NCBI GenBank assembly: GCA_029859805.1
Contig: JAOUCL010000013.1
Span: forward strand, 1-38,435
Reading direction: 5' to 3'
DNA from: Rhodospirillales bacterium
Lineage (GTDB): Bacteria > Pseudomonadota > Alphaproteobacteria > Kiloniellales > JAKSDN01
DNA length: 38,435 nucleotides
Part shown: positions 1-38,435 of the stretch, one piece after another
Layout: each line of letters opens with the position of its first letter
How positions within the stretch are numbered: the stretch's first letter is position 1
Position numbers and translations under genes: made by a program
The notes under the pieces: generated by a model
What the model was told of the DNA's origin: nothing
What the model saw: the letters and a program-made list of their open reading frames with translations, nothing else
The model's database searches: none

Positions 1-4
1 CCCC

Positions 5-3000
5 TTGATCGCCTTCGCGGGATGCGAGCCCCTGGCCAGCGCCGAGGCCCGGCTGGCGATCATCGTCACGATCGTCTTGATCTGGGCCGTCAAGGCGATT
101 TGGACGGCGATCCGCGCCAAGCAGACCAACGCCAAGGTGATCGAGAGCTTGGCGTCCGGCCCGGAGGAGGACGCGGACGGCCAGGCCTCGGAGGAAGAGC
201 TGGCGGTCCTGCGCGAGCGGTTCCGGGAGTCGCTGGCGGTCCTCAAGAAGGCCAAGCTGGGCGGAAAGGGGCGCAGGCGCCAGCTCTATCAGCTGCCCTG
301 GTACCTGATCATCGGGCCGCCGGGCGCCGGCAAGACGACCGCGTTGAAGAACTCGGGCCTGAAATTTCCCTTGTCGGGCCAGACAGGCGGCGAGGACGTC
401 CGTATCCGCGGCGTCGGCGGCACCCGGAACTGCGACTGGTGGTTCACCGACGAGGCCGTTTTGCTAGACACAGCCGGCCGCTATACCACGCAGGACAGCG
501 ACCGGGCGGTCGACAGCGCGGCCTGGACCGGGTTCCTTCAGCTGCTGAAGAAGCACCGCCGGCGCCGCCCGGTTGACGGCATCATCGTCGCCTTCAGCCT
601 GGACGACATGGCCCGGCAGGGCGAAGAGGAACGGCGGCTGCACGCCGTCGCCGTCCGCCAACGGCTGCAGGAACTGGCCAACGAGCTCAAGGTCAAGGTC
701 CCGGTCTACGTCGTGCTGACGAAGTGCGACCTGGTCGCGGGATTCATCGAGTTCTTCGACGACCTGGGCCGCGAGGAGCGCGGCCAGGTCTGGGGCCTGA
801 CCTTTCCGATCGCCGCATCGGAGAACCCCAACGGCGTCATCGACGCCTTCGGGGCCGAGTACGACGCGATCATGGAGCGCCTCGACGGCAGGCTGATCAC
901 GCGCCTTGATCAGGAACGGGACATCAACCGGCGTGGCGCGATCCAGGGCTTTACCCAGCAGATGGCGGCGCTCAAGGGATCGATCCAGGACTTCCTGGCA
1001 GAAACCTTCCAGCCGAGCCGCTTCGAGGAGCCCTGCCTGCTGCGCGGTATCTACTTCTCCAGCGGGACCCAGGAGGGAACCCCTATCGACCGCGTGATCA
1101 GCTCGATATCCGGGACCTTCGGGCTGGACCGCCAAGTCATGCCTGCGTTCAGCGGCCCGGGGCGGAGCTACTTCCTGACCCGCCTGCTGCGCGACGTCGT
1201 GTTCCAGGAGGCCGATCTGGTCGGCCATACCGGGCTGCTGCACCAGTATCGCGTCTGGTTCCAGCGCGCCGCCTATGCAGGAGCGGCCGCGCTCGTGGTC
1301 CTGCTGGCGGCGGCCTGGTCGACCAGCTACCTGCGCAATCAGAACTACATCGGCGAGGCGGAGACCCAGGTCCAGGAGTACGAACAGCTGGCCGAGGCAC
1401 TGGCCGCCGGCAGCGGCTCGGTAGAGGAGATGTTGATGCCGCTCAATGCGCTTCGCGCACTGCCCGGCGGTTACGACGATCGGGACAAGCCGGTGCCGAT
1501 GATGATGGGTCTTGGCCTGTATCAGGGCGACAAGCTCGGGGCGGCGGCCCAAGGCGCCTATCGCAGGGCGTTCCAGACCATCCTTCTGCCGCGGGTGATG
1601 GAAGGCCTGGAGGATCAGATGCGCCGCTACGTCGAGCGCTCCGACGTCCTCTACGAGGCGCTCAAGGCCTACCTGATGATGGGCAACCCCAAGGTCCTCG
1701 ACCGCGAGTTCGTACAGCTCTGGGTCTCGCTGGATTGGGGCGCACGCCTTCCGGGCGCCGCCAACGAGCCCTTGCGCGAGCAGTTCCAAACACACTTCGC
1801 GGCCCTGATGGAGGGCGATTTGGTGCCGCCGTCGCTGAACGCAGCGCTGGTCACCCAGGCGCGGGAGATCCTGGCCCGGCGGCCGCTGGCCGAACGGCTC
1901 TACGGCCAGGTCAAGCGCGAGGCCATGTCGGACGGCCTAGAGGACTGGCGGGTCACCGACAAGATCGGCGACGGCGGGCGCTACTTCAGGCGCCGCAGCG
2001 GCGAGTTGATGACCAAGGGTATTCCCGGGCTGTTCACCTACGACGGCTACAAGGACGCTTTTCTCGTCAAGCTGCCCGAACTGGCGCGTGTCGCGGTCGC
2101 GGAAACCTGGGTCATCGGCACCGAGCACAGCCAGAACCCCAGTGAAACCGACCTGCCCTCGCTCGAGCGCTATGTCACCGACCTCTATTTTGCCGAGTAT
2201 GTGCGGCAGTGGGAGAGCTTCCTGGCCGATGTCGACATCGTCCGGTTCCGAAGCTTCGGCGAGGCGGCCAACGCGATGAACGTCCTTTCGTCCATAGACT
2301 CGCCGATCAAGGGCTTTCTCAAGGCGGTGGCCGAGGAGACCAGGCTGTCCAAATCAACGATCGACGTCGGCGTGGTGGCCGAGGCCTCGGACAAGCTCAA
2401 GGAAATGAAGGATCGACTCGGCAAGCTGCTCGCTATGGCCCCGGGCTCCGAGGAGCTCGTGCCGGACAAGGATGCGTCCAGCGTCGTCGACCGCCGATTC
2501 GAGCGGATCCACACGCTGGTCAAGGGAAGCAGCGACAGTCCGCCGCCGATCGGCCGCGTCCTGGACATCCTGAACGACCTCTACGTACACCTGAGCGCGG
2601 CGCGCGGCGGCGGCGCCACGCTCGCACCGCCGGGCTCGGTCGATGCCATCGCACGCGTCCGGCTGGAGGCCGAGCGCCAACCCGAGCCGTTGGCTGCGTG
2701 GCTGCGCAGCCTGGCGGGGGAGAGCTCGCAGGTCACCGTGAGCTCGGTGAAGGCCCGGCTCAACAATATCTGGACCGCGGATATCGCCCCCTACTGCCGC
2801 AGTGCGCTGGCCAACCGCTATCCCTTGGCGAGGAACAGTGCCCAGGACGTCAACCTGAACGACTTTTCGAGCTATTTCGGCCCGCAGGGCAAGGTCGCCG
2901 CCTTCTTCTCCACGCACCTGAAGCCCTATATCGATACCTCGGTCCGGCCCTGGCGGCCGCTTTCGAGCGCCGGCGCGAAGATCGCCATCGCCGAGGGCAC

Positions 3001-3457
3001 GCTCAGACAGTTCGAGAAGGCGGCGCGCATCAAGGAGGCGTTCTTCGCCGGCGGCGCGGCGCAGCCGCAGGTGGTTTTCCAGATTCGACCGCTGGGCCTC
3101 GACAAGTCGGCCCGTCAGGTGCTGCTCGAGCTCGGCGATCAGCGGCTCACCTACCGCCACGGGCCGACGCGCCTGCAGAGCATGCAGTGGCCGCCGCCAA
3201 GCGGCGCGAGCCGGGCCCGGCTCGTGTTCACACCCCTGGGCGGTACCCAGTCGTCCAGCATCAGCGCCGAGGGGCCCTGGGCCCTGTTCCGCCTGCTCGA
3301 CAAGGCCAAGGTCGGCTCGACCGACATGGCGGACCGCTTCAAGGTGACCTTCGACGTCCAGGGCCAGACGGCGGTCTTCGAGCTGCGGGCCTCGAGCGTT
3401 GCCAATCCCTTCCGCCCGAGCGCCTTGGGGGGCTTCCGGTGCCTGGGGAAGCTGTAG
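5..3457 (+). CDS. tssM: TssM (IcmF family), T6SS inner-membrane protein, 5'-partial
   Basis: Large inner-membrane subunit of the T6SS envelope complex (TssJLM). Visible in the 1150 residues: one hydrophobic segment at about residues 16-34, a Walker A motif GPPGAGKT at 104-111, a Walker B-like LLDTAGRY with its Asp near 155, a further membrane segment near 420-440 (AAALVVLLAAAW), then the long periplasmic part with IcmF-related and C-terminal beta domains. Family members normally have two membrane helices before the NTPase domain. Only one is present and the first usable codon is a TTG at the window edge, so the real start is probably upstream and the gene is cut by the window. Its end overlaps tagF by 19 bp, implying co-transcription. 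Identity is very secure; only the start is unknown. Confidence 0.97.
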   Translation: MIAFAGCEPLASAEARLAIIVTIVLIWAVKAIWTAIRAKQTNAKVIESLASGPEEDADGQASEEELAVLRERFRESLAVLKKAKLGGKGRRRQLYQLPWYLIIGPPGAGKTTALKNSGLKFPLSGQTGGEDVRIRGVGGTRNCDWWFTDEAVLLDTAGRYTTQDSDRAVDSAAWTGFLQLLKKHRRRRPVDGIIVAFSLDDMARQGEEERRLHAVAVRQRLQELANELKVKVPVYVVLTKCDLVAGFIEFFDDLGREERGQVWGLTFPIAASENPNGVIDAFGAEYDAIMERLDGRLITRLDQERDINRRGAIQGFTQQMAALKGSIQDFLAETFQPSRFEEPCLLRGIYFSSGTQEGTPIDRVISSISGTFGLDRQVMPAFSGPGRSYFLTRLLRDVVFQEADLVGHTGLLHQYRVWFQRAAYAGAAALVVLLAAAWSTSYLRNQNYIGEAETQVQEYEQLAEALAAGSGSVEEMLMPLNALRALPGGYDDRDKPVPMMMGLGLYQGDKLGAAAQGAYRRAFQTILLPRVMEGLEDQMRRYVERSDVLYEALKAYLMMGNPKVLDREFVQLWVSLDWGARLPGAANEPLREQFQTHFAALMEGDLVPPSLNAALVTQAREILARRPLAERLYGQVKREAMSDGLEDWRVTDKIGDGGRYFRRRSGELMTKGIPGLFTYDGYKDAFLVKLPELARVAVAETWVIGTEHSQNPSETDLPSLERYVTDLYFAEYVRQWESFLADVDIVRFRSFGEAANAMNVLSSIDSPIKGFLKAVAEETRLSKSTIDVGVVAEASDKLKEMKDRLGKLLAMAPGSEELVPDKDASSVVDRRFERIHTLVKGSSDSPPPIGRVLDILNDLYVHLSAARGGGATLAPPGSVDAIARVRLEAERQPEPLAAWLRSLAGESSQVTVSSVKARLNNIWTADIAPYCRSALANRYPLARNSAQDVNLNDFSSYFGPQGKVAAFFSTHLKPYIDTSVRPWRPLSSAGAKIAIAEGTLRQFEKAARIKEAFFAGGAAQPQVVFQIRPLGLDKSARQVLLELGDQRLTYRHGPTRLQSMQWPPPSGASRARLVFTPLGGTQSSSISAEGPWALFRLLDKAKVGSTDMADRFKVTFDVQGQTAVFELRASSVANPFRPSALGGFRCLGKL

Positions 3458-4164
3458 CGGCGCAAGGCGGGCCCGCCGTCCTCGGTTACTACGGCAAGGT
3501 TCCGACAAAGGGGGATTTCGTGCTGCGGCGCCTGCCCAGGTCCTTCGTGGACCCCTGGGACGCGTGGCTGCAGCGCGCGATGTCGATCAGCCGCGAGCAG
3601 CTGGCCGAGGCTTGGCTGGACGCCTACCTGACGAGCCCGATCTGGCGCTTTGCCCTGACCGCCGGGGTGTGCGGCGGGCACGCGGCCGCTGGGGTGATGA
3701 TGCCCAGCGTCGATTCGGTAGGACGCTACTATCCCATGACCATCGCGACCCTGCAGCCGGCACTGCGCAACCCTTTCGACGTCGCTACCCGGGAGGACGC
3801 CTGGTTTGCCGGCGCCGAAGACGCGGCGCTGTCCTGCCTGGAGCAGGGATTCCGTCTCGAGGGCCTCGACACACGCCTGGGGACCCTGGGCGCCACCCCG
3901 GACGGCGCCGGCGTCCGGCCGGCGCAGCCCCTGCCCCAGACATCGGCCGGCGGGCTTGGTTGGTCTCTCGGCCAGGGTGCGCCGGACCGGCTCTGTCAGG
4001 GGCTTTACCCCGAGATGCTGGACGACCTGCTGCGCGCCAAGTTCCGGACCTACAGCCTGTGGTGGACGACCGGCTCGGACCAGATCGCGCCCTCGCTCAG
4101 GGTCTACGAGGGCCTGCCCTACCAGGGCGACTTCGCCGCCTTCCTCCGCGGGGTCGGGGCCTGA
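3439..4164 (+). CDS. tagF: TagF (ImpM/SciT family) T6SS accessory protein
   Basis: TagF proteins are post-translational regulators of T6SS firing, known in Pseudomonas and Agrobacterium to repress assembly. The 241-residue protein has the family opening GYYGKVPTKGDF near residue 17, then FVDPWDAWL, the SPIWRFAL segment, the GVMMPSVDSVGRYYP signature and a C-terminal SLWWTTGSDQ motif. The start is taken as the GTG at 3439, which has a G-rich ribosome-binding site (ggggg) six bases upstream and gives the usual family length. The frame is open much further upstream, but that part is the shadow of tssM. Translation is probably coupled to tssM. In some other bacteria TagF is fused to the PppA phosphatase; here pppA is separate, at 32.2 kb. 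Confidence 0.95.
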   Translation: MPGEAVAAQGGPAVLGYYGKVPTKGDFVLRRLPRSFVDPWDAWLQRAMSISREQLAEAWLDAYLTSPIWRFALTAGVCGGHAAAGVMMPSVDSVGRYYPMTIATLQPALRNPFDVATREDAWFAGAEDAALSCLEQGFRLEGLDTRLGTLGATPDGAGVRPAQPLPQTSAGGLGWSLGQGAPDRLCQGLYPEMLDDLLRAKFRTYSLWWTTGSDQIAPSLRVYEGLPYQGDFAAFLRGVGA

Positions 4165-4300
4165 ACCAAAGGTCATCGATATCGACCGTAGTCGGAGACG
4201 GAACCCGGCGGGCCGCGTTTCTTTCGGCACCGCGCTTTTTGTTGAAAAGACCTAGAAAAAAGACGAACAATAGGGGCAGGCTACAAAAAAGGGGCGCCTC

Positions 4301-5089
4301 ATGGAAGATCGCTTTGACATGGCGAAGTTGCTCGATCTTCGGAAACTGACCACCGCGATCGCAGAAATTCTCCAAGGGCAACTGGCCGAGTATCTCTCGA
4401 CTTTGCATCCACTGTTCGCGCCCCAACGGGTGCTCGGCAACAACACCAGCCCCGGCACCAGCGCGACCGTCAAGGGCGCCGACAAGGTTTTCGCGGAGCT
4501 GCAGGCGGCCTACATCAGGCTGGCCGGGACCAAGCTCTACAATCTGCCCAAGGCGCTCGAGCCGCCGATCCCGGTCACGACTTCCCGGCCCGAGATCGTG
4601 CGCGTGGAGTATCCCTACGAGGCGAGCGCCGACGGCGCGACCAAGAGCCTGACCACAGTCGCGCCGCTCAAATGGGTGCTGACCTACGGCGGCTTCACGC
4701 CCGAGCACCTGCGCGCGCTGTTGTCCCAGGGCGTCAACGTGAACGAGCGCCAGCTCACGGAAACCCTGCTGCACGTCCTGATGATGGACCTGGTGGTCAG
4801 CCGGCAGTCGGGGCTGACCGACATCCTCCGGGCGCTCGGCTTCACCGTCGAGACGTCGCACGCGCCGGAGTTCGGCGAGCTGCCGCTGACCTACGTCAGC
4901 GCCCCGGTCCACACCCGGCGCCCACCCGACCAGCTCATGCTGCAGATCGCCGAGATCTCCGGCAGCCCGGTCTTCGAGGAGGTGGTGCGCATCGAGGACA
5001 TCGTGGCCCTGAAGACGCCGCTGAAGGACCAGCTCCTGGAGGCGGCGCGCAGCCACGCCGGCGGCCTGCTGGAGGCGGCGGGCGGCTGA
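4301..5089 (+). CDS. uncharacterised protein following tagF
   Basis: I do not recognise this 262-residue protein. It starts at an ATG after an AT-rich 136-bp gap (4165-4300) and a purine-rich AAAGGGG ribosome-binding site; a second in-frame ATG lies six codons later. It has no signal peptide and no membrane helix. The N-terminus is a helix (MAKLLDLRKLTTAIAEIL) followed by HPLFAPQRVLG. The middle has a conserved-looking WVLTYGGFTPEHLRALL stretch and the C-terminus is Ala-rich helical. Codon use is GC-rich like tssM and tagF, so it looks native to the cluster. It converges with the 5100-5282 gene, leaving 10 bp between stop codons. A cytoplasmic T6SS accessory role is inferred from position only. 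Confidence 0.8.
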   Translation: MEDRFDMAKLLDLRKLTTAIAEILQGQLAEYLSTLHPLFAPQRVLGNNTSPGTSATVKGADKVFAELQAAYIRLAGTKLYNLPKALEPPIPVTTSRPEIVRVEYPYEASADGATKSLTTVAPLKWVLTYGGFTPEHLRALLSQGVNVNERQLTETLLHVLMMDLVVSRQSGLTDILRALGFTVETSHAPEFGELPLTYVSAPVHTRRPPDQLMLQIAEISGSPVFEEVVRIEDIVALKTPLKDQLLEAARSHAGGLLEAAGG

Positions 5090-5099
5090 GCGGCGGGCG

Positions 5100-5282
5100 T
5101 CAGGCGACGAAGCGCTGCAGCACGAAAAGCCCGACGCTCACAATGGCGAAGATCACCGCGATGCGCCGGCGCGCCTGGAAGGCCGGGTTCGGCCCGCCTC
5201 CCTTGCCGTAGTCGCGGTAGGCCAGGCCGCCGAAGACCACGGCGAGCAGGGCGAAGAGCGCGGAGACATAGAGCATGGTCAT
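5100..5282 (-). CDS. small two-helix membrane protein
   Basis: A 60-residue protein with two hydrophobic segments, about residues 4-20 (YVSALFALLAVVFGGLAY) and 40-58 (IAVIFAIVSVGLFVLQRF). A short basic and Gly-rich loop (DYGKGGGPNPAFQARRR) separates them. This is a typical small inner-membrane protein. The third codon is a second possible ATG start, and no clear ribosome-binding site is visible. It is the last gene of the leftward spike/effector operon, 66 bp after the TIGR02270 gene, and may also be expressed independently. Function is unknown. It could be unrelated to secretion or could help protect the membrane; nothing in the sequence decides. Confidence 0.6.
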   Translation of the reverse strand: MTMLYVSALFALLAVVFGGLAYRDYGKGGGPNPAFQARRRIAVIFAIVSVGLFVLQRFVA

Positions 5283-5348
5283 GGGGGGCTTACCGAAAAC
5301 CAGATCAGAAATTCAATCCAAATCCACCGGTCGCCGAACTACCCGCTG

Positions 5349-6716
5349 TCAACTCGGCAATGCTTTGCCGGCGAAGTACCAAGAACCGGCCTGGAATTTC
5401 TCCGAGTGGTCCTGGATCCACTGGGACATCACTGATAGCGCATCAATCTGCTGCGCCACGGGCATGTCCGTCTCGAACGGCACCTCCATGCCATAGCGGA
5501 TGACCAGCTCTTCGTAGACCAATTGACGGATCTTGTTGGGCATCTTCTCGGACCGTAGGTTTTCCAGCAGGAGTTCCGGCGAATAGGGCCTGCCGCTTCG
5601 ATACCGGAGCTTCGGATCGAACTGCGCCTTGTGCTCGCGGCACCAGTCGAGCCAATCGTCCGGGTTCTGAGAAAGGCGAGTCACGGTCGATCCAAATGGA
5701 CCACCCTCGGGGTGGCTCGGGGCTTGGCCCTGTTCCGCCGCCTCGCGCTCGTCCTCGAACAACTCGTCGTCGTCGATTTCCTCCGGAATAAAGGCTTCCT
5801 CATAGAGTTCCGCACCAGTGATGAGATCAAGCGCAGTCGCGGCCGCTTCCGCCGTCGCGTCATCGGCAAGACCCGCATGAAGCGTTCGCAAGGCGCTCAG
5901 GTCACCGAGTAGTCCGAGCGCCACTAGGCAATCGGGTTGCGCCTTGTCGGCCCCCGCCAACCCCTTGAGGGCCTTGGTCGCGGAACGGCCGCCGGCCAAT
6001 CCGACCGGCAAAAGCAATACTGGGTCGACCGAGGCATGTTGGAGGCAATAGCTGAATGCCCCTCCATCGCCGAGGCGAAACAGCGCCATCGCGGCGGCCG
6101 CACGCACGGTATCGTCTTCGTGCTCCAGGTACTTGGAGATCGCCTCGCAGGCCTGCCTGTCACCCATTCGCCCGAAGGCCCAGATCACATCTCTCAGCCC
6201 GGCGCCTGGGGTCGCATCCAAAACGTTCAGAACTGCAGGAGCAGTCTCGAGACGGCGGTAACCGGCGAGAGCGGCGATGGCGGGTATAAGGTTGGGCCTG
6301 TCCTTCGACAGCATCTCCAGGAATTTGTCGTGCCAAACCTCGGGGAACTCAAACTTGAAAGCGTCGATGACCGCACGTTTGGAATCTCCATCTCCCAGAT
6401 CCAGGTCCTGCAAGACCTTGAATACGAGGTCGCCACGCTTGTGCCGGCAGAAGACACTCAATGCGGTGAAAAGCTCGCCAGCCTCCCCCTCTCCGACCTG
6501 CCGATCACATACCTTCAATCCCTGGTCGCCACCGACTTCAAGTGCGTCGATGTGGGCTTCAAGGCTATGTTCGATTTCAGTGATGTTGATCCAATGAAAA
6601 TGAGGATCGCCTACCGTAGAAATACGTTGCTGGTAAAGAAAAGCGGCTTCCTCGACATGCTCTTCACACATCTCGACGATAAATTTGTCTCGTAAATTTT
6701 CTTTCCAAGGATTCAT
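5349..6716 (-). CDS. TIGR02270 family HEAT-repeat protein, T6SS-associated
   Basis: A 455-residue soluble protein built of HEAT-like alpha repeats. Segments such as AVIDAFKFEFPE, AIAALAGYRRLETAPAVL and AISKYLEHEDDTVRAAAAMALFRLG recur every 30 or so residues across roughly 110-300. The C-terminal third has a conserved-looking WLDWCREHKAQFDPKLRYRSG stretch, which I associate with the TIGR02270 family. These proteins are found in proteobacterial T6SS loci and their function is not established. An acidic linker (EEIDDDELFEDEREAAEQ, around 315-335) separates the two parts. It lies 16 bp downstream of the 6733-7566 gene, in the effector operon. HEAT repeats usually mediate protein-protein contact, so an adaptor or chaperone-like role for tip loading is possible (inference). 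Confidence 0.85.
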   Translation of the reverse strand: MNPWKENLRDKFIVEMCEEHVEEAAFLYQQRISTVGDPHFHWINITEIEHSLEAHIDALEVGGDQGLKVCDRQVGEGEAGELFTALSVFCRHKRGDLVFKVLQDLDLGDGDSKRAVIDAFKFEFPEVWHDKFLEMLSKDRPNLIPAIAALAGYRRLETAPAVLNVLDATPGAGLRDVIWAFGRMGDRQACEAISKYLEHEDDTVRAAAAMALFRLGDGGAFSYCLQHASVDPVLLLPVGLAGGRSATKALKGLAGADKAQPDCLVALGLLGDLSALRTLHAGLADDATAEAAATALDLITGAELYEEAFIPEEIDDDELFEDEREAAEQGQAPSHPEGGPFGSTVTRLSQNPDDWLDWCREHKAQFDPKLRYRSGRPYSPELLLENLRSEKMPNKIRQLVYEELVIRYGMEVPFETDMPVAQQIDALSVMSQWIQDHSEKFQAGSWYFAGKALPS

Positions 6717-6732
6717 TGAAAAGTACTACACG

Positions 6733-7566
6733 TCAATAAATGTGAACCGAACTAATCGCTTGTGTGCGTATCGCAAAATAATTTAGACCACATAACAGAG
6801 GATCAAAACAGGATTCGTCATTATCAAATGTATCAATCGGCATTTCAAATATCACTGGTGAAATCATATAGCTCTTACCACCGGATACAAACCGTTCGTA
6901 GGCCTTATATCCGCTATTAGCAAAGCCACCCTTGCACAATCTCAACCACGAGTCATAAATCTCCATCAAGCTCAATATCGCCGATTTGCTAGGCCGATCT
7001 TTGAGTTTGACTCGAACTAATCGGTCTATGTTCGCTCGGCCTTCTTGGTCTTGCTGCAGATCAAACGAATATGTCTCATATCTCAAGTTAGGCAGATCAA
7101 TGTCTCGCTCATTGACAATTCTCAGGGTCTCCTGCAACGACATATCCGCATTCGTCTCTACAATAATTTCGCCAATTTGGCTGTCTATGGACGGCTCCCC
7201 TCGTATCATTCCGACCAATACGCGAATTCCACGATAGTCCATTCCGGATATATCCAAAGTGATCTGCAAGACATTTTGGGTAGAAATCTCGATTGCATAA
7301 TTGGCCCCACTGGCACTCCGAGATGCATTCGAAGTGCCAAGGAGCATGCCAAAGCGATTTGCGGTGACAAATTGACCGAATATCCCATCCAACAAATCAT
7401 GCACCGCATCCACCTGACCATCCTGCACAGCCACCTTAATGACCCAGTGATGGTCAACTGTATGTGGACATACCTGAATTCTTACCGGAAACTCATTCAA
7501 ACTGATCAAAGCGCTCAATCCATCTAGTCGTTTGATCTTCGTCGAACACTCGACCGAATGGTGCAT
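6733..7566 (-). CDS. unknown protein next to the effector/immunity pair, candidate second immunity protein
   Basis: I do not recognise this protein (about 277 residues from the ATG at 7566). No signal peptide or membrane helix is evident. It contains FPVRIQVCPHTVDHHW near the N-terminus and a C-terminal part with FANSGYKAYERF and FDPLLCGLNYFAIRTQ. The start is uncertain: the ATG at 7566 overlaps the upstream immunity gene by 74 bp, while a TTG at 7500 would give only an 8-bp overlap and 255 residues. No good ribosome-binding site supports either. Base composition is clearly AT-richer than the core genes and matches the two upstream genes, suggesting they moved together. It may be an extra immunity protein, an effector chaperone or an orphan. 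Confidence 0.72.
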   Translation of the reverse strand: MHHSVECSTKIKRLDGLSALISLNEFPVRIQVCPHTVDHHWVIKVAVQDGQVDAVHDLLDGIFGQFVTANRFGMLLGTSNASRSASGANYAIEISTQNVLQITLDISGMDYRGIRVLVGMIRGEPSIDSQIGEIIVETNADMSLQETLRIVNERDIDLPNLRYETYSFDLQQDQEGRANIDRLVRVKLKDRPSKSAILSLMEIYDSWLRLCKGGFANSGYKAYERFVSGGKSYMISPVIFEMPIDTFDNDESCFDPLLCGLNYFAIRTQAISSVHIY

Positions 7567-8470
7567 GATTGCGACATAATAGGGGAGCAACAGCCCTCGC
7601 CACCATCCGGTAAAGGGGTAGGTTATCGCCGCTGTTCACATCACCGAGACTTGGAGCCGATCCCGCTTTGATCAGCAATTTCTGACTTCGGAGCATGACC
7701 TCGATGCGCTCGTCTCGAATAAATTCACGTCGTTTAGAAGATTCAAACTCGGCAGTGAGATCTTCACCCAAGGCGGTTAACCAATTCACAGATTTCATTT
7801 TGTCATTTAGGAAGTTCTCTGCGGCATGAAAAACAAAGACATCATAGCCGGGATGTCTCATGGCCAGCTTCAAATATTCTTTCCCATGAGGTCCGGACAA
7901 TAAGTTCGAATTGATGTCGAAAAACAAACTATATCCGGCATACCCATGAAGTATTGGAATTACGTCAATTAGCGTCAAACTCAATGTTTGAAATTTCTCC
8001 AAAGAAAAGATTTTCGGGTCTGCGGGAAACGACAATCGTAAGCAATTGACTTTCTTTCCAAAGTCGCCTTCGTCTGCGCCGAAAATTGCAGCCAACAGAG
8101 GCTTTTGAGACTCGTCGATGAGGGCAGCATTCTCGACATACAATTCGATCGCCCAGGGAGAGATGCTTTCTGGGCTCTCTCCGCCGTGAGCGAAAAAAAG
8201 ATACCGAGATCTCTTATCCGTTCCAGGTTCAAACCAAAATGGGACCATCTCCAACACATCGTCATCGACTGGTTCTTTGTATGGCATACGTTCTGTCGAG
8301 TACCAGCGGAGATGATCCCGATAAATCGGTTCAATATGCTCCCATACTTTAGTTATCGCCTCACAAATCTGATCGGAAATAACGTCAAAAAACACACATA
8401 TACTAAGTGCCGGCGTTACCAGAACACGGTCGCCATCTAGGATCATATGTTCTTGTGGCCAATCTGACAT
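7493..8470 (-). CDS. DUF3396-type T6SS immunity protein
   Basis: A 325-residue cytoplasmic protein resembling the DUF3396 / 'type VI immunity family' group. The best match is the central HPGYDVFVFHAAENFL followed by SVNWLTALGEDL, which parallels the family's 'RxPGxD ... xxGVNWLTFLGDxL' core. No signal peptide is present, which fits protection against a nuclease acting in the cytoplasm. The ATG at 8470 is chosen because it lies 19 bp after the stop of the upstream effector gene; a longer version would need a TTG start inside that gene. The gene is directly downstream of the PAAR-like nuclease gene, the standard effector-immunity order. Base composition is AT-rich relative to the core T6SS genes. 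Family assignment is by eye. Confidence 0.82.
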   Translation of the reverse strand: MSDWPQEHMILDGDRVLVTPALSICVFFDVISDQICEAITKVWEHIEPIYRDHLRWYSTERMPYKEPVDDDVLEMVPFWFEPGTDKRSRYLFFAHGGESPESISPWAIELYVENAALIDESQKPLLAAIFGADEGDFGKKVNCLRLSFPADPKIFSLEKFQTLSLTLIDVIPILHGYAGYSLFFDINSNLLSGPHGKEYLKLAMRHPGYDVFVFHAAENFLNDKMKSVNWLTALGEDLTAEFESSKRREFIRDERIEVMLRSQKLLIKAGSAPSLGDVNSGDNLPLYRMVARAVAPLLCRNHAPFGRVFDEDQTTRWIERFDQFE

Positions 8471-8489
8471 TTCTTGATCTACAATTTCA

Positions 8490-9482
8490 TTAGATTGAAG
8501 CCGAGCAACCACATGACATATTGTCAATTACTATTGGATCTTTTCCATTATTCAATTTTGGGTAATCTCTGCTTTGTCCCGGACTCAATGAATCCTCACC
8601 GCTCTTCCATGTAAATTTCGCATCAAGGACTTCTCCTCCCCCAGTTACGGGATTCGTAGTAACAATGTCAGGTCTACGTGGCCAAGCATTGGCAACATTG
8701 TTGTTGACTTCGGAAATATATTGATTGGCCATCCAATTCGGAACTGCGGCATTCCCTGGCATGCCGCTGCACCAAGATAGAATCTTTGTCAGGGGTCCCG
8801 CAAGTCCGGAGGTGGGTACATTGGCAGCCGCCTGATATACGCCTGCCAGATAGTTTGGTGTCACGATCTGTCCGCCCGTCGCACCAACGATTGCAGCCTG
8901 CTCACTGAGTATATTCGGGTCGCCAAGTTGCTGCAATTTTTCTTCCAGACGCCTACTGCAATTCCCGCTCCCAGGAGGAAGTTCCCCCTTGTCATATTCC
9001 TCTTGAGTGTCGCAAAAAGCCTCGCAGATTGCCTTCACTTGCTCGTCGGTCATGTCAATGTTTGAAACGCCGGTCGTCGCTTGTAATTCTGCAACAGTTG
9101 TCGTATTCGCAGCATTGCCGTTGTTCGTCATCGGGTCGCCTAGGCGCGGCACATTCTTTCCCTCGACTTTGACGTCGAAGCTGTAGTTGACGAACTTTGC
9201 TATTCCCATGTTGGTATTTGAGACAACACCCTTGAGCGTGCCCGGCTCGTCTCCCATGCTCGTGCTAAACTTAGAGGTCTTTAGCATAATGGGATTGCCA
9301 TCCATCTTGACGGTCGTGCTGCCGTCGGCCGTATCGCTGGATTGCGCTACATTGATGTAAGGAACGGGTATCGGCGGCGCTGGGGGTGCTGGTGTCTTGC
9401 AGAAATCTGGCACGGAGGGCGCCTTGCCACCACTGCTCTTGTGGACGACCGACCTCCCGTTGACGATGATGGTAGCGCCCAT
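8490..9482 (-). CDS. PAAR-like (DUF4150) T6SS tip effector with C-terminal PD-(D/E)xK-type nuclease domain
   Basis: A 330-residue two-part protein. Residues 1 to about 125 are a DUF4150/PAAR-like domain: it starts MGATIIVNGRSVVHKSSGG, has a proline-rich VPDFCKTPAPPAPPIPVPY stretch, then MGDEPGTLKGVVSNTNMG and a VPRLGDPMTNNG motif. This domain caps the VgrG spike. Residues about 250-330 look like a restriction-endonuclease-fold nuclease: RRPDIV (Asp272), EVLDAKF (Glu284, Asp287, Lys289), then SPGQSRDYPKL with a Gln and Tyr placed as in VRR-NUC-like enzymes. The catalytic reading is my inference. It sits 14 bp after the ketosynthase-like gene and just before an immunity gene. The predicted activity is DNA cleavage in a competitor cell. 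Confidence 0.85.
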   Translation of the reverse strand: MGATIIVNGRSVVHKSSGGKAPSVPDFCKTPAPPAPPIPVPYINVAQSSDTADGSTTVKMDGNPIMLKTSKFSTSMGDEPGTLKGVVSNTNMGIAKFVNYSFDVKVEGKNVPRLGDPMTNNGNAANTTTVAELQATTGVSNIDMTDEQVKAICEAFCDTQEEYDKGELPPGSGNCSRRLEEKLQQLGDPNILSEQAAIVGATGGQIVTPNYLAGVYQAAANVPTSGLAGPLTKILSWCSGMPGNAAVPNWMANQYISEVNNNVANAWPRRPDIVTTNPVTGGGEVLDAKFTWKSGEDSLSPGQSRDYPKLNNGKDPIVIDNMSCGCSASI

Positions 9483-9496
9483 GAATACCTAAGACC

Positions 9497-10588
9497 CTAG
9501 TGAATGCTTGCGTTTTGCAGCAACACAGCCGCGCGCTGCTTGTCGTCGGATGACGTCCAGATCAGGCACCTATCACCCCTGGCATATTTCCTTCGCCAGG
9601 CGGCAATCGCGATGCTTACCAGCACCCCGCCCGAGGCCGCGCCGATGTCACCATAGCAGTCGGCCGGATGCCAGATTTCCAGAGGGTCCCTGTGCCTGGC
9701 ACCGGTCCGAAGATAGCCATAGGTCCACTCTTTACTGCGGAAGCTCTCGCCGTTCAAATCGCAGAGTACCCAGTCGGCCTCCGCGTCCTGTGGGTTAAGG
9801 ACGTCCAGGGCCTTGCGCAGCACCTGCGTCATCCCCTGGCCGATGCAGATGTCGTCCGAGACGAAGGGACTGGGCTCCTCGGCCGTGGCGCCGGACAAGA
9901 CGAAGGCGAACGGATCCAGATTATTGCGCTGCGCAAAGTCCGCAGAGGCAAGCAAACAGAATCCCGCGCCTTCACCCGGCACAAACCCGTCCTTGTTCGC
10001 CTCCGAGTGCAATCGCTTGTCCTCGTCCAGCCACTCGAGAGTATCCGGGTCGAAATAAGACTCGACTCCGCCCACCAGAATCAGGTCTTCCTTGCCTGAT
10101 CCGATCCACTCCAAGGCCTTGGCAATGCTCATCAGCGTGGCGGCATGACCGGTCGAAACCGCAATCCGTTTCTTGCCATGCAGGGGTAGATCGTTATCAG
10201 CCGCCAAGCGCGACAAGAGAATATCTGCGGCATCGGCGTGCAGGCCCGGGCGTGCAGCGCTCATGCCCAGGCACAGGCCGACGCCGGACGCTGCAGCATT
10301 ACCGGAAGGCCCGTCTGTCAGCGGCGCCATCGCTTCTCTAGCGGCCACGGCCGCCAAGGCGTTGAGCCGGTCGGTATTTCGAATGTCGTCATCGATGAAT
10401 TCCGCCATCGACAACAACATCGGCTCGCCGGTCTTGTCGATCAAATAACTCCCTTTGAACCGGGATACATTCGCCCGCACCGAAGCGGCGGTCATCGGCG
10501 CATCGACCCCGACGGCCGTAACCGCTCCGCAGCCGACAATGCAGACCTGCCGCGCTGAATTTCCATTGCCCGGTGCGCTCACCGCCAT
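9497..10588 (-). CDS. ketosynthase (thiolase-fold)-like protein lacking catalytic residues, T6SS tip-associated
   Basis: A 363-residue protein with the overall layout of a beta-ketoacyl synthase: VCIVGCGAVTAVG at the start, DGFVPGEGAGFCLL in the middle (KS 'GEGA' loop) and YGDIGAASGGVLVSIA near the end. By eye the three catalytic positions are all changed: the Cys of 'TACxxS' is His148 in STGHAATL, the first His is Asn279 in CDLNGES, and the second His of 'GHxxGAAG' is Asp314. It therefore cannot be a normal condensing enzyme. Homologous-looking proteins sit between DUF2169 and PAAR genes in other T6SS loci, where their role is unknown. The ATG at 10588 overlaps the DUF2169 stop by one base (TGATG), so translation is probably coupled. 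A structural or chaperone role is inferred. Confidence 0.85.
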   Translation of the reverse strand: MAVSAPGNGNSARQVCIVGCGAVTAVGVDAPMTAASVRANVSRFKGSYLIDKTGEPMLLSMAEFIDDDIRNTDRLNALAAVAAREAMAPLTDGPSGNAAASGVGLCLGMSAARPGLHADAADILLSRLAADNDLPLHGKKRIAVSTGHAATLMSIAKALEWIGSGKEDLILVGGVESYFDPDTLEWLDEDKRLHSEANKDGFVPGEGAGFCLLASADFAQRNNLDPFAFVLSGATAEEPSPFVSDDICIGQGMTQVLRKALDVLNPQDAEADWVLCDLNGESFRSKEWTYGYLRTGARHRDPLEIWHPADCYGDIGAASGGVLVSIAIAAWRRKYARGDRCLIWTSSDDKQRAAVLLQNASIH

Positions 10589-11601
10589 CACACAACCCTC
10601 TTCTCAAAGATTCGAGTTTCTTCTAGCTCGAAGGTCTTGCGGTGGCACGGGAGGCATGTTTGCCATGTCATCACCACTCTCGGCGCATCAGGCTCGATAA
10701 CCACCGATCCAAGGGTGCCACGATGGTTAACCCATCGACCCTCCAATGAGGTCCGAAATCCAAGCCAGACTCGCGGCAGGTGAAAAGCGAGATAACCATC
10801 CGAAGTGAGATTATGCAGTTCGACGGGCTCGCCGCCTTTCAGATGCGGCGAGAAGGTGAGATCCGGACTTGCCCCCAAAAAGTACCGAAAATCGAAATCG
10901 AGCGGGTAGAGCGGCAATCGGTTCTCGATATAGTCTTGATCACAGGTTCCGATATATTGTCGCCTGGGCTCCCAGTGCTTGCAGGTGAACCCCAAGCCTG
11001 CCGGATTTGGCCGGCTCTTCCAACTCTTGACCTGGTCCGCCGGGTCCTCGAAATTGGGCAAAGGCCTGTCCTTTAGGACCGCTTCGGTCATAGCAAACCC
11101 GGCGCCAATGGGGTTCCGCGCCTCGGCGCCCTGCTTTTTCGGATCTTCATCTGACAGATCCGTACCGCCGAAGGCCCGCTCGTATCCTATGGGCATCTGG
11201 GTAAAGGCTTGCGGCGACGAGATCGACAGGCCGCCGATCGAGCCCTTCCAGTATCGGTCGCCAAACACGCGAATGGTCTTCCTCCGGTCACCAATCCTGA
11301 TCTGAGCATCCAGCTTGGACACCGGTCGTCCGTGGGGGGCATAGGCGTGCCCATTGATGGCGACGTCGGTGCCCGGCTTCTTGAAGACCAGCTCGCCCTC
11401 GTATTTCAGACTGGAGATACCCGGCTCGCCGAAGTATTCGTCCACTAGACAGACGGGTTCCTGTTCATCCGCCAACTCCGGTTCCCCGTTCTTGATATCG
11501 AAGGTCGCCTTCACGGCGACCACCCAGATTTCCGATCCGTCGATATCTAGGAGAACGGCGTTTTCAGCTTCGTAGGGGGTTCTATTATCCAGCTGGAGCA
11601 T
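10588..11601 (-). CDS. DUF2169 family T6SS adaptor/chaperone
   Basis: A 337-residue protein matching the DUF2169 family: N-terminal NRTPYEAENAVLLDIDG and WVVAVKATFDI, the GRPVSKLDAQIRIGDRRKTIRVFGDR segment in the middle, YERAFGGTDL, ARNPIGAGF, and the C-terminal VVMTWQTCLPCHRK motif. DUF2169 proteins are encoded with PAAR-like effectors, and one from Agrobacterium (Atu3641) is reported as an adaptor that helps load such an effector on VgrG. Here it lies between the DUF6484-type gene (12 bp upstream) and the ketosynthase-like gene (TGATG overlap). It probably brings the PAAR-like nuclease to VgrG. The family call is secure; the partner is inferred from gene order. Confidence 0.92.
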   Translation of the reverse strand: MLQLDNRTPYEAENAVLLDIDGSEIWVVAVKATFDIKNGEPELADEQEPVCLVDEYFGEPGISSLKYEGELVFKKPGTDVAINGHAYAPHGRPVSKLDAQIRIGDRRKTIRVFGDRYWKGSIGGLSISSPQAFTQMPIGYERAFGGTDLSDEDPKKQGAEARNPIGAGFAMTEAVLKDRPLPNFEDPADQVKSWKSRPNPAGLGFTCKHWEPRRQYIGTCDQDYIENRLPLYPLDFDFRYFLGASPDLTFSPHLKGGEPVELHNLTSDGYLAFHLPRVWLGFRTSLEGRWVNHRGTLGSVVIEPDAPRVVMTWQTCLPCHRKTFELEETRIFEKRVV

Positions 11602-11613
11602 AGTGGTTTCGAA

Positions 11614-12054
11614 TCAGTTGATCTTGACCGCGGCCCCTTTGATCTTGTTGACGCCGCGCGCTCGACTGACCAATCGATCCCCTTTGACTACGATTTTTCC
11701 CTCGTTGCTCATGGTCACAGAGCCGTTACCGCAGCGGAGTTCGATTCGCCGATTAGCCTCTAGATGGAGATTGTCGGGGATCTCAGGGACCGTGCTGTAT
11801 CGTTCTACAAGGCCCAGAACGCAGCCACGTTCGCCGGAATCACCGGCGATGTAGATCACTTCGTCTCCCGTGCTGAGCCTGGGAGCAGGACCAGCGCTCG
11901 TCCGCAGAAAATCGCACGCCAATACGCAGTCTCGTGCCCCATCCTCGACCAGGATCGTCCCATCGGGATCTATCGCGACGATACGCCCGCGCGAAACACG
12001 CAATGTGTCAAGTATCTGCTTCGCCGCCGCTAACCTGTGAATCTCGGCGCTCAT
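11614..12054 (-). CDS. DUF6484/DUF3540-type VgrG-associated protein
   Basis: A 146-residue soluble protein. The first half is a small beta domain (GRIVAIDPDGTILVEDG; GDEVIYIAGDSGERGCVLGLV) reminiscent of the OB-fold gp5-like part of VgrG. The second half is a short repetitive beta stretch (ANRRIELRCGNGSVTMSNEG; DRLVSRARGVNKIKGAAVKIN) very like the C-terminal blade of VgrG or DUF2345 proteins. This pattern matches DUF6484 (or the similar DUF3540). Its ATG follows the vgrG stop codon with no intervening base. It may extend or seal the VgrG beta-prism before the PAAR-like tip is added, or help assemble it; that role is an inference. Confidence 0.85.
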   Translation of the reverse strand: MSAEIHRLAAAKQILDTLRVSRGRIVAIDPDGTILVEDGARDCVLACDFLRTSAGPAPRLSTGDEVIYIAGDSGERGCVLGLVERYSTVPEIPDNLHLEANRRIELRCGNGSVTMSNEGKIVVKGDRLVSRARGVNKIKGAAVKIN

Positions 12055-14232
12055 TTAGTTCTCCCCGATCTTTGATCCCTTGAGCTTGATGTCGCCGGAC
12101 GCCTTCGCATCGATCTTGCTGCCATCGAGCTTGATGTCCGTGCCCTTGATCAGAATCTCGCCGCCGCTCTTCAACACGATCTGAGCCCCGCCGCACTTGA
12201 GCACCAGCTCACTGGCCGCATCAACCGAACCCTTGGCATCCGTCTTCGCGCTGAAATCACCACCTGACTTCAGGCTCATCTTCCCGCCGGCCGAGGCCGA
12301 GAAATCGCTGCCCGCGGACTCCGTGATCTTCGATCCCGCATTCACGGATTTGCTGACCCCCACTTGCTCGGTGCTGACTCCCCCCACCGCGACGATCTTG
12401 GCGCCGCCGATCTCCTCGGCCTTGGCGCCACCGACGGTTTCGTTCATGGCGGCGCCCACGCTCACCTGGTAGGCCGCGCCGATGGTAAGCGCCTTGGCGA
12501 TCGAGATGCTTTCGGATTTGTTTGACCCGACACTGACCGTCTGGTTCGCGCCGACGCTTTCGGTCTGGTTGGCCCCAACGGTCATCGTCTGGTCGACCCC
12601 CACGGTGACGCTCTGGTTGTTGCCAACACTCTCCGTGTCGTCCACGTCGATGGTGCTGGTTCGGTTGTTGTGCACCGTCAAGGTCTGGTCGTTCTCGATC
12701 GTCGAATCCATGTTGTATTGGCCGTGGATCGTGATCTTCTCTTTGCCCTTCGTATCGTCCATAGACATTTCGTTGTAGCCGCCGCCGCCCTTGGTGCTGT
12801 TCGACTTGAGGCCGCTGATCACCGCGCTGGCGGGCAGGCCGTAAGGCGGCATGCAGTCGCCGTTGTAGACGCGGCCGGTGATGATCGGCTGGTCCGGGTC
12901 GCCCTCGAGGAAGTCGACGACCACCTCCTGCCCCATGCGCGGGATCGCGACGGCGCCCCAGCCCTTGCCGGCCCAGGGATGCGAGACGCGGATCCAGCAC
13001 GAACTGTTCTCGTCGGACTTGCCCTCGCGGTCCCAGTGGAACTGCACCTTGACCCGGCCGTGCTTGTCGGTCCAGATCTCCTCGCCCGACTTGCCGACCA
13101 CGATCGCCGTCTGCGGCCCCTGCACCACCGGCTTGGGCGTGACGCGCGGCGCGCGGAACTGCCGCTGGCCGTCGATCGCGGTGAATCGGCAGTGGCAGAG
13201 CGTCTCGCCCTTGGCGGCGCTCTGGGACTCGTAGTCGTCCGAGCGCAGCTCGACCGCGCTCGAGACGATCAGGTACTCCCGGTTCTGGTCCTCGCGCGGA
13301 TAGTCGGTTAGCTCGAACAGGCCGCCGGAGGCAAGCCCGGCCACGTCGCCCTCGCCCTCGACCCGCTCGAACTGGCAGTGCAGCTCCTCCAGGCGGACCT
13401 TGGCGTAGGTGTCGCCGTCGCCGCTGGTCAGGTATTCGCCGGGATAGTCGTAAACCTCGCACTCGGCCTGGCCGTGCTCGAAGGGCTTGTTGAGGCGCAC
13501 CTCGAGGTCCGCCTTGGGCTTCTCGAAGTCGAAGTCCCTCAGCGTGTAGGAACCCGGCTGCACCTCCTTCTGCACCGACCAGCCGGAAACGTGGTCGCGC
13601 TCGCGCTGGCCGCCCTCCTCCGGCGGATAGTAGGGCACCTGCTCGTAGCCGGCACTCGGCTCGTGCGCGCTCGCCCCGTCGGCCAGCACCAAGGTGTGCT
13701 TGCCGTCCTCGTGCAGGAAGTAATAGTAGATGCCCTCCTGCTCCATCAGGCGGCTGACGAAGTTGAAGTCCGTCTCGCGGTACTGCACGCAGTATTCCCA
13801 AGTGCGGTAGCTGCCGCTCAGCTTGTCCTCGAAGTCCGTGAAGCCCTGGTCGCCGAACACCTGCTTGATGATGTCCGGCACCGTCTTCTCCTGGAAGATG
13901 CGATTGTCGGCGGTGCGCGTCAGGAACCACAGCCAGGGCCTCAGCGTCGCCCGGTAGCGTGCGAAGTTTCCCGACGCGCCCGTGTAGCAGAACTGGCTGG
14001 CGAAGCCGTTGAAGTACCGCATCTCCCCGCTCTGCGGCATGTCCAGGCGGACCGTCAGATTCTGGCCCAGCACGTCCTCGAGCTCGATCTCGTGGTCCTC
14101 GCTGAGCAGGTCCAGCTCGAAGGCCGACAGGCGGCCCAGCGTCTCGCTCGCCCGCATGCCCCGGAACAGCAGCACGTCCTCGCCGAGAGGACTGGAGACG
14201 GCGATCCGTCTTTCAGCCTGCTTTAGCAACAT
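12055..14232 (-). CDS. vgrG: VgrG (TssI) spike protein with long C-terminal beta-helix
   Basis: The 725-residue spike trimer subunit. The N-terminal gp27-like part is at about 1-380 (SPLGEDVLLFRGMRASETLG; YYYFLHEDGKHTLVLAD). The gp5-like OB domain follows, with the family signature EIWTDKHGRVKVQFHWDREG and SHPWAGKGWGAVAIPRMGQEVVVDFLEGDPDQP. After TGRVYNGDCMPPYGLP comes a gp5_C-like beta-helix of short repeats (VGANQTESVGANQTVSVGSN and similar) that runs to the end, finishing in alternating Lys/Gly/Ser blades. There is no C-terminal enzyme domain, so cargo must come from separate proteins, consistent with the genes downstream. A GGGGAG ribosome-binding site precedes the ATG. It is the first gene of the leftward spike operon. 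Confidence 0.97.
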   Translation of the reverse strand: MLLKQAERRIAVSSPLGEDVLLFRGMRASETLGRLSAFELDLLSEDHEIELEDVLGQNLTVRLDMPQSGEMRYFNGFASQFCYTGASGNFARYRATLRPWLWFLTRTADNRIFQEKTVPDIIKQVFGDQGFTDFEDKLSGSYRTWEYCVQYRETDFNFVSRLMEQEGIYYYFLHEDGKHTLVLADGASAHEPSAGYEQVPYYPPEEGGQRERDHVSGWSVQKEVQPGSYTLRDFDFEKPKADLEVRLNKPFEHGQAECEVYDYPGEYLTSGDGDTYAKVRLEELHCQFERVEGEGDVAGLASGGLFELTDYPREDQNREYLIVSSAVELRSDDYESQSAAKGETLCHCRFTAIDGQRQFRAPRVTPKPVVQGPQTAIVVGKSGEEIWTDKHGRVKVQFHWDREGKSDENSSCWIRVSHPWAGKGWGAVAIPRMGQEVVVDFLEGDPDQPIITGRVYNGDCMPPYGLPASAVISGLKSNSTKGGGGYNEMSMDDTKGKEKITIHGQYNMDSTIENDQTLTVHNNRTSTIDVDDTESVGNNQSVTVGVDQTMTVGANQTESVGANQTVSVGSNKSESISIAKALTIGAAYQVSVGAAMNETVGGAKAEEIGGAKIVAVGGVSTEQVGVSKSVNAGSKITESAGSDFSASAGGKMSLKSGGDFSAKTDAKGSVDAASELVLKCGGAQIVLKSGGEILIKGTDIKLDGSKIDAKASGDIKLKGSKIGEN

Positions 14233-14546
14233 CTCCGCTCCCCATTCACCGCGATGTTATCGCAGTCGGCGCAGATTGCCTAGGCAAAGGAACACGTTGC
14301 CCTTGGATCGTCGCACGCTTTTCGCGGTGCGTCCCGGGCCTGCCCCAAGTGCCTCGATCTTGCTCGTGCCACCATCCGACGGCCGGAGCCGCTTGGCAGT
14401 GAGTATAATCACATCGCTAGTGTGATGGTTCCGAAGATCGCCACATTCGATGTGACGAACTTCGGCGCTTCGTCTCGGCAGGCATGCACCGTTCCGGGGC
14501 CCTTTGTGATAGAATCGCCTCGTCCCCACCAGAAGGAGCGACCGTC
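14233..14546. promoter_or_regulatory. divergent intergenic region between vgrG and the sheath-fusion gene
   Basis: This 314-bp gap must hold the start signals for both the leftward vgrG operon and the rightward TssB-TssC-like gene. It contains a 12-bp perfect palindrome TTGCCTAGGCAA at 14276-14287, 44 bp from the vgrG start. A TATAAT hexamer lies on the + strand at 14404-14409, with no convincing -35 at normal spacing. It overlaps an inverted repeat ATCACA-N7-TGTGAT at 14408-14426. I could not find a sigma-54 type GG-N10-GC promoter. The promoter assignments are only candidates. Confidence 0.45.
14408..14426. promoter_or_regulatory. inverted repeat ATCACA-N7-TGTGAT, possible operator
   Basis: Two perfect 6-bp arms separated by TCGCTAG, overlapping a TATAAT hexamer, 121 bp upstream of the start of the sheath-fusion gene. 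The position suits a repressor site for that gene. The half-sites are CRP/FNR-like sequences but in the reverse arrangement, so no regulator is proposed. Confidence 0.25.
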
Positions 14547-16100
14547 ATGCCTGGACCGCTCGAGTTCGAGTTCCGCTTTGCCCGCCCCGACGGCCGGCCG
14601 GCCCGGCGGCGCGACGCGGAAAGCCCCTTCCGCATCCTGGTCATGGGCGATTTCAGCGGCGGGTGCCCGCGCGCCGAAGCCGGCCGCCTCGAGGACCGGC
14701 CGCTGATCCCGGTCGACATCGACAATTTCGACCGCGCGGTCGCCCGGCTGGCACCGCGGGCGGCCATATCCCTCGAGGGCCGGGCCGCCGACGCGCAGGA
14801 GATCGCCTTCGGCGCGCTGGACGACTTCCACCCCGACGCGCTGGCACCGAAGCTCGAGGTTTTTCGAGAGCTGTGGCGGCTGCGCGAACGCCTACTCGAT
14901 CCGGCCACATTCGAGGAAACCGCCGCCGGTATGACACGGGACGCCGAACAAGCGTCCGCGTCGGAAGACGGACCCGGTCCCGCCCCGGACGCCGCGCCGG
15001 ACGCCGCGCCGGAGGACCACGGCGCGACTTTCGAGCGGTTGCTCGGTCGCCGGGTCGAGCCTGGGACGGACGCCGGAGGACCGACGGTCGCGCAAACCGG
15101 CGCCACCCGAGAGCTGATCGAGCGCCTGGTCGAGCCGCACCTGGTGCGCGGCGCCGACCCGGAGCGCCAGCGCCTGCTGGTCGCCGCGGTCGACGACGGG
15201 CTCGCCCGAGAGATGGCCGCGGTGCTGCATGACCCGGCGTTCCAAACGCTGGAGGCGGCGTGGCGCGGACTCTACTGGCTGGCGAGCAGCCTGGAGACCG
15301 GCGAGGAGCTGTCCATCCACCTGCTCGACGCGAGCAAGCAGGAGTTGGCGGCCGACATCGGGGCCGCGGGCGCCGAGCTGGAGGCCTCGGCGCTGTACCG
15401 CAGGCTGGTCGAACAGCGCGCGGAGGGACCGGACGGCGAGCCCTGGTCGCTGATCGTCGGCGACTACCGCTTCGGGCCGGCGGAGGAGGATCTGAGTCTG
15501 CTGGCCGCGCTCGGCGCGATCGCATCGCGGGCCGGCGGGCCGTTCCTGGCGGCGGCCGATCCCGCGCTGCTCGGCTGCCGCAGTCTGGCCGAAACACCCG
15601 ACCCCGGCGACTGGACCGGGCTCGATCCCGAGACCGCGGGAGCCTGGCAGGTGCTCCGCCGCTCGGCGGTCGGGCCCTGGATTGGACTGGCGTTGCCGAG
15701 GGTGCTGTTGCGCCTGCCCTACGGCCGCCAGACGGATCCGATCGAGGCCTTCGCCTTCGAGGAGTTGCCGGGGGTGCGGGAGCACGAGGCCTACCTCTGG
15801 GGCAATCCGGCCTTCGCCTGCGCGCTTCTGATCGGGCAGGCCTTTCAGGAGAACGGTTGGGAGCTGCAGCCGGGCGACCGGCTCGACATCGCGGACCTGC
15901 CGGCGCACAGCTATACAGAGGAGGGCGAAAGTCGGCTCAAGCCCTGCGCCGAGGTCCTGCTGAGCCAGCGCGCGGCCGAGGCGGTGCTCGCCCGCGGCAT
16001 CATGCCGCTGCTGAGCCACCGCAACGCGAACGCGGTCCGTGTCCTGCGCTTTCAGTCGCTGGCCGAGCCGCCCACTGCCCTGGCGGGGCCCTGGGCCTAG
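14547..16100 (+). CDS. TssB-TssC-like fused sheath protein, C-terminally short
   Basis: A 517-residue protein joining both sheath families. Residues about 26-135 follow TssB: FRILVMGDFSG, RPLIPVDIDNFDRAVARLAP and FGALDDFHPDALAPKLEVF align with the equivalent parts of the TssB at 29687-30217. An acidic Ala/Pro linker follows (about 140-180). Residues about 195-517 follow TssC: LEAAWRGLYWLASSLETGEEL, WSLIVGDYRFG, GLALPRVLLRLPYGRQTDPIE, LWGNPAFACALLIGQAF and GIMPLLSHRNANAVRVLRFQSL. It stops where canonical TssC still has about 95 residues, so the C-terminal part used for sheath interlocking is absent. Start: the ATG at 14547 has AAGGAG eight bases upstream. Canonical tssB and tssC are present elsewhere in the window, so this is an extra copy, perhaps a sheath cap or length regulator (inference). 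Confidence 0.9.
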   Translation: MPGPLEFEFRFARPDGRPARRRDAESPFRILVMGDFSGGCPRAEAGRLEDRPLIPVDIDNFDRAVARLAPRAAISLEGRAADAQEIAFGALDDFHPDALAPKLEVFRELWRLRERLLDPATFEETAAGMTRDAEQASASEDGPGPAPDAAPDAAPEDHGATFERLLGRRVEPGTDAGGPTVAQTGATRELIERLVEPHLVRGADPERQRLLVAAVDDGLAREMAAVLHDPAFQTLEAAWRGLYWLASSLETGEELSIHLLDASKQELAADIGAAGAELEASALYRRLVEQRAEGPDGEPWSLIVGDYRFGPAEEDLSLLAALGAIASRAGGPFLAAADPALLGCRSLAETPDPGDWTGLDPETAGAWQVLRRSAVGPWIGLALPRVLLRLPYGRQTDPIEAFAFEELPGVREHEAYLWGNPAFACALLIGQAFQENGWELQPGDRLDIADLPAHSYTEEGESRLKPCAEVLLSQRAAEAVLARGIMPLLSHRNANAVRVLRFQSLAEPPTALAGPWA

Positions 16101-17434
16101 CCCGGCCTCTGCGCCAGGACCACGAGGCCGGCCACGGCCTTGCCGCCTTCCTTGCGCAGGACATCGTCCTCGAGCGAGCGGAGCGCGAGTCCGGCCCCGG
16201 CCAGGCTCCGCCGGACGTAGTCCTTGGTATGGCTGTAGCGGCCATGGGGACCCAGGCGGAATCCGGCGTCTTCATCCTGTCCGGCGTTTTCCAGCGTGAA
16301 CACCAGACGTCCGCCGGGCCTGAGCGCGCGGGCCGCCGCCGCCAGGACCGCTTCCAGTGCGCCGAAATAACAGAGCGTGTCGGCCGAGGCGATCAGATCG
16401 TAGGCCCCGGCCTGGCCTTCGAGGAACGCGGTCAGCTCGGCCGCCTCCAGCGCGTCGTAGACGCCGCGCCCCTTGGCCTTGGCGAGCATGGCCGGCGACA
16501 GGTCGACCCCGGTCAGGCGCCGGGTGTAGGGCGCGAGCAACGGCCCGCACAGCCCAGTGCCGCAGCCGGCGTCGAGCACGTCGAGCCCTCCGGCCGGCGC
16601 ACCCAACTCCGCGGCGAGGCAGGCCGTGATCAGCGCCGGCGCCCGGTACTCCAACTTGTCCAGCACGCGCTCGAAGCTGCCGGCGAAGCCCTCGAACATC
16701 TGCCGCACGACCTGGTCAGACGCGCGCTCCGGCACGTCCCGGCCCGTCGAGGCCGCCAGCATATGCCGGGCCAGCGCATTGTCCGGATCCCGGTCCAGCC
16801 ATTTTTGGTAGACCGCCGCGGCCTCGTCGAGCCGGCCGGCCGCGTAGTACACGCTGCCGAGCACGAGATAGCTCTTGGAATCGCCGGGCAGAACTTCGAT
16901 CGCCCTACGGCAGGCCGCCGCCGCCTCGTGGTACTTGCCCTGGCGGCGCAGCACGTTGCCCAGGTTCTGCAGGGCCTGAACGCTGTCGGGCATGAGCGCG
17001 AGCGCCTTGCGGTAGATCTCGGCGGCCTCGTCCAGCTTGCCCTGCTCCTTGAGCACGACGCCGAAATTGCCGTAGGCATCCGGGTCGTCTGGCCGGAGCG
17101 CGATGACCTTGCGGTAGGCGGCCGCGGCCTCGTCCAGCCGGCCCAGTTCCGAAAGCACGTTGCCCAGGTTATTGTGCATGTCGGCGTGGTCGGGCAGCCG
17201 CGCGATGGCCCGTTCGATCAGCGTGACCGCGGCCTCGCCATCGCCGGTCTGATGCGACAGCACCCCCAGGTAATGGAGCGCGTCGGGCTGCTCCGGCTCG
17301 GCCTCCAGCACCTCACGGTACAGCGCCTCGGCCTCATCGAAATGGCCGCCCTTGTGCAGCTCGAGCGCAAAGGCCAGCGCCTCGGCCAGCGTGAGCTGCT
17401 GGCCCTTTTCTTTGCTGCCTCGCCCTCGGGTCAT
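16097..17434 (-). CDS. TPR-repeat protein with C-terminal SAM-dependent methyltransferase domain
   Basis: A 445-residue protein. Residues about 15-235 are six or so tetratricopeptide repeats (for example HADMHNNLGNVLSELGRLDE and DAYGNFGVVLKEQGKLDEAA). Residues about 250-445 are a class I methyltransferase: motif I VLDAGCGTGLCG, then LTGVDLSPAMLAKAKGRG, YDLIASADTLCYFG and LRPGGRLVFTLEN. The substrate is unknown. TPR-methyltransferase fusions of this type are common in alphaproteobacteria outside T6SS loci, so a link to secretion is not assured. It converges with the sheath-fusion gene, and the single tetranucleotide CTAG at 16097-16100 supplies the TAG stop of both genes. The start is an ATG at 17434 with no strong ribosome-binding site. 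Confidence 0.93.
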   Translation of the reverse strand: MTRGRGSKEKGQQLTLAEALAFALELHKGGHFDEAEALYREVLEAEPEQPDALHYLGVLSHQTGDGEAAVTLIERAIARLPDHADMHNNLGNVLSELGRLDEAAAAYRKVIALRPDDPDAYGNFGVVLKEQGKLDEAAEIYRKALALMPDSVQALQNLGNVLRRQGKYHEAAAACRRAIEVLPGDSKSYLVLGSVYYAAGRLDEAAAVYQKWLDRDPDNALARHMLAASTGRDVPERASDQVVRQMFEGFAGSFERVLDKLEYRAPALITACLAAELGAPAGGLDVLDAGCGTGLCGPLLAPYTRRLTGVDLSPAMLAKAKGRGVYDALEAAELTAFLEGQAGAYDLIASADTLCYFGALEAVLAAAARALRPGGRLVFTLENAGQDEDAGFRLGPHGRYSHTKDYVRRSLAGAGLALRSLEDDVLRKEGGKAVAGLVVLAQRPG

Positions 17435-17569
17435 CGCCGCCTGCCTTCGCTCCTGCCCCTGTCGGCGGCAAGTATAGCCGGCCAGCGAGATCCACGTCCG
17501 CAGATTTCGGTGGGCATCGGGCGCAAGAGGTCTACCGGGTCTTCGTGGCAGCCGGCCAGGGGCTGCCGG

Positions 17570-17633
17570 TTGAACTACACGACGATCAGCAAGATCGTGA
17601 AGGCCGAGACCTCATAATTCAAGACCGGACCCC
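17570..17633 (+). repeat. possible 3' end remnant of a REP-associated (Y1) transposase unit
   Basis: The + strand encodes L-NYTTISKIVKAETS-stop. It resembles the helix-turn-helix tail ('HYTTVSRIVK...') found at the end of many REP-associated tyrosine transposases. It is followed by attcaagaccggacccc (17617-17633). The reverse complement of that end (GGGGTCCGGTCTTG) mirrors the ggggtcaggcttg seen at 18580-18592. Only the last few dozen bases would remain. Recognition rests on remembered patterns and a very short match. Confidence 0.33.
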
Positions 17634-17705
17634 GTTGCCGACTTCTTGAAGAATCGGATGCAGGAAACCTGCACTTCCGAATCTGTTGGAGCCCCGACCA
17701 TCCGC

Positions 17706-17733
17706 CCTCAACCTGGCCGCGGCCAGGTTGAGG
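17706..17733. repeat. perfect 28-bp palindrome
   Basis: cctcaacctggccg followed directly by its exact reverse complement cggccaggttgagg: 14-bp arms, no loop, every pair matching. There is no T-run on either side, so a standard intrinsic terminator is unlikely. It could extrude as a cruciform, be a mobile-element end, or be a dimeric protein site. It lies in gene-poor DNA. Confidence 0.8.
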
Positions 17734-17968
17734 CACATCGCAGGGACCAAATGGTCACTGAAGCGCTACATGAACATGGACCTACTCAAGCAGCAAAGGA
17801 TGACCGCCTGACCGGATCAGCCACCAGCCCCAACCAAAAGTGCGAAAGATTCTGGACACTACCGAACCAGCTACCCCCCGCTCGCCCAAATCCATAACCC
17901 TCCACGAAACCGGGGCAACTCCAGTCAGGTGTCAAGAGTTGACCCCGAATCTCCCTCGGGCGCACGGT

Positions 17969-18545
17969 TCACTTTTGTATATTGAGAAACTTCGTGACCG
18001 TTTCAAACAGTCCCTTATTGTACGTCACGATATTGAAACCGCTTTGCAGCCCCAAAGAAAACGGTGCTTTGATCCCTGCGGCATGCATTATGATTTCGGC
18101 GTAGTTCGCGCATGTCATGTACGTCGAAGTACTTGAAACTTTCACCCCCAAATTTTGTAGTAACTTACCTTTTTTACCGTACAATATGGGCTGGAATCCA
18201 CCCCCCGGGGCTTGCATCCGGTTGAATTGCTTCGCGACGGCCACAGCGTTCTCCGCCCTCACCTGGGAAATTGTCCAGGTCCGGCTATCCTGGGCACTTG
18301 GCCATTGGTATGCCTCGGTAAAGCGAACCCACGCTGGCTGCCCAGCCTGGCTGCCCAGCCTTGCCACCGAGGTCCGTATAATAGTATTTCATTACCATGC
18401 CTTCCCTCACCGCAATGCATAACGATGCGTGCCCTGCGAGTCCCCCATCGGCCTGCACCGCCAGACTCGGCGTCGCCGGAAACGCGCCTTCACCGGGGTG
18501 TTTTCCCTCCACACTACCCGTACCTAACAACACCTCACCAGCCAT
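17969..18545 (-). pseudogene. frameshifted cysteine-peptidase-like gene (permuted NlpC/P60-like pattern)
   Basis: Two adjacent frames form one protein. The upstream part (from the ATG at 18545) reads MAGEVLLGTGSVEGKHPGEG to MKYYYTDLGGKAGQP. The downstream part reads WVRFTEAYQWPS to KFLNIQK. A 13-bp tandem duplication (18334-18361) separates them. Removing one copy joins the frames exactly, giving ...LGGKAGQPAWVRFTEAY..., 187 residues. In the restored protein His39 (AGHASL) precedes Cys141 (YMTCANYAEIIM), the His-then-Cys order of permuted NlpC/P60 or LRAT-like enzymes. The neighbour at 19565-20191 has a similar arrangement. The fold is inferred from this pattern only. As written the gene would give a truncated, Cys-less product. 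Confidence 0.72.
18334..18361. repeat. 13-bp tandem duplication causing the frameshift
   Basis: ctggctgcccagc occurs at 18334-18346 and again at 18347-18359, with two more matching bases after it. Thirteen is not a multiple of three, so the duplication shifts the reading frame of the peptidase-like gene. A clean two-copy repeat like this could revert by slippage. Confidence 0.9.
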
Positions 18546-18585
18546 TTCGGATCCCCCCATCTAGGGTAAGTAACAAAACGGGGTC

Positions 18586-18609
18586 AGGCTTGCATAACTG
18601 CATTTCGCC
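18586..18609 (+). repeat. 24-bp dispersed repeat, copy 1
   Basis: aggcttgcataactgcattt followed by cgcc; 21 of 24 bases match copy 2 at 19042-19065. It is preceded by acggggtc. Probably a mobile-unit end. Confidence 0.55.
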
Positions 18610-19041
18610 CCGATACCACCGGGGAAAATCATTCGAACCCGTCAGTCTGTTCCCCGCCTTCGACGCTGACGTGCACTTGCCCGATCGAGACGCCGGGATC
18701 TCCAGAGAATCCGCTTGGGGTAGAGGCAGACAACAGCGCGGGAGCCGCGGGACGCGACCATCGCTGGAGAAACGCCACGTGCTCGGCGAAGCCCAGTCCA
18801 TCCCGGACCTCCCTCGCGGCCTGCTCTGCGTGAGCCTCGGGCAATGCCTTTCGCCCGGCCGCAACCGCCCTTCGCGAACGGCTGTTCAACGGCCCTTCCT
18901 CAACCGCCTTGGGCGGGGGGAAGGGGACCGTGATGCCTAATGCGCTATACTCGCTATTAATGCCAAGTGTGCGGAGCCTGCAATGATTTGCGTCAAGGAT
19001 GGCGATGAAACGCCCTCAACGACGAGGACCAAGAAAGGCGG

Positions 19042-19065
19042 AGGCTTGCGTTATTGCATTTCGCC
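19042..19065 (+). repeat. 24-bp dispersed repeat, copy 2
   Basis: aggcttgcgttattgcattt followed by cgcc; same orientation as copy 1 with three substitutions. It follows the shared 16-mer at 18999-19014 by 27 bp. Confidence 0.55.
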
Positions 19066-19154
19066 ACGCCACGCCCGCACCCGGGGATTTCGCGCGGGCC
19101 CGCTAGGGGGGGCGCGTAAAGGTCTTCCACCGCACCTTCTTGCGGCGGCCGCGG

Positions 19155-19415
19155 TCAGCCGGCCGAATACTCTTTCCAGGGCATCCGTTCGATGGGGATG
19201 TCCGCCATGGACCGGACGAGGTCGGGCTCGCCGTAGTAGACCGGGGAGCCCTTCTCGTTCTGCGCCATGAGCAGGACCGGCACGCCGCCGAACACCGGCT
19301 CGAAGCGCTCGATGGCCATGTCCGCCTCCCCCGGGCTCTTCAGGAGGTCCTCGCTCACGACGACGACTGCAAAGTTGACGTCCTGAAGCGAGATGGCTGC
19401 AGCCTGGACTTTCAT
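19155..19415 (-). CDS. small conserved hypothetical protein downstream of the NlpC/P60-like gene
   Basis: An 86-residue soluble protein, MKVQAAAISLQDVNFAVVVV at the start and DIPIERMPWKEYSAG at the end, with a central VFGGVPVLLMAQNEKGSPVYYGEPD. Small proteins of this look occur in alphaproteobacteria; no function is known to me. Its ATG overlaps, as ATGA, the stop codon of the frame that runs on from the 19565-20191 peptidase, so the two were probably one translationally coupled unit. It has no signal peptide. That makes it an unlikely immunity protein against a periplasmic wall hydrolase, but it could be a cytoplasmic partner or chaperone. Confidence 0.72.
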   Translation of the reverse strand: MKVQAAAISLQDVNFAVVVVSEDLLKSPGEADMAIERFEPVFGGVPVLLMAQNEKGSPVYYGEPDLVRSMADIPIERMPWKEYSAG

Positions 19416-19564
19416 GTTTCAGCTCCCGATGTTCGCGGCCCCTCCGGGTAGTCGCGCTGGATCTCGTTCGGCAACTCGTTGACGATCGCCGACGGCAGCG
19501 TGCGGATCGAGGGCGCGTCGAAATGTACCCGTCGACACCGCCAATCGACCCTCCAAATCGGCCC

Positions 19565-20191
19565 TTACCGCGCCGTGATCTGGCCCGGCATGTCCCACTG
19601 CGGCTCGCTCAGCAGGACGTCGTGCAGCATCTTTGGGGTGGCCCGCGCCTGGGCGATGCGGACCGGCACCTGGGCCGGTCGCGCCGTGGCGCCGGCCGCG
19701 TGATAGGCGGCGACGACGAACTGCGAGCAGTAGGTCGAGCCGATGCCCGCCTGGCCGTTGCGGCCCCAAAGGTCCTCGCTCGGCGTGTAGGCCGGCTGCG
19801 AGCCGATGTTCTGCGCGGCGGCCTTGACCGCGCCGCCCAGGGCGTATTTCCCGTAGGCGCCGCGCGGCGTGAAACCCGCGTGCTGGCCGCGCCGCATGGC
19901 GACCCAGCCCTCGGCAACGGCGGCGGCGATCCCCGCTATGTCGCGGTCGGCGTAGCGATAGACGTTGTAGACGTAGGCGTGGCCCTGCGCCATCAGCCGG
20001 GTCACGGTGATGCCTTCGCCGATCGATTCGGCGATGTTGCCGCTGCCCATGTAGATCGCCGCGTGGACGTAGTCGTCCGTCGCGTTGCCCGCCCGGTGGA
20101 GCCGCTGCCCCCAGGAGATGAGCGCGTGCACCGCGCCGCCGTGACGCAGCTTCATCAGCAGGTCGCCGACCCGCAATTCGCTTTCCTTCAT
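19565..20191 (-). CDS. YiiX/YebB-like permuted NlpC/P60 cysteine hydrolase, possibly truncated by a stop codon
   Basis: A 208-residue protein with the permuted papain-like order: ELRVGDLLMKLRHGGAVHAL at the N-terminus, YVHAAIYMGSGNIAESIGEG with His43 and Glu55, and GSTYCSQFVVAAYHAAGA with Cys155. Such enzymes cut amide bonds in peptidoglycan or lipids, and several serve as T6SS effectors. The C-terminus is odd. After the TAA at 19565-19567 the same frame continues for 50 sense codons with strong GC3 bias (…VHFDAPSIRTLPSAIVNELP…) and ends in a TGA overlapping the next gene's ATG at 19415. No start codon exists between, so the tail is either an amputated extension or read through. It lies 59 bp downstream of clpV. 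The hydrolase call is firm; an effector role is inferred. Confidence 0.85.
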   Translation of the reverse strand: MKESELRVGDLLMKLRHGGAVHALISWGQRLHRAGNATDDYVHAAIYMGSGNIAESIGEGITVTRLMAQGHAYVYNVYRYADRDIAGIAAAVAEGWVAMRRGQHAGFTPRGAYGKYALGGAVKAAAQNIGSQPAYTPSEDLWGRNGQAGIGSTYCSQFVVAAYHAAGATARPAQVPVRIAQARATPKMLHDVLLSEPQWDMPGQITAR

Positions 20192-20250
20192 ATCCCCGCT
20201 CGCTTCATTGTAGATCGCGCCGTTTCCAGCGCGATCGTGGATTCATGGGA

Positions 20251-23010
20251 TCACTCGAACCCGTAACTGAACTCGCCTCCCTCGACGGTCACATGCACCC
20301 GCTCCACCGGCTTGCCTTCCACCATACGGGTCAGGAACTCGCTGCTGATCCTGGGCAGCACGGTGTTGGTCAGGATCGCGTCGATCATGCGCCCGCCGCT
20401 TTCCAGCTCGGTGCAACGTTCGGTTATGAGTTTCACCACGTCCTCGTCGTAGGTGAAGGGGATCTTGTGGTTCTCGGCGATCCGCTTTTCGATGCGGCCG
20501 AGCTGGAGCCTGGCGATCGCGGCGATGATCTCGTCGTTCAGCGGATAGTAGGGGATCACGACGAGCCGTCCCAGGAGCGCCGCCGGGAAGACCTTCAAGA
20601 GCGGCTCGCGCAGGCCCTTGGCGATACCCTCGGGCTCGGGCATCAGGTCCGGGTCGGCGCACATGCTCATGATCAGGTCCGTGCCGGCGTTGGTGGTCAG
20701 CAGGATCAGCGTGTTCTTGAAATCGATCACGCGGCCCTCGCCGTCCTCCATCCAGCCCTTGTCGAAGACCTGGAAGAAGATCTCGTGGACGTCGGGATGG
20801 GCCTTCTCGACCTCATCCAGCAGCACCACGCTGTAGGGCCGGCGCCGGACCGCCTCGGTCAAGACCCCGCCCTCGCCGTAGCCTACGTAGCCGGGCGGCG
20901 CGCCCTTCAGGGTCGAGACCGTATGCGCCTCCTGGTACTCGCTCATGTTGATCGTGATGACGTTCTGCTCGCCGCCGTAGAGCGCCTCGGCCAGCGCCAG
21001 CGCGGTCTCCGTCTTGCCGACGCCCGAGGTGCCGGCCAGCATGAAGACGCCGATCGGCTTATTCGGGTTGTCCAGGCTGGCGCGCGAGGTCTGGATGCGC
21101 TTGGCGATCATGTCGAGCGCGTGGCGCTGGCCGATGATGCGCTGCTCGAGCGTGTCGGCCAGGTGCAGCACCGTCTCGATCTCGTTCTTGACCATGCGGC
21201 CGACCGGGATGCCGGTCCAGTCGCCGACCACCGAGGCGACCGCCTGATGGTCGACGCTGGGCAAGATCAGCGGCTGCTCCCCCTGGAGATCGGCGAGCTC
21301 GGCCTGCAGTCCCTTGAGCTGCCCCAACAGCTCCGCCCGCTCGGCTTCGGAGAGATCGCCCTTGGGCGTGGCCTCGGCACCGGTCTCGACCGCGACGGAA
21401 TCGGCGGCCTCGTCGGCGGCGGTCTCCAGCTCGCTTTCGGTGCCTTCGACCTTGCCGATGTGGCCGCGCAGCTGGGCGCGCAGCTCCAGGATCTGCTCGA
21501 CCAACCCCTTCTCCTCGTCCCAGCGTTCCTCCAGGAGCTTCAGGCGGTCCTTCTCGGCCATCAGTTTGTCGTTGGCCTCGGCCTCGCGCGCCGCCGTCTC
21601 GACGCCGACCGCCTTCTCGCGGCCGATGATCCCGAGCTCGGTATCGAGCGCCTCGATGCGCCGGCGGCTGTCGTCGACCTCGGCCGGAACGGCGTGCTGG
21701 CTGATCGCGACCCGCGCGCTCGCCGTATCCAGCAGGCTGACCGACTTGTCGGGCAGCTGGCGGGCCGGGATGTAGCGGTGCGACAGCTTGACCGCGGCCT
21801 CCAGCGCCTCGTCGAGGATCTGCACGCGGTGGTGCTGCTCCATGGTGGAGGCGATGCCGCGCATCATCAGGATGGCCTTCTCCTCGCTGGGCTCGTCGAC
21901 CAGGATCGACTGGAACCGGCGAGTCAGCGCGGGGTCCTTCTCGATGTGCTTCTTGTATTCGGCCCAGGTCGTGGCGGCGACGGTGCGCAGCGTGCCGCGC
22001 GCCAGCGCCGGTTTTAGCAGGTTGGCCGCGTCGCCGGTCCCGGCCGCGCCACCGGCCCCGACCAGGGTATGGGCTTCGTCGATAAACAGGATGATCGGCT
22101 TCTCCGAGGACTGCACTTCGTCGATCACCTGGCGCAGGCGGTTCTCGAACTCGCCCTTCATGCTGGCGCCCGCCTGCAACAGGCCGACGTCGAGGCTGCG
22201 CAGGGTGACGTCCTTCAATGGTGGCGGCACGTCGCCAGAGGCGATGCGCAACGCGAAGCCCTCGACCACCGCCGTCTTGCCGACCCCGGCCTCGCCGGTC
22301 AGGATCGGGTTGTTCTGCCGGCGCCGCATCAGGATGTCGACGATCTGGCGGATCTCCTCGTCGCGGCCGACGATGGGGTCGAGCTCGCCCTTGCGCGCCC
22401 TCTCGGTCAGGTCGACGGAGAACTGGCGCAGCGCTTCCTGCTTGCCCATCTGCGAGGGCGCCATGGCGCCGCTCGCCTCGCCGGGCGCCGCGCCGCCACC
22501 GACTTGGAAGCCGTCCGAGGCCGCGAGCGCGTCTTCGGGCGAGCCGCCGACGACCTCGTCGAAGCGGTCTCCCAGGGTGTCCAGCTTGACCTTCTCGAAC
22601 TCGCGGGACATGCCGAGCAGAGCGTTGCGCAGGCCGGGCGTCTTGAGGATGCCGAACACCAGATAGCCGGTGCGCACCTGGGGTTCGCCGAACAGCAGGG
22701 TGCCGTAAACCCAGCCCCGCTCAACCGCCTCCTCGATATGGGCGGACAGGTCCGAGATGGAGGTCGATCCGCGCGGCAGCCGGTCCAGGGCGGCGGTCAG
22801 GTCCTGCGCGACGCGGGACGGCTCGAGGTTGAACTGCTTGATGATCCGGTGCAGGTCGGAATCCTGCAGCTGCAGGATCTGGTGCAGCCAGTGCACGAGC
22901 TCGACGTAGGGGTTGCCACGCATCTTGCAGAAAACGGTGGCGCTCTCGATGGACTTGTAGCCAAGGCTGTTCAGCTTGCCGAACAGGGCGGTGCGACTGA
23001 TCTCAGGCAT
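20251..23010 (-). CDS. clpV: ClpV (TssH) AAA+ ATPase, sheath disassembly
   Basis: A 919-residue AAA+ unfoldase that recycles contracted TssB/TssC sheath. It has an N-domain at 1 to about 165 (ISRTALFGKLNSLGYKSIES), a first Walker A GEAGVGKT near residue 237 with Walker B IILFIDEAHTLVGAGG, and a ClpB-type coiled middle domain around 430-560. A second Walker A GTSGVGKT lies near 658, with SVVLLDEVEKAHPDV, and a C-terminal D2-small domain follows. The start MPEISRTALF at 23010 is chosen because a GGGGGAG ribosome-binding site precedes it; an upstream in-frame start adds nine unconserved residues. Spacing to tssG is 131 bp. The middle domain has an extra acidic Ala-rich insertion (EGTESELETAADEAADSVAV). 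Confidence 0.97.
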   Translation of the reverse strand: MPEISRTALFGKLNSLGYKSIESATVFCKMRGNPYVELVHWLHQILQLQDSDLHRIIKQFNLEPSRVAQDLTAALDRLPRGSTSISDLSAHIEEAVERGWVYGTLLFGEPQVRTGYLVFGILKTPGLRNALLGMSREFEKVKLDTLGDRFDEVVGGSPEDALAASDGFQVGGGAAPGEASGAMAPSQMGKQEALRQFSVDLTERARKGELDPIVGRDEEIRQIVDILMRRRQNNPILTGEAGVGKTAVVEGFALRIASGDVPPPLKDVTLRSLDVGLLQAGASMKGEFENRLRQVIDEVQSSEKPIILFIDEAHTLVGAGGAAGTGDAANLLKPALARGTLRTVAATTWAEYKKHIEKDPALTRRFQSILVDEPSEEKAILMMRGIASTMEQHHRVQILDEALEAAVKLSHRYIPARQLPDKSVSLLDTASARVAISQHAVPAEVDDSRRRIEALDTELGIIGREKAVGVETAAREAEANDKLMAEKDRLKLLEERWDEEKGLVEQILELRAQLRGHIGKVEGTESELETAADEAADSVAVETGAEATPKGDLSEAERAELLGQLKGLQAELADLQGEQPLILPSVDHQAVASVVGDWTGIPVGRMVKNEIETVLHLADTLEQRIIGQRHALDMIAKRIQTSRASLDNPNKPIGVFMLAGTSGVGKTETALALAEALYGGEQNVITINMSEYQEAHTVSTLKGAPPGYVGYGEGGVLTEAVRRRPYSVVLLDEVEKAHPDVHEIFFQVFDKGWMEDGEGRVIDFKNTLILLTTNAGTDLIMSMCADPDLMPEPEGIAKGLREPLLKVFPAALLGRLVVIPYYPLNDEIIAAIARLQLGRIEKRIAENHKIPFTYDEDVVKLITERCTELESGGRMIDAILTNTVLPRISSEFLTRMVEGKPVERVHVTVEGGEFSYGFE

Positions 23011-23141
23011 TTGCAATCTCCCCCGGCATCGGTGCAATCGCAGTCAGATCGCCCGGCGCCTATTCGTTTCGCTGGTTTTCGTCTCCCTCGATCCGCCGAA
23101 CCGGCCGGATGATCGAGCATCTCCGGTGGAAGGCGCCGCCG

Positions 23142-24173
23142 TCATGCGGCATGGGTCAAGGGGTCCAACATCAGATCGTCGGCGGCGCTTTCGGCTGGCC
23201 GCCGGCCAAGCCAAGTGGACCAGCCCAACTGCCCCGACCCACCCAGCTTCAGGGCCGGCACTTCCTCGCGCTTCAGGATCAGGTTGAGATCCCAGTTCAA
23301 CTCCTCCCCGGTATAGTTCCGCACCAGCGCGATCAGACGGCGCAGGCTGTCGCCTCCCGGCAGGAGGCGTTGATAATGGGTGAAATCCACAGGCCCCAGC
23401 ACGATTCGGAACTTCTGCTGGCAGCCCCAGACGCGCGCGCCGGCGATCGCAGTCAGGCCCAGCGTTCCGGTCTCCGGCGACTCGCCGAGCCGGCAGCGGC
23501 CGTTCTCCGGCAGGTCCATCCAGGCGCCGACGAACTCCTTGATGCGGGCGGGAAGCCTGAAGAAGTCCGCGATGATCGCCTGCAGGCCTTCGGCATGGCC
23601 GGTCGGGCAGGCCAGCCGGCCGGCGTAATACAGCTTGGCGAGGTCGGGCACTGCGTCGCGGTTGCGCAGGCTCTCCATGCCCAGACCGCACAGCGAGGCG
23701 AGGTAGACGCCGAACCAGTCACCGTCCGGCCGGTCGAAGCTGACCGTTGGTCGGGCGTTCGCCCAGGCGCGATAGAACAGCGTCAGCATGCGGTGGTGGA
23801 ACACGTCGAGGAAGCGGGCGAAAGTCGGGTCGTGAGCGTTTCGCATGCGGTCGTAGGCGTATTCCGTCAAATGGGTGGGCAGCGGTCCGTTGGGGCCCAA
23901 CAGCCCGAAAAAATAACCCGACAGCCGCGGCGGACGCCCGTTTTTGGCGAGCTCGAAGGAAGCCAGGGCCGAGGCCGCGAAGGCCAGGGACGGCTGCTGT
24001 CCCAAGCGGACGGGATCGTCCACCGGCCGCAGGGACCAACCGACCCGGGGCTTGTCGAGGTTCACGCATTCGAGATTGCGCACCGCCTGGAAGAAATCGT
24101 AGCGGTAGGGTTCCTGCTGCAGGGCCCGGCCGAGCCTTACAGCACGTGCCGCTGTCCGATCCTGGGCGACCAT
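23142..24173 (-). CDS. tssG: TssG (ImpH) baseplate wedge protein
   Basis: The 343-residue T6SS baseplate component that pairs with TssF. Family features seen: YRYDFFQAVRNLE near the N-terminus, GQQPSLAFAAS, LSGYFFGLLGPNGPLPTHLTEY, FLDVFHHRMLTLFYRAW, the Cys/Gly-rich middle (CGLGMESLRNRD), LPARIKEFVGAWMDLP and the C-terminal LVRNYTGEELNWDLNLIL. The ATG at 24173 lies inside tssF, giving a 37-bp overlap, so expression is coupled. Length and motifs are complete. Confidence 0.96.
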   Translation of the reverse strand: MVAQDRTAARAVRLGRALQQEPYRYDFFQAVRNLECVNLDKPRVGWSLRPVDDPVRLGQQPSLAFAASALASFELAKNGRPPRLSGYFFGLLGPNGPLPTHLTEYAYDRMRNAHDPTFARFLDVFHHRMLTLFYRAWANARPTVSFDRPDGDWFGVYLASLCGLGMESLRNRDAVPDLAKLYYAGRLACPTGHAEGLQAIIADFFRLPARIKEFVGAWMDLPENGRCRLGESPETGTLGLTAIAGARVWGCQQKFRIVLGPVDFTHYQRLLPGGDSLRRLIALVRNYTGEELNWDLNLILKREEVPALKLGGSGQLGWSTWLGRRPAESAADDLMLDPLTHAA

Positions 24174-26014
24174 CGCATGACCTCTCCGCGGTCCATGGAT
24201 TTCAGGACCGTTTCGGTGAATGAGTTTATGGAAACGTATCGCGCAAAGAACTGTTCGAGCACGACGCCGAGCAGAAAGATACCGGTTCCCTCGAAGGCCG
24301 ATTCGTCCAGGGTCACCGCGACCTCGAGCCCACGGGCGAAGGAGATCGGGCCGGATCCCAGGACACGCCGGTTGACCGGCCTCGAGGCCACCGAGACGAC
24401 CCCGTCGATCTGCTTCCTGATCGAGGCCTCGCTGGTCGCACCGTAGAGCGCCAACAGCTGTCGCAGCGCGCCGGCGCCCTGTTCCTGGTCCTGGTCCGTC
24501 AGCGACAGGTAGTTGAGCGAAAGATGGCTGATCAGCTGCCAGGCAACCTCGCGCTGGGCGTGCGAGGGCCGGGGCCTGGTGGGCCCGGCAAGACAGCGCA
24601 CCGAATCGACCGGCGCTCCCGATTCCATCGTGAAATCGGTCTTGCTCGCCCCCACCGGCATGTGCAGCGGCAAGTCCCGGTTGGTGCAGAGCGTCGTGAG
24701 CGCCAGCTGGCGGAGGTTGCCGCTGTAAGGCGCCTCGTTGGCATCGACCAGGGACACGAACACTTCGCTGCCGATGTAACTGGAGCGGGGACCCTGGCCA
24801 CGCTGTCGGGACGACAAGACGCGGGGCGTGCGATGCAGCGTGTAATAGGCCAGGTTTTCGCTGTAATCTGCCACGTCGCTCGTGCCGTAGAACGGCCGGA
24901 ACTCCTGCTTGTGGTCGGCGCTCGTCCCGAACCCCAGAACCTCCGTCAGAGCATAGACCTCGAAGTCCATCGGCCGGCTCCGGTCCGGGACGATGTGATG
25001 CTCGGTCTGCCTGTCGGTCAGGTGGATCCGGTCGGCACGCTTCTCGAACAGATTGATCGCCGGTGCGCAGAACAGGGCGAAGTGCGAGGCGTCGACCGTG
25101 TTGTCCAGAACCGGATCATTGCTGTTCAGCAGCACGAGGATGTCGAGCTCGTTGTCCGCGCAGCGGCGTACACCGGACCCCAAGCCGTTCAGTTCGACCA
25201 TCATGTAGCGCTCGGGAAAGGCAAAGTACTCCTGCAGGAAGCGATAGCCCTGGAACGAGCGCGGGCCGTAGGGCAGCAAGGCCTGTCCGTCGTCGAAGCC
25301 GAGCGGGCGGATGTTGGTCTTGGCGACCATCTCGCGCCATTTTCCCGACCCCTTCGCCGGCTGCAGAACGATCGCCAGCGGATTGGCGACCAGCTGCTCG
25401 AACAGACGCATGGGCAGTTCCTCGGTGCCCCGCAGATAGAGCTGCAGACTGTCCATCGGAAGCTGGTCGAAAGTCAGGCCCGCCGTGGTCCGAAAACGCC
25501 ATCGAAAACCGGCCTTCACCCCAGAAAGCTCGGTGATACCGAGCGCCGCCACCGCCGCCGTCGACCCCAGATATTCGGCTTCGACCAGTTCCAGCGGCCA
25601 GAGTGTCACGTCGTGCGCCGTGCGATAGTCGCAAGGGGTCTGGTCTCCCTTGCCCAGGCGAGAGCGCAGCACGCTGCCGCGCGGCACGACAAAGCCCTCG
25701 CCCAAAGCGCCCTCGGTCAGATCCGGCTGGAATTCGACCATGGCCATAGACGGCATCGGCGCAAGATAATGCGGGTAGACCATGTCGAGCAGGTGCTGGG
25801 TGAAGCGCGGAAACTCCGCGTCGACCTTCAACTGCACCCGCGCGGCCATGTAACCGAAGCCTTCCAGGAGCCGCTCGACATAGGGGTCGGCGCAATCGAA
25901 ACCCTCGAGCCCTAGCCGCGCAGCTATCTTCGGGTATTCCTTGGCGAACTCCCCGCACATTTCCCGAATGTGCTGGAGCTCGCGGTTGTAGTAGCGCAGC
26001 AGCCTGGGATCCAT
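24137..26014 (-). CDS. tssF: TssF (ImpG) baseplate wedge protein
   Basis: A 625-residue baseplate subunit. It starts MDPRLLRYYNRELQHIREM, with GEFAKEYPKIAARLGLEG and DPYVERLLEGFGYMAARVQL, the family hallmark. Further on are VYPHYLAPMPSMAMVEF, a central FDQLPMDSLQLYLRG, and the C-terminal LFLRT-free beta region ending GQRHVL. The ATG at 26014 shares one base with the tssE stop (TGATG), which fixes the start; the frame is open upstream only because of tssE's shadow. It works with TssG and TssE around the VgrG hub. Nothing unusual was noted. Confidence 0.97.
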   Translation of the reverse strand: MDPRLLRYYNRELQHIREMCGEFAKEYPKIAARLGLEGFDCADPYVERLLEGFGYMAARVQLKVDAEFPRFTQHLLDMVYPHYLAPMPSMAMVEFQPDLTEGALGEGFVVPRGSVLRSRLGKGDQTPCDYRTAHDVTLWPLELVEAEYLGSTAAVAALGITELSGVKAGFRWRFRTTAGLTFDQLPMDSLQLYLRGTEELPMRLFEQLVANPLAIVLQPAKGSGKWREMVAKTNIRPLGFDDGQALLPYGPRSFQGYRFLQEYFAFPERYMMVELNGLGSGVRRCADNELDILVLLNSNDPVLDNTVDASHFALFCAPAINLFEKRADRIHLTDRQTEHHIVPDRSRPMDFEVYALTEVLGFGTSADHKQEFRPFYGTSDVADYSENLAYYTLHRTPRVLSSRQRGQGPRSSYIGSEVFVSLVDANEAPYSGNLRQLALTTLCTNRDLPLHMPVGASKTDFTMESGAPVDSVRCLAGPTRPRPSHAQREVAWQLISHLSLNYLSLTDQDQEQGAGALRQLLALYGATSEASIRKQIDGVVSVASRPVNRRVLGSGPISFARGLEVAVTLDESAFEGTGIFLLGVVLEQFFARYVSINSFTETVLKSMDRGEVMRWSPRIGQRHVL

Positions 26015-26529
26015 CAGCCGGTTCCCGATGCGGTGGAGTCCGAGACGGAGAAACTGCCGGAGTCCAGATCGATCTCTGTCCTCAGGAAAAGGTGCAAGGG
26101 GACCGGCTGGGCCCACAGATCGCCTTCGATCTCGAAAGCCACGGCGTTGCGGTTCATCTGGTCGCTGGCGACCACGGAACGGACCTTGACCGTGTTGCGC
26201 AGAATGCGCGGCTCGAAGTCCCAGATCGCTTGGCGCAGCATGCGCTCCACCCCGGCCAGGTCTATACCCGAGGCGGCCTTGCCCGCCAGGTCCGGCAACC
26301 CGTAATTGATCACCGAATGGCTCACCAGGGGATACTCGTCCAAATCCTGGACCGTCTCGAGGTTGCTGGAGTTGAGCAGCCACGCGAGGTCGCGCTGGAC
26401 GCTCTCGCGCAGTTTGCGCATCGACAGGACCCGCTTTTCACGGGCTTCCTGCTGTTGGTCCGGCTCGTTGTCGGTCAACCGATCCAGGAGAGAGGGCTGC
26501 AGGCGTTCCTTTGGCGTCAGCTCCGCCAT
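26014..26529 (-). CDS. tssE: TssE (gp25-like) baseplate protein
   Basis: The 171-residue gp25-like T6SS baseplate protein. It opens MAELTPKERLQPSLLDRLTD, with LRESVQRDLAWLLNSSN, the YPLVSHSVINYGLPDLAG motif, and LRQAIWDFEPRILRNTVKV, the region of the conserved 'EPR' core of gp25. It ends with a short Ser/Thr-rich tail. The start at 26529 follows the tagJ stop (TAG) by one base and uses the G-rich end of tagJ as ribosome-binding site. A longer frame would add 20 Arg-rich residues that are the shadow of tagJ. Confidence 0.96.
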   Translation of the reverse strand: MAELTPKERLQPSLLDRLTDNEPDQQQEAREKRVLSMRKLRESVQRDLAWLLNSSNLETVQDLDEYPLVSHSVINYGLPDLAGKAASGIDLAGVERMLRQAIWDFEPRILRNTVKVRSVVASDQMNRNAVAFEIEGDLWAQPVPLHLFLRTEIDLDSGSFSVSDSTASGTG

Positions 26530-26530
26530 C

Positions 26531-27376
26531 CTAGTCCCCTGCGACCGGCTCGTCGGCCCCGGGCGCCGCCGCCGCCTCGCCCTGAGCATCCGTGTCGAGC
26601 GCGATCAGGCGGACATCCATCAGCGGATAATCGTCCGCGTCGGTGGTCAGTATCCGCTGCCCCATTCCAAGATAAACGCCCGATTCCGGCTCGAGCCACT
26701 CGGTCCTGCGGCTCATGCGGACCAGCATGTCGTCGCTGACCTCCGAGCCCGGGTAGCGGGTGGGGATCAGTCCGACCGTACCACCGCCGTTGGACCAGAT
26801 GAGCTGCGCCGGCGTCCAGACGAGATCGCGCAGGTCGACGGGCTCCTCGACGCGAATTTCCCGAATGCGCTCGAAGGGAACCCAATAGTAGGCGCCGTTG
26901 ACGACGACCTCCAGGACCGGGCCCAGCCGCTGATCGGCGTCGGCGATCCATTCGAAGGCCTGCCCGTCGATCGTGCCCGAGGTCGCCGGCGCCAGATCGA
27001 AGGCCTCGTCGCGCAACGCCTGCGCGCCGACGTGGTCGCCCTTGGCGGTCGGGCGCAGCGCCTCGATCAGGAGGGCCACCCATTTTTCCGGCTTGCCGAA
27101 CACCAAGGGAGTGCTATTGCCTGCGAAGATGTTCGCCCGAAGCACTTCGCAGCGCAGGGCCTCGCGATAGGTCTGAACCATGGCGAGCGTGCCGGCGTCG
27201 AGCTCGCCGGCCACCTTCAACTGCGTGGCGGCACGGTTCCAGTCGCCCAGGACGGCCAGCAACTGGAACAGGAAAACACGATGGCCCGCATTGGCGGGGT
27301 CCTTGCGCACCTGCTCCTGGAGCTGCGCCAGGGATTCGTCGAGACTGCCGTCGCGTAAACTCTGCTCCGCAAACAT
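26531..27376 (-). CDS. tagJ: TagJ (ImpE/SciE) T6SS accessory protein
   Basis: A 281-residue protein of the ImpE/TagJ family. In Pseudomonas TagJ binds the N-terminus of TssB and modulates ClpV action on the sheath. The N-terminal TPR-like helices are at 1-130 (LAQLQEQVRKDPANAGHRVFLFQLLAVLGDW). The C-terminal beta domain has FEWIADADQRLGPVLEVVVN, YYWVPFERIREIRVEEP, DLRDLVWTPAQLIW and LIPTRYPGSE, all typical. A GGGGAGGG ribosome-binding site lies six bases before the ATG. Its location between hcp and tssE is as in the rhizobial imp locus. Confidence 0.95.
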   Translation of the reverse strand: MFAEQSLRDGSLDESLAQLQEQVRKDPANAGHRVFLFQLLAVLGDWNRAATQLKVAGELDAGTLAMVQTYREALRCEVLRANIFAGNSTPLVFGKPEKWVALLIEALRPTAKGDHVGAQALRDEAFDLAPATSGTIDGQAFEWIADADQRLGPVLEVVVNGAYYWVPFERIREIRVEEPVDLRDLVWTPAQLIWSNGGGTVGLIPTRYPGSEVSDDMLVRMSRRTEWLEPESGVYLGMGQRILTTDADDYPLMDVRLIALDTDAQGEAAAAPGADEPVAGD

Positions 27377-27540
27377 GGCGAGCCCTCCCCAGGCTGTCGA
27401 TCATGCACGGCCGCGCCAAGCGCGCCACGCGATTCGGGAGTAACAGCAGCCGGCGGATGGGAGCCGGCGACGACCTCGGTCCTCGTACCGAACTCAAGCC
27501 GCCGGACTGCTGTTTGCCCCCAACGCACCGATCTTCGAGA

Positions 27541-27553
27541 ACGGCTTCGCCGT
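27541..27553 (-). terminator. short hairpin downstream of hcp
   Basis: ACGGC-TTC-GCCGT forms a perfect 5-bp stem 23 bp after the hcp stop, in the 200-bp gap before tagJ. It has no proper T-run, so it is at most an attenuator or an RNA-stabilising element that keeps hcp mRNA in excess over the downstream genes. Confidence 0.25.
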
Positions 27554-27576
27554 CCCCGCGACCGGTTATCATGTCT

Positions 27577-28062
27577 TCAAACCTCGACGTTCTCGGCGAT
27601 GTTCCAGCCCATCGGGATCGCTCCGCCGTCTTTCGACCCGTCGTCCTTTTGCGGCTGGTACTCGTACCCCACCTTGGCGAAGTTCAGGGTGCAGCTCTCC
27701 GTAAGGCGATCCTCGCCACCGCTGCCGCCGGTCGAGACCGAGGAAATGATCAGTTCCTCCAGCTTGATCTTGATGTACTCGAGCGGTTTTTCGCCGGCCT
27801 TGCGCACGGTCAGAAGCGCCTCCTTGAAGTGCTTGCCGTTGCAGCAGTACTTCAAGAGGTTGGGCGACGACTTGTCGACCCACTTCGTGATCGAGATGTC
27901 CTGGACGTTGACCTTGCCGGCGCCGCCGCCGCCGCCCATGTGGGTCGACCCGCTCTGCGACAGACCCCAACTCCACGCGAGTACGTCGATCTCACCCTTG
28001 TGGTCGGCGTCCCGCGACTCACCGTCCACACCATCGATCTTCAAGAACATGTCTACAGCCAT
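27577..28062 (-). CDS. hcp: Hcp (TssD) tube protein
   Basis: The 161-residue inner-tube protein, exported and stacked as hexameric rings inside the sheath. Family features: MAVDMFLKIDGVDGESRD at the start, IDVLAWSWGLSQSGS, the Gly-rich loop HMGGGGGAGKVNVQD, ISITKWVDKSSPNLLKYCCNG, FKEALLTVRKAG, and LTESCTLNFAKVGYEYQPQ. The C-terminus GAIPMGWNIAENVEV is also typical. A strong AAAGGA ribosome-binding site and untranslated gaps on both sides (135 and 200 bp) suggest separate high expression, perhaps from its own promoter. I found only a partial sigma-54-like GGGCACGG sequence without a matching -12 element. Confidence 0.97.
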   Translation of the reverse strand: MAVDMFLKIDGVDGESRDADHKGEIDVLAWSWGLSQSGSTHMGGGGGAGKVNVQDISITKWVDKSSPNLLKYCCNGKHFKEALLTVRKAGEKPLEYIKIKLEELIISSVSTGGSGGEDRLTESCTLNFAKVGYEYQPQKDDGSKDGGAIPMGWNIAENVEV

Positions 28063-28197
28063 CGCCCGTTCCTTTCCGGTTTCAAAGTATTGCGTAGCCT
28101 TCCTGTTGGTCCTGCGGCTTACCTAAAGTTTCCGTGCCCCTCTGTTCGCCGCCGCCCGGGTCTAACTTTTTCGGGCAGGGCTACCCTCGACCGACCG

Positions 28198-29694
28198 TCA
28201 AGCGGCCTTGGCCGAGGGCAATTTCGAGACCAACCGTAACGACACCGTGAGCCCCTCAAGTTGATAATGAGGCCTGAGATAGAATCTCGAGGTGTAGTAG
28301 CCAGGATTGCCCTCGACCTCCTCGACGACCACCTCAGCCGCGGCAAGCGGCTTCCGGGCCTTCGTGTCCTCGCTCGAATTGGCCGGATCGCCGTCCACGT
28401 AGTTAAGGATCCAGTTGTTGAGCCAGGTCTGCATATCGGCACGTTCTTTGAACGAGCCGATCTTGTCCCGGACGATGCACTTGAGGTAGTGAGCGAAGCG
28501 GCAGGTCGCAAAAAGATACGGCAGTCGCGCCGCCAGGTTCGCATTGGACGTGGCGTCCGGGTCGTCGTACTCCGCCGGCTTCTGTAGCGACTGGGCGCCG
28601 ATGAACGCGGCAAAGTCGGAGTTCTTCTTGTGAATCAAGGGCATGAATCCGTTTTGCGCGAGCTCCGCCTCGCGCCGGTCGCTGATCGCGATCTCGGTCG
28701 GACACTTCATGTCGACGCCGCCGTCGTCGCTCGGGAAGGTGTGGGTCGGCAGACCCTCCACGGAGCCGCCGGATTCGATGCCCCGGATCCGCGAGCACCA
28801 GCCATACAGCTTGAACGACTTGTTGATGTTCGTCGCCATGGCATAGGCGGAGTTGGCCCAGGTGTACTTCTGGTGGTCGGCGCCCTCGGCATCTTCTTCG
28901 AAATCGAACTCCTCGACCGGGTCGGTCTTCGCGCCATAGGGCAATCGGGCCAGGAACCGCGGCATGGCGAACCCGATATAGCGGGAATCCTCTGATTCGC
29001 GCAACGAGCGCCAGGACGCGTACTCCGCCGTCTGGAAGATCTTGGTCAGATCCCGCGGGTTGGTCAGCTCCTGCCAGCTATCCATCTGCAGGAGCGAGGG
29101 CGCGGCTCCGGTGATGAAGGGCGCGTGGGCTGCGGCACAGACCTGGCCCATCTCGTTCAGGAGCTCGATGTCGGGCGGACTGTGATCGAAGTGGTAGTCG
29201 CCGACCAGACAGCCATAGGGCTCGCCGCCGAACTGGCCGTACTCCTCCTCGTAGACCTTCTTGAAGATCGGGCTCTGATCCCAAGCCGTGCCCTTGAACT
29301 TCTTCAAGGTCTTGTGCAGATCCTTCTTGGAGATGTTGAAGACGCGGATCTTGAGCATCTCGTCGGTTTCGGTGTTGTTGACCATGTAATGCAGGCCGCG
29401 CCAGGCACCTTCGAGCTTCTGGAAATCCTCGTGGTGCAGGATCAGGTTGACCTGCTCGGTCAGCTTCCGGTCGATCTCGGCGATGATCGCTTCGATCGAA
29501 TTTACGGTGTCGCTCGAAACCACCGTCGAATCGGCGAGGACGTATTCCGCCAGGGTCTGCACGGCGGTCTCGACCGCTTCCTTGGTGCGGTCCGACTTGG
29601 GCCGGAATTCCTTGGTCAGCAGCGTGCTGAATTCGTCGGCCTCGATCGTTTCGGCTTCGGCCTGCACTTGTTTTTCCGTATCAACGTCAGCCAT
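28198..29694 (-). CDS. tssC: TssC (VipB) sheath large subunit
   Basis: The canonical 498-residue large sheath subunit: FQKLEGAWRGLHYMVNNTET, PYGCLVGDYHFDHSPPDIEL, FAMPRFLARLPYGAKTDPVE, YTWANSAYAMATNINKSF, GFMPLIHKKNSDFAAFIGAQ and the complete C-terminal region (ARLPYLFATCRFAHYLKCIV through LEGLTVSLRLVSKLP). The start MADVDTEKQVQ at 29694 overlaps tssB by 8 bp; a longer frame adds 30 Arg-rich shadow residues. It is the comparison point for the shortened TssB-TssC fusion at 14547-16100, which ends just after the AQSLQKP position. Confidence 0.98.
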   Translation of the reverse strand: MADVDTEKQVQAEAETIEADEFSTLLTKEFRPKSDRTKEAVETAVQTLAEYVLADSTVVSSDTVNSIEAIIAEIDRKLTEQVNLILHHEDFQKLEGAWRGLHYMVNNTETDEMLKIRVFNISKKDLHKTLKKFKGTAWDQSPIFKKVYEEEYGQFGGEPYGCLVGDYHFDHSPPDIELLNEMGQVCAAAHAPFITGAAPSLLQMDSWQELTNPRDLTKIFQTAEYASWRSLRESEDSRYIGFAMPRFLARLPYGAKTDPVEEFDFEEDAEGADHQKYTWANSAYAMATNINKSFKLYGWCSRIRGIESGGSVEGLPTHTFPSDDGGVDMKCPTEIAISDRREAELAQNGFMPLIHKKNSDFAAFIGAQSLQKPAEYDDPDATSNANLAARLPYLFATCRFAHYLKCIVRDKIGSFKERADMQTWLNNWILNYVDGDPANSSEDTKARKPLAAAEVVVEEVEGNPGYYTSRFYLRPHYQLEGLTVSLRLVSKLPSAKAA

Positions 29695-30217
29695 CTGAAC
29701 CCTCCTCCGTCGCAGCCTCTTCTTCGGGCTTCGGCGCCGATACCAATGATTGCAGCAAGGCCGGATCCTGCATGACCTTGGCAATCAGCTCCTCGGCGCC
29801 GGTCTTGCCGTCCATATAGGTCACCAAGTTCGAAAGCTGGGTCCGTGCCTCGAGCAGCTTGCGCAGCGCCCCCACCTTGCGAGCTACGGCGGCGGGCGAG
29901 AAATCGTCCATGCTCTCGAAGGTGATGTCGAGATTCAGGTTGCCGTCGCCCGTCAGCGTATTTGGCACCTGAAAAGCGACACGAGGTTTCATCGCCTTCA
30001 AGCGGTCGTTGAAATTGTCGACGTCGATCTCCAGGGCCTTACGATCGGCGACGGCGGGCAGGGCCTCCTCCGGCTTGCCCGACAGATCGGCCAACACGCC
30101 CATCACGAAGGGCAGCTGGACCTTCTTTTCCGCGCCGTAGAGCTCTACGTCGTATTCGATCTGTACGCGCGGTGCTCGGTTCCGCGCTATGAACTTCTGA
30201 CTACTCTGCTTTGCCAT
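29687..30217 (-). CDS. tssB: TssB (VipA) sheath small subunit
   Basis: The 176-residue small sheath subunit: RVQIEYDVELYGAEKKVQLP, FVMGVLADLSG, ALEIDVDNFNDRLKAMKPRV, ITFESMDDFSPAAVARKVGA and LRKLLEARTQLSNLVTYMDG. The C-terminal tail is acidic (EEEAATEEGSDG). A perfect AAAGGAGG ribosome-binding site is eight bases upstream of the ATG. It overlaps tssC by 8 bp, so the two subunits are made in step. The N-terminal region is where TagJ binds in other species. Confidence 0.98.
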   Translation of the reverse strand: MAKQSSQKFIARNRAPRVQIEYDVELYGAEKKVQLPFVMGVLADLSGKPEEALPAVADRKALEIDVDNFNDRLKAMKPRVAFQVPNTLTGDGNLNLDITFESMDDFSPAAVARKVGALRKLLEARTQLSNLVTYMDGKTGAEELIAKVMQDPALLQSLVSAPKPEEEAATEEGSDG

Positions 30218-30305
30218 GTTGGCCGCCTCCTTTGTCTATGAGGCCGCGCGTCAAGCGGTCCCACCTTCCTGCCACTATCCGATTATCCAATTCCGAATCC
30301 TACTC

Positions 30306-31376
30306 CTAAACGTCGTCGCTGTCAGCGCCCCGGATGTTCTCGGCCTGCGCCACGCCGTCGGGAACCAAGTCGCGCAGGATTTCCATGAAGTCCTTCGACA
30401 CCAGCCGTCTGGCCCGCCGCAGGAGTACCGGAACCGGGCTGGAAGGCTCGTTGCGCTCGTAGTACTCGCAGATCTTGTCGAGCGCCCGGACCACATCGTC
30501 GCGGCTGGCGATCCGTCCACCCAGCGCAACCCCGGCCGCACCGCCCGAAGGCTCCGTGCCATCATCCATAGCGCCATTCCCGTCGGACTCTTGGCCATCC
30601 TGCGCCGCAGCCGGATCGCCCGCCCCGCGCTCCGACAGCTTCTCGCCGAGAACGCGCTGAGTGGCCTTGAGGATGTTTCTCAGGTCGGCCAAGTTCGGTG
30701 CATTTTCCGACCCGACCTTGTCGGTTACGAAGTTCTCGATCGTTTCGGCCCGTTCCTCTGCCTCCCTAGACGCCGCCGCAGTCGCCTGCAACCCCTCCAG
30801 TTCGCATTCCTTGAAGGCCGCGTTGATCGCCGACATTTCGGGCAGCTCGCCGCCCGAGGAGTCCGCCGGCGCGATTTCACCGTTGGCCACGGCGATGTCT
30901 CTGTAGCTGAACCGGCCAAAGCTTCGCGAGCTCACCAAGGGCGCCTCGCGCAGGGCACGCAGCACGGTATCCGCGTCGCACAGCGACATGATGGTGTTGA
31001 CCCGCAAGGTTGGATCGTTGTCGTCTTCCGGGTCCAGCTGCGGGTAGACCGTGTCCCAGTATCGTTCGAGAGTTTGGCCGATCAAATTCAAGCTGTCGTT
31101 CAGGCCGACTAGGCCTTCCGTATCCAGCTGTGCCCTGGTTAGGTAGCTCAGAACGCGCAGATCCTTGGTGCGCGAGAGCAGTTGGACCGCTTGTTCCTGT
31201 ACCTTTTGCCAGTTCGGGCCCTCTGCCGGCACGGTGGTGTCGCCCATCGTCTGCTCGGGCTTGCCCCGCGTCGCGCGTTCCAGTTCCCCGAACTCGGCGT
31301 CGTATTCGAGATCCTCGCCGCACGGAAGGTCCTCGGAGATCTCCTGAAGCAATGTTTCGACGTCGATCCGGGCCAT
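30306..31376 (-). CDS. tssA: TssA (ImpA N-terminal domain) assembly protein
   Basis: A 356-residue TssA. The ImpA N-terminal domain is at 1 to about 170: CGEDLEYDAEFGELERATRG, GPNWQKVQEQAVQLLSRTKD, LRVLSYLTRAQLDTEGLVGL, YWDTVYPQLDPEDDNDPTLR. An Ala/Glu-rich middle and an acidic linker follow. The short C-terminal domain has RDDVVRALDKICEYYERNEP and SPVPVLLRRARRLVSKDFME, as in the TssA type that binds the baseplate and distal sheath end. A GGAGG lies 11 bases before the ATG, inside the end of the preceding small frame. An 88-bp gap separates it from tssB. Confidence 0.96.
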   Translation of the reverse strand: MARIDVETLLQEISEDLPCGEDLEYDAEFGELERATRGKPEQTMGDTTVPAEGPNWQKVQEQAVQLLSRTKDLRVLSYLTRAQLDTEGLVGLNDSLNLIGQTLERYWDTVYPQLDPEDDNDPTLRVNTIMSLCDADTVLRALREAPLVSSRSFGRFSYRDIAVANGEIAPADSSGGELPEMSAINAAFKECELEGLQATAAASREAEERAETIENFVTDKVGSENAPNLADLRNILKATQRVLGEKLSERGAGDPAAAQDGQESDGNGAMDDGTEPSGGAAGVALGGRIASRDDVVRALDKICEYYERNEPSSPVPVLLRRARRLVSKDFMEILRDLVPDGVAQAENIRGADSDDV

Positions 31377-31379
31377 ACC

Positions 31380-31634
31380 CTATAGCACCTCCGACATTAC
31401 GGTCGCGCCGCGAACCCTATCGAGCCTGCCCTGAGCCGGGTGTGACATTTCCCACAGGCGTCCCGCGGCGCATCCGCCAAGGCCCTCGCCGTCGATCAGC
31501 TCCACGTTCGCGCCGGATGCGGCCTCGCGGGCGAGCGAACCGCCGGCTATCAACGGAGCCCACAGTCCTGCTTCTGTTGGCTGTGCTCCGGGCGCAACAT
31601 GCATTCGCCCGACCTCGGTGACACCAGGCACCAT
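31380..31634 (-). CDS. possible small protein preceding tssA
   Basis: An open frame of about 84 residues (from the ATG at 31634; an ATG two codons earlier abuts the G-run). It begins MVPGVTEVGRMHVAPGAQPT and ends GRLDRVRGATVMSEVL. GGGGG six bases upstream is a plausible ribosome-binding site, and the stop is three bases before the tssA ATG. Its internal codons lean to G/C at third positions but less clearly than the T6SS genes. No family is recognised and no signal peptide is seen. It could equally be a leader region of tssA. Confidence 0.4.
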   Translation of the reverse strand: MVPGVTEVGRMHVAPGAQPTEAGLWAPLIAGGSLAREAASGANVELIDGEGLGGCAAGRLWEMSHPAQGRLDRVRGATVMSEVL

Positions 31635-31665
31635 ACCCATCCCCCAATATAACGGTACGGTTCGC

Positions 31666-31683
31666 GCAAGCTGTGACGCTTGC
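31666..31683. promoter_or_regulatory. inverted repeat GCAAGC-N6-GCTTGC, possible operator
   Basis: Perfect 6-bp arms around TGTGAC, 32 bp upstream of the ATG at 31634 on the - strand. The position would suit a regulator of the core tss operon. The protein that would bind is unknown. Confidence 0.3.
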
Positions 31684-31918
31684 CACGCAGAAGATTACTA
31701 ACATCTACCGGATCAAATTCTTGCCCTCCCTGAGCCGTCCGATCCTCTGGGCGCCATTATTTGAACTTCGGACTGCGCCCGATTTGTCCATTATGTTCCC
31801 ACACTTCCCGGCTAGTCCGCAAGCTGATTTAACTTAACGCCCGGTTTTTGTTGTGGAATTAGTCGGCCATTTGGGTGATTGGGCGCGAATACGCTGATCG
31901 GGCAAGAATTACGATCGG

Positions 31919-31938
31919 AATGGCGATGAAACGCCATT
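31919..31938 (+). repeat. hairpin AATGGCG-ATGAAA-CGCCATT containing a 16-mer shared with 18999-19014
   Basis: A perfect 7-bp stem with a 6-base loop. The inner 16 bases (atggcgatgaaacgcc) also occur at 18999-19014, in the decayed island, suggesting a small dispersed repeat family. Confidence 0.45.
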
Positions 31939-32236
31939 GGCCCGGAAGGTGTCCGCCGGCCTTAACCGGACAACCTCCACGGACCCCGTTGAACGGGCGC
32001 GCCGAATTCGGGGCCGCGACGAGCGAAAGGGTCGAACGTTCGAACTGCGCGGGATGCGGACGATGCCCCGCCCAGGCCCCGATGGAGCGATTCCAATTCT
32101 GCGATGCGACGGAACAGGTAAATCCACGGAACAGTTAGACAGACAGAGGCAATTTTGCTTAAGGTGGTTGTGGGCATTTCCGAGATCATCTCATGGGGAA
32201 CGGCGTACATGGCGCTGGGTGTCGTCCAACATACAA

Positions 32237-33079
32237 ATGAGTACAATAATCGCACTGGCACGAGAGCAGGTACGCTGGCGCGAGGATTCAGGCTCTGCAA
32301 CAGTGAGTAGATCGGATCCAATTCCTGGGCCGGCGGACCACTTCCGTTGGCGGTCCGCGAGCTGCAGTCATGTCGGAACCGTGCGGAAGGTTAACGAAGA
32401 CGCCTGTCTGGAGCGCCCGGACATCGGACTGTGGGTCGTCGCCGACGGCATGGGCGGGCATCGTGCCGGCGACGTCGCGAGCGAAACGGTCGTAGAATCA
32501 TTGCGCGGCGCGGTCAATCCAGTAAGCCGCGAATCCCTTCTGTTGGACCTTCAGCAGCGTCTGAAGTCGAGCCATGAGCGGCTTCAACGGCTGGCGGCCG
32601 AGAGTCCGGACCGCGGGGTCATCGGAACCACCGTAGCGGTTCTCGTCGGCTATCAGCGCCAGGCGATCTGCCTCTGGGTCGGCGACAGCCGAATCTACCT
32701 GTGTCGGGACCGGCAATTCCGGCAGCTCACACGGGACCACTCGCAGGTCGAGGAGCTGGTAAAGCTTGGGCTTCTCGACCGCGAAGAGGCCGAGTCGCAT
32801 CCGGCCAGCAATGTCATCACCCGGGCCGTCGGCGCCACGGACGATCTCAAGATCGACATGATCTCGGGCGACCTGCACGACGGGGACATCTACCTGATCT
32901 GCAGCGACGGACTGAACAAAGAGGTTCCCGACGCCGAAATCGGGCAAATCCTGCAAAGCGGGAGCTGCGAAGACTCGGCCCGGGCATTGATCGATCGCGC
33001 CCTTGACTATGGCGCGCGCGACAATGTCACGGCTATTGTCGTACAGGTGGTGGAACAAGATGGCTCTCCGGCATACTAG
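32237..33079 (+). CDS. pppA: PppA-type PP2C Ser/Thr phosphatase
   Basis: A 280-residue PP2C-family phosphatase that reverses PpkA phosphorylation and dampens T6SS assembly in other bacteria. All metal-binding motifs are present: GTVRKVNEDACL, LWVVADGMGGHRAGDVAS, GTTVAVLVGY, LWVGDSRIYLCRD, QLTRDHSQVEELV, IYLICSDGLNKEV and ARDNVTAIVVQV. The ATG at 32237 is taken as the start, leaving about 45 residues before the catalytic domain. No ribosome-binding site is evident, and a GTG further in is an alternative. ppkA follows 50 bp after its stop. The phosphatase and kinase therefore probably form one regulatory unit, divergent from the structural genes. Confidence 0.94.
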   Translation: MSTIIALAREQVRWREDSGSATVSRSDPIPGPADHFRWRSASCSHVGTVRKVNEDACLERPDIGLWVVADGMGGHRAGDVASETVVESLRGAVNPVSRESLLLDLQQRLKSSHERLQRLAAESPDRGVIGTTVAVLVGYQRQAICLWVGDSRIYLCRDRQFRQLTRDHSQVEELVKLGLLDREEAESHPASNVITRAVGATDDLKIDMISGDLHDGDIYLICSDGLNKEVPDAEIGQILQSGSCEDSARALIDRALDYGARDNVTAIVVQVVEQDGSPAY

Positions 33080-33129
33080 CACCGACGCATTCTCACATGC
33101 GCGCCACGGAGAGGGCGGTCGAACAATCC

Positions 33130-34824
33130 ATGTTTGAACAGATTGGGCGTTACGAGATCCTGGAGCTGATCGGCGAGGGCTCGATGGCCGAGGTCTACAA
33201 GGCCTACGATCCCGAGATCGACCGTACGCTCGCCTTGAAGATCCTCAAGCAGGAGTGGTGCCTGGATGAGGAATACGTTGGTCGCTTCATACGCGAGGCC
33301 AAAGCGGCCGGCGCCTTTTCCCACCCCAACATCGTTACCGTTTACGACATCGGAAAGGTCGAGAACCGGCCGTACATCATCATCGAGCTGATCAACGGGG
33401 CACCTTTGGGAGATTCGATGATACCCGGAAAGCCCCTGCCGTTGAAGCAGGTGCTGTCCATTGGCATTCAGATGGCCGATGCCCTGGATTTCGCGCACCG
33501 CCACGGCGTCGTCCACCGCGACGTCAAACCCGCCAATATCCTCGTCTTGGCCAACAGCGAGACCATCAAGATCGCGGATTTCGGGATCGCCCACATGGAC
33601 GACCCGAACTCCGCCCAGCAGACCCAGGTCGGCGCCGTGCTGGGAACGCCGCAGTACATGTCGCCCGAGCAGGTGATGGGGCAAAAGGTCGACGGACGGT
33701 CCGACCTGTTTTCCCTTGGCGTCATCCTCTACCAGCTTTGTACCGGGCAGCGGCCGTTCGACGGCGATACCATGGCAACGCTGCTGTACAAGATCACCAA
33801 GGAGGACCCGCCGCCGATCGCACAGCTCGACGCCGGCACGCCGGCGGGCCTGCAGCATATCGTCGGCAAGCTGCTGGCCAAGGCGCCCGAGCGGCGCTTC
33901 CAGAGCGGCGAGGAACTGGCCAAGGCGCTGAGACACGAGCTGAAGGCGCTGCAAGAGCTTTCGCAGGACGCCGACAAGCAGCGCTACATCCCGATCCGGG
34001 TCCGCTCGGCCCTGCTGATGGGCACACTGGTGGCGCTGACCATGGCGGTCAGCGTCTTCTTTATCGAAGACAAGCAGAACGAGGCCCTGACCCGCTTTGC
34101 GATCGATTCCGGCGCCTCGTTGGCAAAATTCATCGCGACCGAGACCGCCGTGCCGGTGCTCAGCCAAGACTGGGTGTCGATCGAGATCGACATCCAGGAG
34201 GCATCCCAGCGCCAGACCTTCGAGTACCTGTTCGTGCTCGACCACCAAGGGATCGTAAGAGGCGCCAGCGATGATGCCCTACTGGGCAAGACCTACAGCG
34301 AACCGGAGATCAAGGAGACGTTGTTCGACGACGGCAGCGTACGGGCCGTGGTGGTCGGCCAGTCCGGCGGCGCGGCGGTGCTGGATTTCGACACGCCGAT
34401 TGTGTTCCAGGGCAAAGAGGTGGGACGAATCCGTCTGGGTCTGCTACAAACCTCGCTGCAGGAGGTCGTAGACATCACCCGAATCCTGCTGATCGCCTTG
34501 TCAGCCGTGACCGTCCTGGCGGTGGGTATCGGGTCTTATGTCCTCGCCCGGCTCTTGTCACGGCCGATCAAGGCATTGCGCACGGCACTCAACGAGATCC
34601 GAGACGGGAACATGGATTGTCGGATCTCCGAGGAAAGACACGACGAACTCGGCGAGGTGTTTGCGGAGTTCAACAAGATGGCCGCCTCGCTGGAGGCACG
34701 GAACAACAGCGACCTCATGGAGACCGATGTCAGCGAACCCAAGACGACCGATGTCGGCGAACCCGCAGCAACCGATGTCAGCGAACCCGCGGCAACCGAT
34801 GCCAGTGAACCGACGACGACTTAG
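33130..34824 (+). CDS. ppkA: PpkA-type membrane Ser/Thr kinase with sensor and HAMP domain
   Basis: A 564-residue transmembrane kinase. The N-terminal kinase domain has GRYEILELIGEGSMAEVYKA, catalytic Lys in LALKIL, VHRDVKPANIL (Asp131), IADFGIAH and GTPQYMSPEQVMG. A first membrane helix is near 293-312 (LLMGTLVALTMAVSVFFI). A periplasmic sensor of about 140 residues follows (FEYLFVLDHQGIVRGASDD, Cache-like), then a second helix near 451-475 and a HAMP segment (LLSRPIKALRTALNEIRDGN). The tail consists of four 8-residue TDVSEPxx repeats. Start: the ATG at 33130 has GGAGAGGG 13 bases upstream; an ATG at 33097 has none. Its end overlaps the deacetylase start by 26 bp. The Cache-HAMP layout suggests it senses an envelope signal. 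Confidence 0.95.
   Translation: MFEQIGRYEILELIGEGSMAEVYKAYDPEIDRTLALKILKQEWCLDEEYVGRFIREAKAAGAFSHPNIVTVYDIGKVENRPYIIIELINGAPLGDSMIPGKPLPLKQVLSIGIQMADALDFAHRHGVVHRDVKPANILVLANSETIKIADFGIAHMDDPNSAQQTQVGAVLGTPQYMSPEQVMGQKVDGRSDLFSLGVILYQLCTGQRPFDGDTMATLLYKITKEDPPPIAQLDAGTPAGLQHIVGKLLAKAPERRFQSGEELAKALRHELKALQELSQDADKQRYIPIRVRSALLMGTLVALTMAVSVFFIEDKQNEALTRFAIDSGASLAKFIATETAVPVLSQDWVSIEIDIQEASQRQTFEYLFVLDHQGIVRGASDDALLGKTYSEPEIKETLFDDGSVRAVVVGQSGGAAVLDFDTPIVFQGKEVGRIRLGLLQTSLQEVVDITRILLIALSAVTVLAVGIGSYVLARLLSRPIKALRTALNEIRDGNMDCRISEERHDELGEVFAEFNKMAASLEARNNSDLMETDVSEPKTTDVGEPAATDVSEPAATDASEPTTT
34723..34818 (+). repeat. four 24-bp tandem repeats at the ppkA/deacetylase overlap
   Basis: Units begin at 34723, 34747, 34771 and 34795, each starting accgatg. 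In the ppkA frame they encode TDVSEPKT, TDVGEPAA, TDVSEPAA and TDASEPTT. In the next gene's frame each unit offers an ATG (MSANPRRP, MSANPQQP, MSANPRQP, MPVNRRRL). Because 24 is a multiple of three, copy-number change keeps both frames. Confidence 0.92.
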
Positions 34825-35806
34825 GAGCCGTTTGCTGCTGCTCGGCTTGGCGGCGGGCTTGGCCTGGGGCTGTGCACCTTCGACCGACAGCCGAGTGGTC
34901 GCCAGGAGCAGCGATTTCGTCGTGGTCTCCACAGGCTCCAAGACGACGCTCCGCTCGCTGGCGCGCGCATACCTCGGCGACGAATCCCTTTACCGGATCA
35001 TTGCCGATTTCAACGACGTCTCCCGGGTGCGCGGCGGACAGGAACTCGTCATACCCCTGAAGCCGGCGAACCGCGCAGCGGTCTATCCGAACGGCTATCA
35101 GGTTGTGCCGATCCTGACCTATCACCGCTTTGCGCCGAAAGGACAGGGCTGCGACAAGCTGGCCGTGGACGCGCGTTCCTTTGCCAAGCAGCTGGCTTAT
35201 CTTCGCGACAATCACTATTCGGTCATCACTTTCTCGCAGTTGGCCGATTTCATCGAGGGCAAGGCCGCCATTCCGCCCAAATCCGTCATCCTGACGATCG
35301 ACGACGGCTACAGATCGGCCTACGATGTCGCCTACCCCGTCCTGCGCAGGTACGGGCAAAAGGCGACCATCTTCGTCTATTCCGATTTCATCGGCGCCGG
35401 AGCCGGGTTGACCTGGGCGCAAATGAAGGAAATGGTCGCTTCCCGGCTGATCGACATACAACCGCATTCGAAGACCCATAGCGATTTGACCATTCGGCTG
35501 GAGGGCGAGAGCGAAAAGGCCTACAGGGAGCGGATCCGCGAGGAGGTTCGCCATCCTTCCAAGGCGATAGAACGGAATCTTGGGCTGCCGATCCATACCT
35601 TTTCCTACCCTTATGGCGCGGAAAACGACGCGGTACTCGCCATCGTCGAAGCGGCGGACTTCAGGTTGGGCACCACGGTGACCCGCGGCAGCAACCCGTC
35701 CTTTGCCCACCCCTTGGCCCTGCGGCGCACGCAGATCTACTGCGACGATGACATAAAGACCTTTGCCAAACGATTGGACGTGTTCAAGAATGTTGCCTTG
35801 AAATGA
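34799..35806 (+). CDS. LysM plus polysaccharide deacetylase (NodB-like) lipoprotein
   Basis: A 335-residue predicted envelope lipoprotein. The signal region RRLRSRLLLLGLAAGLAWGC has its Cys at residue 23. A LysM-like domain follows at about 40-85 (TTLRSLARAYLGDESLYRII; QELVIPLKP). The NodB-type deacetylase domain has VVPILTYHRF, ILTIDDGYRSAYDVAYPVL (Asp pair near 168-169), KATIFVYSDFIG, PHSKTHSDL with metal-binding His223 and His227, and HTFSYPYGAENDAVL. Catalytic residues look intact, so it should deacetylate peptidoglycan or another envelope polysaccharide. The start lies in the 24-bp repeats within the end of ppkA; upstream repeat units provide alternative ATGs. The stop overlaps the next gene as ATGA. 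The lipobox (AWGC) is slightly irregular. Confidence 0.9.
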   Translation: MPVNRRRLRSRLLLLGLAAGLAWGCAPSTDSRVVARSSDFVVVSTGSKTTLRSLARAYLGDESLYRIIADFNDVSRVRGGQELVIPLKPANRAAVYPNGYQVVPILTYHRFAPKGQGCDKLAVDARSFAKQLAYLRDNHYSVITFSQLADFIEGKAAIPPKSVILTIDDGYRSAYDVAYPVLRRYGQKATIFVYSDFIGAGAGLTWAQMKEMVASRLIDIQPHSKTHSDLTIRLEGESEKAYRERIREEVRHPSKAIERNLGLPIHTFSYPYGAENDAVLAIVEAADFRLGTTVTRGSNPSFAHPLALRRTQIYCDDDIKTFAKRLDVFKNVALK

Positions 35807-36813
35807 TCGTATTGCGCCACCACGCCCTTGCAGTCCCTCTGCTGTGCTTCGTTACGGCGGCCTGTACGTCGCCGATGATCTCGATGACGCCGGCGCAGCA
35901 GCCGGACAAGGCCGCTTTCTCCGCCCGCAAGACCACGGCCGAGAAACTGACCAACCGCGGCGAATTGGCCGAGGCCGTGGTGCAGTGGAAAGTCCTGGAA
36001 ACGATTGCCGGACACGATCCGGAGCTCGCCCGAAAACGCCGAGCCGTGGAAGCCGAGGCCAAACGCAGGGCCGAAACGCATTTCGATAAAGCGACCACGG
36101 CGCTCGCCAAGCGGCGCACCAAGGAGGCGCGGCGTGAATTTCTCACCGCCCTGGCGTTCGACCCGACGCACCGGGACGCCATCGAGCAACTCAGAAAGTT
36201 GGAGGTGAAGCAGGTTCGCCTGGACCGGCCCAGGGTCGCCTCGCCCATGCCGAGGATAGCGAATAGGAAGAAGACCGCCGCCGTGGCCAACGCAGAGGCC
36301 TCGACCAAGAAGACGCCGGCTCCGGCGAAGAAGGCACCCGCTCCGCAACCCAAGCCGCAGGAGGCCAAGAAGCCGGAGAGCGAGTCGCTGGAGCGGGCCG
36401 TCGATCTCGCCAAGCAAGGGGCCTATCTGGCGTCGATCCCGTACTTCAGGACTCACCTGACCCAATTTCCGGCGGACGATAAAGCGACGACACTACTTGC
36501 CACCTCGCACCGGGAGGTCGGCATCGCCTTGTACAACAACGGCAAGCTAAGGGAGTCGGTGAGCCATCTCGAGGCATCGGCCAACTATGGGAAGCAAGCC
36601 GACGGGGTGGTCAAGGCGGCGCTCACCGACGCGAAGAGTCGTTTGGCGCAGCAGGCCTACGAGAAAGGCGTCAGGGTCTTCCGGCAGGACATCGCTCAGG
36701 CGATCGCCCTTTGGGAACAGTCGCTGTCCTACGACCCGGCTCATATCAAGGCAAGGTCCTATTTGGACCGCGCCTACAAGATCCAGCAGACGTTGAACTC
36801 TCTGACGCAATGA
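35803..36813 (+). CDS. TPR-type lipoprotein of the ppkA operon
   Basis: A 336-residue predicted lipoprotein with signal peptide LAVPLLCFVTAAC (lipobox TAAC, Cys21). Two helical repeat regions (about 45-130 and 190-335; for example AKQGAYLASIPYFRTHLTQF and IALWEQSLSYDPAHIKARSY) are separated by a Lys/Ala/Pro-rich linker (TKKTPAPAKKAPAPQPKPQE) that could span or stick to peptidoglycan. The repeats resemble TPRs. The ATGA overlap with the deacetylase gene implies coupled translation. It ends 55 bp before the convergent LysM-TPR gene, with no obvious terminator between. A scaffold in the periplasm linked to the kinase sensor is a guess from position. Confidence 0.87.
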   Translation: MIVLRHHALAVPLLCFVTAACTSPMISMTPAQQPDKAAFSARKTTAEKLTNRGELAEAVVQWKVLETIAGHDPELARKRRAVEAEAKRRAETHFDKATTALAKRRTKEARREFLTALAFDPTHRDAIEQLRKLEVKQVRLDRPRVASPMPRIANRKKTAAVANAEASTKKTPAPAKKAPAPQPKPQEAKKPESESLERAVDLAKQGAYLASIPYFRTHLTQFPADDKATTLLATSHREVGIALYNNGKLRESVSHLEASANYGKQADGVVKAALTDAKSRLAQQAYEKGVRVFRQDIAQAIALWEQSLSYDPAHIKARSYLDRAYKIQQTLNSLTQ

Positions 36814-36868
36814 CAGCTGTACTCATTTACTCATTCATCCCAAAGGTCGTTGATGTCGACCCCTGGTA

Positions 36869-38407
36869 TCAATCATTAGTCGGGATCTTCTTTAGACGAT
36901 CTTGGATCTGCAGGGAGCGGATTCGCTGAATCTTCGACGGCTCGTGATCGGGATTTACCTCCAGCGCCTTGTCGAACCGATCTATCGCCTCGACCAACTC
37001 CTGCCGTGAGAACGACTCCATACCCTGTTTGTAATAGATATCAACCACTTCTGGTTTTATCTTGTTGAGCGCGTCCAGGGCGGGTCCGTAATCGGGAGAA
37101 ATAGCGATCGCCTTTCCATAGGTGGCAAAGGCTTCGATGGGCTGGTTGGCGTTTTGATACTCCTGGCCGCGTTTATAGAAAACCTCTGCCTTGCCGAGAC
37201 GCTCGCTCGTGGCCAGTCGCTCTCGAATCTCCGAATTCTCAGGATCGAGTTTGAGGGCCAGTTCGAGAGACTTGCGCTCTTCGTCCAAGCGTCCATCGCT
37301 GCGCGACTGGTCCGCATCGATCAAGAATTTGTCCCTCAGCCGGTCCCGAATTCCGGCGTTCTGGGGATCGATTTGGAGGGCCGTCATGAGGAGTTCCAGC
37401 TCTTCGTCGTTCCGGCCTTCGTTGCGCGCCTGATCGGCCCGGGCCATATAGTTAGCCACTTGGGTCGTCCTGATCTCCGGGTTCTGGGGATCCAATTCGG
37501 CGGCTCGTTTCAGGGCCCCCCCTGCCCGATCATATTGCTCTTGCGTGGTAAGCTGACCGGCAAGCGTGATGTAGTTTGCCGCCGCTATCTTCGGCATCAT
37601 TTCGTCGTCCTGAAACTGCAGAATCCCCTCTTCCAAGACGTTGGCCGCACCCTCGAAATCACCCGCGGAAGCCCTTTCCTGGGCGTTGTCCATGATGGTT
37701 TGGACGCGATCTACATTCAATTCCTGGATCTTGAAGTCCTCGCTATCCGTCTCGGCATCTCCCCCGCCGTTTTCCGTCGGTGTCGGGATTGCCTTTTCGT
37801 CAGCGTCGCCGGGCGTCTGGCTCTCGTCATCGCCGGGCGCCGCGGGCACTATTGCCTCCTGCAGACCAGGCTCGGTTTCGGGCGGAAGCTCCTGCTCGGG
37901 AATGCTGGGCATATCCAACGGCTCTTTGCCCGGCACCTTTATTACCTGTCCCACCTTGATCTGGCTGGGATTGTCCAACTCGTTGTAGCGCGCGAGCGCA
38001 TAGAACTTCAAAGCACCGCCAAGGTACTGCTTGGCCACACTGGAGAGGGATTCACCGGACTTCATCTTGTAGATAAAATACTCCGTGCCGAGCAACACTT
38101 TCGGATCCGTGTCGATCTGCTCCAGCAGACCCTTGGTGGGGTTGGTGTAGCGTCCGCCAGGATCCTCCGCCAGGTAGGCCAGCAGCTCCGCCTTGGCCTG
38201 CCCCGCCTCGCCGACCTCCAAGAGCGAAATGGACTTGAGATAGCGCTCCTTGGGCGCCAAGCCCGGCTCGGGCTTAAAGAGCAGCGCCTGTTGCTGGTCC
38301 TGGGGCGACTGGCCGGACATCCCTTGGCCGGCGGAATCGCCGGTCGTTATACAGCCGGCGAGTGAAAGCAGCAGCACCGCCGAGAAGAAATAGCCTATTA
38401 GCCGCAT
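36869..38407 (-). CDS. LysM and TPR lipoprotein
   Basis: A 512-residue lipoprotein. The signal peptide MRLIGYFFSAVLLLSLAGC has a good lipobox (LAGC, Cys19). A LysM-like domain is at about 110-155 (YKMKSGESLSSVAKQYLGGA; QIKVGQVIKVPG). An acidic Pro/Asp/Glu-rich linker spans about 165-220. From there to the end is a helical repeat array (GALKRAAELDPQNPEIRTTQ, LLMTALQIDPQNAGIRDRLR, LELALKLDPENSEIRERLAT, DRFDKALEVNPDHEPSKIQR). The start at 38407 is preferred because it begins the signal peptide, and an AGGGAG lies 10 bases upstream. It is convergent to the ppkA operon and transcribed alone within the window. It probably binds the cell wall; a link to the T6SS is by position only. Confidence 0.9.
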   Translation of the reverse strand: MRLIGYFFSAVLLLSLAGCITTGDSAGQGMSGQSPQDQQQALLFKPEPGLAPKERYLKSISLLEVGEAGQAKAELLAYLAEDPGGRYTNPTKGLLEQIDTDPKVLLGTEYFIYKMKSGESLSSVAKQYLGGALKFYALARYNELDNPSQIKVGQVIKVPGKEPLDMPSIPEQELPPETEPGLQEAIVPAAPGDDESQTPGDADEKAIPTPTENGGGDAETDSEDFKIQELNVDRVQTIMDNAQERASAGDFEGAANVLEEGILQFQDDEMMPKIAAANYITLAGQLTTQEQYDRAGGALKRAAELDPQNPEIRTTQVANYMARADQARNEGRNDEELELLMTALQIDPQNAGIRDRLRDKFLIDADQSRSDGRLDEERKSLELALKLDPENSEIRERLATSERLGKAEVFYKRGQEYQNANQPIEAFATYGKAIAISPDYGPALDALNKIKPEVVDIYYKQGMESFSRQELVEAIDRFDKALEVNPDHEPSKIQRIRSLQIQDRLKKIPTND

Positions 38408-38435
38408 AACCTCGCAACTCCCTGAGTCCATGCCA

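Follow-up and report, generated by a model that had tools for sequence, protein, structure and literature searches.

Background

The closest described relative of the protein reported here is TssCL of roseobacters (Leisingera, Ruegeria and others), which was predicted to be a TssB-TssC fusion carrying two VipA and one VipB domain. TssCL was found only in Alphaproteobacteria and was considered recent (PMC9515649). The idea of a TssB-TssC fusion is already known from that description; what is added here is the breadth and age of the fusion family, the finding that precisely domain 1 is lost, and the presence of complete secretion systems in the same genomes.

The assembly of canonical sheaths has been described at the level of single strands. 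In the Pseudomonas aeruginosa sheath, each TssC contributes two strands of its own to the inner domain 1, and two neighbouring subunits bring the sheet to four strands: one TssC provides its C-terminal strand and one TssB its N-terminal strand (PMC5807055). The TssB N-terminal and TssC C-terminal strands enter domain 1 of the ring nearer to the baseplate (PMC5807055, PMC5813253), and in the wild-type sheath TssE is thought to take the linkers of the first ring (PMC5813253). In addition, TagJ binds the TssB N-terminus (PMC4239648), and residue D333 of VipB is required for contraction (PMC5797969). In the T6SS, the end of sheath growth and its coupling to the loaded spike are still poorly understood.

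A TssB-TssC fusion gene between the T6SS cluster and vgrG

The window, a stretch of 38,435 nucleotides from a Rhodospirillales bacterium, holds a T6SS cluster, with tssL, tssK and tagH located on another contig of the same genome. On the minus strand, from 31376 down to 20251, the gene order is tssA, tssB, tssC, hcp, tagJ, tssE, tssF, tssG and clpV. After clpV come a TPR-methyltransferase gene, the fusion gene on the plus strand, and a divergent vgrG with the spike module (Table 1). No sigma-70-like site was found in the intergenic region between vgrG and the fusion. A TPR-methyltransferase between clpV and vgrG is kept in several T6SS clusters (G007, G520 and G586).

The accessory spike set at 9497-12054 on the minus strand (TvpC-like, DUF2169 and PRK06147-like proteins) resembles the class II Tvp complex (PMC13373197). 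The Tox-PAAR-like protein and the TsiV-type protein of the spike module are probably an antibacterial effector-immunity pair. At 4301-5089 on the plus strand there is a gene for a 262-aa protein with no Pfam or NCBIfam match. Its homologues adjoin the fusion in L100, lie one gene away from it in L098, and are found near tagF in G007. This protein is a possible candidate for a partner of the fusion.

Table 1. Coordinates of the fusion gene, its parts and neighbouring genes in the window
Feature	Position	Strand	Evidence
TssB-TssC fusion gene, 517 aa, without VipB_2	14547..16100	+	Pfam, BLAST, family tree, structure model
LEFEFRF (aa 5-11), perhaps what is left of the TssB N-terminal donor strand	14559..14579	+	alignment
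TssB-like (VipA) half, aa 22-118	14610..14900	+	Pfam PF05591 T6SS_VipA, E 6.7e-17
FERLLG, aa 162-167, in the variable linker, at the position of the TssC N-terminal ClpV-associated helix	15030..15047	+	
TssC-like (VipB) half, aa 211-500	15177..16046	+	Pfam PF05943, E 1.3e-64; Z 32 vs P. aeruginosa TssC1
LAGPW, aa 512-516, C-terminal LxGxW motif; canonical TssC runs on into domain 1 here	16080..16094	+	
Tox-PAAR-like protein and neighbouring TsiV-type immunity gene (VRR-NUC class)	7493-9482	-	
PRK06147-like ketosynthase-fold protein (PA0098 type)	9497..10591	-	NCBIfam NF004798, E 5e-73, under its cut-off
DUF2169 (TvpA-type) spike chaperone	10588..11601	-	Pfam PF09937
Small TvpC-like spike-module protein	11614..12054	-	position and spike-like C-terminal sequence; no family match; PMC13373197
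vgrG, divergent from the fusion	12055..14232	-	Pfam
Intergenic region between divergent vgrG and fusion	14233..14546	.	
TPR-methyltransferase protein, convergent with the fusion; the two stop codons share one CTAG (16097-16100)	16097..17434	-	
clpV (tssH)	20251..23037	-	72% to roseobacter ClpV
tssE (gp25-like), stand-alone relative of the domain absent in the fusion	26014..26589	-	Pfam PF04965
Canonical tssC, VipB and VipB_2	28198..29694	-	Pfam
Canonical tssB, TagJ-type N-terminus SQKFIARNRAPRVQIEYDVELYG	29687..30217	-	

The fusion is a single open frame of 517 aa that starts with an ATG at 14547, preceded by AAGGAG, and ends with a TAG at 16098-16100. A first-pass annotation of this DNA had read the gene as a fusion of TssB and TssC, and Pfam and BLAST confirmed both its coordinates and its domain reading. 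Only one VipA domain is present, and the product is 28% identical to the TssB of the window (8e-14) and 32% identical to its TssC (3e-55). Pfam gave no match to VipB_2 in the fusion, whereas the TssC of the window has both VipB and VipB_2. Scores against the NCBIfam equivalogs for TssC (TIGR03355, 219 bits) and TssB (TIGR03358, 59.6 bits) lie under the curated cut-offs of 271.5 and 97.25 bits, respectively. The TagJ-type N-terminus found in the canonical TssB of the window (SQKFIARNRAPRVQIEYDVELYG) is absent from its fusion, and the canonical signatures RESED, SGG and DRREAEL are eroded. Residue Q474 aligns with D333 of VipB, a position where relatives mostly have E or D. The C-terminal LxGxW motif is present in most fusions.

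Absence of the inner handshake domain

The alignment of the fusion with TssC ends at TssC residue 373 of 498, so that ~125 residues are missing as judged by sequence. Judged by structure, the deficit is ~100 residues, since the last model residue, 517, falls on residue 397 of TssC1. The absence of the TssC C-terminus, as annotated at first, was upheld, and the earlier figure of about 95 residues was too low. The fold was predicted for the lone chain from a 9-row alignment, with a pLDDT of 77.5 and a pTM of 0.77. Residues 203-517 of the model match TssC1 63-397 (Z 32) and end at the border between domain 2 and domain 1. Since this match stops at TssC1 397, the fusion has lost its two acceptor strands as well as the C-terminal donor strand, by sequence and in the model, and not the last strand alone. 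The lone-chain model thus lacks handshake strands, and the earlier description of a protein lacking its last strand was correct but understated, as the whole inner domain is absent by Pfam and in the model.

Over both halves, residues 24-517 of the model align with the sheath proteins of PVC and AFP, which are single chains (Z ~18); packing of the two halves into a single sheath domain is therefore predicted. A helix was predicted at 158-165 in the linker. Residues 1-21, including LEFEFRF, have a pLDDT below 50 and are disordered in the lone model; the LEFEFRF segment is strand-like and, judged from the alignment, may serve as a TssB-type N-terminal donor strand. We have hardly any doubt that the protein is a single-chain TssB+TssC protomer that has kept the middle and outer domains of the sheath and has no inner handshake domain.

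Phylogeny, distribution and selection

Relatives of the fusion were sought in 84,980 species genomes, in plasmids and in samples of whole genomes. A profile made from 13 fusions scored 320-710 bits with fusions versus 225-292 bits with canonical TssC. Many plasmid and genome matches, such as L036 and L037, proved to be read-through of adjacent tssB and tssC with a stop inside, and were left out. No fusion relatives were found among viral contigs. A tree of the TssC part was built from 27 fusions, 21 canonical TssC and 5 second-TssC paralogues. The fusions form one clade with 100/100 support, and both other groups fall outside it. This clade spans Gamma-, Beta- and Alphaproteobacteria, Acidobacteriota and Planctomycetota, and all 27 fusions end at the border between domain 2 and domain 1. 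Second full-length TssC genes directly after canonical tssC (L104:764-2422, L113:10519-12063 and L010-L018) form a separate clade.

The values of dN/dS in close fusion pairs, 0.06-0.26, show that these pairs are under purifying selection. The fusion gene is rare. Two further genomes carry it in a Pseudomonadota sample (n=398) and one further genome in the class of the window (n=385), while in the Acidobacteriota sample, the phylum of G455 (a MAG), it was found in 11 of 199 genomes, seed counted. Between the window and five relatives, identity is 40-53% for the fusion and 77-83% for TssC. Such low conservation suggests that the fusion may touch the lattice over a small surface, and its rapid divergence argues against full integration in the lattice.

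Association with the T6SS and genomic context

TssK and a VipB_2-bearing TssC are present in 21 of 23 fusion genomes. The remaining two (G458 and G459), the only ones without TssK, are fragmentary MAGs; no sound case of a fusion in a T6SS-free genome was found. Of the 199 genomes in the Acidobacteriota sample, 37 have TssK, and every one of the 11 fusion genomes belongs to those 37 (p about 2e-9, or 1e-5 when six syntenic orphans are counted once). The fusion is tied to the T6SS yet dispensable, as same-genus and same-order genomes run a T6SS without it. Two genomes of the same genus, one of them 97% complete, have tssBC 96-99% identical and no fusion, and in G007, an order-level relative, the TPR-methyltransferase gene and vgrG are directly adjacent with no fusion between them.

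Near T6SS genes we found 15 of the 27 fusions. Among these 15, 11 have vgrG or a TvpC-like gene as their neighbour (window, L027, L028, L031, L032, L042-L044, L098, L100 and L101), three have tssK (L035, L041 and L091) and one has tagH (L104). The divergent orientation of vgrG and fusion, correctly described in the first-pass annotation, is also seen in Competibacteraceae, and G520, a genome of the Acidobacteriota sample, has the gene order of the window: clpV, TPR-methyltransferase and fusion, with vgrG divergent from the fusion. No T6SS genes were found within the ~20 kb read around eight of the 27 fusions. Six of these eight (L092-L096 and L099) seem to be one lineage, located near mnmG-parAB, with the T6SS elsewhere in the genome. 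The other four fusions have short flanks, in which no T6SS genes were recognised. We considered whether the unlinked Acidobacteriota copies belong to another contractile system and rejected this, the neighbours being mnmG, parA, parB, tatC and other housekeeping genes. The spike linkage, present in 11 of the 15 T6SS-linked fusions, is thus common, and yet it is not a rule, eight fusions being unlinked.

The DUF2169/ketosynthase spike module, to which the gene had been proposed to belong, lies beside the fusion in the window and in G586, and a DUF2169 gene lies beside it in G520. This membership is thus only partly supported, as other fusions are found beside vgrG where no DUF2169 was detected, beside tssK or tagH or, in six related genomes, beside mnmG-parAB; an exclusive tie to the module was not seen.

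The linker helix and ClpV

The class of the linker helix equals that of the cognate TssC helix in 22/22 cases, the classes having been defined after the sequences were seen and the tree showing two switches only (sign test p 0.5). Fusions with [FL].[RKQ]L[LTVI] accompany a cognate TssC with the F..LL form, and those with LLDAIL, FLDSIM, LLQSAL or similar accompany a cognate TssC with LLDxI or LLxxA. A plain alignment permutation of this co-variation gave p 0.04. The pattern is a hint that the fusion and the cognate sheath share one ClpV.

Possible function of the fusion

We tentatively propose, from the sequences and the structure model, that the fusion may be an accessory sheath-like protomer that stops or holds back sheath growth, as an end-cap or assembly brake, coordinated with the spike in many genomes and removed by ClpV; we find this reading plausible but cannot call it probable. 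The fusion might dock on a sheath ring, or on TssE as a platform, by means of side contacts and of its N-terminal strand of TssB type. The strands of the next ring would find no acceptor in it, nor would it have a C-terminal strand to donate, and for this reason it would stop or hold back the growth of the sheath. In many genomes its action would be matched to one particular VgrG spike, and ClpV would remove it through the helix kept in the linker. A protomer that can add to a sheath but not pass the interlock on, as first suggested, would be consistent with the published sheath geometry (PMC5807055, PMC5813253). The suggestion of a dedicated first ring fared worse and is disfavoured, because nothing in the fusion could receive ring 2; a ring without domain 1 cannot carry the second one unless TssE supplies domain 1. 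On a broader scale, in a generalisation that we regard as doubtful, these proteins could be a widespread and largely overlooked class of chain-terminating protomers. They would act as naturally occurring dominant-negative forms of TssBC, capping or restraining the sheath up to their removal by ClpV, and would often be encoded with, and so tied to, particular VgrG spikes. With precisely the interlock domain missing, such a natural protomer offers a ready probe of how sheath growth ends and is coupled to a loaded spike.

Arranged around TssE, the fusion (domains 2 and 3) could instead form a composite protomer that couples a particular loaded VgrG to the start of the sheath. Such a baseplate adaptor is rather unlikely in our judgement. 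The domain contents of TssE and the fusion are complementary, fusion genes adjoin vgrG, tssK or tagH, and sheath paralogues are generally known from the baseplate maps of extracellular contractile injection systems; in our structure comparison, baseplate sheath paralogues ranked above other sheaths, but with ties, and this ranking was not counted as evidence. However, relatives with a similar TssE have no fusion, and the eight members with no T6SS gene in the ~20 kb read do not fit a baseplate role well.

It is unlikely that the fusion is a soluble regulator acting outside the machine, where it would compete for ClpV or for free TssB and TssC, tuning disassembly or blocking premature polymerisation. 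While the retained ClpV-type helix, the eroded signatures together with fast evolution, and the unlinked copies, which act in trans, would agree with this role, it leaves the linkage to spike genes unexplained, and the near-canonical TssB domain of the roseobacter proteins (77-81% identical to the cognate TssB) suggests contact with the lattice.

The sharpest form of the end-cap explanation is a chain-terminating subunit placed at the distal end only, where it would set sheath length. As the strands enter domain 1 of the baseplate-nearer ring, a protomer without domain 1 could only be the last (PMC5813253, PMC5807055). Even so, we consider this restricted form quite improbable. The window cluster encodes TssA, and TssA-type proteins serve the distal sheath end in studied systems. 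Finally, a functionless decaying gene or assembly error can be dismissed as extremely improbable, for although absence from same-genus genomes and low conservation would agree with it, the single clade across phyla, the common end point, purifying selection, an intact frame with a ribosome-binding site, and the divergent vgrG arrangement repeated in Competibacteraceae and G520 rule out a frameshift artefact or the random pseudogene mentioned in the first-pass annotation.

Comparison with known systems

Like the protein of the window, TssCL has a divergent VipA followed by VipB in one chain, with separate tssB and tssC also present. Its TssB'-TssC' part is in one clade with the window fusion (100/100), and in three roseobacter loci TssCL lies just upstream of vgrG. 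The two differ in size, TssCL having 1213-1565 aa in the roseobacter loci examined here and 1,684 aa in its description (PMC9515649) versus 517 aa in the window. TssCL begins with an additional TssB that is near-canonical, continues with a long acidic linker and ends in an acidic tail; the window fusion has none of these. The passages available from the TssCL description make no mention that VipB_2 is missing (PMC9515649). Between this N-terminal TssB and the TssB'-TssC' module there are 494-826 acidic linker residues, and an extra near-canonical TssB on an acidic tether suggests that TssCL is physically attached to the sheath. The linker contains many short hydrophobic repeats, such as DDLDDLLGDL. 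The annotated starts of the TssCL genes L042:13015-16656, L043:12013-16710 and L044:12571-16719 lie 150-421 codons past the first good start, which hides the near-canonical N-terminal TssB. The published view of fusions as a recent roseobacter peculiarity (PMC9515649) is revised here, the module being older and present across phyla. TssCL is a derived branch within the fusion tree, and the window fusion is the minimal form of the family. The annotated records examined here label the fusion simply as 'contractile sheath large subunit'.

A possible role at the end of the sheath would be shared with TssA, TagA and other end or length factors, which to our knowledge belong to families unrelated to the fusion. 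The single-chain sheath proteins of phage tails, PVC and AFP, with a sequence identity of about 10-13% to the fusion, keep domain 1 and polymerise. The middle and outer domains are homologous, by sequence and fold, to those of the TssB/VipA + TssC/VipB protomer (PDB 5N8N, 3J9G and 5MXN), from which the fusion differs in being one chain and not two, without domain 1 and without the TagJ-binding TssB N-terminus. The sheath initiator TssE (gp25) is also a partial protomer; TssE corresponds to the inner domain alone, whereas the fusion is all but the inner domain.

Follow-up and report, generated by a model that had tools for sequence, protein, structure and literature searches.

The deacetylase lipoprotein encoded in the window (the whole stretch analysed here, 38,435 nucleotides of contig JAOUCL010000013.1 from a Rhodospirillales bacterium) belongs to a module that combines LysM-NodB and TPR lipoproteins with a Cache-HAMP receptor, is found with either a Hanks kinase or a cyclase as output, and occurs independently of the T6SS, which is an optional partner. 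Its relatives fall into a single family spread over Proteobacteria and Desulfobacterota. No description of such a LysM-NodB/TPR/receptor module was found in the titles and abstracts of open-licence PMC literature. Duplicates were counted once (L055, L056, L057, L072 and L089 repeat the L046, L047, L050, L053 and L054 records), and L121, L122, L123 and L125, whose NodB proteins align only from residue 103 on, were left out. The genome-level tests covered 59 genomes, namely those of 50 of the 71 scanned loci and nine genomes with G handles.

The T6SS run of the window (20251-31376; TssA-TssB-TssC-Hcp-TssE-TssF-TssG-TssH, in the same order in the sister genome) starts with TssA (30306..31376, reverse strand), which is divergent from the gene for a PppA-like PP2C phosphatase (31937..33079, forward strand; Pfam PP2C, 5.6e-13). 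The true start of the latter lies downstream of the listed TTG and its phosphatase domain begins at about 32366; residues 144-370 match the NCBIfam Stp1/IreP PP2C model at 4.3e-67, with 226 bits for a cut-off of 230. Next on the forward strand is the gene for a PpkA-like receptor kinase (33097..34824), in which Pfam recognizes a Hanks kinase domain (residues 19-270), an sCache_3_2 sensor (335-459) and a C-terminal HAMP domain (482-534); the domain search found no VWA domain. It is followed on the same strand by genes for the 335-aa LysM-NodB (CE4) deacetylase (34799..35806), with its lipid-anchor Cys25, a LysM at about 36-92 (34904-35074) and a NodB domain at 159-289 (35273-35665), and for a 336-aa TPR lipoprotein (35803..36813), a conserved downstream gene assigned by Pfam (TPR_2, 2.8e-9) and by its structure model. 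The tight overlaps reported in the preliminary description are indeed present: 26 bp between kinase and deacetylase (deacetylase ATG at 34799, kinase end at 34824) and 4 bp between deacetylase and TPR gene (stop TGA at 35804-35806, ATG at 35803). The exact start of the deacetylase is uncertain because it falls in a degenerate repeat at the 3' end of the kinase gene. The second overlap is no accident, since the TPR gene lies directly 3' of the deacetylase gene in 64 of the 72 distinct loci, with the identical 4-bp overlap in 36, and the overlap of all three genes makes their co-transcription probable. A convergent LysM-TPR lipoprotein gene (36869..38431, reverse strand; Pfam LysM, 1.9e-9, and TPR; LysM at about 37931-38071) is also part of this unit, and a homologue lies no more than 6.5 kb downstream of the deacetylase in 29/72 loci.

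By its fold and catalytic residues the window protein is a predicted CE4/NodB deacetylase. The NodB domain matches Pfam Polysacc_deac_1 at E 1.8e-23, and the motifs that the preliminary description called intact are complete, with the catalytic Asp and the metal-binding Asp-His-His at D168, D169, H223 and H227. Its LysM claim also holds up. Pfam misses the domain in the window protein (no match even at E 10) and finds it in 4/9 relatives (best E 0.0029), yet it is real: the predicted structure (mean pLDDT 94.9) has a strand-helix-helix-strand arrangement at 40-86, and when the profile was compared with that of the neighbour gene's LysM, which Pfam does recognize, the probability was 98.5% (0.3% and 0.04% for two other stretches used as controls). 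The lipid-anchor Cys25 of the lipoprotein signal is present in 59 of 60 relatives; the +2 residue is never Asp, and the E. coli +2 rule is the basis for the predicted outer-membrane placement of the lipoproteins. Comparison of the deacetylase with that of the sister genome G031 (dN 0.015, dS 0.18) indicates purifying selection. In the model of the TPR lipoprotein (pLDDT 84.5), an Ala/Lys/Pro-rich linker connects two helical lobes of TPR type, and a fold search with this model returned generic TPR proteins only.

The solved folds closest to the deacetylase model in a Foldseek search are those of the wall- and biofilm-glycan deacetylases PplD, BC0361, PgaB and IcaB (E 2.6e-20 to 1e-14). The window protein has the fold and catalytic residues of the PgaB, IcaB and PplD enzymes but differs from them in its added LysM and in the lack of a second domain in its 335 aa. 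Identity with PgaB was rejected: the NCBIfam PgaB match (E 1.2e-35) reaches 122.9 bits, below the cut-off of 321.9, and Pfam finds no second catalytic domain, whereas full-length PgaB carries a second domain. PNAG was likewise rejected as the general or usual substrate, because PNAG synthase (PgaC) exceeded the cut-off in only 1 of the 59 module genomes.

Among the 60 relatives, D168 is conserved in 60, D169 in 56, H223 in 55 and H227 in 56. All checked catalytic residues are kept in 55 proteins; enzyme activity therefore probably matters in most of them, and it may be an output of the system and not its input. The other five, L115 and L118 among them, have lost catalytic residues. Four of these pseudo-deacetylases have a cyclase receptor upstream (the fifth, at L109, has too little DNA to tell), so that binding is favoured over catalysis there.

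What lies upstream of the deacetylase could be compared in 68 distinct loci. A sensor Hanks kinase of the Cache-HAMP type is encoded directly upstream on the same strand in 39 of them; culturable carriers of the kinase form include, for example, Azohydromonas aeria, Rhizobacter, Agaribacter marinus and Motiliproteus. A guanylate/adenylate cyclase takes this place in 13 loci and is of class III in one Desulfobacterota group. Twelve of the cyclase loci have a homologous sensor, and in the remaining one, L113, only a cyclase fragment and no sensor is visible. When the sensor region of the window kinase alone was used as the query, cyclase-linked sensors were matched at E 7e-21 to 7.5e-6. Nine further loci have a divergent sensor gene, and seven show no kinase with sensor, cyclase or divergent sensor within the set span; the receptor arrangement is thus not fixed. 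Taken together, the kinase, cyclase and divergent-sensor loci show that the receptor input and the lipoproteins are kept and the output domain is swapped. Deacetylase and receptor are also co-inherited. In class samples of 385 genomes, the sensor was found in 5/5 genomes with a long deacetylase match (four of them from one bacterial family) vs 2/380 without, and deacetylase distances track those of the kinase (r 0.74) and the sensor (r 0.74), a correlation reached in 0 of 2000 permutations, which ignore shared ancestry. Spread by plasmids was rejected, as none of the seven plasmid records with a match covered 80% of the protein.

We consider it about an even call that these genes encode an envelope receptor module, in which the LysM-NodB and TPR lipoproteins report the state of peptidoglycan (or another glycan) to the Cache receptor; in the window genome the output would be PpkA, which adjoins a T6SS. 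The receptor would sit in the inner membrane with its Cache domain in the periplasm and would be linked through this domain and a HAMP domain to the output domain, and the lipoproteins, predicted to be in the outer membrane, would face the wall. The LysM may tether the deacetylase to peptidoglycan, the NodB pocket may bind or deacetylate N-acetylglucosamine, and the TPR lipoproteins could serve as a scaffold. Wall or glycan status would then be relayed to the Cache domain, switching the output on or off, and the PP2C phosphatase would reset it. By analogy with the known PpkA pathway, the phospho-output in the window genome would most likely be directed at T6SS proteins (TagH/Fha or TssL). In this scheme we infer the physical contacts, the ligand or substrate, the direction of signalling and the control of the T6SS in the window genome.

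The reverse order, which we regard as unlikely though deserving of attention, places the receptor upstream: the kinase or cyclase would sense stress via its Cache domain and control a wall- or glycan-modifying complex of the LysM-NodB and TPR lipoproteins, for instance hardening the wall against lytic enzymes. The mostly intact catalytic residues, the similarity to wall- and biofilm-glycan deacetylases and the overlapping, probably co-transcribed genes are all in agreement with it. However, with the kinase domain in the cytoplasm and the lipoproteins in the periplasm, direct phosphorylation is unlikely, and the pseudo-deacetylases, four of them with a cyclase receptor, also speak against it.

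The receptor module proposed above resembles known inputs to the T6SS in part. The T6SS threonine phosphorylation pathway of Pseudomonas and Serratia (PpkA-PppA-Fha) receives its input through TagQRST or RtkS, so that outer-membrane and periplasmic inputs exist in it as well (review PMC10482370). It shares with the module a membrane Hanks kinase, a PP2C phosphatase and an FHA protein near the T6SS; the module differs in its candidate inputs (LysM-NodB and TPR lipoproteins), in its Cache-HAMP sensor, and in being found also without T6SS and with cyclase output. The Hanks kinase and PP2C phosphatase genes of this TPP pathway adjoin the T6SS in the window and its sister genome. No FHA gene was seen in the window, where the contig ends, and TagH adjoins the module in L049 and L060.

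Linkage to the T6SS is close in several lineages: in both the window and its sister genome some 5 kb separate the module from tssC, two genomes from a different family of the same order have it next to tssJKLM, and some Gammaproteobacteria also show tight linkage to the T6SS. After removal of false matches to ClpB and MotB, the fetched flank contained a gene for a T6SS core or tube protein or for VgrG in 14/72 distinct loci. Three TssH matches were scanned, of which only L111 is a true TssH; L110 and L112 score as ClpB, not ClpV, and were dropped together with L113 and L124, which cluster with them, as were the MotB-type TssL matches in L062 and L096. TssC was found in 33/59 module genomes vs 53/289 in the class of the window, but these samples are unmatched (other classes, MAGs) and T6SS enrichment is therefore not claimed.

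The preliminary description had envisaged an envelope-sensing branch coupled to the T6SS. The link of an envelope module to a kinase of PpkA type, next to T6SS core genes in several lineages, stands; a dedicated T6SS role is not supported. Such a role, in which the deacetylase would loosen or mark the peptidoglycan at the crossing point of the machine in step with firing through PpkA, would accord with the tight linkages, the 14 loci and the presence of TssC or TssK in 22/34 kinase-type genomes tested vs 3/9 cyclase-type genomes. Against it, judged by the refutation that the preliminary description itself had named, neither TssC nor TssK exceeded the cut-off in 24/59 module genomes, four of them at least 99% complete, so the family is not confined to T6SS bearers; the deacetylase tree requires 13 changes of T6SS state, of which no fewer than 11 fall on well supported branches; and cyclase outputs exist. 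We thus consider this explanation improbable: loosening of peptidoglycan for the machine is possible in the window genome, but it cannot be what the family does in general.

In four genomes that lack TssC, TssK and IcmF, the deacetylase locus retains PpkA, PppA, a TagH-type FHA protein and a TssL-like protein. In Agrobacterium, PpkA, TssL and Fha form one relay driving secretion (PMC3953482). The joint occurrence of kinase, TssL and FHA types in one locus is reminiscent of the relay described there; the difference lies in the absence of TssC, TssK and IcmF from the four genomes and in the addition of the deacetylase and lipoproteins. These loci could be relics, in which the T6SS has been lost and its regulatory genes are on their way out, as the survival of TagH, TssL, PpkA and PppA in the four genomes might suggest. 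We find this very doubtful, however, because the reading frames are intact and dN is below dS (L052 vs L068: 0.06 and 0.64 for TagH, 0.22 and 0.65 for TssL), values that point to continued selection on TagH and TssL. Furthermore, gene order is identical in L051, L052, L053, L065 and L068 at TssL identities of 52 and 71% (two pairs measured), and genomes with none of TssC, TssK, DotU and IcmF still hold the receptor-deacetylase-TPR core.

An Hcp test of seven genomes placed all of them over the cut-off, including the TssC-less G098, G225, G321, G397 and G451, which at first seemed contrary to the absence of a T6SS. The neighbourhoods of the Hcp-like genes in G225, G321, G397 and G451 contained no T6SS neighbours among the families searched. 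The Hcp-like proteins of G397, G321 and G225 start with Sec-type signal peptides, as judged by eye, and the G451 match is part of a longer ORF. We provisionally read these as putative exported Hcp-fold proteins.

For PpkA-type kinases outside a few model bacteria, the module offers a defined candidate for the input sensed in the envelope, a wall-binding deacetylase lipoprotein adjoining the receptor. Its natural experiments (cyclase output, dead deacetylase, absent T6SS) allow input and output to be tested separately. With somewhat less than even confidence, we propose a free-standing family of peptidoglycan-reading receptors, built of LysM-NodB and TPR lipoproteins and a Cache-HAMP receptor, that may exchange its output between Ser/Thr kinase and nucleotide cyclase, whose kinase form the T6SS may have borrowed more than once, and whose entire relay of kinase, phosphatase, TagH and TssL-like protein some bacteria may retain for a different use in the absence of a contractile machine. 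Retention of TagH and TssL-like genes without TssC, TssK or IcmF would represent a new use of T6SS parts.

The window, which is the entire contig of a draft genome, carries a T6SS run from TssA to TssH (31376 down to 20251) that is divergent from a rightward operon encoding, in order, a PP2C phosphatase (31937–33079), a kinase (33097–34824), a LysM-NodB lipoprotein (34799–35806) and a TPR lipoprotein (35803–36813). A gene for a LysM-TPR lipoprotein (36869–38431, reverse strand) is convergent to this operon. The closest named relatives, uncultured Kiloniellales MAGs, have the same genes, with deacetylase identities of 97% and 94%. The coordinates, motifs and overlaps of the deacetylase and TPR genes given in the preliminary description proved correct. 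Pfam misses the LysM domain of the window's deacetylase, but both a predicted structure and a controlled profile comparison support it. The kinase begins with a Hanks domain, in whose sequence the usual HRD and DFG motifs can be read, and continues with a Cache sensor and, at its C-terminus, HAMP; a Pfam scan found no VWA domain in it. Pseudomonas PpkA has a VWA domain.

Elsewhere in the window, 14484–16100 (+) encodes one protein that is TssB-like at its N-terminus (VipA, 7e-17) and TssC-like at its C-terminus (VipB, 1.4e-64). It is distinct from the true tssB and tssC, and genes for VgrG, DUF2169, ketoacyl-synthase and PAAR-like proteins lie nearby. At 7493–9482 (reverse strand), a gene of a TsiV-type immunity family comes after a PAAR-like (Tox-PAAR-like) gene, and the two may form a T6SS effector-immunity set. 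A 262-aa family encoded near T6SS genes (4301–5089, +), which matches neither Pfam nor NCBIfam at E 1e-4, is also present in loci L076, L079, L084, L096, L049 and L050; in Thiodiazotropha-type genomes its gene is divergent from the module kinase.

A nine-member deacetylase profile identified 71 loci in genome contigs; combined with whole-genome loci, and after removal of duplicates and four LysM-less proteins, these gave 72 distinct loci. Their record titles place them in Alpha-, Beta- and Gammaproteobacteria, Desulfobacterota and a few other groups, some titles probably being those of mislabelled MAGs. A TPR gene lies directly 3' of the deacetylase in 64 of the 72 (with a 4-bp overlap in 36), a convergent LysM-TPR gene lies within 6.5 kb in 29, and a PppA-like phosphatase is encoded anywhere in the fetched stretch in 33. 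The TPR gene that follows the deacetylase includes one or two LysM stretches of its own in several Desulfobacterota. Six Desulfobacterota loci (L101:185-3454, L087, L088, L097, L099 and L103) encode, near the module, large proteins of one cluster, whose sole scanned member, from L101, has an AlgX-like domain. The open-licence papers searched yielded no description of the module.

The best indication that the lipoproteins go with the receptor and not with the T6SS is that the output of the receptor encoded upstream of the deacetylase is exchanged between kinase and cyclase, and that the window sensor region, used alone as query, recovers the cyclase-linked sensors. Among the 68 loci having upstream DNA, 39 have a kinase with sensor, 13 a class III cyclase (12 of them with the sensor) and nine a divergent sensor gene. 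None of these was present within the searched span in the other seven (L078, L086, L087, L088, L104, L109 and L111), of which L087, L088 and L104 have kinase-family matches at greater distance. The two cyclase loci scanned with Pfam showed cyclase and HAMP (L090) and cyclase, sCache and HAMP (L114).

Receptor and deacetylase also co-occur across class samples of 385 genomes for each search. Long deacetylase matches were found in genomes G000, G098, G225, G321 and G397, and sensor matches at E 1e-10 or better in the same five plus G377 and G166, the last being weaker (1.6e-14). In G377, where no deacetylase matched at E 1e-20, the kinase gene lies beside a gene for a TPR lipoprotein that contains a LysM-like stretch, the end of an FHA-like gene, and a PP2C-like gene (the LysM-like, FHA-like and PP2C-like assignments being by eye). 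Four of the five deacetylase-positive genomes belong to one bacterial family, so independent events are few.

The preliminary description had proposed an envelope-sensing branch that couples modification of the wall to T6SS activation. This T6SS-specific reading has partial support. Among 59 module genomes, TssC was found in 33, DotU/TssL in 38, and TssK and IcmF over cut-off in 34 and 21, respectively. The reading is weakened by the exchange of outputs and by the 24 genomes, many of them MAGs of unknown completeness, in which neither TssC nor TssK exceeds the cut-off. Completeness is at least 99% for G098, G225, G321 and G397. On a tree of 60 deacetylases, 54 of them bearing a T6SS label (based on TssC alone), 13 changes of T6SS state are required, at least 11 of them forced by well supported branches; label shuffling gave a mean of 17.9 changes, with 3 of 500 shuffles as low as 13. 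T6SS presence is thus clustered on the tree, yet often gained or lost.

Genomes G098, G225, G397 and G451, in which no TssC, TssK or IcmF was found, carry a DotU/TssL-like gene inside the module locus. The DotU model scored over cut-off in loci L051, L052, L065 and L068, and slightly under it in L053 (82.1 versus 89.95). TagH (TIGR03354) was detected in the loci scanned, L052, L053 and L065 (219–249 bits versus a cut-off of 120); in L068 it was identified by a local profile only, and in L051 that profile called no TagH gene. The L065 genome shares this locus and carries, on other contigs, a separate T6SS. Some genomes without TssC and TssK encode Hcp-fold proteins that begin, as judged by eye, with Sec-type signal peptides (L133:9252-9884, L134:8835-9428 and L136:8382-8876), and these exported-looking proteins complicate the reading of such genomes as T6SS-less. 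In the T6SS-less family, an FHA-SpoIIE phosphatase beside the module (L053:13224-15232) is accompanied by genes that by eye resemble STAS and RsbW, and together they may make up a partner-switch set.

In the known pathway, PpkA phosphorylates Fha and PppA counteracts this, with envelope inputs upstream (PMC10482370), and in Agrobacterium PpkA phosphorylates TssL, which is then bound by Fha (PMC3953482). The LysM-NodB and TPR lipoproteins would form the input side of the Cache receptor. In E. coli, an Asp at position +2 retains lipoproteins in the inner membrane; it is absent from all 60 deacetylases checked, so the lipoproteins are predicted to avoid that membrane. Peptidoglycan is the most likely deacetylase substrate, given the LysM domain and the presence of a PNAG synthase over cut-off in only one of 59 module genomes. 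All checked catalytic residues are kept in 55 of the 60 deacetylases; catalytic or metal-binding residues are lost in L109, L112, L114, L115 and L118, four of which are shown with a cyclase receptor gene upstream. The deacetylase may be either a reader or a writer. The better frame for the family is a receptor module with an exchangeable output, often taken up by T6SS loci.
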